Shown here piece after piece: positions 1 to 64,000 of a DNA stretch of 64,000 nt. The stretch comes from Branchiostoma floridae. Lineage: Eukaryota > Chordata > Leptocardii > Amphioxiformes > Branchiostomatidae. The translations under genes and the position numbers were made by a program. The stretch lies in NCBI RefSeq assembly GCF_000003815.2, contig NC_049986.1, positions 3,935,686 to 3,999,685 on the forward strand, in the 5' to 3' direction. Position 1 is the stretch's first letter. Every line of letters begins with the position of its first letter. The notes beneath the pieces are model-generated. The model ran no database searches. It saw only the letters and a program-made list of their open reading frames with translations, and had not been told where the DNA came from.

Positions 1-861
1 TCTACAATGGTTCCTGTAGACATTTGTAGTGATGTAGAAATCCTACACATTTCTACAGTCGTCGCTGTAGATGTTTGTAGAGAGGGACACAGGAAGCGGA
101 CCATCCAAGTTTTACATGTAGGCAGTGTAGTTTTGTAGAAATTCTACACATTTCTACAATGGTTCTTGTAGATATTTGTAGTGATGTAGAAATCCTACAC
201 ATTTCTACACTTGTCACTGTAGATATTTGTAGAGAAGGACATAGGAAGCGGACCATCCAAGTTTTACATGTAGGCAGTGTAGTTTTGTAGAAATCCTACA
301 CATTTCTACAATGGTTCTTGTAGACATTTGTAGTGATGTAGAAATCCTACATATTTCTACACTTGTCAATGTAGACATTTGTAGAGAGGGACATAGGAAG
401 CGGACCATTCAAGTTTTACATGTAGGCAGTGTAGTTTTGTAGAAATTCTACACATTTCTACAATGGTTCTTGTAGAAATTTGTAGTGATGTAGAAATCCT
501 ACACATTTCTACACTTGTCACTGTAGATAGTTGTAGAGAGGGACATAGGAAGCGGACCATCCAAGTTTTACATGTAGGCAGTGTAGTTTTGTAGAAATTC
601 TACACATTTCTACAATGTTTCCTGTAGATATTTGTAGTGATGTAGAAATCCTACACATTTCTACACTTGTCACTGTAGATAGTTGTAGAGAGGGACATAG
701 GAAGCGGACCATCCAAGTTTTACATGTAGGCAGTGTAGTTTTGTAGAAATCCTACACATTTCTACAATGGTTCTTGTAGACATTTGTAGTGATGTAGAAA
801 TCCTACACATTTCTACACTTGTCACTGTAGACAGTTGTAGAGAGGGACACAGGAAGCGGGG
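1..861 (+). repeat. 152-bp minisatellite array, outer left segment
   Basis: About 5.7 tandem copies of a 152-bp unit that runs on past the window start. Each unit carries landmarks such as GGACCATCCAAG, TTTACATGTAGGCAGTGTAG and two TGTAGAAAT...ATTTCTACA inverted repeats. Orientation is the same as 1274-4206 and opposite to 5578-9985. Units differ by scattered substitutions. The 152-bp period is not a multiple of three, so the 64-residue open frames in each unit shift frame from copy to copy and are not a protein gene. Confidence 0.95.
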
Positions 862-1273
862 CAGATGTTCCATGTACCACATCACGAAATCGCCGCGAAA
901 TGTAGCTAGCCGTGCGGTGTCGTTGCGACACCACGCCGTAGCCGTGTCTGGCATTTCGCCGTATGAGATTTCGTGATGTTCCATGTTCGCCGCAAAATGT
1001 TCGCCGCGAAATGTAGCTAGCCGTGCGGTGTCGTTGCGACACACTCGCCGTAGCCGTGTCAAGCATTTCGCCGTCTGCGATTTCGTGATGTCCCATGTAA
1101 GACATCACAAATTCACCGCGAAGTGCAACTTACCGCGCGGGTTCGTTGCAACGCCTTCGCCGTGTCAGGCATTCCGCCGTGACCGTGTCGGAATCGTGAA
1201 TGACATCACGACTACTAGTATAAAATCAACGCAAAATGCATCTAGCCCCGCGGGCCTGTTTCAACACCAATAA
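862..1273 (+). repeat. GC-rich foldback block, left copy
   Basis: A block of about 410 bp interrupts the minisatellite. It starts GGCAGATGTTCCATG and ends near CAACACCAATAACAC. It is made of three degenerate units of about 110 bp, each bounded by CATCACGAAATC / GATTTCGTGATG, so each unit is itself palindromic; the first two contain the hairpin GTGTCGTTGCGACAC. The 13-mer ACACAGGAAGCGG sits directly before (849-861) and after (1273-1285) the block. An inverted copy, about 95% similar by eye, lies at 9986-10386. Confidence 0.85.
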
Positions 1274-4206
1274 CACAGGAAGCGGACCATCCAAGTTTGG
1301 CATGTAGGCAGTGTAGTTTTGTAGAAATCCTACACATTTCTACAATGGTTCCTGTAGACATTTGTAGTGATGTAGAAATCCTACACAATTCTACAGTCGT
1401 CGCTGTAGATATTTGTAGAGAGGGACACAGGAAGCGGACCATCCAAGTTTTACATGTAGGCAGTGTAGTTTTGTAGAAATCCTACACATTTCTACAATGG
1501 TTCTTGTAGACATTAGTAGTGATGTAGAAATCCTACACATTTCTACACTTGTCACTGTAGACAGTTGTAGAGAGGGACACAGGAAGCGGACCATCCAATT
1601 ATTACATGTAGGCAGTGTAGTTTTGTAGAAATTCTACACATTTCTACAATGGTTCTTGTAGATATTTGTAGTGATGTACAAATCCTACACATTTCTACAC
1701 TTGTCACTGTAGATAGTTGTAGAGAAGGACATAGGAAGCCGACCATCCAAGTTTTACATGTAGGCAGTGTAGTTTTGTAGAAATTCTACACATTTCTACA
1801 ATGGTTCTTGTAGATATTTGTAGTGATGTAGAAATCCTACACATTTCTACACTTGTCACTGTAGACAGTTTTAGAGAAGGACATAGGAAGCGGACCATCC
1901 AAGTTTTACATGTAGGCAGTGTAGTTTTGTAGAAATTCTACACATTTCTACAATAGTTCCTGTAGACATTTGTAGTGATGTAGAAATCCTACACATTTCT
2001 ACACTTGTCACTGTAGATAGTTGTAGAGAGGGACACAGGAAGCGGACCATCCAAGTTTCACTTGTAGGCAGTGTAGTTTTGTAGAAATTCTACACATTTC
2101 TACAATGGTTCTTGTAGATATTTGTAGTGATGTAGAAATCCTACACATTTCTACACTTGTCACTGTAGATATTTGTAGAGAAGGACATAGGAAGCGGACC
2201 ATCCAAGTTTTACATGTAGGCAGTGTAGTTTTGTAGAAATTCTACACATTTCTACAATGGTTCCTGTAGATATTTGTAGTGATGTAGAAATCCTACACAT
2301 TTCTACACTTGTCACTGTAGATATTTGTAGAGAAGGACATAGGAAGCGGACCATCCAAGTTTTACATGTAGGCAGTGTAGTTTTGTAGAAATCCTACACA
2401 TTTCTACAATGGTTCTTGTAGACATTTGTAGTGATGTAGAAATCCTACACATTTCTACACTTGTCACTGTAGACAGTTGTAGAGAGGGACACAGGAAGCG
2501 GACCATCCAAGTATTACATGTAGGCAGTGTAGTTTTGTAGAAATTCTACACATTTCTACAATGGTTCTTGTAGATATTTGTAGTGATGTAGAAATCCTAC
2601 ACATTTCTACACATGTCACTGTAGATATTTGTAGAGAAGGACATAGGAAGCGGACCATCCAAGTTTTACATGTAGGCAGTGTAGTTTTGTAGAAATCCTA
2701 CACATTTCTACAATGGTTCTTGTAGACATTTGTAGTGATGTAGAAATCCTACATATTTCTACACTTGTCAATGTAGACATTTGTAGAGAGGGACATAGGA
2801 AGCGGACCATTCAAGTTTTACATGTAGGCAGTGTAGTTTTGTAGAAATTCTACACATTTCTACAATGGTTCTTGTAGACATTTGTAGTGATGTAGAAATC
2901 CTACACAATTCTACAATGGTTCTTGTAGATATTTGTAGTGATGTAGAAATCCTACACATTTCTACACTTATCACTATAGATATTTGTAGAGTGGGACACA
3001 GAAAGCGGACCATCCTAGTTTTACATGTAGGCAGTGTAGTTTTGTAGAAATTCTACACATTTCTATTATGGTTCCTGTAGACATTTGTAGTGATGTAGAA
3101 ATCCTACACATTTCTACACTTGTCACTGTAGATATTTGTAGAGAGGGACATAGGAAGCGGACCATCCAAGTTTTACATGTAGGCAGTGTAGTTTTGTAGA
3201 AATTCTACACATTTCTACAATGGTTCTTGTAGACATTTGTAGTGATGTAGAAATCCTACACATTTCTACACTTGTCACTGTAGATAGTTGTAGAGAGGGA
3301 CATAGGAAGCGGACCATCCAGTTTTACATGTAGGCAGTGTAGTTTTGTAGAAATTCTACACATTTCTACAATGTTTCCTGTAGATATTTGTAGTGATGTA
3401 GAAATCCTACACATTTCTACACTTGTCACTGTAGATAGTTGTAGAGAGGGACATAGGAAGCGGACCATCCAAGTTTCACATGTAGGCAGTGTAGTTTTGT
3501 AGAAATTCTACACATTTCTACAATGGTTCCTGTAGACATTTGTAGTAATGTAGAAATCCTACACAATTCTACAGTCGTCGCTGTAGATATTTGTAGAGAG
3601 GGACACAGGAAGCGGACCATCCAAGTTTTACATGTAGGCAGTGTAGTTTTGTAGAAATTCTACACATTTCTACAATGGTTCTTGTAGATATTTGTAGTGA
3701 TGTAGAAATCCTACACATTTCTACACTTGTCACTGTAGATATTTGTAGAGAAGGACATAGGAAGCGGACCATCCAAGTTTTACATGTAGGCAGTGTAGTT
3801 TTGTAGGACTTCTACACATTTCTACAATGGTTCTTGTAGACGTTTGTAGTGATGTAGAAAACCTACACATTTCTACACTTGTTACTGTAGATAGTTGTGT
3901 TTTGTAGAATTTCTACACATTTCTACAATGGTTCTTGTTGATATTTGTAGTGATGTAGAAATCCCACACATTTCTACACTTGTCACTGTAGATATTTGTA
4001 GAGAGGGACACAGGAAGCGGACCATCCAAGTTTTACATGTAGGCAGTGTAGTTTTGTAGAAATTCTACACAATTCTACAATGGTTCTTGTAGATGTTTGT
4101 AGTGATGTAGAAATCCTACACATTTCTACACTTGTCACTGTAGGTATTTGTAGAGATGGACACAGGAAGCGGACCATCCGAGTTTTACATGTAGGCAGTG
4201 TAGTTT
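1274..4206 (+). repeat. 152-bp minisatellite array, inner left arm
   Basis: Roughly 19 copies of the same 152-bp unit in the same orientation as 1-861. Variant units occur: one near 2865-2975 carries an extra internal repeat of about 50 bp, and units near 3800-3920 are truncated or rearranged. The array ends abruptly at GTAGTTTTG / GCAAGCATCG. With the right arm it forms a giant inverted repeat. No coding capacity is inferred. Confidence 0.95.
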
Positions 4207-4734
4207 TGGCAAGCATCGTTAGACCCCTGAAAATCTCCGGCGACCCTTAAAATTCGCAAGATGATCGTAAGAACACCTGACGTCTCACCTATGATAATGT
4301 CATTTAGAGCTCGCAGACAAGTCTTCAGATCGAGTTCCCCCCTCTAAGCAACTGCTTATTGACTTGGGGGGATGTTTGCTGGGTGTTCGCTCTGACTACA
4401 ACATCTTTCTGAACTTCAAGTTTCATTGCCAGCAGCTTGCCATCTATAAATGAGACTGAAGAGGACATTTTGAATAGTAAATTCCGTTGTTAAATTTGGC
4501 AGATGGCTTAGATACTACAAGAGATTTAGGTTTTAGTTGGACGGATTGACGAATAAAAATATCATACCACCATGGGGACTAACTGTTGCTGCTGGATGGG
4601 GGCTACCATTATTCATATTGACTATGGAACTACTGTAAAAATAAAATTGGTCAAATTATGCAAATTACCTTCCAGTGTCAATTGATACTCCAGAAATGAA
4701 TCTTTAATGAATAGCGTTAGAAGAACACACACCA

Positions 4735-5039
4735 ATGAGATTCAGCAGCTACCTGTACATTAGGTCAGCACAGCCAGACTCCCCCAAACTACAGAATATG
4801 TACATTTTGCAACAAAAAATGTGTAGAGAATGAAGTACATTTTCTTTTAGAATGCCCACTATAAACAGAGATGCGCAAATCTCTCATAAATACACTACAA
4901 CTTGATAATAAATATGTGTGTAAGTAAGGACCAAATGTTCAACTACATTATGACGACTAATGAATACAACGCACTTGAAAGATTTGTAAATTTCTGCACA
5001 CAAGTTTCAAAAAGAGAGAAGAGACTATGTAGATTTTAG
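4735..5039 (+). pseudogene. Decayed non-LTR retrotransposon RT C-terminus
   Basis: Across small frameshifts the plus strand reads an RT-associated zinc-ribbon-like end. At 4799-4857 the frame gives CTFCNKKCVENEVHFLLECP, the typical C-x2-C...HFLLECP signature near the end of LINE ORF2, followed by a stop where a Tyr is usual. Sequence before it (RFSSYLYI) and after it (TEMRKSLI) also fits. At 4935-5039 another frame gives a terminal segment ending FCTQVSKREKRLCRF and a stop, matching the usual last residues of such ORFs. The copy is broken and inactive. The family could be CR1-, L2- or Rex-like; I cannot decide. Confidence 0.65.
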
Positions 5040-5472
5040 ATGGTATAAGATGTAACCTGTTTCACGTATACTGAAGTTATTCAACCCAGTGCATTTAGCC
5101 CATGAAATTGGAAGATATCAGTACTGAATATATAATGTGACAGAATAACTACATGAGCCATCCAAGACAAAATAAGGTAGCAAACGTCGTCTCAACAACT
5201 ATAACGTACTGTGGTTGATTACATAGTTAAGAAATCTAAAATAGGTAATGTTCATCCATGTCTCAACTTACAAATTCCGAAAATGGAATTTCAGACTTTT
5301 GCATGGTGCACAAAAAACACGGTAAAAAGCTCACTTTTCTAACCATGTACCACAGACGAAAGGGAAAAAATAAACACAATAGGTCTACAGACACCAAATA
5401 CATTTCATGCAGGGCTCATGTGGGTCTGAGGTCTAAGAACTCTTGTTTCTTTCTGTTCTACTAGCCCCTCTG

Positions 5473-5577
5473 GTGCACATTGTTTAGAGATTGAAAAAGG
5501 TCGTCACCGTAACACACCAGCCACTCAGAGACTGACGAGTGTCCTACATGTCATAATTATATAGAAGATGAATTCCA
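5473..5577 (+). pseudogene. Second truncated RT C-terminal fragment
   Basis: The reading AHCLEIEKGRHRNTPATQRL, then after a one-base shift CPTCHNYIEDEFH, is the same part of a non-LTR reverse transcriptase as the fragment at 4735, but from a different element. It is cut off exactly where the right-hand minisatellite arm begins, so the array boundary truncates the retroelement. Confidence 0.55.
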
Positions 5578-8500
5578 CAAGTGACAAGTGTAGAAATGTG
5601 TAGGATTTCTACATCACTACAAATGTCTACAGGAACCATTGTAGAAATGTGTAGAATTCCTACAAAACTACACTGCCTACATGTAAAACTTGGATGGTCC
5701 GCTTCCTATGTCCCTCTCTACAAATATCTACAGTGACAAGTGTAGAAATGTGTAGGATTTCTACATCACTACAAATGTCTACAGGAACCATAATAGAAAT
5801 GTGTAGAATTTCTACAAAACTACACTGCCTACATGTAAAACTAGGATGGTCCGCTTTCTGTGTCCCACTCTACAAATATCTATAGTGATAAGTGTAGAAA
5901 TGTGTAGGATTTCTACATCACTACAAATATCTACAAGAACCATTGTAGAATTGTGTAGGATTTCTACATCACTACAAATGTCTACAAGAACCATTGTAGA
6001 AATGTGTAGAATTTCTACAAAACTACACTGCCTACATGTAAAACTTGGATGGTCCGCTTCCTGTGTCCCTCTCTACAAATATCTACAGCGACGACTGTAG
6101 AATTGTGTAGGATTTCTACATCACTACAAATGTCCACAGGAACCATTATAGAAATGCGTAGAATTTCTACAAAACTACACTGCCTACATGTAAAACTTGG
6201 ATGGTCCGCTTCCTATGTCCCTCTCTACAAATATCTACAGTGACAAGTGTAGAAATGTGTAGGATTTCTACATCACTACAAATATCTACAAGAACCATTG
6301 TAGAAATGTGTAGAATTTCTTCAAAACTACACTGCCTACAAGTGAAACTTGGATGGTCCGCTTCCTGTGTCCCTCTCTACAACTATCTACAGTGACAAGT
6401 GTAGAAATGTGTAAGATTTCTACATCACTACAAATGTCTATAGGAACCATTGTAGAAATATGTAGAATTTCTACAAAACTACACTGCCTACATGTAAAAC
6501 TTAGATGGTCCGTTTCCTATGTCCCTCTCTACAAATATCTACAGTGACAAGTGTATAAATGTGTAGGATTTCTACATCACTACAAATGTCTACAGGAACC
6601 ATTGTAGAAATGTGTAGAATTTCTACAAAACTACACTGCCTACATGTAAAACTATGATGGTCCGCTTTCTGTGTCCCACTCTACAAATATCTATAGTGAT
6701 AAGTGTAGAAATGTGTAGGATTTCTACATCACTACAAATATCTACAAGAACCATTGTAGAAATGTGTAGATCACTACAAATGTCTACAAGAACCATTGTA
6801 GAAATGTGTAGAATTTCTACAAAACTACACTGCCTACATGTAAAACTTGGATGGTCCGCTTCCTGTGTCCCTCTCTACAAATATCTACAGCGACGACTGT
6901 AGAATTGTGTAGGATTTCTACATCACTACAAATGTCCACAGGAACCATTGTAGAAATGTGTAGAATTTCTACAAAACTACACTGCCTACATGTAAAACTT
7001 GGATGGTCCGCTTCCTGTGTCCCTCTCTACAAATATCTACAGCGACGACTGTAGAATTGTGTAGGATTTCTACATTACTACAAATGTTTACAAGAACCAT
7101 TGTAGAAATGTGTAGAATTTCTACAAAACTACACTGCCTACATGTGAAACTTGGATGGTCCGCTTCCTATGTCCCTCTCTACAAATATCTACAGTGACAA
7201 GTGTAGAAATGTGTAGGATTTCTACATCACTACAAATGTCTACAGGAACCATAATAGAAATGTGTAGAATTTCTACAAAACTACACTGCCTACATGTAAA
7301 ACTAGGATGGTCCGCTTTCTGTGTCCCACTCTACAAATATCTATAGTGATAAGTGTAGAAATGTGTAGGATTTCTACATCACTACAAATATCTACAAGAA
7401 CCATTGTAGAATTGTGTAGGATTTCTACATCACTACAAATGTCTACAAGAACCATTGTAGAAATGTGTAGAATTTCTACAAAACTACACTGCCTACATGT
7501 AAAACTTGGATGGTCCGCTTCCTGTGTCCCTCTCTACAAATATCTACAGCGACGACTGTAGAATTGTGTAGGATTTCTACATCACTACAAATGTCCACAG
7601 GAACCATTATAGAAATGCGTAGAATTTCTACAAAACTACACTGCCTACATGTAAAACTTGGATGGTCCGCTTCCTATGTCCCTCTCTACAAATATCTACA
7701 GTGACAAGTGTAGAAATGTGTAGGATTTCTACATCACTACAAATATCTACAAGAACCATTGTAGAAATGTGTAGAATTTCTTCAAAACTACACTGCCTAC
7801 AAGTGAAACTTGGATGGTCCGCTTCCTGTGTCCCTCTCTACAACTATCTACAGTGACAAGTGTAGAAATGTGTAAGATTTCTACATCACTACAAATGTCT
7901 ATAGGAACCATTGTAGAAATATGTAGAATTTCTACAAAACTACACTGCCTACATGTAAAACTTAGATGGTCCGTTTCCTATGTCCCTCTCTACAAATATC
8001 TACAGTGACAAGTGTATAAATGTGTAGGATTTCTACATCACTACAAATGTCTACAGGAACCATTGTACTCACGGCAATACGAGTCGGTACNNNNNNNNNN
8101 NNNNNNNNNNNNNNNNNNNNNNNNNNNNNNNNNNNNNNNNNNNNNNNNNNNNNNNNNNNNNNNNNNNNNNNNNNNNNNNNNNNNNNNNNNCATGTGAAAC
8201 TTGGATGGTCCGCTTCCTGTGTTCCCTCTCTACAAATATCTACAGTGACAAGTGTAGAAATGTGTAGGATTTCTACATCACTACAAATGTCTACAGGAAC
8301 CATTGTAGAAATGTGTAGAATTTCTACAAAACTACACTGCCTACATGTGAAACTTGGATGGTCCGCTTCCTATGTCCCTCTCTACAAATATCTACAGTGA
8401 CAAGTGTAGAAATGTGTAGGATTTCTACATCACTACAAATGTCTACAGGAACCATTGTAGAAATGTGTAGAATTTCTACAAAACTACACTGCCTACATGT

Positions 8501-9985
8501 AAAACTTGGATGGTCCGCTTCCTGTGTCCCTCTCTACAACTATCTATAGTGATAAGTGTAGAAATGTGTAGGATTTCTACATCACTACAAATATCTACAA
8601 GAACCATTGTAGAAATGTGTAGATCACTACAAATGTCTACAAGAACCATTGTAGAAATGTGTAGAATTTCTACAAAACTACACTGCCTACATGTAAAACT
8701 TGGATGGTCCGCTTCCTGTGTCCCTCTCTACAAATATCTACAGCGACGACTGTAGAAATGTGTAGGATTTCTACATCACTACAAATGTCTACAGGAACCA
8801 TTGTAGAAATGTGTAGAATTTCTACAAAACTACACTGCCTACATGTAAAACTTGGATGGTCCGCTTTCTGTGTCCCACTCTACAAATATCTACAGTGACA
8901 AGTGTAGAAATGTGTAGGATTTCTACATCACTACAAATGTCTACAAGAACCATTGTAGAAATGTGTAGAATTTTTACAAAACTACACTGCCGACATGTAA
9001 AACTTGGATGGTCCGCTCCCCGTGTCCCTCTCTTCAAATATCTACAGTGACAAGTGTAGAAATGTGTAGGATTTCTACATCACTACAAATGTCTACAGGA
9101 ACCATTGTAGAAATGTGTAGAATTTCTACAAAACTACACTGCCTACATGTAAAACTAGGATGGTCCACTTTCTGTGTCCCACTCTACAAATATCTATAGT
9201 GATAAGTGTAGAAATGTGTAGGATTTCTACATCACTACAAATATCTACAAGAACCATTGTAGAAATGTGTAGGATTTCTACATCACTACAAATGTCTACA
9301 AGAACCATTGTAGAAATGTGTAGAATTTCTACAAAACTACACTGCCTACATGTAAAACTTGGATGGTCCGCTTCCTATGTCCCTCTCTACAAATATCTAC
9401 AGTGACAAGTGTAGAAATGTGTATGATTTCTAAATAACTACAAATATCTACAAGAACCATTGTAGAAATGTGTAGAATTTCTACAAAACTACACTGCCTA
9501 CAAGTGAAACTTGGATGGTCCGCTTCCTGTGTCCCTCTCTACAAATATCTACAGTGACGACTGTAGAATTGTGTAGGATTTCTACATTACTACAAATGTC
9601 TACAGGAACCATTGTAGAAATGTGTAGAATTTCTACAAAACTACACTGCCTACATGTAAAACTTGGATGGTCCGCTCCCCGTGTCCCTCTCTACAACTAT
9701 CTACAGTGACAAGTGTAGAAATGTGTAGGATTTCTACATCACTACAAATGTCTACAGGAACCATTGTAGAAATGTGTAGAATTTCTACAAAACTACACTG
9801 CCTACATGTAAAACTAGGATGGTCCGCTTCCTGTGTCCCTCTCTACAACTATCTACAGTGACAAGTGTAGAAATGTGTAGGATTTCTACATCACTACAAA
9901 TGTCTACAGGAACCATTGTAGAAATGTGTAGGATTTCTACAAAACTACACTGCCTACATGCGAAACTTGGATGGTCCGCTTCCTA
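5578..9985 (-). repeat. 152-bp minisatellite array, right arm (inverted)
   Basis: About 29 copies of the 152-bp unit in opposite orientation to 1-4206 (here the plus strand reads CTTGGATGGTCC). It is interrupted by the N run 8091-8190. A higher-order duplication with 1461-bp offset is visible (5702-6606 versus 7163-8067). The variant with an extra internal repeat of about 50 bp recurs (for example near 5890-6000, 7350-7460 and 9200-9310), matching the left-arm variant near 2865-2975. Non-coding. Confidence 0.95.
8068..8190. other. Assembly gap with 23-bp unrelated edge
   Basis: At 8068 the minisatellite stops in mid-unit. It is followed by 23 bases unrelated to the repeat (8068-8090), then 100 Ns; the array resumes at 8191. 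The 100-N run is a conventional gap of unknown length. The odd bases may be an end-of-contig artefact. Confidence 0.8.
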
Positions 9986-10386
9986 TGTTATTGGTGTTGA
10001 AACAGGCCCGCGGGGTTAGATGCATTTTGCGTTGATTTTATACTAGTACGTGATGTCATTCACGATCCCGACACGGTCACGGCGGAATGCCTGACACCGC
10101 GAAAGCGTTGCAACGAACCCGCGCGGTAAGTTGCACTTCGCGGTGAATTTGTGATGTCTTACATAGGACATCACGAAATCGCAGACGGCGAAATGCTTGA
10201 CACGGCTACGGCGAGTGTATCGCAGCGATACTGCACGGCTAGCTACATTTTGCGGCGAACATGGAACATCACGAAATCGCAGACGGCGAAATGCCTGACA
10301 CGGCTACGGCGAATGTGTCGCAACGACACCGCACGGCTAGCTACATTTCGCGGCGATTTCGTGATGTGGTACATGGAACATCTGCC
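9986..10386 (-). repeat. GC-rich foldback block, right copy
   Basis: Inverted copy of 862-1273 with the same palindromic sub-units, ending on the plus strand in GGAACATCTGCC at 10386. Outside it the sequence becomes unique at once. The left copy, by contrast, is followed outward by more minisatellite. This end is the best candidate for the true outer boundary of the foldback element. Confidence 0.85.
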
Positions 10387-11771
10387 GTTTCATTAGTGAA
10401 TGTACATGTAGTAAAGTGCAAGGGTGTACTCCCTGCTTCTTCTTATTTTTCTTATTGACCGCCTGCTACATTTTTATTTTACGGTATCTAAGAAACAAGA
10501 AACTAAAGCTGTGTGACATAATCAACACAATTTTAACACAGATAAATGTGGCAGGAGCTTGATTTCCAGAAAGAATCAAGACAGGGAGGGGGGCTAACCC
10601 CAACCCCAGCCCATGTACACTATGTGACATCTAGTAGTTTTCTAATGAGGACCAATCAAATAGGTGCTGCTAAGTCACCAACATTTCTTACTTGTACACT
10701 CAGCAAAAAAGTTGATATTCCTTTACAGAAAAATGTTTCGTCCAAATCTTAGATATTGCGGTGTAAGGCAAGTTCTGGCAATCCACAATTACTTGAATGT
10801 GTGATTTAGTGGGTACTTTTGACGGACTTTCCGATACGTTCCCAGCAAATGCTTTTATTTTATAAACACATTTTCACCTAGGTTTCAACACAAAATACAA
10901 GCATAAAGGGTTTGTGTTGTGTTGTGTTGTGTTGTGTTCCCTGACTCCTTGTAGGACTCTGTCCACTACGATGGACGACTAGGAAACACTTCCATGCGCA
11001 GACTGAACTTTTATTCTAACTTGGCTAAGCTACATGTGTTAGTGGAGTGATACAAAAGTAGGTCAGTGATTTGACTGGAGGTGATTCGGTCCAAGGCTCC
11101 ATAAGGCATGCTGGCTCTTGCCTGCTGAGATTATCTGGATATGTAACAAGTTGTAAGTAAGTTATATTGTGACAGTGGCATGTATGTAGAAACGGGCAGG
11201 GGAAGTGGTAGTTCCATATCGTAACATGTGGTGTGCATCCAACGACTTCACTATACATATCTTAACAGAACCTCTGTGGCTTTTCAGTTATTATACTAAT
11301 GTTGCATGATGTTTAACGAGAAAAATGTGTAAAAAGCTTTAAATTTGTAGTTTCTCGTTTGCTTAAAACATGTTACCAAAATGTTGCGTTGTCAAAAGGT
11401 ACCGACCTTGAAACTAAGTCAAGTAAGGCAAATAAGTATACAGCAAGTATTTGCTGCAAATTGATTTCGAAAAGACTTGATTTTGAAGCAGAAAAGGAAA
11501 GGATGTGTTTTTGTGTAACGCAGCTTCAGACAAAATGTAGTATCGTTCCGTGATGAGATAAAGATCCGACCGCGAAAATCATGGACATGAAACACCTCTA
11601 ATATTCTAATATTTCCAGTCAAATAGTATTACTTCAGAGGTCCACTCTGTCGACACTGGCTAATGTCACATTTTCATAAAGGGGCCGGCCGGGCATGCAG
11701 TTTGGGGGAGCAAAAAGTACGATGTAAAAGACAACAAAAACACAAAAGCAAAAATACTTCAACAGTATGTC
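10387..11771. other. Intergenic, no gene seen
   Basis: No convincing coding exon. It contains a GTGTT pentanucleotide microsatellite at about 10912-10938. Open frames of 60-90 residues on both strands have no recognisable domains. Confidence 0.5.
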
Positions 11772-13029
11772 TTGTGCATTTTTATTGGAATAAACTTTAA
11801 TTCTTTGCTTCCACAAACAGGCCGGCTGGCCCCGGGTAGCAAGTGTGACGTAGGCCATAGCACACATAGTCCGGTTTCTCGTCAGGGATAATTTACTTGT
11901 ACCAAACAACAACTCCGCGATCTTTAGGAGTTAAGGTTGGTAAAGTTACACGGAAAAAGTTCCAAATATTACTTTTGTTACGTGGAGCCTCTTTTCAATG
12001 ACGAGAATGACGTTAAGTGTATTTTACACCTAATGTCGTGAAGATGTAGGCTAATAACTTTTATCCCTGGCACTTCTTCAATCTCTTGGGACATCTTTAG
12101 GCAAATTTTTCGCTATCACGGTAGTGTTATACAGTTGAAGCCATTTAATTGCACGCCCTATTTGCCGGTGTATTTCGTGCAATTGTCCACATGGTGCAAT
12201 AATGCGGAGTTATATAGCTGGACCGCCCTGGTTTCGGATTCTGGGATTTCGACAGCAATTAACAGAAGTGTGCGATAATCTATTGTGCAATTAACTGGCT
12301 TTACGGACGTACATTGCAATTAATCAAATTGTGCAGTGGGCATCGCAAATACAGACAGTGGTTTAAAGGCCATAGCGACGAGACAGACTGCAGATAGACC
12401 GGTTTCTGATTATAGTTGAAATTTGGGCGTGACAGGGTTTCTGCCCAGGCCAAGAGAGTGCAGGTAGGATTATTTTCACACAGATTGTAGATCCTTGACA
12501 GATATGTGCTCTCTCATCGCTAACTTCATTAGCTAAGCCAATTTAGACAATCGTGGACAATCTTGGATGTGGTAAAATGTGTTTCATTTGCTATAAAATG
12601 GTAGGAATGGCCTTATAGACACTGTCGGAACTCATGTGTTCAAACATCTTTCGGTTTTTACACTTATAGCGTGGTAATAGACTGTAAAAGAAATTTATAT
12701 CACCCTATTGTAGTATTTTTCTCTATCTTTCGGTTAGCAATGACATGAACATGAAGTTTTACGTTGTGCTCGAGCAAATGAACCTGTTAGAGATTGGATG
12801 ACCGCACCTACACAAGTGTAGTTGCTGCCTTATCGAAACAGACAGTTTCCTGTGGTTTCAGTTATATCAAGATCCGCTATTGCCTTCATTCAACAGGCTA
12901 TTCGATGATCTTCAATACATACGCTACTAAAACATGTGTACAAAGATTATATCTCAACATCAACAAACATAACAATGTTCAACGCAAATATTTCACGGTT
13001 GAACGCACACGTAATTATAAGAAGTGCAC
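11772..13029 (+). repeat. Tandem duplication, copy 1 (interrupted)
   Basis: Starts TTGTGCATTTTTATTGG and matches 13186-13754 in two blocks (11772-12140 and 12846-13029). Between the blocks are about 700 bp absent from copy 2, including a pogo/Tigger-like MITE at 12132. By eye, identity is above 90% in the shared blocks. No protein is recognised in either copy. Confidence 0.75.
12132..12309 (+). mobile_element. pogo/Tigger-like MITE, diverged copy
   Basis: Begins CAGTTGAAGCCATTTAATTG after a TA and ends near GGCTTTACGGACG before TA. Its interior (GGTGCAATAATGCGGAGTTAT, GTGCGATAAT) matches the better-preserved copy at 20295-20468. TA target and CAGTAGAAGC-type ends are typical of Tc1/mariner-pogo derived elements. 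Confidence 0.55.
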
Positions 13030-13185
13030 TTTGACATAGCAGTAGATAGACCTGTTTCTCCCTGGGGGAATTTGCTTGTAACACACACAGAATTTGCGTT
13101 GTCTCGGAGAGAGAAGGCTGGTAATCCATCACAACACAAATTTCTATGTCTTACTTACTATATAAAACGAGAGCCCTTATTTCAA

Positions 13186-13754
13186 TTGTGCATTTTTATT
13201 GGAATAAACTTTAATTCTTTGCTTCCACAAACAGCCCGGCAGGCCCTGGGTAGCAAGTGTGACGTAGGCCATAGCACACATAGTCCGGTTTCTCGTCAGG
13301 GATAATGTACTTGTACCAAACAACAACTCCGCGATCTTTAGGAGTTAAGGTTGGTAAAGTTACACAGAAAAAGTTCCAAATATTACTTTAGTTGCGTGGA
13401 GCCTCTTTTCAATGACGAGAATGACGTAAAGTGTATTTTACACCTAATGTCGTGAAGATGTAGGCTAGCAACTTTTATCCCTGGCCCGTTAGTAGTTGGC
13501 ACTTCTTCAATCTCTTGAGACATCTTTAGTCAATTTTTTTCGCTATCACGGTAGTTTTATAAAGTTGAAGCCGTTTCCTTCGAGTTCTGTTATATCTAGG
13601 TCCGCACTTAGCCTTCATTCAACAGGCTATTCGGTGATATTGACTACCTACGCTACTAAAACATGTGTACAAAGATTCGATCACTTTATCAACAAATATA
13701 ACAATGTTCAACGCAAATATTTTACGGTTGAATGCACACGTAAGAAGTGTTCAG
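13186..13754 (+). repeat. Tandem duplication, copy 2
   Basis: Shorter partner of 11772-13029, offset 1414 bp at the 5' edge. It retains the order of both shared blocks without the insertion of about 700 bp, but has a small extra stretch near 13485. Confidence 0.75.
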
Positions 13755-13797
13755 AAACAGCTATTGCCATACTATATACAAATATAAATGTATACAT

Positions 13798-13945
13798 ATA
13801 ACCACACACACCGTGACCCCCCCCCCTCCCCCCCACACACACAGACACACACATTTATCTTTGTGTATGTGTGTGTGTGTGTGTGTGTTGGTGTGTTTGT
13901 GTGTGTTTGTGTGTGTCTGAGTCTGTGTGTGTATGTTTATATAGT
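13798..13945. repeat. (CA)n / poly-C / (GT)n low-complexity tract
   Basis: A CA-rich and C-run segment (13803-13858) is followed by GT-rich sequence (13864-13936), so the two halves can pair. Open frames here only reflect the dinucleotide repeat. Confidence 0.9.
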
Positions 13946-15949
13946 ACAGCAAAGAATACATATAGCGTCGCGTGTACATTCTTCAGTTGCGTGCACCAAG
14001 TATATATGGTAACACGTCATTGTCGAACACACAGGTTGGCGAGTTCATCTCTTCAAAACGACTCGGAAGAGAAGGTAAAGAAATTTGTAGGTCGGCTTGG
14101 ACATGACTCGTCCGTCATAAGGCGGTATGTACACATTTTTGGTGTATTTGATTTGCTCGATAATTTCTTTTCTTTTATTACATTGGCTCCACCACTGGCC
14201 CCTTGTGGGTTCGTTTGGCGTAAATGCTGGGTGTTTGGTAAGAAGTTTTTTAATGTCAGAAAAAAATATAAAACCTCTGTTGTATAGCAGTAATTAATGC
14301 GTTAGCAGTAGATCAAGGTATTGTTATACACAAGTGAGTAGTACAAGTATACAGCACATGAAGTGTTAACGTTAGATGTGAAGTAAAATATAGGACTTTT
14401 CTCACCCCATTTAGGTGTAAATATGCGTGCCTTACTTCGGTTGGAAGGTAAAAAGAGATGCCTAAGTTACCTTTTAATTCTCAAGATATGGGTCAATTTA
14501 TGAATTGTACCCTTATGTTGCAGTTTCCACGCCGTAAACAGAGCATGTTTGGAGTTATAATGAGCTGTGTCGGCCTAGATGACAGAGCCTTATTAGCGCT
14601 CCTTTGTCTTCGCGGGCACTTTCATGCAAATCGCCCCTTTGTGTTTGTGCTCGGAGCGGGAGTTTCAACTGTGAAACGAAATCTCTGGAATCGTTCAGTG
14701 TGTGTATTCAGTACTGTTGTCTCGTATTTGTTTTAAAGTAAGGAGCTTTGATTAAAGCTATTTTAGATGACCCAGGTTTCGTCAAAATCGCGTTTCGCAA
14801 ATTACTTGTATTTGATTGTGTAACACAACAATTCTGGGCATCGGTTACATTAGTCAGACTGGAATTTATGCTTTTTATCTATCCCAAGTTGTGTGTGTGT
14901 TTTTGTGTGTGCTTGGTTTTTTTCTTCTTCATTCTGTGTTTCATTTTTTGGCTACATTAGGTCAGCTATCGTTATGAGACCGTTAACCTGGACAAATAGA
15001 TATACAGTCGAGTTGGCCCAAAGACAAACAATATTCCGCGGGCTCACGATCACGCTGCCCACTTTTTGTAATTCCCGTTCCCCATTACCTTTCCTACACA
15101 CAAGATACTGGGAAGACTATGTAAGCGTCTGTCCAAGCCATCCCCGATGTCCTGTGACTGATTACTCAAATGTTGCCGATAACGGAGGAAAACCGTGGAA
15201 ATGGCGAGTGTTTGGGTCGAGTTTACGTGCCCCAAACAAAGAATAAACATGGTGCACGCCAGGGATAGTCCACTGCATTGTAGGTGGAAATGTTGCGCGC
15301 GGTTTGATTGTTTTCTATATTGAACTCTGCAGAACGTAAATCAATTCATTGCAGGACTTTTTTTTTTTCAAAATAAAGAGAACAAATTTCAAAAAATGTA
15401 TGACTCAATAAGATACTTGGTCTGAAAATAGATGGTGCCTGTTATTTCGAATGTACAGCTCACCCATGCTGCTACAAATGATGTTACCCAAGCGGGATGA
15501 TTGTTGTCACAACTTATGGCGGCGGCGGTAATTCGTAACATGTTACAAAGCACCTTTTTGGAAAGGTCTAAAATGCCAGTTCGGGATTATAAAATCAACT
15601 TTAGGTCTACAACCCGGGCAATGATTGGAGAAAAAATATACAAACCAGGAATAGCCCGATTCTTGATTCCAAGCCAAGATCGCAACAACAAAGAAATTTC
15701 AGACGAAATTTCAACCAACGATACATTAAATAAAAGGCATATACTACACAGCTACATCAGTTTTACTTGCGGCCTGGGCTCTGTGGATTTCGTATCACAC
15801 TATAGTTCAATAGTATTCTTCAAGTCTCATTTGTGACGCAGTTACCGAGAAATTACTTCCAGGAGTATAGAGAAAGAAATCCAGGTAAGTGCCACATGTT
15901 GTTATTTCATTTTCTCAATATTACTAAGTTTTCTTCCTTTAAAAAGCAG
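13946..15949. other. Intergenic, no clear exon
   Basis: Open frames up to 138 residues are present on the plus strand but lack recognisable domains and codon-like regularity. A good donor-like CAG/GTAAGT occurs at 15884/15885, 65 bp before the acceptor of the exon at 15950, but the sequence before it does not look like an LRR cap. Confidence 0.4.
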
Positions 15950-17314
15950 ATAACATGTACTCGACCCGCCAAATTACAGGGACAAAAGCTTATGCGTATC
16001 AATCCTGAAGAACTGATATGTGAAGAACCAACCATATCAACACTGCCTGTTGATATCAGTACCTTACCCGTCTCATTTCCGGTGTCGACGTCTTCTACGG
16101 TTGGCAACACAGTAAGTGTTGCTGGTCCAACGGCGCGTCCAGAAGGTTTGACATCTTCATCACAGCCCCTTATTGTCCCAATAGAAAGTACTGACAACGA
16201 TTACGGTTGCCCCGTCCCCACTCGCTTTTACTGGTACATCAAATATAATGTTGGTTCAACTGTACGTTCTGCAGGTGAAACTAAGCAAACAAGAACAACA
16301 CGGGCTTCGCCCCTTCCTTTCGCTTCAGACAAGCCAGAAGGCATTTCTCTTGAATTATCTCCCAGTTTCTCCCTTCCTGTTCTCATTGCCTCTATCTGTG
16401 GCACAGCAGCTGGCATGGGTCTGATTGGTCTCATCATTTTTACAGTCTTGTGCAAGAAGAGGACCTTGCATCCCCCTTCAGGACTAAATCCCAATGTTGT
16501 TGGTAACAACTCAAATACAGCAGCTTCTGCAATGATCAAAGGTAATGATCATACAGGGCCGGGTCAGTCTCAGGCCATCATTCAGTCTCTGCAAATTGAA
16601 ACCCTATCACGTAACGTTCTAGCTGCCTTAAAGGCAAATACTATGTACACAGGTGTTGGCACACTATCTCAAGACCAGACATCTACCGCAATGACCAGTG
16701 GTCATGACCAAACAGGACAGGGTCGGTCTCAGACCATCACTGAATCCAATACAAAAATCGCAGCAGCTATAGTGACCAGTGGCCATGATCACCAGTATGA
16801 AGATATAGACAAACAACATAATCAGACAGGGCAGGGCCAGTCTCAGGCCATCTCTGAATCCAACACAAACATCACAGCAGCTGTAGTGACCAGTGGCCAT
16901 GATCACCAGTATGAAGATATAGACAAACAACATGATCAGACAGGGCAGGGCCAGTCTCAGACCATCACTGAATCCAACCCAAACACCACTGCTGCTGTAG
17001 GGACCAGTGGTCATAATCAGACAGGGCAGGGTCAGTCTCAGGCTAACGCTCAATCTGTTAGAGTTGGAAATCTATCATATAAGGAAGTACTAGCCTTAAA
17101 GCTAAATCATTTGTACGCAGGTGAGGAAACATTAACAAAACAATCAGTATTCACAGCAATGGGCATCGCCAGTGGTCAAAACCACGATCAGACAACGCAG
17201 GGTCAGTCTCAGGCTATCACTGAAGCATTGGATGCTAGCAATATTTCTTATGGTACAGGACCAAATGCCTCACAGCTGAATTTCCTGTATGCAAATATAA
17301 ACGACTATTATTAA
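15950..17314 (+). CDS. 3' exon of an LRR receptor: LRRCT end, stalk, TM, repetitive tail
   Basis: An open frame of 454 codons runs from a probable splice acceptor (pyrimidine-rich, AAAAAGCAG at 15941-15949) to TAA. It begins ITCTRPAKLQGQ...LICEEP, which resembles the last part of a leucine-rich-repeat C-terminal cap. A Ser/Thr/Pro-rich stalk (about residues 30-138) and one membrane helix (about 140-168, PVLIASICGTAAGMGLIGLI, stop CKKR) follow. The cytoplasmic tail is made of degenerate repeats: GHDHQYEDIDKQH twice, and several TGQGQSQ units with tyrosines in YEDI, YTGV, YAGE and YANI contexts. The architecture is that of lancelet-type LRR transmembrane receptors. I see no LRR or signal-peptide exon upstream, so this may be an orphan exon, a pseudogene, or the 3' end of a gene whose ectodomain was lost in rearrangement. 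The reading frame itself is intact. Confidence 0.7.
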   Translation: MTCTRPAKLQGQKLMRINPEELICEEPTISTLPVDISTLPVSFPVSTSSTVGNTVSVAGPTARPEGLTSSSQPLIVPIESTDNDYGCPVPTRFYWYIKYNVGSTVRSAGETKQTRTTRASPLPFASDKPEGISLELSPSFSLPVLIASICGTAAGMGLIGLIIFTVLCKKRTLHPPSGLNPNVVGNNSNTAASAMIKGNDHTGPGQSQAIIQSLQIETLSRNVLAALKANTMYTGVGTLSQDQTSTAMTSGHDQTGQGRSQTITESNTKIAAAIVTSGHDHQYEDIDKQHNQTGQGQSQAISESNTNITAAVVTSGHDHQYEDIDKQHDQTGQGQSQTITESNPNTTAAVGTSGHNQTGQGQSQANAQSVRVGNLSYKEVLALKLNHLYAGEETLTKQSVFTAMGIASGQNHDQTTQGQSQAITEALDASNISYGTGPNASQLNFLYANINDYY

Positions 17315-18120
17315 ATCCAAATTTCTTCAAGAGGCCGGCTGTCGATCAACTGTCAACGAAACAAATAGTCAATCACATCAATATCGGCTGAACTATCCAT
17401 TGCTGAAAATGTAGAAGTTGTTCAATGGTTTGATGCTAAACGGTCGTTGCTTCTGTTGAATTCTCTCTTTACAAAACAAACATCTGAAGGAGGTAGAGGG
17501 AAAGCTTTTCAACAAAGTCTCAACTAATATAATCCTCGTGGAAGCTGGTCCTTTTCAATGTCCTTCTCTCCGCAAACGCATTGCTACTGGCCACATCGAG
17601 CCATTTGCTCGTCTTTTTAAAATGTTTTTGACAACAGAGGGCTTGCATCTAAGACATTGTATTTTGACATATTTACCATCATATCACACAAAACTTTAAT
17701 AACAGGTCAACATAGAAGGAGATTTCGTTATCCACTCCACGGAACTGGTAGATCATGTTAAAGATTTCCCACCCTCGCTGTGTTTTCGTGACGTTCTCCT
17801 TGTGCTGCGTACCTCATTTAAAAAGGTCTATGGAGAAAAATACCAACAAATTAAAATGTTGTGGCCTGAATGAACTGCCGAGAAGCAAGCATATGCCCAT
17901 GATGACGCTGTTTCTATAATGTAGAAACCTTTAGGCCTCTCACAAAGACCCAACAGAGTTTGGTATACCCAGCCGTAGCCTGGAATCTTTTTTTTAATCT
18001 GATGGCAGAAAAGGACAAATAGCTTGGAATTTTGCAGGTTCAAAATTTTGGGGTAGATAAAATGAATCATGTTCTTGTGGCTCAACTGATTGCACCTTCA
18101 CAGTTTTGCACCTGATTTAG
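17315..18120. other. 3' flank of the LRR-tail exon, no gene seen
   Basis: Probably 3'UTR and intergenic sequence. A stretch near 17397-17500 reads in one frame for about 30 codons (AENVEVVQWFDAKRSLL) and could be a transposon relic, but nothing is identifiable. Confidence 0.35.
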
Positions 18121-18650
18121 ACTAGAAGTTCCTGGTTCAAATTCTGAGAGAAGATCCTGGTTCAAATTCTGAGAAAGGCATTTCGTTAGGGGCTGGGGTG
18201 CCGTGTTGGAGTAGGTGCCTCAAGCAACCCATAATTGTAAAACTGTCTGTGTGGTATTGTGTGGTGGACGAGGGATCGTGTGGCACAAGGACAGGGTTTT
18301 CGGCCCTCAACCCAGAAGTTCTGGGTTCGAATTCATTGATAGACCACGGATTTTGTGTCCTTAGGCAAGGCACTTAACACTACTTTTCTCTCTTCATGAT
18401 CCCTTAGGTGGAAATGAGTACCAAAATTAGGCCGTCTCTGGGATAGGACGTTATATTGAATTCACATGTTTCAGGAGAGCCACGCCTCGAGCACGTTAAA
18501 GAGCCCACTACACTTATTGAAAAGAGAACGGGTGCTTCCCGGTTTCAGTGGTTAAAACCTAGTCTTATGGCCGCAACTAGGCAATTACAGACGTACTAAG
18601 GTCACCTGAGTTAGCTACGAATGGCAGCCTCTCCAGAGCGTTCTCATTGA
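18121..18650 (+). mobile_element. tRNA-derived SINE
   Basis: A tRNA-like head with B box GGTTCGAATTC (about 18324-18334) is followed by a body with AGGCAAGGCACTTAACAC, GATAGGACGTTA, CACGTTAAAGAGCCCACTACAC and a tail ending near GCAGCCTCTCCAGAGCG. The same body segments recur near 34815-34900 and 41500-41590. A short direct repeat (CTGGTTCAAATTCTGAGA, 18131 and 18154) lies at the 5' edge. The head is diverged, so this is not a tRNA gene. Confidence 0.65.
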
Positions 18651-20294
18651 AATCTAACAATTGTTGTCGACTGTATTTCAGACTTGATATTGAGGCAAAA
18701 TTACAGGCAACATCCCTGCTTTCTTTATTTTCTCACAACACCTATAAGGTTTTACAAAAAAAAAAATGCACCACAACATTCGTATTGGTTGATGGCTTGG
18801 AAGAAATTTTAGCCACGGAAGGGATTCCAGCCCCTCAAAAACGGCTATCGCCTGAGAAGACAATGAGAATTCAAATAGTAGTCAAACTGTGACAATCCAG
18901 TTCCCAGCCTGATTGTTTAGCCAGCTAGCCAGGCCCTCTAGCAGATCAAGTCAGATCGCTCCCTTCTCTGATCATGGAGTCTTGTGAAAGGTGGTTGCGA
19001 CAATTTTATTAGCGCACGTATAAGACTAGGAATGCTGCCTGTTTTGTGACGCTTGCAGTTTTTCTGGCTTTCTAACGAAACAAGAAAGGACTACTAACTG
19101 ACATTTGCAGCCCACCTTGCTTTCCAAAATACTGTACAAAAAAAGACTGTAACAAACGTTACCATTGTTTGGTGCTTTCTACGTTATCTATCTGACCTGG
19201 TGTACAAAAAAAGGTGCCCAGCTTTTAAATGTCATTGTCTTATACCTAAATTATGTAGCCAATACTGTAAATCATTTCAAAGAAAACAAAGAGTAAAGTG
19301 TACTGTTGTAACAAACGTTAAACGTTGCGTAACGTAGTCTGAGTAGTCGGCTTACCCAATGCAATATAATAATAATACAAATATACACTGGTGCAGAAAC
19401 AACAGGGACACAAGGTAACAAGGTTGGTTGGTTGGTTGATTGGTTCGTCGGCTTCATTCACACCATATAAAAACCTTACATAAACCAAGCAGGGCTTGAC
19501 TACCTACTTGCAGCATAGAATTATAAAAATCGTGGCAGCAAAGAAAAAAACTCGCAGTCCAAAGAATTCAGGGTGGGCAAAATGAATTAGGTCAGGGTTT
19601 ACCAAAGTAATCATTACATTGTCTTTTTTATGATTTTATAAACTTCATATATGTATTAGAAAGTGTAACTTTTAAACTATATAGAGAATACTAACATAAT
19701 GCACGCCCTGCAAAGGTACATTGCTACGAGTGTGCCCCATGTCATTGTTTTAGTGCTTGCAATTTTGGGTAAAGTGACTGAAATGTTAATTAAAAGTTGT
19801 ATTGTAACATTTGTGGCGATAACTGTTTCTGTATTAGTATCATTTATCTACTTTTTTTTTGTGCAACAGAATTACAGTGTCATCCTGTATCATTTAGGAT
19901 CTAAGCATTACTATATACATGTAACTGGAAAAGTTTAACATTTGCCCAACACAACTAAAGAGACTATCAGTGCACACCCAAGATGAGCAAATAGGAAGTA
20001 GACACACAGAAAAACAAAAGGCATATTTGTTTTGCTTTGGTTGTGTTAAGTGTGATAGAATTACAAAAAAATACAATTCTATTGTATGGACGACATTCTC
20101 GGAAACAACTTGCATTCATTATGTTAGTAGTCAGAAAGTTGTGCAAATGACTTAAATCAAAGTATGGTATGCAGAACAATAGATTCTCTATTTTTCTTTC
20201 TTCTCATCTTGAGTTAGTAATAAACTTGTATTTGAATTGTACGACAGTAATATCTGTTTTCCAATATCTTTTTGTGTGAAATTTATGCCATATA
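18651..20294. other. AT-rich intergenic, no gene seen
   Basis: Open frames are short and of low complexity. The 79-residue frame at 19699 is hydrophobic but has no support as a gene. Confidence 0.4.
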
Positions 20295-20468
20295 CAGTAG
20301 AAGCTGCTTAATTTCACGGTCTATTTGTCAGTGGATTTCATGCATTTAACCGGCTGGTGCAATAATGCGAAGTTATCCGGCTGGACCGCACCGGTTTTGG
20401 ATTCGGGGATTCCGTGCAGTTAAGAGAAGTGTGCGTTAATTCGTCGTGCAATTATCTGGTTTCTACTG
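20295..20468 (+). mobile_element. pogo/Tigger-like MITE with TA target
   Basis: A 174-bp element with terminal inverted repeats CAGTAGAAGC...TTCTACTG, flanked by TA at 20293 and 20469. It has no coding capacity. The copy at 12132 shares the interior. Confidence 0.75.
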
Positions 20469-21459
20469 TATTTGCTCATCTTACAGCTTGTTTGTGCCAT
20501 TTTCAATATGGTCAAAACTTGAAATATGGTCAAAATTTGAAAGAGCGACATAGTGACCATACCATTGTTGTGAACAGACAATGAGAAATAACAAATACAT
20601 AGATTTAGTAAACACAAATAATAAGGTTGTATACTTGAAAGGTTAATCTTGTTCAATCATAGAGTTTATAGAAACAACAGAATTATGTAATGGTAATAAT
20701 ATAAGTGTTGTATATACTTGTATGATAACTGTAAATAGGACAATAGAAAATAAACTAAAAAAAAGAACAAATTCAACAGTCTGCCATCAGATCATTTTAA
20801 ATAGTGTCATGTGCAATAAAACCCGGTCCTAACACACAATTACATCGTATTAAAAACAAATCACTATGTACGACGACCGTATATAGTCTTCCGTTGAAAA
20901 TTACAGTATTTTTCTGGAGAACTACATTTTGTCCACATAGCCAAAATACAGCAAATACTTGTTTACCACATATTTCAAGCAAAGAAAGAAAGAAAGAAAA
21001 TTCAAATATTCAAAGGTACTGGTAACAAATTTAAAGGTGGTCTTTGACTCGTCTGGATCATAACACGTCACCTTGCAGTCTCAAAGACATAGTAAACAAG
21101 AACTCAAATCTTTCATCTCACCTCATCTATCCCTTAACCTCTGTATGGATCGTTGGGGCACCAAAGGTTTCACAAACAGAAATAGGGCCACAAGAACTGG
21201 TAGACTTTACCCTTGCGCATCCTCTGAATGACACTTGCCATAGCATTGAGAAAAACAGTGCTGCATATAAACGGCAACATGGCGTTAAAAATTATTAAAA
21301 ATTGCTGAAACACAGAGATACAAACAAGCCAATACGAGCATCAATAATTGGCTATAATGAAGTCTAACAGGACAAGAAAAAAAGTTATATCGCAGCATCA
21401 ATATAAAACTAGAGTTCGGTGACCTTATACCTCCATAAAATATTTAGAGTTTCTGTAGA
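20469..21459. other. AT-rich intergenic, no gene seen
   Basis: Contains a short AAAG microsatellite near 20981-20998 and no recognisable coding exon. Confidence 0.4.
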
Positions 21460-21632
21460 TAATATTGAAGTAGTTAAACTGTAATATCCAACACAGAAAT
21501 TAGATTCTCCCAAATTTTCCACTCAACTGCACCACGTTACATTTTGTAGATAGAACACGTGACTCAGTAAGCAGTGGATCGTAAGTTGCACATTTTTGTC
21601 TTGGATATTACAGTTTAACTATTTCAATAATG
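21460..21632. mobile_element. Short inverted-repeat element (MITE-like)
   Basis: Arms of about 28 bp (GTAGTTAAACTGTAATATCC at 21469-21488, and its complement GGATATTACAGTTTAACTAT at 21602-21621) bracket about 110 bp of unrelated sequence. Confidence 0.6.
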
Positions 21633-22249
21633 ACTATATTACCAACACAGATGAACTTTCAAGTTAATCTTTTGTAGAAGTTATGCAAGTAACATACGTA
21701 TTCACATACGTTATGCATGGTAACGTTCATCATTGATAATGACATTACTCATGTCACAAGTAAAAGAATCCCATCATTTATTATTCAGTGCTTTTGCCAC
21801 TTTTGCATTAATTAACTGAAGATATTACAGTATTAGAAGAAGAAGAAGAAACGTGGCAAAAACGATATTTCAATCCATACCTTACTTGGATACCATACCA
21901 TATGGTGAGACTCGTAAGATCATTAATATCAAGATTTATAATGACGGTCTACCGAAATATTTTCTTCGAAGACGAAAATGCCTAGTTTACATGAAGTCTT
22001 TATACCTAGATAATAAATCGGTCTCAGTAAGCAGGCGAAATTGCTCAAAACCGTTACTCTCGTCCCCTCCCAAACACTTTACGCTGTATTAACCTATGAC
22101 CGATGACTATTTATACCCTAGCTGCTTAGTTCATGAACCTTTCTGCATCTCGCACCTTGACGAGACACCAGGCTTACAAAATGTGGGACATCCATGTGTT
22201 TGTGGTGCTCCAAACTTAAAGCTTGTGTGTAAAGCATGCCACGGCCGCG

Positions 22250-22470
22250 AGACTTCAAGAAAGAGTACAAAATAGAAAGCCCGATAAAAACGACTTTAAA
22301 AAAAAACTTAATAAATCAGCAGGAGCCTTACAACTGCTTGGAGAGTATTCCAAACACACTTCAAAGAATGTTTACCTATGGCGTTTGGTTGGGTTATGAC
22401 AATGTACCTTTTAAGCCTATTTATACGCCGATCATCTGCGTAGTTCTCAGTCTCGCGCGAACCTGTCAAT
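22250..22470 (-). repeat. Dispersed repeat, pair with 26585-26705
   Basis: The minus strand reads GCGAGACTGAGAACTACGCA, GATGATCGGCGTAT and CATAACCCAACCAAACGC in the same order as the plus strand at 26593-26680. Probably a fragment of a transposable element; no protein is identified. Confidence 0.6.
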
Positions 22471-23613
22471 ATCAGGAGCAACACAAGGGTCATACTTGTG
22501 ACCAGGTGGTGAAGTTCCCATATGACTAGTGCATATGTATATTAATGTAATGACACAACCACCCATGATCTTGTTTCTGGTCGCCTAAAGATGTATAGAC
22601 TTGAGCAGTCACAAGAAAAAGTTTTGATGCAGGAAAAGTCTGATGCCCGCTTCCCCATTGACCCCTTTCAGTGATGAACAGAAAGGATCGATCTGTTATG
22701 TCTGCAGTTATGTCAAAGTCTTCAAATACAATTCGAACCAATTTTCTTCCGCACAATATAATTGGACGAGGTTGCAGCATGCACAGTCTATGTTCTCCAT
22801 GTTCAACTTTGATGCCACCATATTGATAACGTCCCGTACGCAATGCGAAATAGGATGGCATTCTCAACACGTATGATATGATTAATAATACGTGTATGCG
22901 TAAAACAAAGTTAACTTGCCGGCAAGTCACTGATTTCAGAGTACCAAGGACACTTCAGATACAAAATGTCTTTCTCAACTCTGAAAAACATCAATATTGA
23001 AAGTTGACTAGTGTTTTCCGATTTCCCTTAAGAAAGTCATGCCAACTTTGCCCAAAGACTTGTAGACTGACTTGTAGACTTGATTCGTTCACACAACAAA
23101 TTAAAGTCGCAGGCGAGACACAGCTTGGATCACTATGAGCCAGCGAGTCTTTTATTCCTATATTCAAGAAGTGCACAAAGTGTGGTATAATCATATCTCC
23201 AACTACACTCAAGGCTAGCATACCTGCAGGTGTCACTTCTATAAGCTACTATTCAACTAGTTTTACTTCACAACTACAACCATGGTTACCTTACTAGTGT
23301 CACTTCTACAAGTAAGTGCTGCCATACGACCACGTTCGTACTTTCTCTTCATGCAAAGCATCTCATGAAGGAATTTTTTTTTAAGCCAGGAAAAAATTGA
23401 TGAGCGCGCTGATGTCATTCATAAAATGTACTTGCTGAGGCAAATGGACAAAAATGATTCAATGAGAACCAAAAGATATAGCGATTGGAGGAACTTTGCA
23501 ACTTTATGATTATTTTTCGTGAAGAGTTGGCGAATGCTGTTCAACCACCTGAAAAAGCCATGCCAGCTTTGCACATGATGTAAAGGCATTAATGAGCAAT
23601 GAACACCATGTAT
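22471..23613. other. Downstream flank of the FReD gene
   Basis: No other exon recognised. For the minus-strand FReD gene this is 3' flank; AATAAA on the minus strand occurs at 23151-23156 and is one possible poly(A) signal. Confidence 0.35.
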
Positions 23614-24458
23614 CTAATGCTTCTTCAGTTTCCTGTTTATCAATCGGTGGGACCAGTCGCTGGGACGGACCATCATTTTCGTCTCTTTGAGAGAGTAGTA
23701 AGAATTGTAGTTGAACGGCCACCACGTAACGCCATAGCCGTTATAACCGGAAAATGGGCTGTCAGTAAAATCTCGAAAGTACGGACCGTTCAGGTTACAA
23801 TAGCAGCCGTCAAAGCTGTACCACCACCCACCGCCACACACTTCTACCCATTTAGGGACTGAGCCCACGTCTTCGTCGTCCGAACGGGTGCTAAACTTAG
23901 TCCCGTTGATGTTATAGCGAGATGATGTCGACAGACCCGTTCCGAACCCATCCCCAGCCGTCCCACTGAATCCCCCGATAGTCAGAGCGTAACCATCCCC
24001 CGGACCCACTGAGAAGGTGGAGTATTTAGCGTATTTTACAATTCTGCCCCAGTCTTTGAGCTCAATGTACAACTCGTACGAGTTCTGTGTTGTTAAGGCA
24101 TGGATGAAGTCTAACCCTAACCAATGTTCACCTGTTGTGAATCCAAACCCTCCCTGGTACGCACCCATAAAGCGGAAGAATTCCAAGGACCCGTTAAACC
24201 TCCTCTGTATGACCGTCCACCCTCCCCCATCTGTGGTCTGATCACAGTAAGGATAGATCACGGTATCATAATTTAAAGGTTTGATAGCGTACACCCCGTC
24301 AGTTGTGAAGCCAGCAGTGTAAAGCTGGGAGCAATCTTGCAGGTAGTGCGTTCGAGTCAGCCTTTTGCCTGGATGACGGTTGTCGGGAAGTCGTTGCTTG
24401 TAGCCGCGTACTTCGTCTCTTTTGCCTTCTTCTTCGTCGTGAAATGTTGGTGGAGATT
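23614..24458 (-). CDS. Fibrinogen-related (FReD) protein, last exon
   Basis: The last exon starts at a good acceptor (TTTCCTGTAG, exon from 24458) and ends at TGA (23614): 280 codons. Residues 1-45 are a charged linker (DEEEGKRDE...). The fibrinogen C-terminal domain then runs almost to the end. It opens DCSQLYTAGFTTDGVYAI and has CDQTTDGGGWTVIQRR, a candidate calcium loop near FSTRSDDEDVG, the core CGGGWWY...CNLNGPY, and ends ETKMMVRPSDW. FReD proteins are mostly secreted lectin-like or adhesion molecules (ficolin, tenascin, angiopoietin, FIBCD families). No collagen region is seen, so no subfamily is assigned. The exon at 25350-25445 joins it in phase. Confidence 0.9.
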
Positions 24459-25042
24459 CTACAGGAAAGCACAGATTTTTAGCCTACATATATCAGGCTC
24501 TCTGGTACCTTTTTTGTTTTTATAAGTTTTCTTATCGTCCCTTAATTGAATCTAAAATTTTTCAGGCCTTGCTATGGAAATTGTATTCGGCCATAGGCTG
24601 ACATTGCTTACAATTGTATTGGAGTGTACTTTGGTAGTCGTGCTGAATACTGAATGCTTTTTGGTGCGCGTGCGACCAATGAATTTTTTATCACAAACCG
24701 TGACGTAATATGCATTATCTAGTTCCTACAATTATTAGCTACTAGAAAAAAACACCCCATTCTGGAGCTTAGGTGTCATTTAAGATATGTGCCACGTGCC
24801 TGTTTATGTTTATACGACAGTTCAGCTGCTTACCTTTTTCCGCCTGCTCGCTCTGACGGGGCTCCGTTGAAACAGGAGTCAGTCCATCGTCAGTGGTATT
24901 TTCCTCAAGTACGTTCGAGGATTCTGGGGATGGAAATCAGCACATGCATTTCTTCCGTTTTTTTTTGTGTGAACGCCGCATTATTAGTCATTAATTATTT
25001 TTTCCAAATGATGTATAATATAGAAATGCGTTTAGGTGTGCT

Positions 25043-25265
25043 TATAAGCCCTTTCACAGAAGTCATAACGCATGTTCGGCGACAGGAATTCTAGGTAATA
25101 TGCTAAGGGTAAGGCCCATAAGAGTAAACGAAATACGCTTGGACGATGTAAATCGAAACAATGGTCGAGACAAGGACTGTCTTCTTCTTCGGCCTTTACC
25201 TTTGACATATTACCTACAATTCCTGTCGCCGGACATGCGTCCTGACTTCTGTGAAAGGGCTTATT
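25043..25265. mobile_element. Foldback MITE
   Basis: Nearly perfect arms of about 70 bp: ATAAGCCCTTTCACAGAAGT...at the left and ACTTCTGTGAAAGGGCTTAT at the right, with CCTGTCGCCG near the inner end of each. It has an internal loop of about 80 bp and no coding capacity. It lies in the putative intron of the FReD gene. Confidence 0.75.
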
Positions 25266-25349
25266 GATCTTATTGTTGGATATAACATTTCATACGGTAA
25301 CTGTTACATGTACGAGTAAGCTATTTTTATCAGAAGCCTGTCCCCTTAC

Positions 25350-25445
25350 CGCAGTCCACGCCGTGCTTCTCTAAAACTTCCACAAAGTCGCCACAGATCG
25401 CCTGAGGAGTCCCGACATCAGGATGCGCCAAGTTGTCAACGGCGA
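25350..25445 (-). CDS. Putative internal exon upstream of the FReD exon
   Basis: A 96-bp open segment between acceptor CTACTCCAG and donor G/GTAAGG. It reads AVDNLAHPDV...AICGDFVEVLEKHGVDC. It ends after one base of a codon and the FReD exon begins with two, so the join is in phase (Glu). No known domain is recognised; two cysteines are present. The upstream exon is not found. Confidence 0.45.
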
Positions 25446-26003
25446 CTGGAGTAGATAGAGTTAAGACCGCTGTTGAGTGCAGTGCCTACAATTGTTAGGC
25501 ATTTCCAGCACAATGACACCAAAGGTAGCTCCAAACGATAGAAGAAAATAAATGGCCTAAAGCAGCATAACAAATATGAATAGATTTAAAACAGATTTCC
25601 CTTTCTTGATGAGTAGATGGGTGAATCTATTAGTTTTTGTCCGAAACCTCATAGGATCAAAGTTTTACTCACTCATTCATCCTCTTGCACAAGTCAACGT
25701 CTAGAAAAAGAGATATCTAGAGTTCGCTTAATCAGTACCTGCCACTATATCACCTTTCATAGGGCTCCAGATTTAAGCAGCTAGAAAGCTTCGACGTCCA
25801 TTAATTGAATTTGATGTTGTGATTGTGTTTTTGATTAGACATGTCCGACGGGCTACGAGTATTATAGGCTCTATACGAAGCCCCATCAGTTTTTACCGTC
25901 TACAGAGAGAGGAAATATTTATTACGCTGAAATAGCACTCGCCTCTTGTCGCCTTTATAAGGGTATGAAAACGTCGGTATGAAGTAAGAATTGAAGAGAA
26001 TGA

Positions 26004-26370
26004 ATGAATGAATGACCTTTATTGTACATTTGTGCTCAAACAAGCTAAGTACAGGTCGTAGCGCTAGTGATAAGGTACAATTTTGACAAAAAGAGGTATC
26101 TTATCATCTCTACATATGCTAATACATTCAAGTATGTACAAGTTCAACTTCTTCTCGCTTCTTAAAACAGTTATAAACATAAGGACAAATGGAGTCAATA
26201 ATATATGGCTTATCTAATTGCATGAGAGATATAAATTTTTCCGTGGTATTCAAGTATCGGAAATTTGGGAACATTAGTTGTTTTTTTTTACATTGACGTG
26301 ATTTTTCAGTAGACCATACAAGTGTAAATTTCAATACATCAATGGGCAATATGTAAATAGCCTGTTCCAT
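26004..26370 (-). pseudogene. 3' end of a non-LTR retrotransposon
   Basis: The minus strand reads an ORF2-like terminus (FPNFRYLNTTEKFISLM...CPYVYNCFKKREEVELV), then a 3'UTR with AATAAAGGT and an (ATTC)n end at about 26004-26016. This is the usual form of CR1/L2-type tails. It is 5'-truncated. Confidence 0.6.
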
Positions 26371-26584
26371 ATGGTACAGACTCTACACAACATTTTAACT
26401 CGTACATATATAAGATTACCCACCAGTTCTGACACACTCCTCCCACACCTTGCACAGGGCCAGGCTGAAAGGGTCTGTACGACCTTCTCCTGTCACTACA
26501 GACCACTGCAGAACTGTGAGCACCACAAACATATGGAGGAACAACATCTTGTAAACTGGCGTCTCGTCAAGGAGCGACGTGCAG

Positions 26585-26705
26585 AGAGGTTTGTGCGAGA
26601 CTGAGAACTACGCAGGTGATCGGCGTATTAATAGACTTAAATTTTACATCGTCATAACCCAACCAAACGCAATAGGTAAACATGCTTTGAAGTATGTTTG
26701 GTCAA
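26585..26705 (+). repeat. Dispersed repeat, pair with 22250-22470
   Basis: Plus-strand copy of the repeat seen inverted at 22250-22470. The shared run covers about 110 bp and then diverges near 26705. Confidence 0.6.
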
Positions 26706-27137
26706 GGACAACAGTTCTACATACAATGTGGTTCTGTGGAGGCCACGCCGTCTGAAGGACCAATAAAGCTTGCTTCACAATATTCAATTAGAATATTCTA
26801 TTACAGTAGTTTCTCCAATGTTTCTCTTGTCCCGGACGTGCTGTTAACATTTGGGTGGTAGATAGCCAGCTTTAGTGTCATTACAAAGTGGGGCAAGTTT
26901 CAGCCCCCCGACAGTTAATTTTGGATCTGCAGGGGCGTTTGTGTCAAGACATCCCAATGAGGATAACTTCAGAATGTCGGCGGGATCCACAAAATCGGTG
27001 GGACACATCTATCAATGCAAGTCTATTGAAATAAAATTGAATTCATATGTTAACACTTCGTTATTGTGTGTACAATATGATTCTCATACTTGTCACTTTA
27101 AGAGGAGGAAAGATTACACGCACAAGATAAATTCACA

Positions 27138-27143
27138 TTTTAT
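27138..27143 (-). terminator. Candidate poly(A) signal for the zinc-finger gene
   Basis: AATAAA on the minus strand, about 490 bp downstream of the zinc-finger stop codon. No other motif was checked. Confidence 0.35.
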
Positions 27144-27629
27144 TCAACACATGCAAAAGTGAGCAACACATGAACTCATTACAAACACCTCCCAACGAAG
27201 ACATATACTAGAGTTGGAAGTAACCTGAATTAAGATATAAATGCATTGCTAGTACCTGCCATTGATGTCTATCAATGTGAACTAACAACATATATACGGG
27301 AAGTCAACAGAAAGACATCTAAATCTACCTACAACGTGCACATGACAATAACAATCTGCATATTAGAAGTAGCAATTGGATTATAGCACTGTTTCCTAAA
27401 TTACTTCTCTTTACCGAGATTGTGCCTCTTTTCCGTACTTCTGTTGGGAGAATGTATTGTGTTAACCTTCATGGAAGTGCACAATGTGAGTTACTTTAGC
27501 TGTGGTGTTAGATTCCAAAATGTAGAAGAGACGAGAGTAAGTTTGTTAGGCTAGATCGCGTGTGGCTAAACATTGTGTATTTGTTTCGTTGTGTCCCTTC
27601 TGCATTTACCATATTGCTATTGTGCCCTA

Positions 27630-28229
27630 CTAACTTTTTGTGTGAAACCGCGCCACGTGTTTATTCAGAGAACAGAGCCGAGAGAACCGCGTGTTGCACA
27701 CATCACACCTAAACGGTTTCAGTCCCAGGTGAATTTGCATGTGTGTCTTCAGATTCCCCTGCCGACTGAACTGCATGTTGCACACCCCACACTTAAACGG
27801 TTTCTCTCCGGTATGTACAAACATGTGCTTTTGCAGAGAGCTCTGCTGACTGAACCGCCTGCCGCACTCCTCACATCTGTAGGGTTTCTCACCCGTGTGA
27901 GTCCTCATGTGTGCCTTCAGAGAACACAGTTGACTGAACTGTCTGTTGCACTCACCACAGTGATAAGGTTTCTCTCCTGTGTGCGTCCGCATGTGACTTT
28001 TTAGTTGACATAGGTAAGTGAACTGTCTGTTGCAGTTCCCACACTGGTAAGGTGTCTCAGCCTTCGTGCTTGTTACTTGCGGTCTTTGTAGTTTAACATC
28101 AGCCTGACGAAGCTGGATCGGAACGAGTGTTTGCCCGCTCTCTACATTCCAGTACAGGCAACCGATGAAAACGCCCGGTCCGTTCGCAGTCCAATCCCCG
28201 CGTTGTCCGATGTCAGTCCTGCTTTCCAT
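27630..28229 (-). CDS. C2H2 zinc-finger protein, five fingers
   Basis: A single coding exon of 199 codons starting at ATG 28229 in strong context (GCCATGG), 13 bp inside an acceptor (TTTCTTTACAG; exon from 28242). The N-terminal region of about 60 residues has no recognised domain. Five fingers in tandem follow from about residue 62 ([50 protein letters not shown]), joined by TGEKP linkers except the last (LGLKP), ending HVARFHTKS. It is predicted to be a nuclear sequence-specific DNA-binding protein. The fourth-to-fifth linker is atypical. Lineage-specific C2H2 families are common, so no ortholog is named. Confidence 0.92.
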
Positions 28230-28242
28230 GGCGAGCAAAATG

Positions 28243-29525
28243 CTGTAAAGAAAAGATACAGTCGTTGTTTTAGTCTATAAGAAGTCGAAAACAGTTGAAG
28301 ATTCACACAGCACAGAATTTGGTGTTAGCGACTAAACCTCGGCTATTGTCAACAATCACCATTGCAACAACCGAGGCAATCTATGAAACAATGTACAATT
28401 TCAATCACAAGTCTTGCACGTCGAACTTTCGTGGATTTGAGATATTGTCCTCCCACTCCTAAAGTACAATATTAGCCCCTCCGTTTCATTAGGTTGGTAA
28501 TTACTCATATAACGTTCGTAATGTTCTTTTAAACACAACCAGGATAGTATTTACAAACAATTTTTTCGATGCCTGTCGGATATAAGTACTACCCTGGTTG
28601 TGTTGAATGATAACTTTACTATATGAACATTCATGTACACAAACAACAGGAGCTACTAGTAATAAACTATCAGCGTACAAAATTGTCTTCACGTATTGAT
28701 CCAAGGAACAATTTCTGAGTTGTTTTCACATCCTTAACTTATCAACTTATTTTTAGGTTAAAACCCAGTAAATCCGAATTGTGTCTAAAACGTCCATTTT
28801 CAAATTTTTTTATTCATTTCTTCCTCAAACGTACATAGGCAGGGAAATACACACATGGTATACCCTGAATTGCGTAGGTTTGTTACAAAGAAACTTAAAC
28901 GTGCAGAATGTCAACAAACAAAAATACATAATATATTAACAACCACTAAGCATAGATCCGAACTCACAGGCTGATGGTAATGCTAGGAAATAGAGTCACT
29001 TATCGAGTAACTTGAAAACTTTTTACACCCTTACTGGCTAGGAGTCTAATATTTCAACACACTTTAAGCACGATAAAGCTAGTCTACCAGGCTCAACAGC
29101 GAAGAGAGGAAACGGTAGAAATTGTCAAAACAAACAGATAACACGCCAAGGGTGTTAGCTGGTCGAGTTTGCCGCTAACTAACTCCTCTAGCGAGTTTTC
29201 TATTTATCTGTTAAACGTCAACTATTTTCTAACCGCCTGGTAGAGGCTACAATGAAGCTACAACTCCTTACTGGTCTCGAAATAGCAACATCCCCCGGAT
29301 GTTTACCTCTGCTTTCAATCAAGTTGTACTGTCAATGAATCTACATATTCCATTCAAGCTATTTCATTCTGTTGATATTTGTTCAATTTTGTATTCTATA
29401 TGTATGTATGCTGTCACGACATCAGCATGCTGCTAATGTGTCCACATTGTATTGTCTATGTTGCAATCTGAATAAAGTCAAAGTCAACGTAACAGCTTAG
29501 AAAATATAGTCAAGGTAGTACTTAC
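28243..29525 (-). other. Probable 5'UTR intron of the zinc-finger gene
   Basis: Bounded by acceptor TTTCTTTACAG next to 28242 and a strong donor TCG/GTAAGT at 29525. It contains a retroelement tail at 29360-29487. Confidence 0.5.
29360..29487 (+). mobile_element. Retroelement 3' tail (GAATAAAGTCAAAGTC type)
   Basis: Shares CAATTTTGTATTCTATATGT, CACGA...GCATGCTG and GAATAAAGTCAAAGTCA with related tails at 44155-44285 and 48475-48598. No ORF. It is likely the 3'UTR of a CR1-like LINE or a SINE parasitising it. Confidence 0.55.
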
Positions 29526-29640
29526 CGAGATGAAACACTCCAGCGTACGATGTTTTCACGGCGATACAAGTCCTGACGGCTACAGAGTAGGTGCTGACAG
29601 AATCAGAGCAGTCAAGACGGGTTTATGTAGTGGTGAAGTG
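29526..29640 (-). promoter_or_regulatory. Probable untranslated first exon / promoter side of the zinc-finger gene
   Basis: The sequence ends on the minus strand in TTTCATCTCG before GTAAGTACT. With the coding exon starting just inside an acceptor, this is the best candidate for a leader exon. The transcription start (upper limit 29640) is a guess. Confidence 0.4.
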
Positions 29641-29861
29641 GATGGGAAAACCGGATGGGCAGGTTATACTGGATCCTGAAACAAAGGAAGGTACAATATT
29701 CAAGACGCAGATTTGCATACGGAGATTGTAGACAACTTTAGGGCGAAGACAACAAACACCACGATGAAGGATAGATATCCAAGTGAAAAGATACGCAAGG
29801 TTGTAGTTACCAAAACAACTGGATATGGTATGGTAATCAGCAGGTGTACGACCAAAAACTA

Positions 29862-30061
29862 CTGTAAATGCAGAAATGTTCGCGGTGGTTTTATGTTGGC
29901 GATTTCGCGGTGGCTACTTTATTGAAAACTACCAATAACATTTTTCCACGGCAGTAAAAGACTACAGTGCATGGTGCTAACGCGAACTTAAAACCACAGC
30001 AAAAAGTCCTTTTTCCCGCTACAGCGAAATTAAATCCCCGCGAACTTAAATGCATTTACAG
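29862..30061. mobile_element. 200-bp TA-flanked MITE
   Basis: Ends CTGTAAATGCA.../...TGCATTTACAG lie directly between TA dinucleotides (29860-29861, 30062-30063). Subterminal GTTCGCGG / CCGCGAAC pair as well. No coding capacity. The TA target suggests a Tc1/mariner-type source. Confidence 0.75.
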
Positions 30062-30063
30062 TA

Positions 30064-32650
30064 TGTAATGGTATACAAATGGTATGCAAATTGTCGGGCG
30101 CTTGGGAACAAGCCCAGGCCTCCCAACTCGAGACAACATTAACTCCAGACAACAGAAGCTAATTGGCTCATTAGCATCAAACTTTTCTTGGCTTCGCACT
30201 ATTTTTGCTTCCTGTTGGAGTATCTATAATTAGTCTTTTCATTATTTGCATATCGGTTAATACTTGTTAGTGCTTTTAACCTAGTCCTGCCGATCAACTG
30301 ATCATATGCAACTGATCGTATGCAAATGACAGCTTGCAGATATGCCCTATGTGGGAGAGACTGCCATTCTCGTATAGGACTGTTTAGCAATTACCCAAGC
30401 TGTATGTAGGACCGATATCAACTAGGATTTTTCCATGGTTAATACTGACTGAAGGGGGTTATACAGGCTTTTCATTGGCGTTGTACTAACTATAATTTAA
30501 ATCCCCCGACGACCATGTTGGCGGGTAATTGAATCAAGCAGTAGCATATTCCTGTGGTTTACAGATGTACGCAGTAATCCAACATGGCGCAGATGACGTC
30601 AAATTTAAGACAGGTATCGTACTGAAGCTGCGGTAAGTTTTCGCCATCGCTTTGGCCAAGCGATCTGACGGAGCTCTGACGAATTCCATCGATAAAAAAA
30701 ATTGTGCGCTGTGTTGTTTTTCTTGTCTTTTTAGTCAGAGCTTTACGTCCCATTTTAATGTCGAGGGTAACACAAATTCTAACGTAGAACGCAGCAACAC
30801 CACCGGCAATGTTGTATTTATAATATTATACTTGTATAAGTGACACTAGGGAGGTAGCCATGACTATAGTTGCAGAAGTGAAACTTGTTGGATAGTTGTA
30901 AAAGTGCAACCAATATGGAAGCCATGAATGTTGCTGGCTTGGCAAGTGATACCAGTGTACCACACTAGCATCACTTTTACTACACTAGTTCACTTCTTTA
31001 ATACAGGAAAAAATGACTTGTTAGTTTTGATGCCACGTTTTATCACTTCAGGTCTTGTTACGACGTTTATGGTGTCTATTTTGAAAATTTAGCCATCTTG
31101 TTTTTTTTACCAAATCTTGTTTTTTTCGCGCTATCTCATTATTTTTGCACTCTGCATAGGATGTCAAAATTTACTTGCTGTAGCCTTACTTATAAAAGAA
31201 CATTTTATATGTGGTTATCTAGTACCTTTATGTCAGGAACTTCAAGTGGTATTGAAGCGTTACCTAGTAATCAGTGGTGGTACTGCATCCTGTAAGGGGG
31301 GAAGATGTGTACGCTTTCCCCCTTACATGCTGCATTACCATCTATGCGTACCGAAATAAAGGTGCCAGAATTCCAAGGTGGCTGCGTCCTTTGGATGTTA
31401 ACAATCGTAAAAAAACAGGTCTTGCTCATGACAAATCTGTAACTATGATTTTATAGATCGCTGATCTCATTTTTGTTTATTTCGTCACATAGGCAAGACA
31501 TTCATCTAAGTTTGTGAATCAAGTGCTATCAATGTCAAATATGATTCACGAGTAACATGATTTTTTGCCAACTGATAAGTTGGGGTGGTTTTTTTTTCTA
31601 ATAAAAGTGTACGAAAGTTGTATCAAAATACAAGGTATGTAACTATTACTGAGGGTTTAATGTTTCTTAAAAATCTCCGGCCGTCTTTGTTAACAACTCA
31701 AAAGAGTCAGCGTTATAGAGATATAGACTATTGTCAAAACTTCTGCATCGTTATTATCATTGTTGATATCAAAATAATTGTGATGAATATCTCGTATGCA
31801 ATATGATATAACATAATCATAAGATATGTTACGTAACTAGGTTCAACGACTCAATTGTAAGTTTCAAATTACAACACCATTTCTCCCAATCACACATACA
31901 AGTGTGATTTGAACTATATATCAGATACAACGACAGAATATCTTAGATGTGGCAATAAGGTACATGTATCAATAGGAAATATTATTCAAAGAAAGTATAA
32001 CTAGATTTTTGCGAAATATAACCAAAGGAAGCAAATAAAAAGATGTACCTATATAAGACCTATTTGTTGTTCGTTTTTTCTTTATACACATCATGTCAAC
32101 CACGTGCTTTAATATAAACAGCTGTATGGCGTACCTTTTATGAATTCATACAGAATGACCAAGATAGCTGTAAAAAAAGTTACATAATCATATATATCAT
32201 ATATATATATATATTAGATATATGGATTTCGGTTCAAAACTTATTCGTGAAATTGATGAAGGCATATTTCTAATTCAAATTGTTTATTCTTTCTGACGTT
32301 ACGAAAGGGGCTCAATGAAAATATAGGGTATATATTGGGTCATATCTTCCATCCGGCTATTCCATTTAGAGGAAGAAAAGCAACCAACAAAAGATACGCT
32401 TCTAATGTCAGTTCTCTCAACTGTGCATGTCATTTCAACTCATCGAACTGTCAACTATGATGGATTTGTAATCAGTCAGAGTGGCAGTCTGTCAGTGTCA
32501 ATAGATACACAACTGTTGTTCGGGTTCATCTCAGAGATAACACGGCCATTGTCTCTTTTGGGCGGTGGCGGCTGATAGAGGGCAGATCAAGTTTTCCTTT
32601 GTATATGCTGGGTGTGGTTGTCTCAGTTATTGTGTGGGTCTGTACCTGAT
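30064..32650. other. AT-rich intergenic, no gene seen
   Basis: Includes an (AT)n stretch near 32190-32215. Short hydrophobic frames near 31100-31300 are not supported as genes. Confidence 0.4.
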
Positions 32651-32851
32651 CATCTGACGTGTACAGACGGCTTCGCAATACGAATACCAGTACATATCAC
32701 GCTCCTTCACAGCGTCGTAATAAATTGTCTTGTTCCACTGAATATGAGTGTGCGAGTCTTTTATGCAATTCACTTTTTGGCCGCATGAGGGCTACTAGCG
32801 GTTTGTTCGCAAAGACAGCCCTGGGACAGAGAACGTATTTTTCTGCGCGAA

Positions 32852-32872
32852 GCATGCTGGGAGGGCGGTAGT
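32852..32872 (-). promoter_or_regulatory. ZNF143/Staf-like motif
   Basis: The minus strand reads ACTACCGCC, then CTCCCAGCATGC, close to the ACTACAnnTCCCAGnATGC element found at many animal promoters. It lies about 700 bp upstream of the signal-peptide exon at 33548 and could mark a promoter on either strand. Confidence 0.3.
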
Positions 32873-33558
32873 ATCCTGGGGACGTGAATGTTGTGTGGAG
32901 AAGGCCAAACTCGCTACCGTAGCAAACTCCCTTCCGTGACATAACTCCCCTCTCGGCAATCTAGAAGGGTAATCTAACACCCTCGCAGCGCCACCAAATT
33001 AGGTACATTTTAAAGTTCCCTTTGATATAACGTATCACCATTGTGGCAACATTTACCCCCGAAATAGTAAACTTTCGTCTTGTTTTCGCCTCGGTAACTG
33101 TAGAAAATACTAGCTAACTAGGGTACAGTCTCACGTTGCATAGAGACGCACACAAGAGTCACACAACTTACGATTTGCTAAGGTAATTGATACAAACAAA
33201 AAACAAAACAAAATGACAGCTGTGGATTCCATATAGTTTTATTTGTGTATTGGTTGAGCCCACAATCTAAACCTATGGCTTCTTCGCGGCGCTGGGTACG
33301 AGCGTGAGTACATATTGTTTTTATAATTCCTGGAGCTCATCGTACATCATATACTGCAATTCTATCAAAGCACCCTTGCAGTTGGTATGTTTCCCTTGTT
33401 TTTATCATGTTTCCACAAAGTATGACTTTTTAATTGCAGGCTCAGTGGGACATTAGAAGGGTAAATGGATATAATGGAGAAGGAATGGGTTCCCGCCTGC
33501 TCACGTCTGTATTCAAATGACGTTACAGTGTTTCCACTCTCTTTCAGATATACCGACA

Positions 33559-33604
33559 ATGAATGCACTATCATACCTGCTGGTCGTCACTGTCTTGGCT
33601 TGGG
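33559..33604 (+). CDS. Putative signal-peptide exon
   Basis: An acceptor CTCTCTTTCAG (exon from 33548) is followed by ATG and 15 codons (MNALSYLLVVTVLAW) ending at donor G/GTAAGT. This is the form of a first coding exon of a secreted or membrane protein behind a 5'UTR intron. No matching downstream exon was recognised up to the opposing gene at 36687, so the product is unknown. Confidence 0.4.
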
Positions 33605-36600
33605 GTAAGTTGGCATATTCATATTTTAGGAGTTTGATATTAAATTTCCTTATGTCAAGGTATCAAAACGTAGTGCAGGTTTAATTCGAAGGATAATGTT
33701 CGAGACAAAACGTATCTTCGCTCTCTGAAATTGAAATACGGTTTTGTTTCGACCTTTTTGTTTTGTCACCTAACATCTATTGGCATAATACCGGCAGGTT
33801 TATTGCAATTTCTCAAGCAATACTAATTTGGAAAATGATCAACGCATTATTTTCTCCAGTTACATGTTGCTGTTACAGCTTACCTTTGCCACTTCTTCCG
33901 TGTATCTTTTTTTGTCTCTCTTGTCCTGCTAAAAACATAATATCGTAATTGGAACACACCGCGGAATTGCACGGAGAACGGGCGCGTGGTTGGAAGGGGT
34001 TTGCAATAATACCGGCAGAACGAAATACGGCACAATTAACTGCCGCTATGTACCTTTTTACATCCTCTGTTGTTCCTTCCTTTCCTGTTAGTAATTGCAC
34101 AAAACAAAAACCTGCGTGAGCATACAAAAAGTCATAATTTTGGTCCGTCACAACCGCTATGACGTAAAACTTTACTGCTGGCGTAGCATTAAAAATGGCG
34201 GGAAACTGGCAGCGTACGTTCAATTTCACCCATTCAGCCGTAGATCCGGGCGATAATGCAACGGTTCTTCACACTTTTACACGAGTTGTTGGTCACCAAA
34301 AGAACTTCAAGATTGCTGTTGAATCATGCTCATCTTGTGCCGTGAGCACGTGTGATTATCATCTACAAATCTTGCGATGAACGTGACAGTGTGTTTGTCC
34401 CACGACGAGCTCGCCTGCCCCGAAAATGAACTGAAAACTTTTGGCCTTGTTGTCTTCGAATGCACTGTTATCGAAGCCTTTTTGAAAATGTGTGAAATGC
34501 GTGGATGTCTGAAAGTGAATTGTTGTGGTAAAGAAACCTAATCTTCTCTAACTTTGCCATGTTCTCAATGCCTGTCCAGTGGCACTGGCAGCCAGATGCA
34601 CTAAATGGTTTATCTCACGATGCGGAGGTACTCTTGATGTACTGCTGAAGTACGGCGGAGTTTGTTCACGGAGGCACCTTTGCCCCAATTTAGCCGTTTT
34701 TATGGTGATGATCAAATCAGTATGGCCTTATAGTCGCTCAAATGATATAAAAATGAAGCTGAGTAATTCGAAGCAGCCCGTCATTGAATTAGATTGCAGA
34801 CCTACCTTCGACTAGGGCCAACCCTTGGATAGGACGTTAAATGTAGGTCCCTTGTTTGGCAAGAGCCAAATCCACATACACGTTATAGAACCCACTACAC
34901 ATACGATATATAGTGCGGTGTGCGATGGTGCAAATCCTTCTGTCTAGAGTTTGTGATTCTCTACAAATCACCCGGACTCCAGGACGAATAGTGACATATC
35001 AGTCACTAATGGAGATCTGTATTAAACCAAAACAAATGTATATTGTGCTAGATCTGTGAGGGCAAAACACATTAATTGAAAGGCATTGCACTTCATGTAT
35101 TGGGAAGTGTTTATAAATGGATTTAAGAATTTGCGAGACACACAGTATATACAAAAGTTTTCTTCATTAATATAAATGTTCCATGTTTGTATAAACATAT
35201 TCGGATATCATTAGCTCATACTAATATACTGTGGTATTTACACAGCATGTATATGCATCACTATTCAATCTTGTAGCCTTAGACATTTGCTTTATCTATT
35301 TTAATGTGTATTTTGCAGATAGCGTACAAGTTTATCCTAGTTGTGACTGCCTATCTCACTGTGTGTCACATAAGAGAATTTCAAAATTTCACATCAATGC
35401 GCACAGAAAAGTCTGTCTTGAAGTTTAGTACAAAACATTTAATACACAGAACAATCCAATATGAAATTTAATACCATGTCTATAGCGATAACAATCATAC
35501 CCATAGACCCTTCAGTCTACATCAAATCTTATAACAAATACTTAAGAAACAATTTTTTACCACAGAGCATTTTCACCTAGACTAAGGCTTAGCTTTGTAC
35601 CGTGCAAGAATATATCCTCCTTAATAATTATTTAAGATTCTGTTGTTACGTATACATAGTCTTCTATCGCTGTTTGTCCTATTCACTGGCTTAATGAATA
35701 GTTCTCTCTAGTCCTAATACCTAATTGTGTTCGAACGTTCATTTGTTCGCCTGTCAGTAACAAAGTTCTGAATAAATGATAGTGATATAGTAATGTCGAT
35801 CCAAATAAAGTCAAGTTATGTCCGAGTCTTTACCTCTAGATACATTAAATATAAACATCCCGAAAGTAAAGTGTATTACCAATTATGCTGATTTATTTGT
35901 TTTTCGATCAACAAAAGAATTTTCTTAATTATGTAACTTTGATGTTTTACTTCGAACCCCTAGGGACAAAGTCTTTATCTCTTGCATATATTACATTAAA
36001 GCTTTATTGACACGGCAAAAAGTGCAGTGACGTACTATGTATGAATATCCTTTACATATCTATCGTGTTTATTATACTCTTCCTTATATCAATAGGCTTA
36101 TTAGTACTAGTACTAGTGATAGGCCGTAGTTATATCATCAAAACGCCTATGTATCTTGTATATACTTGAAATGATTATAGTGCTGTACGTAGCATCTAAA
36201 ACAACGTTTACCTCACACAAAATCCTATTTACACAAATTGTGTTATTTTGAAATAGAAATAGAGTAACGATTACTATGTTATGAAATGACTTTTACTTTA
36301 AGTTTATGTATTCTTTAAAATTTTACATTACTTTGTAATGTTGGGGGAGGGGGCTCTAAAATTCATTACATCCTTTGTGCCGGACACAACAAGCAAAGCT
36401 GACTTTTAAGTGGGGTGATTTTTGATAATCTTTTTATGTCTGCTAATGTCTTATACATGCAGTATACAAATTCCATTTCTATGTGTGCTCTTTCAAGGAT
36501 ATATGCACTCTAACATTTACACCCTCAGCCAAAATACGCATTCTTACAGTTCTGAAACCTAAAAGCGCTAGCGTTACTGGAGTATTGGAGGTTAGTTATT

Positions 36601-36686
36601 AGCCAAGGCAAAAAAAATCTATAAAAATTGTTTGATAGAGACGACTTAGTACAGTTTCTCAATAAAGACCACCACTCCTAGCACCA
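33605..36686. other. Intron or intergenic, no further exon recognised
   Basis: Contains SINE body fragments near 34815-34900 (GATAGGACGTTAAAT, CCCACTACAC). The rest is AT-rich and featureless. Confidence 0.4.
34560..35000 (+). mobile_element. SINE fragment
   Basis: Shares GGATAGGACGTTAAATGTA, GGCAAGAGCC and ACCCACTACACATA-type segments with the SINE at 18121. The head is diverged and the edges uncertain. Confidence 0.45.
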
Positions 36687-39083
36687 CTAATGAACAGGGC
36701 GGTGCGGTTCACTTCTTTGCCCTTCCCTCTGCAGAGATGTGTAGATGTGGTCTCGTTCCTCAAGGAGATCCTGGTACAGATGGTTCTCACTTTCCCCCGG
36801 ATCTGCTGCAGTTCCAAGTCCCTGTTGTGGTATTTGGTCGTAAATACGTCCGTCCCTACCCACATCATCTTGGTCGCCAGGGCCTTCCCTTTGTAAGGTT
36901 TGGTTCTGATACACATTGGCTCTTAGCTCGTAAAGATTGACATCTTCGTATTCACCGTCATCGTCTTCAAATCCTAGATTAGCATTGTCAACTCCTCGCC
37001 GTCTTTGTGCCGTGGCAACCGTTGCGTCTTGGGGTGAGGATTTGTTAGCCAAACTTCTGTTAGCCCGTCTTTTGATGTACACAATCATAGCGACAATGAT
37101 ACATAGTATTACACCACCAATGAAGGACCCAACGGTTGCAACAATTAGTGTTGCAGAGCTGTGTGCAACATTCTCCTCATGACCAGGGGCTACCGCGTTA
37201 GTAGACGGTGATAGCCCTGCGACTGTCCCTGTTGTTAACGGGACAGCTTCTGTGGCATATGAGGGAATGGACAATGTGGATGGCCCTGTAGTTGATGGGA
37301 CAGTTTCTGTGGCTGATGAGGGAATGGCCAATGTGGATGGCTCTGTAGTTGACGGGACAGTTTCTGTGGCAGATATAGGAATGGGCAATGTGGATGGCTC
37401 TGTAATTGACGGGACAGTTTCTGTCACAGTGGCAGATAGAGGAATGGACAATGTGGATGGTCCTGTCATTGACGGGACAGTTTCCGTGGCGTGTGATGGA
37501 ATGCACACTGATGGTATATTTGTCGTTGATGGGACTGCATCCGTTTCAGCAGGAATTACAAAGAGGGATAAGGTTTTCCTATCATCCCCGACAACGTTTG
37601 ATGCATGACATGTGTAATGGCCCTGGTCACTAATCTGTCTACGGTTAATTGTCAGTCTGGATTCAACACTGTTGTAGCCCAGGGTTGTTGTACTGACCTC
37701 GTCATGTGATCTGACTATTGGTAGTCCGTTAGGTTGAACAGGTGTCCATGACCATGTTATTGCGGGTCGGTTCGAGCCTGTAGCATGGCAGTTCACGGTC
37801 AAAGTCTCCCCTATTAGAGATGGACTGATGTTGTGAATGATGGGGCTAGAGCAAGCCAGGTTGCTTAGGGTAAGGTCGGAAAGCCTGATGTCGTTCAATA
37901 CAGGAGGCAATCGGCAGATGATTTCATCTCCTAAGTTTGGGCAGTTTAGGATTTCCCTCATCCGGCAGTCACAAGACCAATGATTGTTAGACAGATTGAA
38001 ACGAAAATCATAGGGGTAAGTACTGAAATCACATAGAGTGGACGGAATAGTTTCTAAGTTATTGTCTTGGAATTTGAAAGAACCAAAGTGTACATTTCTG
38101 AGCGTGTATGTGAATGCCTCTTCGTGAATCCTTTCCAGCTGCGTATCAGACAAATCTATGTCGGCATGATTATATGCCATATGGTCATATTTAGAACTAA
38201 TGTTATAGAAGCTGTACTTGCCCAGCTGTTTTATATGGTTCCCTTTTAGTTTAAGTGTAAATCCAATATCAAAAGTAATGTTGGAAAATGTCCAATCACG
38301 TACCCAAGTGATATTATTATGTGATAAATCCAAAGTTTCAAAGAAGCGACTAGAGAACATGTTTGGCTGAATAGTTGCTACCTCATTATATGACATATTA
38401 AAGTATCTGAGACTTTTCAAGCTAGCCACAGAGGAGGGGATCACAGCAATGAAATTAAAAGAAATATCGAGGTATGAGAGCTGGTTTAAGCCGGCAAATA
38501 TGCCATCGTCAAGAGATCGTATTTCGTTATGAGAAGTACCAAGGTATGAGAGTTGGTACAACCCTGCAAACGTATGATTGTTTAGTGTTGAAATCTGGTT
38601 ATGAGAAATAGATAATGTTCTAAGTTTGTTCAAGTTGACAAAAGCATCACTAGGTAAGGATGTTAGTCTGTTATAATGAAGGTAAAGAACTGTAAGCTCC
38701 ACCAAGTGTTGGAAACTCCCTGGCTCTACGACACTAATACTATTGTTATGAAGGTATAACTCTCGGAGATTCTGTAATCCAACAAATATCTGTGATAGGA
38801 TTATTGTTATCTCATTGTTATCAATATTAAGCCTTGTTAGATTTGGTAGGTGTTGAAGCTTTGTATTTTCAATTGCCCCTATCTTATTGTGGCGAAGTGT
38901 TAGATATGTTGTAGATGATGGAATGTTATCAGGGATTGAATCTAGGTTTTTGTTATCACAGTTAACCCTTGTACCGCTACAGCTGCAGACTCCTGGTCCA
39001 TCCGGGGAGGTACAGGCTTGTAAAGCTGCAGTCAGGCTTACCAGGGCCATGCAGAAGGTCAGGATGGTAGTACAGCTGCACAT
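36687..39083 (-). CDS. LRR-Ig transmembrane receptor with mucin-like stalk and ITAM tail
   Basis: A single uninterrupted coding exon of 798 codons. ATG 39083 is chosen because it opens a signal peptide (MCSCTTILTFCMALVSLTAA) and lies 24 bp inside an acceptor (TTGACTTCCAG), implying a 5'UTR intron. Layout: signal 1-23; LRR N-cap about 24-56 (C-x8-CSC); about twelve LRRs to 365 (LYLHNNSISVVEPGSF type); LRR C-cap about 368-411 (WSCDCRM); one Ig domain about 413-510 (NCHAT...DQGHYTCHASN); a Ser/Thr/Pro stalk 511-640 with repeats of the form ATETVPSTTEPSTL; TM 644-670; basic stop KRR; a 125-residue tail. Tail tyrosines include YDQI (748) and the pair Y770-x2-L...Y781-x2-L. It is probably a surface receptor; the LRR-Ig family is expanded in lancelets and often discussed in immunity or neural adhesion. 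The ligand is unknown. Confidence 0.93.
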   Translation of the reverse strand: MCSCTTILTFCMALVSLTAALQACTSPDGPGVCSCSGTRVNCDNKNLDSIPDNIPSSTTYLTLRHNKIGAIENTKLQHLPNLTRLNIDNNEITIILSQIFVGLQNLRELYLHNNSISVVEPGSFQHLVELTVLYLHYNRLTSLPSDAFVNLNKLRTLSISHNQISTLNNHTFAGLYQLSYLGTSHNEIRSLDDGIFAGLNQLSYLDISFNFIAVIPSSVASLKSLRYFNMSYNEVATIQPNMFSSRFFETLDLSHNNITWVRDWTFSNITFDIGFTLKLKGNHIKQLGKYSFYNISSKYDHMAYNHADIDLSDTQLERIHEEAFTYTLRNVHFGSFKFQDNNLETIPSTLCDFSTYPYDFRFNLSNNHWSCDCRMREILNCPNLGDEIICRLPPVLNDIRLSDLTLSNLACSSPIIHNISPSLIGETLTVNCHATGSNRPAITWSWTPVQPNGLPIVRSHDEVSTTTLGYNSVESRLTINRRQISDQGHYTCHASNVVGDDRKTLSLFVIPAETDAVPSTTNIPSVCIPSHATETVPSMTGPSTLSIPLSATVTETVPSITEPSTLPIPISATETVPSTTEPSTLAIPSSATETVPSTTGPSTLSIPSYATEAVPLTTGTVAGLSPSTNAVAPGHEENVAHSSATLIVATVGSFIGGVILCIIVAMIVYIKRRANRSLANKSSPQDATVATAQRRRGVDNANLGFEDDDGEYEDVNLYELRANVYQNQTLQREGPGDQDDVGRDGRIYDQIPQQGLGTAADPGESENHLYQDLLEERDHIYTSLQREGQRSEPHRPVH
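37212..37508 (-). repeat. Coding minisatellite in the receptor stalk
   Basis: About five in-frame copies of a unit of about 60 bp encode the Thr/Ser/Pro repeats TETVPSxTxPSTLxIPxSA. Copies differ slightly, and one carries an extra dipeptide (TV). The stalk is expected to be O-glycosylated and may vary in length between alleles. Confidence 0.8.
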
Positions 39084-39819
39084 CTTTGGCTCTTTAATAG
39101 GTAAAACACTGGAAGTCAATATTTACGTTGTTGTTTAAGCTTGTTAAGCAGTTAATTGCATTGAATCTTACTAGCTTTTCTTTAAGTAAAATTACATGTA
39201 AATTGTGACCACCTTTTACTGAGACGGCGACCGTTGAATGACAATTTACAACCCAAATTATCATAAGAACTTTGACCAAATATCATTGATTAAGAAATGA
39301 AGTTTGTAGGTTTTGAGTGCGTTTGTGTGTTATTTATATTTTTATTGTTTTAAATCAAAAGTTAAATTTAACGTACATAACATAAAGTTATAGGTCATAC
39401 AAATCCAATTTTGGTTCCTCATCGAGTCTATCTAATAGAATTGGGATTTTTTGCCGAGAACGATAACATAATGCAGATATACGGATACGGGTATCATTCG
39501 TTTGGTACAAGCAGCCAGTAATGTTCATCAAATACTACTAGTACATATGAAATGTGGTAGTGTTCGTTAACAGTAGTCTTTATCTAATATCAATAAAAAA
39601 GTTCACGTTTTATTGGTAGTCAACGTTACATTACAGAAAAGAATATTTCATGAACAGTGTGTCAGTACAAAACATACCTTGCTTGCTTCAACTCTCTGCT
39701 TCAATGAAACAGTATTCTTTCTTGATCAGCTTGATGATATCTTAAGAACCTCCCTGGACAGTTTTCCGCTCATTGGATTTCAATTCTTCTGCTTAGGGAA
39801 AAAAGAACTGTTTTTAGTT
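39084..39819. other. 5' flank of the LRR-Ig receptor, no gene seen
   Basis: Shared upstream region between the minus-strand receptor and plus-strand sequence. No clear TATA box or leader exon was identified. Confidence 0.35.
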
Positions 39820-39993
39820 ATGAGCAAAAATAAGTTTGTTTTTTTCATCTCGTTCGCTGTGGTGGCAATTTTACCTTCAATATGCTTAGCTGGAACGTTG
39901 GAAGAAGCAAGCACACTGTCCTTCAAAATGGAGTCTTTTCTTCAATGTACACATGTAAACAATACATATAGAGGAGTTATACAAGCGGTTTGA
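39820..39993 (+). CDS. Candidate small secreted peptide, 57 residues
   Basis: ATG at 39820 opens MSKNKFVFFISFAVVAILPS, a good signal-peptide profile with a likely cleavage after CLA. A mature piece of about 33 residues with one Cys follows. It lies inside a longer frame whose upstream part does not look coding. It could equally be chance or a first exon reading into an intron. Confidence 0.25.
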   Translation: MSKNKFVFFISFAVVAILPSICLAGTLEEASTLSFKMESFLQCTHVNNTYRGVIQAV

Positions 39994-41799
39994 TTAGATA
40001 TGTGTGAACATTGTCAGTGACACTCAAAACAAAGGGACAGTAGGCTTAAGATATACATACAAATCAGTCAACAGGTCATTGTAGCGCCCCTATAAAAGCT
40101 TAGTGTAATATGCATAAACATACATTCTATTGCTTTTTCTACTAATACTTGAGGAGTCATTAGGAATCTTTGCCTCTGCAGGGTTCATATTGCATATATA
40201 TTTCGGATATTGGTTTTGGTAGCAGCCTGCTAACTTCAGTTGGGTACAACGATGCAAATAAGAACATTTGATATCCGAGTCATATGAGGAAATGATTCCC
40301 CCATGCAGTGTAGGCTTTTCTTAACGGTCACCACGTAACAAGGCCTGAAGACATTTCAAGGTGTGACCCGTAAGACTTACCTTAACTAGGTGGTTCTTGT
40401 TACACCAGATGAACTATGGCAAGTCCAAGTGATAAGATGTAATTGGAAAATATCAGGAATATGTGATGTTCTCGGCCGTAAAAGTAGATGGTGAATTGTG
40501 CTTCTGTCCCAGTGTGCAGTTATTTTAATACGTGACAGCGAAGAAAGACGCCTTTACTAGGCTTTAATTCAGACTGTCTGTTGTTGACTTTTATCTTGAG
40601 TGCCAATAACGTTGCACCACCAAGAACGTGACACCTGATTGACGTTAGGCACATACTGGACATGCACCAGCGCGTCTGACTGACAAGAACTGTTTGGTCA
40701 TGGTGTTACGTAGTTTACAGTTAGTTTACAAATTTGTTCAGCATTGATGGTTCTATATTTGCTGCAGCGCTTGAATGCGTGTGAGAACAGGTGGTACTTC
40801 TCAGAGTTGCATTCGTATTGCATATTACTACCTTTTTTTAAGATAGCAATAATTAAAATAGCAATCTGCGTAACAGTGGCTTCATGTTTTAAAGTCCTAT
40901 CGAACCTAATAAAGCAAATCTACTAAAATCGGTAACTAGGCATGTTCTTTTGTCATTTTGTCTTTCAATAATCAACATATATGAAGAAAAAAAAAGTTTC
41001 CCTTCGTTAAACAAACGAATCATCTTTCCTATACGATAGCTCATTTGGGAGACCATTAATATTAGACTGAAGATCTGAAGGTTCTTGGTTCAATCAGGAC
41101 AGTGGGAACAAATTATATTTTCCAATGACTTAAAGGTACCAGGCCTACACATGGTCACCATTTAAAGCGGCGACATGAGTGATAGACTGATCTGGGAGAT
41201 AAGGTTTAACAACACGGCATGTGAAAAATACGGCATTTTGGAGGATACAAGATACAAGATTTCAAGTGTTTTCCCTCGTTTGCCCCTAAAGCTATAGTAG
41301 TATGCGCGCATATCCATATATAGGTGCAGTATTTATGACACAAGCTGCAGTTAACTTGTTAAGAGAAAAATGACCACGGGATAAATACAGCTCTAACCCA
41401 AACTCGAACCCTAATCCTAGCCCTTTCCCAAAGCCTATCTTTACGCACGCGCACTACCCGTCGGAGCAAAAATCTAGCGGAGTAGAAAACCTACAGTCCC
41501 TTGGCCGCACCTGGGGAAATTACTGTCGAATTGAGGTCACATGAGTGGCGCTGAATGGCAGCTTGCTCCAGATCCTTGTGATTTAGCCCCACCTATTGTG
41601 AGCTCCCCGCGATTCAGCCCCTGGCTGTCAAGAGAAAGTAGTCCCAATAACAATAACAATTTGACACCTGAAACACATGTATGAAGAGCTATGTTTACTT
41701 AAAATGAAAAGTCAAAACCTTATAGTAAATAAATGGATCAAACAAGCCGACTGAGAAGAACAAAAATGTCCTGTGCATATAGAACTCTCCATGAATCCC
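39994..41799. other. Intergenic, with SINE remnants
   Basis: A tRNA-like head lies near 41045-41100 (B-box-like GGTTCAATC) and a SINE tail near 41500-41590 (GAGGTCACATGAGTGGCGCT, GAATGGCAGC). Nothing else is recognised. Confidence 0.45.
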
Positions 41800-41805
41800 T
41801 TTATT
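41800..41805 (-). terminator. Candidate poly(A) signal of the CEMIP-like gene
   Basis: AATAAA on the minus strand, 40 bp after the stop codon. It would give a very short 3'UTR; more distal signals were not excluded. Confidence 0.4.
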
Positions 41806-41844
41806 TCATGCATAGGGGAGTATTTCTTCTTCTTCTTGTCGAAC

Positions 41845-41963
41845 TCAGGCCATGAGCGGGATCTTGGTGTAGATCTGCGCTGGTCCCTGAGTAGACGGCA
41901 GGTTGACCTGTTGGATCCAGCTCGGCCACACCGTGCCCTTGAAGCCAATCATTGCGAAATTGC
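41845..41963 (-). CDS. CEMIP: CEMIP-like exon 24 of 24 (terminal)
   Basis: Acceptor TTTTGTTACAG; reads FAMIGFKGTVWPSWIQQ and ends ...IPLMA then TGA. It corresponds to the end of the second GG domain. The vertebrate lysine-rich last residues are absent. Confidence 0.9.
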
Positions 41964-44900
41964 CTGTAACAAAAGACCACTCAACATTAGGAAATCAACG
42001 TACACGTAAAAGACATTTACTCTCCTACGTAGAGACATCCAACGGCGCTAGCAAACAGACACTTGTCTGTACTCTGCTATCTCAACCGTCACTATCAGTT
42101 CCTGTGAGCGTCGCTACAAACCAGCTGCCAGCCAATCAGAGAATATGCCTTTCAGTTTTTAAAAGAGTTCTCGCAAAGGCCACGCGTAAGCTCATTAATA
42201 TTCATAAGCAGGGCGGTCAGGAACTGATCGTGACTGTTGAGATAGCAGAGTGCAGGCAAGAGGCGGTTTGCTGGCGCCGTTGAATGTCTCTACGTAGGAT
42301 AATGGTAAAAGATTTCAAAATCAAAAGAAGAAAATAGTAAGAAGACAAACACTTTTTGTATATTTAAAAAAAACAAGAAAACCAAGTCATCCATTTCTCA
42401 ATCAAAGTCGAGTGATAGTGTATTCATTTAATGTTGGGAAATGATGTCCCCTTTTGAAGTTTATAGTGCCCCTTTAGGTCGCGCTTATCATGCAGCAAGG
42501 ATATTAAATTCACATGCAACTGGGAATAGAACCACCAACCACACGTACCTCTATAGTCTGTCTGAACAGGCTCCTGAGCTCCAATCTCCTTCAGAGCGGT
42601 CAAACACTCCTGGGCATATCGCTCGGATGAGTCACGTGTGGCAACAAGGACGATGGAGCTGAAAATCACAGTAAGTACACACTATGTAGTCATTGGCTGT
42701 CGTATGTGTCGATCAAAACTCTGACAAATATTAATGCTCTTTACATACCTTAAGATTGCACCGTCAATTTTCAAAAATTATTTTGGAGAGACACAAGTAC
42801 TCAAGTACACAGGTACTCAAGTACAAGTAAGTGCGGTACTCAAGTTGATGATTTATGATTATAAGAGTACTAGGACACATATAAAGAACACATGAGCCAC
42901 ATACAATGTAGCAGCAACTTGTAATCTGTTTCCCCATCCTTAGGCCTAGGTCTCATTTCCAAGCCCCGGTCGGGATGTTTGCGGAAACGAAAAATAAAAA
43001 TGCTTATCAAGGAATGTACACAAATTATGCTAATGACTCTTTTTTAATGCTCTGTGTCTTTTGTTGCTTTTTATATAATATTTTTCGCTCCCGAAAGCTT
43101 CCCGGCCGGGCCCCAGTTTGGAAAGGTGACCTAAGCCTAAGTCAGGTACCCCTGTTAGAGTTAGAAAAGTCGTGCCTTTCCGAAGCACACGTGCACAAAA
43201 TCGGTGGCCTGTCATCAGAGGATTCGAGCCAAGTAACTCACGGTTCTCGGCCAATCACTAACCGTTACGTCAACACGACACCACATGCTGCACACTTTGA
43301 ATTGTATTCTTTGAAGTACTGACAATACCTTTATCCAGTGACCAAATAAGCTCCATGTGTCCCGACAACTTCTGTGTTCAGATAGCAAAAAGAAATGAAG
43401 AAATATTTGCCTGATTTTCATTTACATCTGATTTTCATAACTTACTTGTTTGGGATGTCGCTTCGTATGAATGTTGCCATAGCGGCATCAGCTTCTGGTT
43501 GGCCGTGCGTGTTGAACGTCATGTGATGCGTCACCGAACCATTCAGAGCGTCAACGGCGATGATCCTAAAGCCTCGGTAACGATCATCGTACCTCACTCC
43601 GTCTACCTGTGCAAGTAAAGATACATCATATAGTTGGCCTATTGGTAAATGAGGTATGTCACTGAAGTGGTATGCTGAAACTGCGATTTTTCAGAGCGCT
43701 CAATGAAAATCTAATGTTTTTGGCGACGTCTCAGGAGCAAGCCAAATGGTATATTATCTACGTTCTGTATGATTTTCTGTTTCTTAGTCATAATTGTAAG
43801 TATTACATTATACATAATATTCCAATTGTAAAATCAAGGTTAGCCTAAATTAAGAACGCAGCGACGTCGCCAACGTACCACAGTCCAGTGAGATACCACC
43901 TTAAGACTTGTTCCTGATCGACCTTTTGTGAGGTTGGATCTGACAAATAAGAAACTCGGTACAGACAATATGAAAATTGTAATATTCTGCTCTCAAGCCC
44001 GGAATGCCTTTGTTGCATGCACAGTTCGGTACTTATCGTCTCTGCCTCCAGGTGTATGAGACATCTACTTGAAGATTCACTTCCAGCTGTGCAACTTTTT
44101 TAGTTATAAAAGCTTATCATGCACACTTTGCACTGTGCTAACTTTACCTTTCTTAAATGCACAACTATTTCATTCTACTTAATGTGTGTCAATTTTGTAT
44201 TGTATGAAATATGTTTGTGGTCACGAGCCTGCTGCGTAGTGCCCACAATGTAATGTTCTTGTCGCCACCTGAACAAAGTCAAAGTGAGCTAGACTGGTTC
44301 AAGATCACTTTTACTTTCAAATGCAATTTGTTGATGCATAGAAGTGCGTACAGGGTTTTGCAATAAATGCATACGTACCTCGATAAAAGATCTGTAGCCC
44401 AAATTCAATTCCTCCTTTCCGGCGGCTTGGATTGTCACTTGTAGAAACTTCAGGTTGTCATCATTGATGATTGGTTCCTGCATGATTGTGGATATGTCCG
44501 TTACATTGCGAACGTGCATGAAGCAGGCCACGCACATACATACATATACACACAATCACACACAGAAACAGGCGCACGAGCATAAACACAAATCCACACG
44601 TGTAAGCACAAATAAGCACACAAAAAAACGTAATTAACGCGGGACAAATTTCCAGGCATCTTTGACTCGATACTGAGCGTAGGTTAGTCTGAAAATGGGT
44701 CGAAAATCTGCCTATCAGAAAGAAAGTATAAGCTTGTGTCATATTATGGCCTACTTGCTTACAGATCATACTTTAGATAGATTTTAATCACTGTACTGCA
44801 ATTGATCCAAGAATGGATGGGCAAGCCACTGACAGAGTGCTCACACAGAGCCAGAGACATGAGGGAGTGGAGGAGGCTGATACTGGACGCTACCATAGTC

Positions 44901-47900
44901 CCCGACCCTCAGACATAAGGATGGGACTAGGTAAAGCTATAGTAACAACCCGCCGCACGTGCGATTACGTGCTATATCTACGTGCAAAAACATTCATTTG
45001 GCAATTTGTTGGGATCCGTAAGTGGTAAGTACCGCCTCCGTACGAACTCGTAGGGAATAATTTTGGAGCACGCAGACACGCCGTAGAACTTTACGTGCAG
45101 GCAAAACTGCGTGTACCATCGGGCTGTGGATTCGCCCCCCACCCCCACACACCCCCTCCGTACGTAGGTGCCAGTACGGACGACGCGCCTGCCCTGTACA
45201 CAAATACGTGGCGGACGTGGCCTGACAAATTGCACGTACGGCGAGTTGTGTCAGACTGACTTACTTACTTAGACATCACAGTGTCAGTGTCAGTACTGCG
45301 TTTGAATGTCCAAACTCACCGGAGCCCCACAGCCTGCACAGTCGTTAGCCATGCTCAGAAAGCTCGGCATGGGGACAGTCTCTGCTGGCGTTAGGCTGTA
45401 CTTGGGATAGGCTGCTGCCGTACAGTCGCTGACCGCGTCACTTGTCATGGTGGCCGTGATGACGATCCTCTCACAGCCCATGTGGGAACAGTAGCTGCAG
45501 CCTTCCCGATCGTAGTTAGCGCGGACTTTCAGGAACAACAGACTGGAATGATACAGGATTTGTTGTCAACATAATAATAATGTCAACATCATTTTCATAC
45601 GTATCATATTTCTTGCAAAGGAGCACAGGGCATATTGTGGATAACAGGTTTCTTTATTCATATGTACATGATAACTGTAACACTGTTGTTATTGTGTCTT
45701 GAACACTTACGTATACAGCACGCTCAGTACTTGGATTGGGGACCACCAAGGAAGACTGGATTGCTGTAGCCGGGTCATACCAAAGACTGGTACTTACTTC
45801 TTTCTCTGCTAAGAGGAAGAGTATGGAAGCTAAACATACTACACTACCAGTGGACTATTCTCCTGCTGTAGTGAGCTATATGAGTGGCCCCAGGGCCATG
45901 AAACGGAGATTGGCACCGGGTCCGACGCATCTGACCGTGATGTATGAACAGCTTTAACGCTCTTTTACGTTTGGGAACGCACCTGTAAGCAGCGACATCT
46001 AGTGCTGCAGTACAATGTGAACCTGTCAAAATCGCCCCGTGGAAGGTGACAGACGGTCACGGAAACGTTGGGTGTGACCTTAAGTATTGGTTGTGAATAA
46101 AGAACCTTTTTTTTCTATTTGCTTTTGGACAGACGGGGACAATGTGGCACTGCACTCGAGTTAGTAACTTATATTAACAGTGCCACATACACAGTACAGA
46201 CAGAAGGTAAAGGCCAAAGTCAGGTACCCATTTTTATACCAAGTTAGAGTGAGGTCGTGTAAAGTGCCTCTCTCAAGGGCACAAGGGCACGGCAGGTATC
46301 AAATTCGGACCTCTGGGCTCCGAGTCCAACACTACCAGTTACACCACACACGACGCCACGAACAGTAGAAACCTTTTTGTCCTGCATAGCGCAGTTGTCC
46401 GACCTGCTGACATTATTGACAGATACAAGACCGATAGCAGAATGTGTCAACTTACCCTGTGCTCTCCTCAAAGTAGAACATTTTCCCGTCTCCACCCTCG
46501 ACAGCGTTCAGGCTCGAGACGGGGATGACCTCCTCGTCGTGAACTATAGCGTGCTCCATGCGATTCTCCAGCTGGTACGTCACACGGAAGATGGTTCCTG
46601 GAGGGTAGCAGAGTCCCAGTCGGAGCCAGTCTCCGCTGAGGTACCAATGTGTTAGATTAAAAAGTTTTTTTCCATACGGGGCTTTGACAAATAGATTCGT
46701 AGTGCGATTCTAATGTCTTAGAATTTCTAAGCAGGCTGACAGAACAACAAGGATTTGGGAATCTGAACTTTGTACCACGCAAAATGCCCTCAGTTTGCGA
46801 TTGTACGATGATCGTGCGATGATTGTGACAAGACCTAAATTGTGGCTAGTGCTTAGTAAACAGGTTAGACTTGACAATGTATAGGAGCAGAATTTCGTAA
46901 AACCGGATTTGCCACTTCAAAAGTGTTACAGAAAACAAGATGGGCATTTAGAAGGAAATGGAAATTGAATATATATGCCTATGGTGTATATAAGATGATA
47001 ATACGAGATTAATATGTTCGTTTAATCCTCTATTTGACAATGTGGCAAAGACAGCACTCAAGTAGTAACTTATTTCAACATCGCAATATACATATACAAA
47101 CGACATAAGTTGAAGGTAGTCCAATGGTCTGTGAAACCGTAAAGTCGTATTAAGTGCCTCTACCAATCTGCCTCTTCCAAGATAGGTGTCATGAGGGGTT
47201 TGAACCCAGAACCTTTGGGTTCAGGGCTGCAGTTATTATGTCACACGACCGCACTTATGCTTAGGTCAGATTTCCAAACCAAGGCCCGAACGGTCAGTAT
47301 AATATGTATAAAGTAGGATATAAAAGCGAACAAAACACGTAGATTGTAAAAAAAATAGTTTGTCATGAGCACAATTTGTGCTTGTTTCTTGATACAAAAT
47401 TTTATTTTTTGTTTCGGCTAACCGAGTCCCGGGTTGAAAATGTAAACCTATAAGCATAATCGTTACATTTCCGTATACCTGTTAAAGTTTATCGGATAGA
47501 TAATAATTTGCTGAGGCGCCCGCCGATTCCAGTGGATGGTGTAGGACTTCTCCAGCATCACCGGAGGTTGGTATTTCTGCACACCGTTTGCGCCTTGTGG
47601 GGTTGGTCCTTTCAGTGTGTACGGCTGGTCTGGGTACTCATCACGAACCATCGACATCACAAGGTTCCCGGGTATGGATGCATGGATGAACAGCTGGGTA
47701 CAAGAAGGGAACAGACATCGTATTATGTTCTGTGACCCTTACGTGGCCGCACGGGACACCCTGTGGGTACCGTCTATATTTGGGCACGGCCGGGCCCTGG
47801 ATTTCTCTCAACTCGTAGTTAAAATCACCCCGGAACCTGTTGACAAGCAGATGCGTGGCTTAATCGGTGCAATGGTGACCGTAGCACTTAAAGATTTTAA

Positions 47901-50900
47901 AAAATTACATTGCAATTACTTTACTTTTTTCGCAAATCTCCAAGCAGAAGTTAGATAGGAAGATTGTTACCTTCCTCTGACTTGCCCAACTTTATGATAG
48001 CCGGCCCATCAAATCTCTGCTTGGAGCGTATTTTTTTCACCACAATTATATAATATGAGGATACCGAAAGTAAATATTCACGACTAATACATGTGTACAA
48101 CCACAGTCAATGTTTCTGTTGCTGTCTCTGTCACCTTTCTCAGTGCAATACAAACTAGTTCTACTCCACACTGCAGCTAGGTGTCGCTGCTAGAAATACG
48201 GTCCAAACGTAAAGTATTGCCATATATAGAATGATGATCATTATCCTAGGTATGACAAGATACGATTCAATTGCATTATCCATCGGCAATGAATAAGCAG
48301 CAACATCTATCTGCAACATGGAATAGAGCCAGTTATATATTAGTATTGCCCTTAAGAGGGTGAAAGACGGTAATTTCTACTAAAAGATTCACTTGCAGCC
48401 GTGCCTCTATCCAGTAAATCTTTAGCTAGTCTTGTATAAGTGTTAGCTTACCTGCTTTTATTGTAAAAACTTTCCTATTCTATTATTTGTATAATATACA
48501 TGTTCATTTTGTATTGTATATTTATATGTCTGTGGCCACGATACCAGCCGTGTCCAAAGTGTATTGTTTTGTTACAACTTGAATAAAGACGGTAATCGAA
48601 ACGTTGTCTGTAATTATATATACATACTGGTGGTGAACTGTACAAAATATACATTAGTTGTGACCAAAGAACCTTGTTATTCAGTGATTTTCCGACCTGC
48701 CAATTAATTCATTCATGCAAAATACCGACCTGAGCATACTTGCCGCTGCAGACGTACGCTCTCCACTCAGGCCTGGCTAGACACCCCGCGTTCCTGACCA
48801 GATAGTTGTCCTGTCCGACTACGTGGGTGTCGGGGTGTCCCGTTGTGCTGCCGTCCACGTCGTGGAAGATCTGTGTCTTATCCCCGTCTTTGTCATATGT
48901 GTCAAAAAATGGTAGGTACCTTCCGCCAAAAAATGCACGGGTTTGAACCTAAACAAAAGTTGCATTGTTTAAGTCTTTATGCAGCATGAGTTTTACATGC
49001 AAACATTGGTAAAAATGAATGTTTTATAGAAATATGAATAGACATACATTAATGTATAAACAAAACTTTGTATCACAGAAGTTTGACATACATTATGATG
49101 CCCGTGCAGAGGCATAATACTTAAGAGCAACGTTGTCCAGTACTCAATCAAGATCAAGATCAAGATTTAAGAGAAGGCTAACATTTATCTAAACAACACT
49201 TTAAAATAAGTCTCCAATTTTTTTTTCCGCGGAATGGAGAAGTCTACTGCGTCTTCCGGGATCTGACTTTGGGGTCATGTGACAGCAGCACCGGGACGTA
49301 AGTGCCTGATAACCTGTGTCTGCCGCCGTCTCAGTTCATGGTCGGACGGTGAAGGTACAAAGACGGAGGGTGACACAGGTTATCCGACACATACGACCTG
49401 TTGCTGCCGTCACGTGGCCCAATGCCACGTTCCGGAAGCTGCAGTAGATGGCTCATTTCAGTGAAGTTAGCCGAAAATTGTGGTAATTCATTAAAACCAA
49501 TATATTTTAGGTACTGGTTAAATAAAATTTAGTCTTCTTTCATGATACCATGTACCGACACAGATGGGCATTCATACTAAGGCCAAGGTCCCAAACCGGG
49601 GCCCGGGCGGGTAGCTTTCGGAAACAACAAATATGATAAGAAAGCCAACAAAACACACAGAACGTAAAAGAAATTAGTTAGGAGCATAATTTGTGTATAT
49701 TCTTTGGTAACATCTTTTATATCTCGTTTCCGCAAACCTCCCGGCCGGGCCCCGGTTTGGAAATGGTAACTAAGCCTAAGCCTTAAACTAAGGGCACAAC
49801 CCGCCGTACGTGCAATTTGTCCGTACGTTTTTGTTTTTTTTGGGGGGGGGGGGGTGACCTCATCCGCCACGTATTTCTGAAAACTTTTTCTGAACGACTG
49901 GCAAGAACAGGGAGGGTGCACATCACAAAGTTTTGCCTGCGCGTAAAGTTCTACGGCGTGTCTGCGTGCTCCAAAATCCGTCTGATTCCCTACGAGTTCG
50001 TAAGGAGGCGATATTTAACACTTACGGATCTAAAAAGATTTCCCACATTTTGGCACGTAGACAGCACGTATTTGCACGTACGGTGGGTTGTGCCCTTAAC
50101 TTAAGGTGGAAACGTTTCTCACATCCTCAAACTTGATCCCTGTCAGGTTGTTGTTCGGTGCTGTTTGCCAGCTGTTCTGCAACTTGAACCCGATCGCGCC
50201 GCTCCAGCGGTTGTACTCCGGGGCGGAGGCGTACTTCTTGAAAGTACAGTTCTCGGCCAGGATTGGACCATCATATACCTCTAGTCCTCTTATCGGAAAA
50301 TTCCTGCAGTCAGCAAGGAAACGAAAATAATCGCACAACTAACAGACGTCCAATGTTATTATGTAAGACCAAAAAAGGGCGTGTATTTTTTACAGTTACA
50401 TTTGAATTTAATTGCAGTTTTTTGCACAAGGTTCACAAGCGCGAGATACGTACGTCACCTCTACAAACAAAATAGCCGCGTCCGAAATGCCACATTCACG
50501 AAATCAGGCACAAGATAACTTTTCTTGGAAATAGTTGTGCTGCCAATGCCTTAAAAAAGTAATGTACAAAGATTAAAATTCACTTAGAAAGCTTTGTAGT
50601 GATTGAATGCTTCGTGCCTTCTTGACCCAGCACCCCCCCCCCCCCGAAACAAATTCAGACGACAAGTCGGTGCTCTGCGAATTCATTTTGAAATTTGACA
50701 CAATTAGGCTCAGTCCAGCGAGTTATCCGCTTAAACCCTGTCACACATTCAAGACTTTCCAACGAACTTTTGTAGAATGCGTCGGTAAAGCTGTGAAACT
50801 ACCACCCACAAGAAGCTGTGGCAACTATAGACAGACAGGATCTTAGGTGTAGAACTCGTATGCGTCCCACCCCAGTGCCGTACATCAGAGTCCTGTCAAG

Positions 50901-53006
50901 TGCAACTTACAGTTTAGCTGATCAGCTGAGGATTAGGACCAAGCATAGAAAAAAGACTATTGGTAATAACTGTTCAAAGTCTTTGAAACTTACTACATAC
51001 TTCTCAGATCGTATACGTAAGTCGCGCATTCTCTTTCGCAGAGACTTCCAACGGCGTCAGCAAACTGCCTCTTGTCTGTACCCTGCTATCTCAACCGTTA
51101 CCATCAGTTCCTGTGGGCGTCGTCACAAACCAGCTGTCAGCCAATCTTAGAATAGCCCTTTTAGTTTTCAAAAGGGATCTCGCATATATAAGGGTAAGCT
51201 CATTAATATTTGTAAGCAGGGCGGTCAGGAACTAATATTGACGGTTAAGATAGCAGAGTACAGACAAGAGGCGGTTTGCTGGCGCTGCGTAGCAGAATGA
51301 ACTCACGTGGCTTTAGGTAGACTCCTCCCCACCGATTTGACCCCTCCCATCCCCCAGACACTGGAACCACTGGCAGTACCCACGTTCTCACTCTCCCCGA
51401 TGAAGATGCTGTTCCAGACTTGTTGACTCGACCCTTCGTCTTTAGGGAACGTACCTTCACTGTATCAAGATATCCGTTAAAACATAAGACATTCGAGAAT
51501 AAGAACTCTAGTTTACTGGCGTTGAAACGTCATCAGGTGAAATTTAATGAGTTTTGTAACAGAAAACTACCATATCAAATATCTTTTGACAGCTTATATT
51601 TTCCCCATCCGACATACAAACCGCCGTGACGTTGGAAAGGTATACAATAATTTCTACTTTTCATCCCACCAAAACCTCTCTAATGGAAATGTGAATTCAT
51701 ACTTTTTGTAGTATTATACAGATCGATAATGATAAGCAGATACCAAGCGAAGGTCGAACCATGTGCAAACTTATTTTGAGGCTAGCTATATATATTTATA
51801 CATGCAAAAGCATGGATGGTACCTGGCCATTGTTAGTCCTTTCCCGTTATCGACGAACCTGAAAAAATGCAAAAAGTGTCATTTTTATGTTCAAAATCAT
51901 CGTATTCCTTTTTCTTGCCATTATCTTAATTACCTACTTCGATATTAATTCATACACTTGCCAGTTTATTGAACAATTAAAACAATAGCAAATTTTGGGC
52001 TTTTGTAAGGAACTTGTCTCATATTTTCTCTGGGACAAAATGAGCTAAAGCCCTTCATCGTCTTTGGTATTAGTATCATCATTGACCATAGACTAGCGTT
52101 CAAAACAAAACAGAGGAGTATCTGATGCTCTAGCGGATGGTTCAAATATCATCCATAGCCCTTCTCTGATATATGACGTTATAGTATGCTAAGGTTACAC
52201 CATTGTTTTACTTTCTATGGTAGCCAAANNNNNNNNNNNNNNNNNNNNNNNNNNNNNNNNNNNNNNNNNNNNNNNNNNNNNNNNNNNNNNNNNNNNNNNN
52301 NNNNNNNNNNNNNNNNNNNNNNNNNNNNNNNNNNNNNNNNNNNNNNNNNNNNNNNNNNNNNNNNNNNNNNNNNNNNNNNNNNNNNNNNNNNNNNNNNNNN
52401 NNNNNNNNNNNNNNNNNNNNNNNNNNNNNNNNNNNNNNNNNNNNNNNNNNNNNNNNNNNNNNNNNNNNNNNNNNNNNNNNNNNNNNNNNNNNNNNNNNNN
52501 NNNNNNNNNNNNNNNNNNNNNTCAACACAAGAAATTGCTCACCTTGTATTTTCGGTCGCACATCCGTCGACCTTGAGCAATTTCTTGTGTTGAATGACAG
52601 TGAAAATCTTTAATATGAATTATGAAAACACAGATGAGCTTCCATGTGAAGCTTTTTTGTTACTCCTTGGCGTCTTTTTCCCTAATGTAGTGCTTACGCG
52701 CATTTGTTGAACCAGATGTCACCCCCTCGAACCCAGGACCCGTGGTCCGTGTTCTTGAAGGAGATGAGCCCCTCAATCATGGCCGGGACGCGCGGCTGAA
52801 GCAGGTCCGAGTTCTGGTGGGGCTTGTACCTGTAGGTCACAAACATGGGACGGGCACTGCTGTTAGATTACTTAGGCTAATTAGAATGGTTAGTTTCCCC
52901 CACCTTCACCATTGGAACAGTCCACGCATGCGGACTAGCGCTGGGCAGATAAGTCTGGCTAGAGCTGAGTCATGTCAATACACATGTTTCTACTACGTCT
53001 CTCTCT

Positions 53007-53050
<44 letters not shown>

Positions 53051-56000
53051 TTATTTACTAGCATCAGAAGAATAGCAGCCAAGTTAGCAATTGCTTCGTT
53101 TCATCCTCCGTAGCCTCCATAGGCATAGCAGGCTCTCTGTGGCCTTTTAGGCTCATAATACACTTTTACTGGCCATTTCTTTTTGCACTGGGTCACTGAT
53201 TGCCGACTGTCGCTGATTACTGACCCCTTGGAGCCTGCATGATTTTGGCGCCACAAAGCAAAAGGAGAGTAGAAAATCCTTTCATTGGCCCTATTAACAC
53301 GGGGCCAGTGATTAGCGACGGCCGGCAATATGAGCCTGCTATGGAGGCTACATCGTCCGTTTGTTTCTTTGTTTTCGCAGCAAACGTAGTAATGTAATCG
53401 CAGTTTGTATGTAAGAATGCTTTCAATCCTAAGGTCATTAGTATTTTTTTCAAACTACTGCCTGCCTAAGCGTCTAAGTATGGGACTGCCCCTTGCCCCT
53501 CTCCGTGAGGTACCTAAATATTGCACGGTCGGGAACCCAGCTTCAGTCGCCTTTAGTGCTTTACGTCACATCGAGAAAAAAAAACATTTATTTGCTGTAG
53601 TAAAAAGTTTGAAATTGCAAAATGATAGTGTATTGTTCTGAATATATATTTTTGATATGATATGTGCTTGTATGATCATTGGCAATCAGATAGAGGAGTA
53701 AGCCGGCCATATTATAACCGGCTAGGGAACAGCACGCGATCTGCTATTCCTTAGCCGGCTTTACTTCTCTGGCCGGCTTACTCCTCTAGTAACAATCCCG
53801 TTAAAAAAAAAACAGGTGAATACCGTGCACCCCTCCGCGACAGATATTCCTCTGGTGAATTTGCAGATGGTTGAGTCGTCTTTACTCCTTCATCTATCAT
53901 CAGACCGTCCTAGGATGGACCAGAAGGAACCAAACATCATTACTTGTCTAGTAAATGTCTAGTAATACACGAATTTATAAAAAAAACTTATATGACACTA
54001 AGAAAACTGTGACAATGAATGATCTGGCGTCATTGCACAAATCAACAAAGCATTTACATGCAATTCGTATCTAGACGCTTTCTTGAGATTTATTTTGTTT
54101 CACATAGCCGATAAACCACATTTAGGAGTAACAAGCCATTTTTCTACAGTATGTATACGCTGCTAGTCTCTACCAGACTCCGGGTCGCTGGAAAACCTTA
54201 GAAATTGAACAAATAGAATAGTAAGCCGGCTAGAGGAATGTAGCCGGCCAGGGAACAGTACGCGACCTCCCCATTCCCTGGCCGGCTACACTCCTCTGGC
54301 CGGCTTACTCCTCTATTTGTTCAATTTCTACGGTTTTCCAGCGACCAGGAGTCTAGTAGAGACTAATACGCTGCATGTGTATAGCAGACTGTACGCTTAG
54401 GCTCTTGTAATGCCTACTCACTACTCCATTGGAGTGAGCTCTGTTGTTGTAGAACCGTCCCAACGGCGACTGTTCTGCTTGTTTCCGAGGAAGAGCGCCC
54501 TCTGACAGACCGGTCGGCTCACGGTGGAAGATGTACCAGATTCCAGTGTGCTGTAGATGCACGTAACCATTGGTGCGGTAGTTAATCATCAGTGATGAGA
54601 GGGGATACAACATGAATCACGTTTGAGACTGCATCATTTCCATTGAAACAGCGACACCTAGCTGCAATGTTAAGTAGAATCAGCTTTCCGTTCGTGAATA
54701 GCTTCAACCTTCGTAGTCTCCATTGCTCAGATGAAGGTACCTGACAGTTCTGGAGAGCTCTAATGCCATTAGTACCTTTTATGTCTACTATGTCGATAGA
54801 ATATGAATAGAATCCAAACTCCAAAGTATATTTCATAGCTCAATATCAAACGACGTCCTTACCAAAGAACCGGCTGCCGCATTGTTGGTGAGGTTGTTAT
54901 TGGGATGAGCGATCCAGAAAGTGGTTACTGCCCTAAGAGCGCAAAATGAAAAAGCAAAAGAGCAAATTGAGTTCAAGATTTAGAAAAAGATAAGATAAGA
55001 GAGACTATCTTAGAGACTATCATGATAGAATCAGACTATATTATGTCTAATTTCGTCATTCTTGATGGTGATGCCGTAGACATAACACGTCAAGCGTCAA
55101 ACCTCTGCAGTTAAAAGAACCCAGTACACTTATCGAGAAGACGGGTGACCTGGTGTGATTGGCTAAACACACGAGCACTACTAGCTAATCAAAGAGCGTC
55201 ATGCTTCGTCTTTGGTGTGAAGTTCGGCCTCTTTATATAATGTCTGATAGAGAAATAGACATTTATTGCAACTGTTTCTGAAACGAATGATGTATTACAA
55301 TGCTAACGCTTTAGTAGACGGAAATAGATTCTCACCGACATTCGCTATCCGTCGGGACATGGTTCCCGTAGACCCCGTCCCTCATGGACCGGCACATGTT
55401 GCTGTCCCTGTCGGTGGGCAGAAGCGTGCCTGCCCGCGTCACCAGGCCCAGGTTGTGGTCCAGCACGTTCCGCTGCTCCACTCCGTCCTCGAGGAAAAAG
55501 CAGTGGCCGAGTGTGTCGTACCCAACTGTGTCTTGAACCTACAAACGTGTCAGAGAATCACGCTTCTTTGCCACCCCCATTGCGATGGAAATAGATTCTT
55601 CCTGTCTGAAGGTAAAGGTATAGGATGTCCCGTGGCCTTTTAGAGGCCATAATGACGGTACACTTTGGAAAGTATGGTTTTGGAAGGAGCATTCTGCCAA
55701 CCGAAGCCAGTCACCCATTTTACGACATCCTCCCACACAGTGTTGACTATCGCGGCAATGCCTTACGATATCACCCCTGCCATTTCAGTCACAGAAATCG
55801 GGTATTAGGAGCGCCTTTCTTATGAATATTAATAAGCTAGCCTGATTTCCCGCGGTCCAATCAGCGATAGGATTGCAAGTTTCGAACAAACAGCGTGCGG
55901 CGCGGCTGTTTATTTTTGCGTGATGATGTTTTTTTTTTTTTCGTGTGCTAGGTCGGTATACGGTGATGCCGTGGTTGCCCTATACCCACAGAAGTGACAA

Positions 56001-59000
56001 ATCTTAAATTTGGTACCTGATAAAGACGCCTGGAAGCTGAAAGAACTGTACAACGTTATGCCGGTACTGTTATTTGCTCTTGAATACTAACTAGTCGCCT
56101 TATATGGCGGCTTTGGACAGCAAAAAGGCATTTCTCTGATCGGCTGGCTGTTGGTTAGAAGCCACGACCCTAATACCCGTTTTCTGTGGCTGAAATGGCA
56201 GGGGTGATATCGTAAGGCATTGCCGCGATAGTCAACCCTTTGTGGAAGGATGTTTTACGATTGCGGGTATGGAGGAAAGTCGGGTTAAAGCGCTTTTCCT
56301 AAGAGCACAACATCGACGGCAAGCCAGGTGATTCGAACCCTGNNNNNNNNNNNNNNNNNNNNNNNNNNNNNNNNNNNNNNNNNNNNNNNNNNNNNNNNNN
56401 NNNNNNNNNNNNNNNNNNNNNNNNNNNNNNNNNNNNNNNNNNAAACACCCCAATCAGTGGGTTCGTGTGGCGTAACGGTAGAGTGTTCGGCTCAGATCCA
56501 AGAGGTACCAAGTTCGAATCCTGTCATGTCACCGATCTTGTGATAGCATGACCTTCCTCGCTTACCGTGGTATAAAAATGGTTGCCTGACTTATGTTGGT
56601 GAGGTATAAAGCGTCGTCTGAAGGAGTGGGTTAGGCTCCGCCTCTAAATACCGTGCCCAAGACACAGTGGACCTTCAGATTTGACCCGTTGCCAAAGAAG
56701 AATGCAGAGAAATAACAAAGACTGACCAGTAGTCCGTGAGTGCCATGGATGGTCAAACAGCGGGAGAAGCAGTGGTGGATGGACAGTTCCCGGACGTACG
56801 TTGGGCGGCTGTAGCCGCCGACCTCGTCCACGTCTCCGGCCATGTGAAAGTGGACAGGGTAGCTCCCCAACACCTGCTGACCCATGCGGGTGAACTCGAT
56901 ACCGGACAGATGCACGTTCTTGTAACCTTGCAGAATCTGAAGTTTATGAGAACAGGAAAGTAGCAGGACAAGGAATAGCAGACGTCTGTGAAATATGACA
57001 TGTTTGTCATAGCAAAACCTGTTTTATTTAAAGTGTTTTGGTGAATTTTTTGTTTATCACTAGTTGTGAATTTCTCGCTCGTTTTGTCTATGCATTTTCT
57101 AACTGCATCTCGGAAGGTAAAAGACATGCGTACAGTCGCATAACGAAGACAGGGAATGCCACAGCCGGTTGTAGCCCATTCTGGGACCTTTCTGGACCTT
57201 TCACCTAACTTTCTGTAAGTGTCCTCAACGAGCATAGCAACTCTCTACCAGGACCCATAATGCCATCCTTCTCATCTTGTCAGTCTCTGTACCCCCCCCC
57301 CCCCCCCTCCTTTCCCACGTCCTGGCCTTTGCGATATTCAAATAGCCAGACACCAATACAAACACAAATACAGGTGTAACAAGTGTAGTTTGACATACAG
57401 AATAACTAGTCATTCTGATTCAAAATGTACCTTGAGATGTCCTCCGTACGTGTCGTAGCTGAAGTACTGACAGAAGTTGTCACCATAGCAGCTGTCCTCC
57501 ACCTCCCCCTGGAACTTGATGTTCCTCGTCAGCAGTCCAACTTCACCTCGCAAGTCTACGTCATCCGAGATCTCGCCGAAGTGGGTGTAACGAGCTTGTC
57601 CTACCAAGTCGAAAAAAATCCAATTTTCAGAGACGTCATGGGGTACATGCATATACGAGGGGTGATCGACCAAGAAGTATTTTGCATAACTTAAATCACA
57701 GATATATAGACCCTTTGATCAATACCCACCAAATTACGAGTCAATACTTTCTAGTCGACGTCCTTTTGAAATCAGTAAACAAGTGGCAAAATTAGAGTGC
57801 GGGTCGTGTTGCTCATGCCATGAAATCTTCGAACTCCCTTCGTATTTCAACTGCAAAGAAGTGTGTAGCTAACTTTCAGCGGGCATGAAGTTGACAAGCA
57901 CGCCTCAGGTTGCAGCTTAATTGCCTTTTTTTCTCTCACCTTATGACACTGGTGTGGCGTCGCCAAAAAACTTATCATGATGATCTGATGTCGCCAAAAA
58001 ACTTATCATGATGATCTGATTTTGATAAACATTAATAGTTATGTGCCATATTTCTAACTTATTGATCACCTCTTACACAACAGTGGGGCAAATGATTGGG
58101 TTTCGACATATTTGTAAACATTTTGTATAGAATGAAGATTTTCCTTTTACACAACCATTGCTCTACATGTATATCCACCGACGTTGAGGTGACCGTCTGT
58201 CACATTCCTCAGGGCAATTCTGACTGGTTCACATTGTACTGCAGCTATAGATGTCGCTGCTAACAGGTGCGGTTAGAAACGTACATTATGTACAGTGCCT
58301 GAAGTACAATGATAATTGCCACGATGAAAGAGACAGATGGACAGAATTTCCCTAAGGAATGTGACTTCAGGCACAGAAAAGTTGAAATAAAGGAAGAGTT
58401 GTAAAAAAGGGTATCTAGATTTATATTATTTATACATGGCGAGCCTTACCGCTGATTTTCACTTGATGACTGGAGCACTCCTGGCACGGCAGCAGCTGGA
58501 ACTCCTCTGCCTGCTCCATGTTGTAGTCCGTGCTGGCTAGCACGATGTGGTCACCGGGCTGCCAGGAACTGACGTCATCCTTCAGGTTGATGACGTAATC
58601 ACCACCTCCGGCACGGTTGACCGAAAACGTACAACGGGATCTTCCTGTGTTAAACATCAATTATATAAGCCTATAGGTTATTTGCAATAGTTGATGATTT
58701 CAAATATCATAGTGACGCTGTATACCTGCAAATATCATACGGATAATCAAATATACTAGATTGCTTATTCCATGTTGATTCAGTTACTAGTATATGGATT
58801 ACATCCTCTGGGAATCACAAAGTTGATTCGGCCAAAAAATATTGCCTTGATTGCCTTTGGTACACCGATCAATAGAGTCTTGTTGCTGGGGCTAGGATTG
58901 ATAGGTGTTACTCAGAGAATTATCAAAGGAACATCCTGTCAGTAGTGCCAAACATTATTTGATAGCATAAATTATATCACCATACCTGATAGAGTATTAC

Positions 59001-62000
59001 GTTACAGGACACAGTGGACTACTGTTACGAGTATTATTTCTATCAGGATGGCCGTTGGTCATCATATATCTACAATCATATTCCTTGTTTCATTTCAGCA
59101 TTGATATGAGTAGTTCTTACCTCCCAGCCATTCACTTGTGGCAGTGACGTCATAGGAGCCGAAGAAGGCATCAAAGGTAGCCGTGATGGAGGCTCTGCCG
59201 GTAGTCTGTGTGTCTAAGATAAAATACAGAGCAAAAATCATCAGTGTGCATGGGTTAAAGATTTCTTCAAGACAGGCGAGAGTCAACACGTGGCTGACGC
59301 TTCGATGGACTGTATGTCATCAATCTCAGGGTAATAATAGTTATACTTCGGATTGCAGCTAGGTGTCGCTGCTACACTGTGGCCCCGAACGTGACTCATC
59401 TTGTATCCTCCCCTAAAACGGGCCTTTGTCATGGATGACAGTGTGACTTCTGGCTACAAATATTTATGGAAATGTCATTACAATGTTAAAAAGTACAAAG
59501 CTTCAAACCAAGAATAAGAATATTCTGATCTAACATAGTACTCACCGACGTAAGGGATTCTCTGCTCAACCGCAGCACTGGGGTCTCCCTTCACACCCAC
59601 AAACACCCATGGGTTCCTAAAGTGTCATGTTGCATAGTAAGTAGTTATTAAATTTTTGTTTGTAATTGCATTTTCCTACATAATACGTTATCGTATTTTT
59701 ACAAGGACAATGTTGCCCCACTCTCAGTAAGTAGCTTGTTTTAAAAGTGCCACATGCAACGGACAGACAAAAGGTAATGATAGCCCCATAGTTATTTGAG
59801 GCCTTAAGGGCAGTGTGGTGTTATCCACTGTGTCCATGACAGGGAGGAGCCCTTAATCGTGATTCAGTACTTGAAGCCCCATCATCATTTAGTTATTTTC
59901 AATCATTATGCATCAAATGATGTACAGTTTTAATGTTTTTTTTCTTAAACTTCGTATATGCACAGCCGTTTACTGATCGTAGCCTTCTTCTTCTTCTTCT
60001 TCCCGTTGATGCCCACAATCTACACATTACAGTTACACATTACCTGAATGACAACGCGTCCACCTCGATACTTCCCAATTCCCGTATTTTCTGCCGAGTG
60101 GTTGCCTTCAGTTGTCCGCTGGCTGATTCGTATACTTGCAATGCGACGATTTTTCCCGACGGTATTTGGTCGATGAAAGACGCCAATCTTCGGCTGCTGC
60201 TTTCGTCTGCTTGAGTGTCGAAGCGTTGCCAGTCCACCACAGCAGCTGATGTTTCGTCGATGACATGCACGTGAATCCCTCTTCCACCACTCCCAGCAGT
60301 GGAATCCCAACCATAGCTTCCCTGACAAAGTAGAAACGTGATCTCAATTTCATAATATTGGAAATTTATTGAAGTATTCCACAAAAACAAGTCTTGTATT
60401 CAACCGACGTTTTGGTAAACATCTGTCACATTCCTTAGGGCGATTCTCACTGATTCGCGTCGCACTGCAGCGCAGGTGTCGCTGCTTACAGATGCCATCC
60501 CAAATGTGAAGTATTTACGTAAATACAAAGAGAGCTAATATGGTATTTTCAAAGCTGTCCCAAACATGATGAGGTGTATCTGGCACAGGATTTTACATGT
60601 ACTTGTTGCACTTTTATTATGGTAACATGCAGGTACATAACACACCTTTTATTATTTTGGACCGCATTGTAAATGCCGTACATTTACAATGCGGTCCAAA
60701 ACATTAAAAGGTGTGTGTTATGTACTTGTATATTACAATAATAAAAGTGCAACAAGTACATGTAAAATTCTGTGTAAGATACACCTCATCATGTTAAGAT
60801 TGAATGCAATGTAAAGCAGTCAGAATTCCCTGAGGAAGGTGACAGACGTTCAACAAAGCGTTGCTTGAATAAAATACTTGGTTTTGTATAAAAGGTTTGT
60901 TGTTCAATGACCAGTTCAAACCAGTTCAGCTCGCTGAAGACCGAACCTTCCACTGGCCGTACTAGAGAAAACAGATGCTCTGTATAGCATTTGTAAATTC
61001 ATTGTACTGGTAAACCTTCCCAAGCTCTTTTCGACAAGTACAATGAACAGTGGGCACGTTGTCAACGTGATCGCTTTAAGGCGTACGCCCGAAGACCGTG
61101 GATATCCATGATGCGACAGGGGTATTAGGACTGGCCACACTCCACTTGTAGGGTGAGCGGGGTAGCTACAAAGGCGCACACATTCACTTGTCAACTTACC
61201 TTAGGAAGGCCCCCTGCCGGAACTGTCTGTGTGAGCTGTGTCCATGCCAGCTTGTGTTGCCCGTGGATCTCCAGCGTTCCACCTCTCTTGACTAGGAACT
61301 GTTTGCTGTTCTTCTGGTCGTCCTTGCGGCCGTACAGGGACACCGTGGCCTTCCCCTGATACGGACAGGTCTCGCTACCGATGTGGAACTCGCCACGGCC
61401 TGGATCGCTGCCCACTATGATCTCTCGAGACCTCAGGACTATTTCTTCATCGCTTGTCGGACCCAAGTCAGCGAATACAATTCTTCCTGTTTAGAAATAG
61501 AAAATCGGTGATACATACGTCGATGAAAGTTAGACACCCAGGTAATAATATACGCCAATGCAAAAACTTAGGCAAATGGATATGATTTTGGCAATGGTCT
61601 GACGTTTGAGACAGCACGCATGGTCACTACCTTTAATCGGTGATACACAGATCATAGAATGCTTAGCATTTTCATACTGAAATATCAAGACTTAGTTTTT
61701 AAGTGGCGTCACTGAATATAAAATAACAGCCTTACATTCCAGGTCATCATGAGGATTTTTAGGTGATATTTGTAATAAGTCTGAATTATTTTGAATAAAA
61801 GAATATGTAAGCCACAATAATTAGATTGTTTTCAAAAAATGACTAAGAAAATATCCATCTATTGGAATTCCTTTGAATATATCAGCACCATTTTGAAAGT
61901 AACTGTACAAAAATATCTTTATTTTGAATAATCCAATCGCCGAATACATGGCAGCGCCGTAGTGCGCTGAATTACATATTCAGGAAATTGAACTATAAAC

Positions 62001-63405
62001 ACAAATACATTAAAACTTAACATAGTATAGTAATGAAAAGTATAGTGACAAGACTAAACATTAACACCGTAAGACAATACAGATAAGCTATTACTGCAGA
62101 GTAATACTAACTAAAATAGCTATTACTGCAGAGTAGTAGTTGACAATGGTGATGGAGGATTTCAACTCGTGGTCAACTCGAATGTTTGTTAAGAAGGGCT
62201 GCAAAATATGGAACTGGGCTCATTCTATAACGATTTGTTTTGGCAAGAGGAATATCAAGTTGATTTGCTCCCTTCAGGTATCTTGTATGAACTTGAGAAC
62301 GGGTAGGAGGCAACCAATGCCGGGGAGAATTGAGTAGCGACTTTGCGAATTTTAGGCTAAGGGTTTCTCTTCTTTCCTCAAGGCACGGCATATCTAATTG
62401 GGTAAGTGTGCTGTTGTAACACACATACTGGGAGCCAAGAATTATTCTAAGTGCTCGCATCTGTATACGTTCAATCTTCATCACTTGTTGTGTTGTGATA
62501 TTTGAGTTCAAGACTGGAGCTACATTTTAGTTTCTTTAGCCAGAAAAGTCGTGAGCTGGCCTTTTTAGTTATAACATGTACATATTTGTCCCATCTTAGA
62601 TTACTAAATAACCCAAGGCCTAGAATACAAGCAGTTTCCGTATACTTAAGTGACTTTTCGGCAAGTAAGATCTTAGGGGGTGGAGGGCAGTTTCTCATGA
62701 ATGAAAAGGTCAGGAGCATACATTTCTCGCTATTTAAAATCATGTCATTTCTAGTCTCCCAGGTATTGCGTTGGTCACGTGTGGATTGGATTAGGCACGC
62801 TTCGTAATAAAGTCGACTCTCGCACACAGACAAGTCATCAACATATTTGCATCGGTTTAAGATATCGTCTTTCAGAGCGTCATTAAGAGTACACACGACA
62901 AAAAACAATTGAAATTTTCCTCCCTGAAGTTGGGAGTATGCCAAAGCCATTGTGCTAAAAAGTTTCTTACCTACCAGTTATAAAACCAAGTCATAGAAAC
63001 ACATCTATCCAACAATCCCCAGTGCCAAAATTACCTGCTGATTTCTTCAGTTACAATCAAGCTTCCACCTGTTTAAGGTTTGAGACCAGTTAGGCTGGCT
63101 AAAGTGGAATAACTTATGTCTAATTATATAGACATGCTCATGCAACCGTTTTCTTTCTTTTTATTACCCACTTACGAGAAATACACGAATGAGACCCTAA
63201 TTTAGACTCTATTTTATTTTTGTATCTATTCAGCTCAACGATTAGTCTGGTTGACACAAGGGCTTACCTCCATTTCTGACTTCCAGTGAGAAAAAAGTTG
63301 CGGATGATTGGAGCAGGTAGTTCTCCCCTCTACCCACAACCACCTGCGCGGTGGGGTCATGCCCAGGGTTCCATGGGGTCAAGGTGGGGTCAGCATCCGG
63401 GCATC
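41845..63405 (-). CDS. CEMIP: CEMIP/CEMIP2-like hyaluronan-degrading protein (24 exons, 5' incomplete)
   Basis: A minus-strand gene reconstructed from 24 exons, each with GT/AG borders and compatible phase, giving about 1,251 residues to TGA at 41845. Order follows vertebrate CEMIP (KIAA1199) and CEMIP2 (TMEM2): G8 domain (63405-61200), first GG/ILEI-like domain (60321-60044), a linker, a long parallel-beta-helix (PbH1) region (58644 to about 48730), a C-terminal conserved module and a second GG domain (44477-41845). Vertebrate members bind and depolymerise hyaluronan; CEMIP is secreted or ER-associated, CEMIP2 is a type II membrane protein. The exon carrying the signal peptide or anchor is not present, so which paralog type this is stays open. 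A Cys-rich segment of about 70 residues found in vertebrates between the first GG domain and the PbH1 region is not seen. Length compares with about 1,361-1,383 in vertebrates. Confidence 0.93.
42023..42299. mobile_element. MITE with long terminal inverted repeats, copy 1
   Basis: About 277 bp. Left end TCCTACGTAGAGACATCC and right end GGTTTGCTGGCGCCGTTGAA then GTCTCTACGTAGGA are complementary over about 30 bp; further inward AGATAGCAGAGT also pairs. In the intron between exons 23 and 24. A second copy is at 51038. Confidence 0.8.
42549..42658 (-). CDS. CEMIP: CEMIP-like exon 23
   Basis: Reads SSIVLVATRDSSERYAQECL between AG and GTACGT borders; second GG domain core (vertebrate NSIVLMASKG). 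Confidence 0.9.
42942..43131. mobile_element. GGGGCCCGGCCGGG-type MITE, copy 1
   Basis: Arms of about 50 bp: left CTTAGGCCTAGGTCTCATTT, right GGACCTAAGCC-type complement with CCGGCCGGGCCCC. AT-rich centre. In the intron between exons 22 and 23. Related copies are at 47268 and 49577. Confidence 0.75.
43446..43606 (-). CDS. CEMIP: CEMIP-like exon 22
   Basis: Starts VDGVRYDDRYRGFRIIAVDA; start of the second GG domain (vertebrate IEVDG...GIQVVVIDG). Donor AA/GTAAGT. Confidence 0.9.
44155..44285 (+). mobile_element. Retroelement 3' tail (AAAGTCAAAGT type)
   Basis: Shares CAATTTTGTATTGTATG, GTGGTCACGAGCC and GAACAAAGTCAAAGTG with 29360-29487 and 48475-48598. Confidence 0.5.
44379..44477 (-). CDS. 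CEMIP: CEMIP-like exon 21
   Basis: Reads DDNLKFLQVTIQAAGKEELN, 33 codons in phase 0, preceding the second GG domain. Acceptor ATCATGCAG is weak; donor GAG/GTACGT. Confidence 0.8.
44945..45252 (-). mobile_element. MITE with ACAACCCGCCGTACGTGC ends, copy 1
   Basis: Left end ACAACCCGCCGCACGTGCG, right end CGTACGGCGAGTTGTGT. The interior matches 49793-50096 in reverse orientation (shared ACGCCGTAGAACTTTACG segment, CTCCAAAAT on the other strand). In the intron between exons 20 and 21. Confidence 0.75.
45320..45542 (-). CDS. CEMIP: CEMIP-like exon 20
   Basis: Reads LLFLKVRANYDREGCSYCS, then GCERIVITA and VSDCTAAAYPKY, closely matching the vertebrate GCERIKIKA...VSDCTATAYPK segment. Donor CCG/GTGAGT. 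Confidence 0.92.
45955..46110 (+). repeat. Dispersed repeat with GCAGCGACA-CTAG-TGCAG core
   Basis: Contains GCAGCGACATCTAGTGCTGCAG, GGAAGGTGACAGACGGTCA and GTGAATAAAGAACC. Related copies lie at 48090, 54630, 58180, 59335, 60400 and 60800. Confidence 0.65.
46135..46370 (-). mobile_element. tRNA-derived SINE (minus orientation), copy 1
   Basis: Reading on the minus strand, a tRNA-like head with a B box (GGTCCGAATTTGATACC) at about 46290 is followed by a body with AAAGTGCC and ending near CAATGTGGCACT. Same family as 47035-47260 and 59705-59880. Confidence 0.65.
46456..46635 (-). CDS. CEMIP: CEMIP-like exon 19
   Basis: Reads GDWLRLGLCYPPGTIFRVTY (vertebrate GDWIRVGLCYPRGT), ending FYFEESTG. 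Confidence 0.92.
47035..47260 (-). mobile_element. tRNA-derived SINE (minus orientation), copy 2
   Basis: Same layout as copy 1: GACAATGTGGCAAAGACAGC at one end; AAGTGCCTCTACC, then the tRNA-like box GGTTCAAACCCC (minus strand) and CACACGAC at the other. Confidence 0.65.
47268..47456. mobile_element. GGGGCCCGGCCGGG-type MITE, copy 3 (degenerate)
   Basis: Left TTAGGTCAGATTTCCAAACC, right GGGTTGAAAATGTAAACC plus CTATAAGCATAA pair imperfectly. The interior matches 49577-49787. Confidence 0.55.
47479..47693 (-). CDS. CEMIP: CEMIP-like exon 18
   Basis: Reads LFIHASIPGNLVMSMVRDEY and later QPPVMLEKSYTIHWNRRAPQ, matching the vertebrate YQPVVTLQKGYTIHWDQTAP region. Confidence 0.92.
48090..48220 (-). 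repeat. Dispersed repeat, CTGCAGCTAGGTGTCGCTGC family
   Basis: Carries CACTGCAGCTAGGTGTCGCT and CTGTCACCTTTCTCAGTGCA. Opposite orientation to 45955-46110. Confidence 0.65.
48475..48598 (+). mobile_element. Retroelement 3' tail
   Basis: Shares CATTTTGTATTGTATATTTA, GTGGCCACGA and CTTGAATAAAGAC with the other two tails. Confidence 0.5.
48730..48948 (-). CDS. CEMIP: CEMIP-like exon 17
   Basis: Reads KTQIFHDVDGSTTGHPDTHV and CSGKYAQ (vertebrate FHDVDGSVSEYPGS, CSGCYAQ). Donor CAG/GTCGGT is weaker than average. Confidence 0.9.
49577..49787. mobile_element. GGGGCCCGGCCGGG-type MITE, copy 2
   Basis: Left CTAAGGCCAAGGTCCCAAAC then GGGGCCCGGGCGGG; right CCCGGCCGGGCCCC then GTTTGGAAATGGTAACTAAG. Arms of about 50 bp. 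Confidence 0.75.
49793..50096 (+). mobile_element. MITE with ACAACCCGCCGTACGTGC ends, copy 2
   Basis: Near-perfect ends TAAGGGCACAACCCGCCGTA / ACGGTGGGTTGTGCCCTTA. A T/G homopolymer run lies at 49829-49853. The right end is about 25 bp from the splice donor of CEMIP-like exon 16. Confidence 0.8.
50123..50303 (-). CDS. CEMIP: CEMIP-like exon 16
   Basis: Reads NFPIRGLEVYDGPILAENCT and APNNNLTGIKFED, matching NFPIRGIQLYDGPI...HNNVTGIAFED. A MITE starts about 25 bp past the donor. Confidence 0.93.
51038..51288. mobile_element. MITE with long terminal inverted repeats, copy 2
   Basis: Arms of about 60 bp: CAGCAAACTGCCTCTTGTCT left; AGACAAGAGGCGGTTTGCTG right. Closely related to 42023-42299 but with decayed outermost bases. 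It ends 19 bp past the exon 15 donor. Confidence 0.8.
51307..51459 (-). CDS. CEMIP: CEMIP-like exon 15
   Basis: Reads GTFPKDEGSSQQVWNSIFIG, then ESENVGT (vertebrate GTFPYDDGSKQEIKNSLFVGESGNVGT). Confidence 0.92.
51823..51858 (-). CDS. CEMIP: CEMIP-like exon 14 (36-nt microexon)
   Basis: Reads FVDNGKGLTMA between acceptor TTTTTTCAG and donor CAG/GTACCA. It supplies exactly the residues missing between exons 13 and 15 (vertebrate FADNGIGLTLAS). Too short to stand out by length alone. Confidence 0.85.
52229..52521. other. Assembly gap (293 N)
   Basis: Lies in the intron between CEMIP-like exons 13 and 14; no coding sequence is missing, since the exons join in phase. Confidence 0.95.
52522..52593. 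repeat. Perfect 20-bp hairpin at the gap edge
   Basis: TCAACACAAGAAATTGCTCA and its exact complement enclose 32 bp. The N run begins at once on the left side, so only one end of a larger palindrome may be visible. Confidence 0.85.
52698..52829 (-). CDS. CEMIP: CEMIP-like exon 13
   Basis: Reads YKPHQNSDLLQPRVPAMIEG and DHGSWVRGGDIWFNKCA (vertebrate DHGAWLRGGDVWLDSCR). PbH1 region. Confidence 0.93.
53001..53050. repeat. (CT)n(GT)n microsatellite
   Basis: A short CT run followed by about 19 GT dinucleotides, within an intron. Confidence 0.95.
53111..53350. mobile_element. MITE with TAGCCTCCATAG ends
   Basis: A 240-bp element with imperfect arms of about 27 bp (TAGCCTCCATA...AGCAGGCTC / GAGCCTGCTATGGAGGCTA). 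Intronic. Confidence 0.7.
53691..53788. mobile_element. 98-bp palindromic element, GGAGTAAGCCGGCC core
   Basis: TAGAGGAGTAAGCCGGCC at the left is mirrored by GGCCGGCTTACTCCTCTA at the right. The centre contains CACGCGATCTG. The core is shared with 54164-54365. Confidence 0.8.
53824..53909 (-). CDS. CEMIP: CEMIP-like exon 12
   Basis: Reads GLMIDEGVKTTQPSA, then RGARY (vertebrate GMIIDNGVKTTEASA...ISARY). Acceptor CATCCTAG; donor CACG/GTATTC. It has no ATG. Confidence 0.88.
54155..54374. mobile_element. 202-bp palindromic MITE with 9-bp target duplication
   Basis: Element 54164-54365 is nearly palindromic throughout (TAGTCTCTACCAGACTC / GAGTCTAGTAGAGACTA ends; AAATTGAACAAATA and GTAAGCCGGC inward). 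It is flanked on both sides by ATACGCTGC (54155-54163, 54366-54374). A 9-bp duplication fits Mutator-like or Merlin-type transposition. Intronic, next to exon 11. Confidence 0.88.
54422..54550 (-). CDS. CEMIP: CEMIP-like exon 11
   Basis: Reads HTGIWYIFHREPTGLSEGAL and SPLGRFYNNRAHSNG (vertebrate IPLGKFYNNRAHSNY). Donor GTA/GTGAGT. A palindromic MITE lies 47 bp downstream. Confidence 0.93.
54630..54680 (+). repeat. Fragment of the CTGCAGCTAGGTGTCGCTGC family
   Basis: Contains CAGCGACACCTAGCTGCAAT. Confidence 0.55.
54863..54932 (-). CDS. CEMIP: CEMIP-like exon 10
   Basis: Reads AVTTFWIAHPNNNLTNNAAA (vertebrate AVSTFWMANPNNNLINCAAA). Confidence 0.92.
55336..55538 (-). CDS. CEMIP: CEMIP-like exon 9
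   Basis: Reads GYDTLGHCFFLEDGVEQRNV and TLLPTDRDSNMC (vertebrate GYNSLGHCFFTEDGPEERNT, TLLPSDRDSKMC). Confidence 0.94.
55718..56258. mobile_element. 540-bp element with inverted repeats of about 85 bp
   Basis: Left arm includes GACTATCGCGGCAATGCCTT and TATCACCCCTGCCATTTCAG; the right arm is its complement (TGAAATGGCAGGGGTGATAT...GCCGCGATAGTC). The interior has no ORF of note. Intronic, between exons 8 and 9. Confidence 0.8.
56343..56442. other. Assembly gap (100 N)
   Basis: In the intron between CEMIP-like exons 8 and 9, directly beside SINE sequence. Confidence 0.95.
56455..56640 (+). mobile_element. tRNA-derived SINE head
   Basis: An A-box-like TGGCGTAACGGTAGAG and B-box AAGTTCGAATCCT at proper spacing are followed by a SINE-like body (CTCGCTTACCGTGGTATAAA, TGCCTGACTTATGTTGG). 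The acceptor and T stems do not pair, so it is not a tRNA gene. Confidence 0.65.
56727..56936 (-). CDS. CEMIP: CEMIP-like exon 8
   Basis: Reads MGQQVLGSYPVHFHMAGDVD, then YVRELSIHHCFSRCLTIHG, one of the most conserved stretches of the family. Donor CTG/GTCAGT. Confidence 0.94.
57431..57600 (-). CDS. CEMIP: CEMIP-like exon 7
   Basis: Reads RGEVGLLTRNIKFQGEVEDS and YDTYGGHLK (vertebrate RAEVGLLSRNIIVMGEMED, FDTFGGHIK). Confidence 0.93.
57960..58021. repeat. Two-copy 31-bp tandem repeat
   Basis: The unit GTCGCCAAAAAACTTATCAT plus GATGATCTGAT occurs twice in direct succession. Confidence 0.85.
58175..58290 (-). repeat. Dispersed repeat, CTGCAGCTAGGTGTCGCTGC family
   Basis: Carries GACCGTCTGTCACATTCCTC and ACTGCAGCTATAGATGTCGC. 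Intron between exons 6 and 7. Confidence 0.65.
58450..58644 (-). CDS. CEMIP: CEMIP-like exon 6
   Basis: Reads WQPGDHIVLASTDYNMEQAE and CQECSSHQVKISG (vertebrate WKPGDTLVIASTDYSMYQAEEF). It joins exon 5 in phase even though the vertebrate Cys-rich insert is missing. Confidence 0.93.
59121..59213 (-). CDS. CEMIP: CEMIP-like exon 5
   Basis: Reads GRASITATFDAFFGSYDVTA, then TSEWLG (vertebrate SAAARVFKLFQTEHGEYFNVSLSSEW). Confidence 0.85.
59325..59405 (-). repeat. Dispersed repeat fragment, same family
   Basis: Carries GATTGCAGCTAGGTGTCGCT then GCTACACTGTGG. Intron between exons 4 and 5. Confidence 0.6.
59546..59616 (-). CDS. CEMIP: CEMIP-like exon 4
   Basis: Reads NPWVFVGVKGDPSAAVEQRI (vertebrate HPWSFLTVKGNPSSSVEDHI); 71 nt. 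Confidence 0.9.
59705..59880 (-). mobile_element. tRNA-derived SINE (minus orientation), copy 3
   Basis: Shares CAATGTTGCCCCACTCTCAG...GTAGCTTGTTTTA, GTGCCACAT and AGACAAAAGGTAATG with copies 1 and 2; the tRNA head is decayed. Confidence 0.5.
60044..60321 (-). CDS. CEMIP: CEMIP-like exon 3 (first GG domain)
   Basis: Reads GRGIHVHVIDETSAAVVDWQ and RRLASFIDQIPSGKIVALQV, the ILEI/FAM3-type GG domain (vertebrate HRGVIVHVIDPKSGTVIHSDRF). This domain is reported to be needed for hyaluronan processing in CEMIP2. Confidence 0.93.
60385..60895. mobile_element. Nested foldback element
   Basis: A core palindrome at 60563-60795 (AACATGATGAGG...CCTCATCATGTT; centre at CATTTACAATGCGGTCC) lies between outer arms of the CTGCAG...TGTCGCTGC family in opposite orientation (CATCTGTCACATTCCTTAGG left, CCTGAGGAAGGTGACAGACG right). 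Intron between exons 2 and 3. Confidence 0.8.
61200..61486 (-). CDS. CEMIP: CEMIP-like exon 2 (G8 domain)
   Basis: Reads EIVLRSREIIVGSDPGRGEF, CPYQGKATVSLYGRKDD and GGTLEIHGQHKLAWTQLTQT (vertebrate CPFQGNFTIILYGR, ALELHGQKKLSWTFL). It contains most of the G8 glycines. Confidence 0.93.
61905..62950 (-). pseudogene. 5'-truncated non-LTR retrotransposon with YVDD reverse transcriptase motif
   Basis: The minus strand encodes the C-terminal half of a LINE reverse transcriptase in two overlapping frames. 62950-62471 includes KYVDDLSVCE (catalytic box), NDMILNSEKC and FSNLRWDKYVHVITKKASSR. 62511-62173 includes IQMRALRIILG and PYFAALLN. A frameshift near 62490 separates them. A 3'UTR with AATAAAGATA near 61915-61925 completes the tail. 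It is inserted in the intron between exons 1 and 2 of the CEMIP-like gene, same strand. Inactive; probably CR1/Jockey-like. Confidence 0.75.
63268..63405 (-). CDS. CEMIP: CEMIP-like exon 1 seen here (start of G8 domain)
   Basis: Reads CPDADPTLTPWNPGHDPTAQ and LLQSSATFFSLEVRNGG (vertebrate CPDQ...PWNPGHD). Its acceptor TTTACCAG and 2-nt starting phase show at least one more coding exon upstream, not found before 64000. Confidence 0.92.
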
Positions 63406-64000
63406 CTGGTAAAACAAATATCGTCATTGTTCAGTTACTTATAACACCAAAGGTACACAAATACAGCAGTCCTTGATACATATTACATTCCATCTCGATT
63501 AGTATTATTCAATAAACACCGCCATTTGTAAGAAATTAGACACCCTTATGATGTAATTGGACATTATCATATTATTACCTTTGTCTGCTCTTGTCCGCTT
63601 CAGGCAACTTTTCTTTTCAGGCAACTTTTCCCAATCTACACAGTTTTTACCGATATCTTTGGAGATGTCGGGAGGGATCTAGAACGTAGGGGGCCGGACA
63701 CCCATGGCGCTTGCAGTCATACACTCGCTTTACACTACGTTTTTCTGAGACGTCTTGGCCAAGACCGTCTCAAGACCGTCTCAGCCAAGACGTCTCAGCC
63801 ACAGTGTAAAGAGAGTTTTATGGGTCTCAAGACCAGATTACTGCTGTGCGTCTTGAGACCACATCTGATGTGGTCTCAAGACGCTCAGCGGGAGTGCCAA
63901 GACGCACAGCAGGAGTGCCAAGACCCATTTTTTACTGTGTAAAGAGAACGGTCTCAGAAAATTCGTCTCAGAGCCTGTTCAGAGCCAACTTTGAGCAGTA
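63406..64000. repeat. Upstream flank with GTCTCAAGAC sub-repeats
   Basis: From about 63720 to 63980 the words GTCTCAAGAC, GACGTCTCAGCC and TTTACAC recur in both orientations, with one perfect 37-bp palindrome at 63848-63884. It looks like part of an inverted-repeat transposon. No first exon of the CEMIP-like gene was found here. Confidence 0.6.

Follow-up and report, generated by a model that had tools for sequence, protein, structure and literature searches.

Features of the locus

The window analysed here is a stretch of 64,000 bp (G000:C8:3935686–3999685), and the genome searched with it comprises 513,431,437 bp in 431 contigs. A large inverted-repeat structure occupies its left end, and several open frames lie to the right. 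On the plus strand, a 502-aa open frame (15806–17314) contains a 114-bp (38-aa) in-frame tandem repeat with YEDI-like tyrosine motifs, preceded by a probable membrane segment recognized by eye. The frame has no Pfam match, and its predicted product resembles the tail of a receptor in which signalling motifs recur. On the minus strand, an 811-aa frame (36687–39122) encodes an Ig domain in addition to leucine-rich repeats; a Ser/Thr-rich stretch coincides with 57-bp tandem repeats, and several tyrosine motifs were recognized by eye in the tail. The same strand carries a Fibrinogen C-terminal domain protein (23614–24483, E = 1.3e-46), a C2H2 zinc-finger protein with five zf-C2H2 stretches (27630–28274) and a CEMIP beta-helix fragment (56631–57023, E = 3.4e-29).

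Architecture of the window copy

The transposon proper spans positions 860–10386 (9,527 bp) and does not begin at base 1, as a preliminary description of this DNA had assumed. It opens with a 31-bp terminus, GGCAGATGTTCCATGTACCACATCACGAAAT (860–890, plus strand, exact pattern match), which forms the outer edge of a GC-rich end block, or flanking domain (860–1272, plus strand), composed of tandem subunits of roughly 98 bp. Four copies of ACATCACGAAAT, allowing up to two mismatches, are present in this block, one of them inside the terminus. The left inner array follows (1273–4208, plus strand), its 152-bp unit consisting of two 51-bp subunits (42/51 alike) and about 50 bp of additional sequence. 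A spacer (4209–5576) separates this arm from the right inner array (about 5577–9988, minus strand), where the 152-bp units are inverted, some measuring 194 and 203 bp, and where units R13–R17 recur as R22–R26. The right arm is interrupted by a 100-bp assembly gap (8091–8190) and ends in a GC-rich block that is an inverted copy of the left one (9989–10386, minus strand), with its own 31-bp terminus (10356–10386, minus strand).

The terminal inverted repeats (TIRs) thus delimited measure about 3.3 and 4.8 kb. Inverted matches of at least 90% identity, not all of them collinear, cover all of 860–4208 and 97% of 5577–10386, which bears out the mirrored 152-bp arrays noted previously. The left and right blocks are identical in 400 of 432 aligned columns (93%, first array bases included).

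The preliminary description had both arms capped by the GC-rich block. The mirror copies are indeed in place, but 859 bp of same-strand 152-bp array (1–859, plus strand, 5.7 copies) lie outside the left block and end at GGAAGCGG against the element terminus. Immediately upstream of the window, the assembly has 17,123 consecutive N. Three units of this outside array, F1, F2 and F4, have exact (100%) counterparts in left-arm units L16, L10 and L14, in a different order; the best full-length match of the outside array to the window's own left arm is 96.5%, with no identical contiguous copy. The array at 1–859 is probably part of a host element that received the window element by insertion. The flank of the right terminus, GTTTCATT, differs from the left flank GGAAGCGG, with 1/8 bases matching, and this copy accordingly lacks a target duplication.

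A dispersed family with a common terminus

A search with the end block found 46 genomic matches, of which 40 were scored; many form plus–minus pairs 0.3 to 11 kb in size. The 31-bp terminus, searched with up to three mismatches, gave 85 matches (44 forward and 41 reverse), against 0 and 0 for the reversed-pattern control. The terminus reads GGCAGATGTTYCRTGTA. A shorter, looser terminus pattern returned 54 + 47 matches (control, 3 and 3). From these 101 termini, 86 with at most one mismatch entered the pair analysis, which left out 14 with two or three mismatches and one unlisted. Among the 28 neighbouring pairs less than 25 kb apart, 24 face inward, two are arranged −−, one ++ and one −+; a 50-kb pair on C12 exceeds the distance limit of this count. 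One of the 24 inward pairs, at C13:13562812, lies within a cluster as its inner pair, and the duplication is shared by the outer ends of that cluster. Dispersed copies thus have common exact ends, as expected of foldback transposons. The copies at C262, C3 and C1:34.10M (C1b) have block and array at both sides and no N inside, and the left blocks of C262 and C4 are 97% alike in unrelated flanks.

Two of these loci show local peculiarities. At G000:C13:13558314 and 13562812 (L030 and L029), two left termini with an identical 16-base left flank belong to one cluster that ends at 13580265; the doubled terminus may be a local duplication, a haplotype copy or an assembly artefact. At C9:15.32M and C9:16.40M (L033 and L034), the right flank and an altered right end are common to both copies, one of which probably arose from the other by segmental duplication.

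A query of two array units found 217 matches in the genome. Among the array matches listed, identity reaches at least 85% at 11 places, 10 of which also have a block match; the remaining one is C371, an unplaced contig. Array matches near 75–84% fall mainly at loci of the second subfamily described below, with C430:1992 and C11:10855052 lying outside the terminus check. Judged from these sequence matches, the 152-bp array belongs to the element.

Target site duplications of 8 bp

We read the flanks of 16 end-pairs, namely 14 of the 24 inward pairs, C9a (with the altered right end) and the outer C13 pair. The 8-bp flanks are identical in seven of the 16 and match at 7/8 or better in ten, compared with 0/210 crossed pairs of the first 15 end-pairs at that level. 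Exact duplications occur at C5:25.60M (CTGAAAGC), C3:20.43M (the C3 copy; ATCTTTCA), C12:17.57M (CCAAAGTG), C13:13.56M (the outer C13 pair; TCGTTTCT), C14:16.03M (the C14 copy; GAACATAT), C7:16.76M (AAAGAGAC) and C7:24.51M (ATGATTCA), and 7/8 matches at C1:24.72M (C1a), C1b and C12:2.53M (C12b). The other six end-pairs fall below 7/8: C262 and C12:17.69M match at 6/8 and C9:2.16M at 5/8, and three match poorly, C9a at 4/8, C5:3.42M at 2/8 and the window copy at 1/8. The duplication length is fixed at 8 bp in the family, another property expected of foldback transposons. The C5:25.60M copy (C5:25598110–25602698), which has CTGAAAGC at both flanks and N gaps in its interior, is a sibling in the window copy's own subfamily.

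The preliminary description had named recurrent block–array–spacer–array–block units with target duplications as support for a transposon. Such units exist, with flanks matching at 8/8 in C3 and 7/8 in C1b, and C262 (6/8) has them as well. Together with the 46 block matches and the ten end-pairs at 7/8 or better, they uphold the foldback-transposon reading, and foldback-like behaviour of the family is strongly supported.

Three subfamilies of composite arms

The family comprises three subfamilies (A, B and C) with a common terminus. In each, an outer GC-rich block made of repeats is followed by an inner array, whose units measure 152, 104 and about 155 bp, respectively. Subfamily A (152-bp units, block repeats of about 98 bp) includes the window copy, C262, two C9 copies, C5, C4, C235, C7:12.10M, C12:20.49M and C156. 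Subfamily B has 104-bp units, and its block, about 230 bp long, contains 107-bp repeats; its copies include C1b (6,216 bp), C3 (10,790 bp), C12:17.57M (10,302 bp, left side read) and C12b (2,050 bp). The left array of C12b measures only 62 bp and its flanks match at 7/8, so not every copy is two-armed. At the lower extreme, C1a is a 300-bp block-to-block copy without an array. The B blocks match the A block in part, at about 75–78%, and identity between the B arrays and the A unit is about 75–84%, indicating that the two subfamilies are relatives. Subfamily C, described from samples of one copy, is marked by TTTC in its terminus, by GC-rich 110-bp repeats and by an inner array with a period of 155 bp; at E 1e-3, blastn matched none of the sampled sequence to loci of subfamilies A and B. 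Of the 55 matches to its block (40 scored), 43 reach 90% or more, and 14 pairs have this block at both ends.

ACATCACGAAAT-like sites (up to two mismatches) number two to five per block, terminal site included, in seven blocks spanning subfamilies A, B and C, against a shuffled mean of at most 0.07. The motif is not restricted to blocks, since the left array of C1b has 14 sites; the left array of the window has none at the same tolerance.

In subfamily B (L045–L050), block ends are often nearer the ends of other elements than their own partner. The right block of C12b and the left block of C12c agree at 99.2%, and the left blocks of C3 and C12b at 98.0%; a contrary case is C1b, whose two blocks agree at 99.2%. 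In sequence, these ends look as if they formed two lineages.

One transposase might mobilize at least three giant foldback lineages that retain the terminus, with drift or exchange altering the remainder of the arm, an idea that we put forward tentatively and regard as rather unlikely. If true, the composite arm would be modular, with the 31-bp terminus alone fixed.

Spacers and the search for a transposase

Among 40 scored of 583 candidates, the spacer segment 4304–4951 has full-length matches only at itself, at C235:364798 (94%) and at C262:146646 (93%). The C262 match lies inside its element, whereas a gap separates the C235 match from a left terminus 9.8 kb away. All three full-length matches carry at the same position a dispersed repeat (4335–4772, plus strand; spacer-query positions 32–469) that recurs at many other places at 82–89% identity. 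These matches indicate that the spacer moved together with the element.

The loop was previously said to carry LINE fossils. The RT-tail-like loop peptide in question, whose motif we take to be LINE/RT-like, scores 12 bits against Pfam zf-RVT (E = 0.36; cut-off, 27.5), so that the LINE assignment is weakly supported. The longest stop-to-stop frames measure 71 aa in the window loop, 102 aa in C262, 127 aa in C3, 101 aa in C1b, 61 aa in C12b and 108 aa in the part of C12:17.57M that was read; ATG-, GTG- and TTG-start frames of the loops were examined as well. Fourteen frames and one loop peptide from the loops examined, including the three longest frames of the window loop, have no Pfam match over the curated cut-off. 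This agrees with the earlier remark that no transposase is visible in the window, and among the loops examined we found no autonomous relative with a transposase, the other kind of support that had been envisaged.

The pairs of near-constant size (8.6–9.0 kb) were considered as autonomous copies, an idea that the sampled sequence of one of them does not bear out: three 400-bp stretches from the C14 copy, about 1.2 kb in total, consist of GC-rich repeats, inner array and a centre with a longest frame of 69 aa, although the remainder of that copy may contain coding sequence.

Duplications of 8 bp fit several of the P, MULE, hAT, KDZ and Merlin superfamilies. The family may belong to one of these known transposase superfamilies, with the enzyme inside some of the unread copies, a reading that we take seriously while leaning slightly against it. 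In its favour, besides the compatible duplication length, several pairs of 12–20 kb are among the copies with unread interiors (C234:94199, C15:2236660, C13:2409871 and C235:245384). The 8-bp length is neither the 7 bp of Galileo nor the 9 bp of Rehavkus, and lies within the range of 8–11 bp given for MULEs in excerpts of PMC6446971. Against it stands the distribution of the enzymes themselves. Profile searches of the genome returned 78 matches to five transposase families, none of which starts in the 30 intervals checked (terminus pairs and some wider spans) or less than 20 kb from any of 34 further listed termini that were tested. With the interiors of most copies unread, a terminus pair encloses 0 of 3 P-type matches (PF21787), 0 of 27 MULE matches (PF10551) and 0 of the 33 hAT (PF05699), 12 KDZ/Zisupton (PF18758) and 3 Merlin (PF12762) matches. 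As a separate observation, the 27 PF10551 matches over the cut-off contrast with an excerpt of PMC6446971, according to which MULE transposase was not found for the Florida lancelet.

Proposed mechanism and origin of the window copy

Taken jointly, these data are best explained by a non-autonomous, foldback-type cut-and-paste transposon with composite TIRs, an account that we consider very probable; a transposase acting in trans, exchange between arrays and a nested window copy are its inferred parts. The TIR is a composite in which the 31-bp terminus is followed by the GC-rich block, with its repeats of about 98 bp, and then by the inner 152-bp array. A transposase supplied in trans would recognize the terminus and perhaps also the ACATCACGAAAT-like block motif, whose copies are candidate sites, and the arrays would lengthen through unequal exchange. 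In the window, the left arm of one element would have received a second element by insertion, and recombination between the two right arms would later have removed the inner right end. Nested insertion followed by such recombination could account both for the mismatched flanks and for array sequence beyond the left block. Consistent with nesting, the outside array joins the block exactly at the element end, and nesting predicts another left block with GTTTCATT upstream, at a position within the 17-kb gap.

The published B. floridae assembly has 19 chromosomal scaffolds and a Sanger shotgun origin, and the likely source of the present sequence combines tenfold Sanger shotgun data, haplotype merging and chromatin-capture scaffolding (PMC7269912, in excerpt). 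Array lengths and the junction between outside array and block may therefore be assembly products. Such a history lends some weight to a competing reading, in which the foldback family is real and the array–block–array order at the window's left side results from two elements having been joined in assembly; base 1 also adjoins the 17-kb stretch of N, and the 100-bp gap interrupts the right arm. We regard this reading as possible if doubtful, because the sequence is continuous at the junction, whose position coincides exactly with the element terminus, as expected of an insertion.

Somewhat less probable still, and on balance unlikely, is a chimeric copy produced by ectopic exchange between two separate elements instead of nested insertion. 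The window flanks, matching at a single base in eight, would suit such an origin, for which 12 Galileo copies with non-matching flanks provide a precedent (PMC3573991, in excerpt). The left window block is moreover 96.2% identical to its own right partner, and closer to blocks C7aL (97.8%), C5R (96.8%) and C9aL (96.4%). A simple exchange alone, however, leaves unexplained an array that ends exactly at the left terminus, the feature that nested insertion accommodates.

A local inverted duplication or palindromic satellite without transposition, the other possibility raised in the preliminary description, is very improbable: it could draw on the homogenized array units of the window (identical F and L units; R13–R17 recurring as R22–R26) and on C371, where array matches occur without a block match, but it is contradicted by the seven exact 8-bp duplications and opposed by the inward-facing dispersed pairs with exact common ends, by the near-identical C262 and C4 blocks in unrelated flanks, and by the block match at 10 of the 11 array places listed.

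Comparison with known foldback systems

Among deuterostomes, sea urchins have foldbacks, the TU elements, whose outer domains are tandem and whose duplications measure 8 bp. A non-autonomous element published from amphioxus, ATE-1, may be identical with the family described here. An existing repeat-database entry for the family is likewise possible. Our search of the open-access literature, covering titles and abstract openings, returned no named foldback in amphioxus. A sizeable foldback family with kilobase arms and a clear 8-bp duplication is now documented in a lancelet genome, and these two properties make empty-site and transposase searches direct. Inversions, gaps and misassembly are also likely to arise at such paired inverted arrays.

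In architecture, the family most closely recalls elements of Drosophila and nematodes, compared here through excerpts of their descriptions. Tetris, a foldback of Drosophila virilis, also has a flanking domain followed by an outer domain of tandem repeats (about 220 bp there), and a middle domain of varying content described as having no conserved ORF (PMC4079207). Its duplications measure 8–9 bp in three complete copies and 9–10 bp in rearranged ones (PMC4079207). Tetris, for which an inner TIR domain is described, differs in its TIRs of up to 1,735 bp, compared with about 3.3 and 4.8 kb in the window copy, and the likeness concerns architecture; its short relative DAIBAM is comparable to the 300-bp C1a copy (PMC4079207). 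Galileo, a member of the P superfamily in Drosophila, shares long TIRs with expanding tandem repeats, non-autonomous copies made of two TIRs and chimeric copies with mismatched flanks (PMC3573991). Its duplications are 7 bp long, as opposed to 8 bp here, and in the genome searched here none of the three P-type matches lies in a terminus pair. Tm1, a Mutator/Foldback element of root-knot nematodes, resembles the family in its composite TIRs with tandem motifs and in its MITE-like members, and differs in its motifs of about 14 bp and its mostly 9-bp duplications (8–10 bp), against 8 bp here (PMC3169594). By analogy with Tetris and Galileo, whose architecture it matches, we interpret the lancelet elements as a family of foldback transposons.
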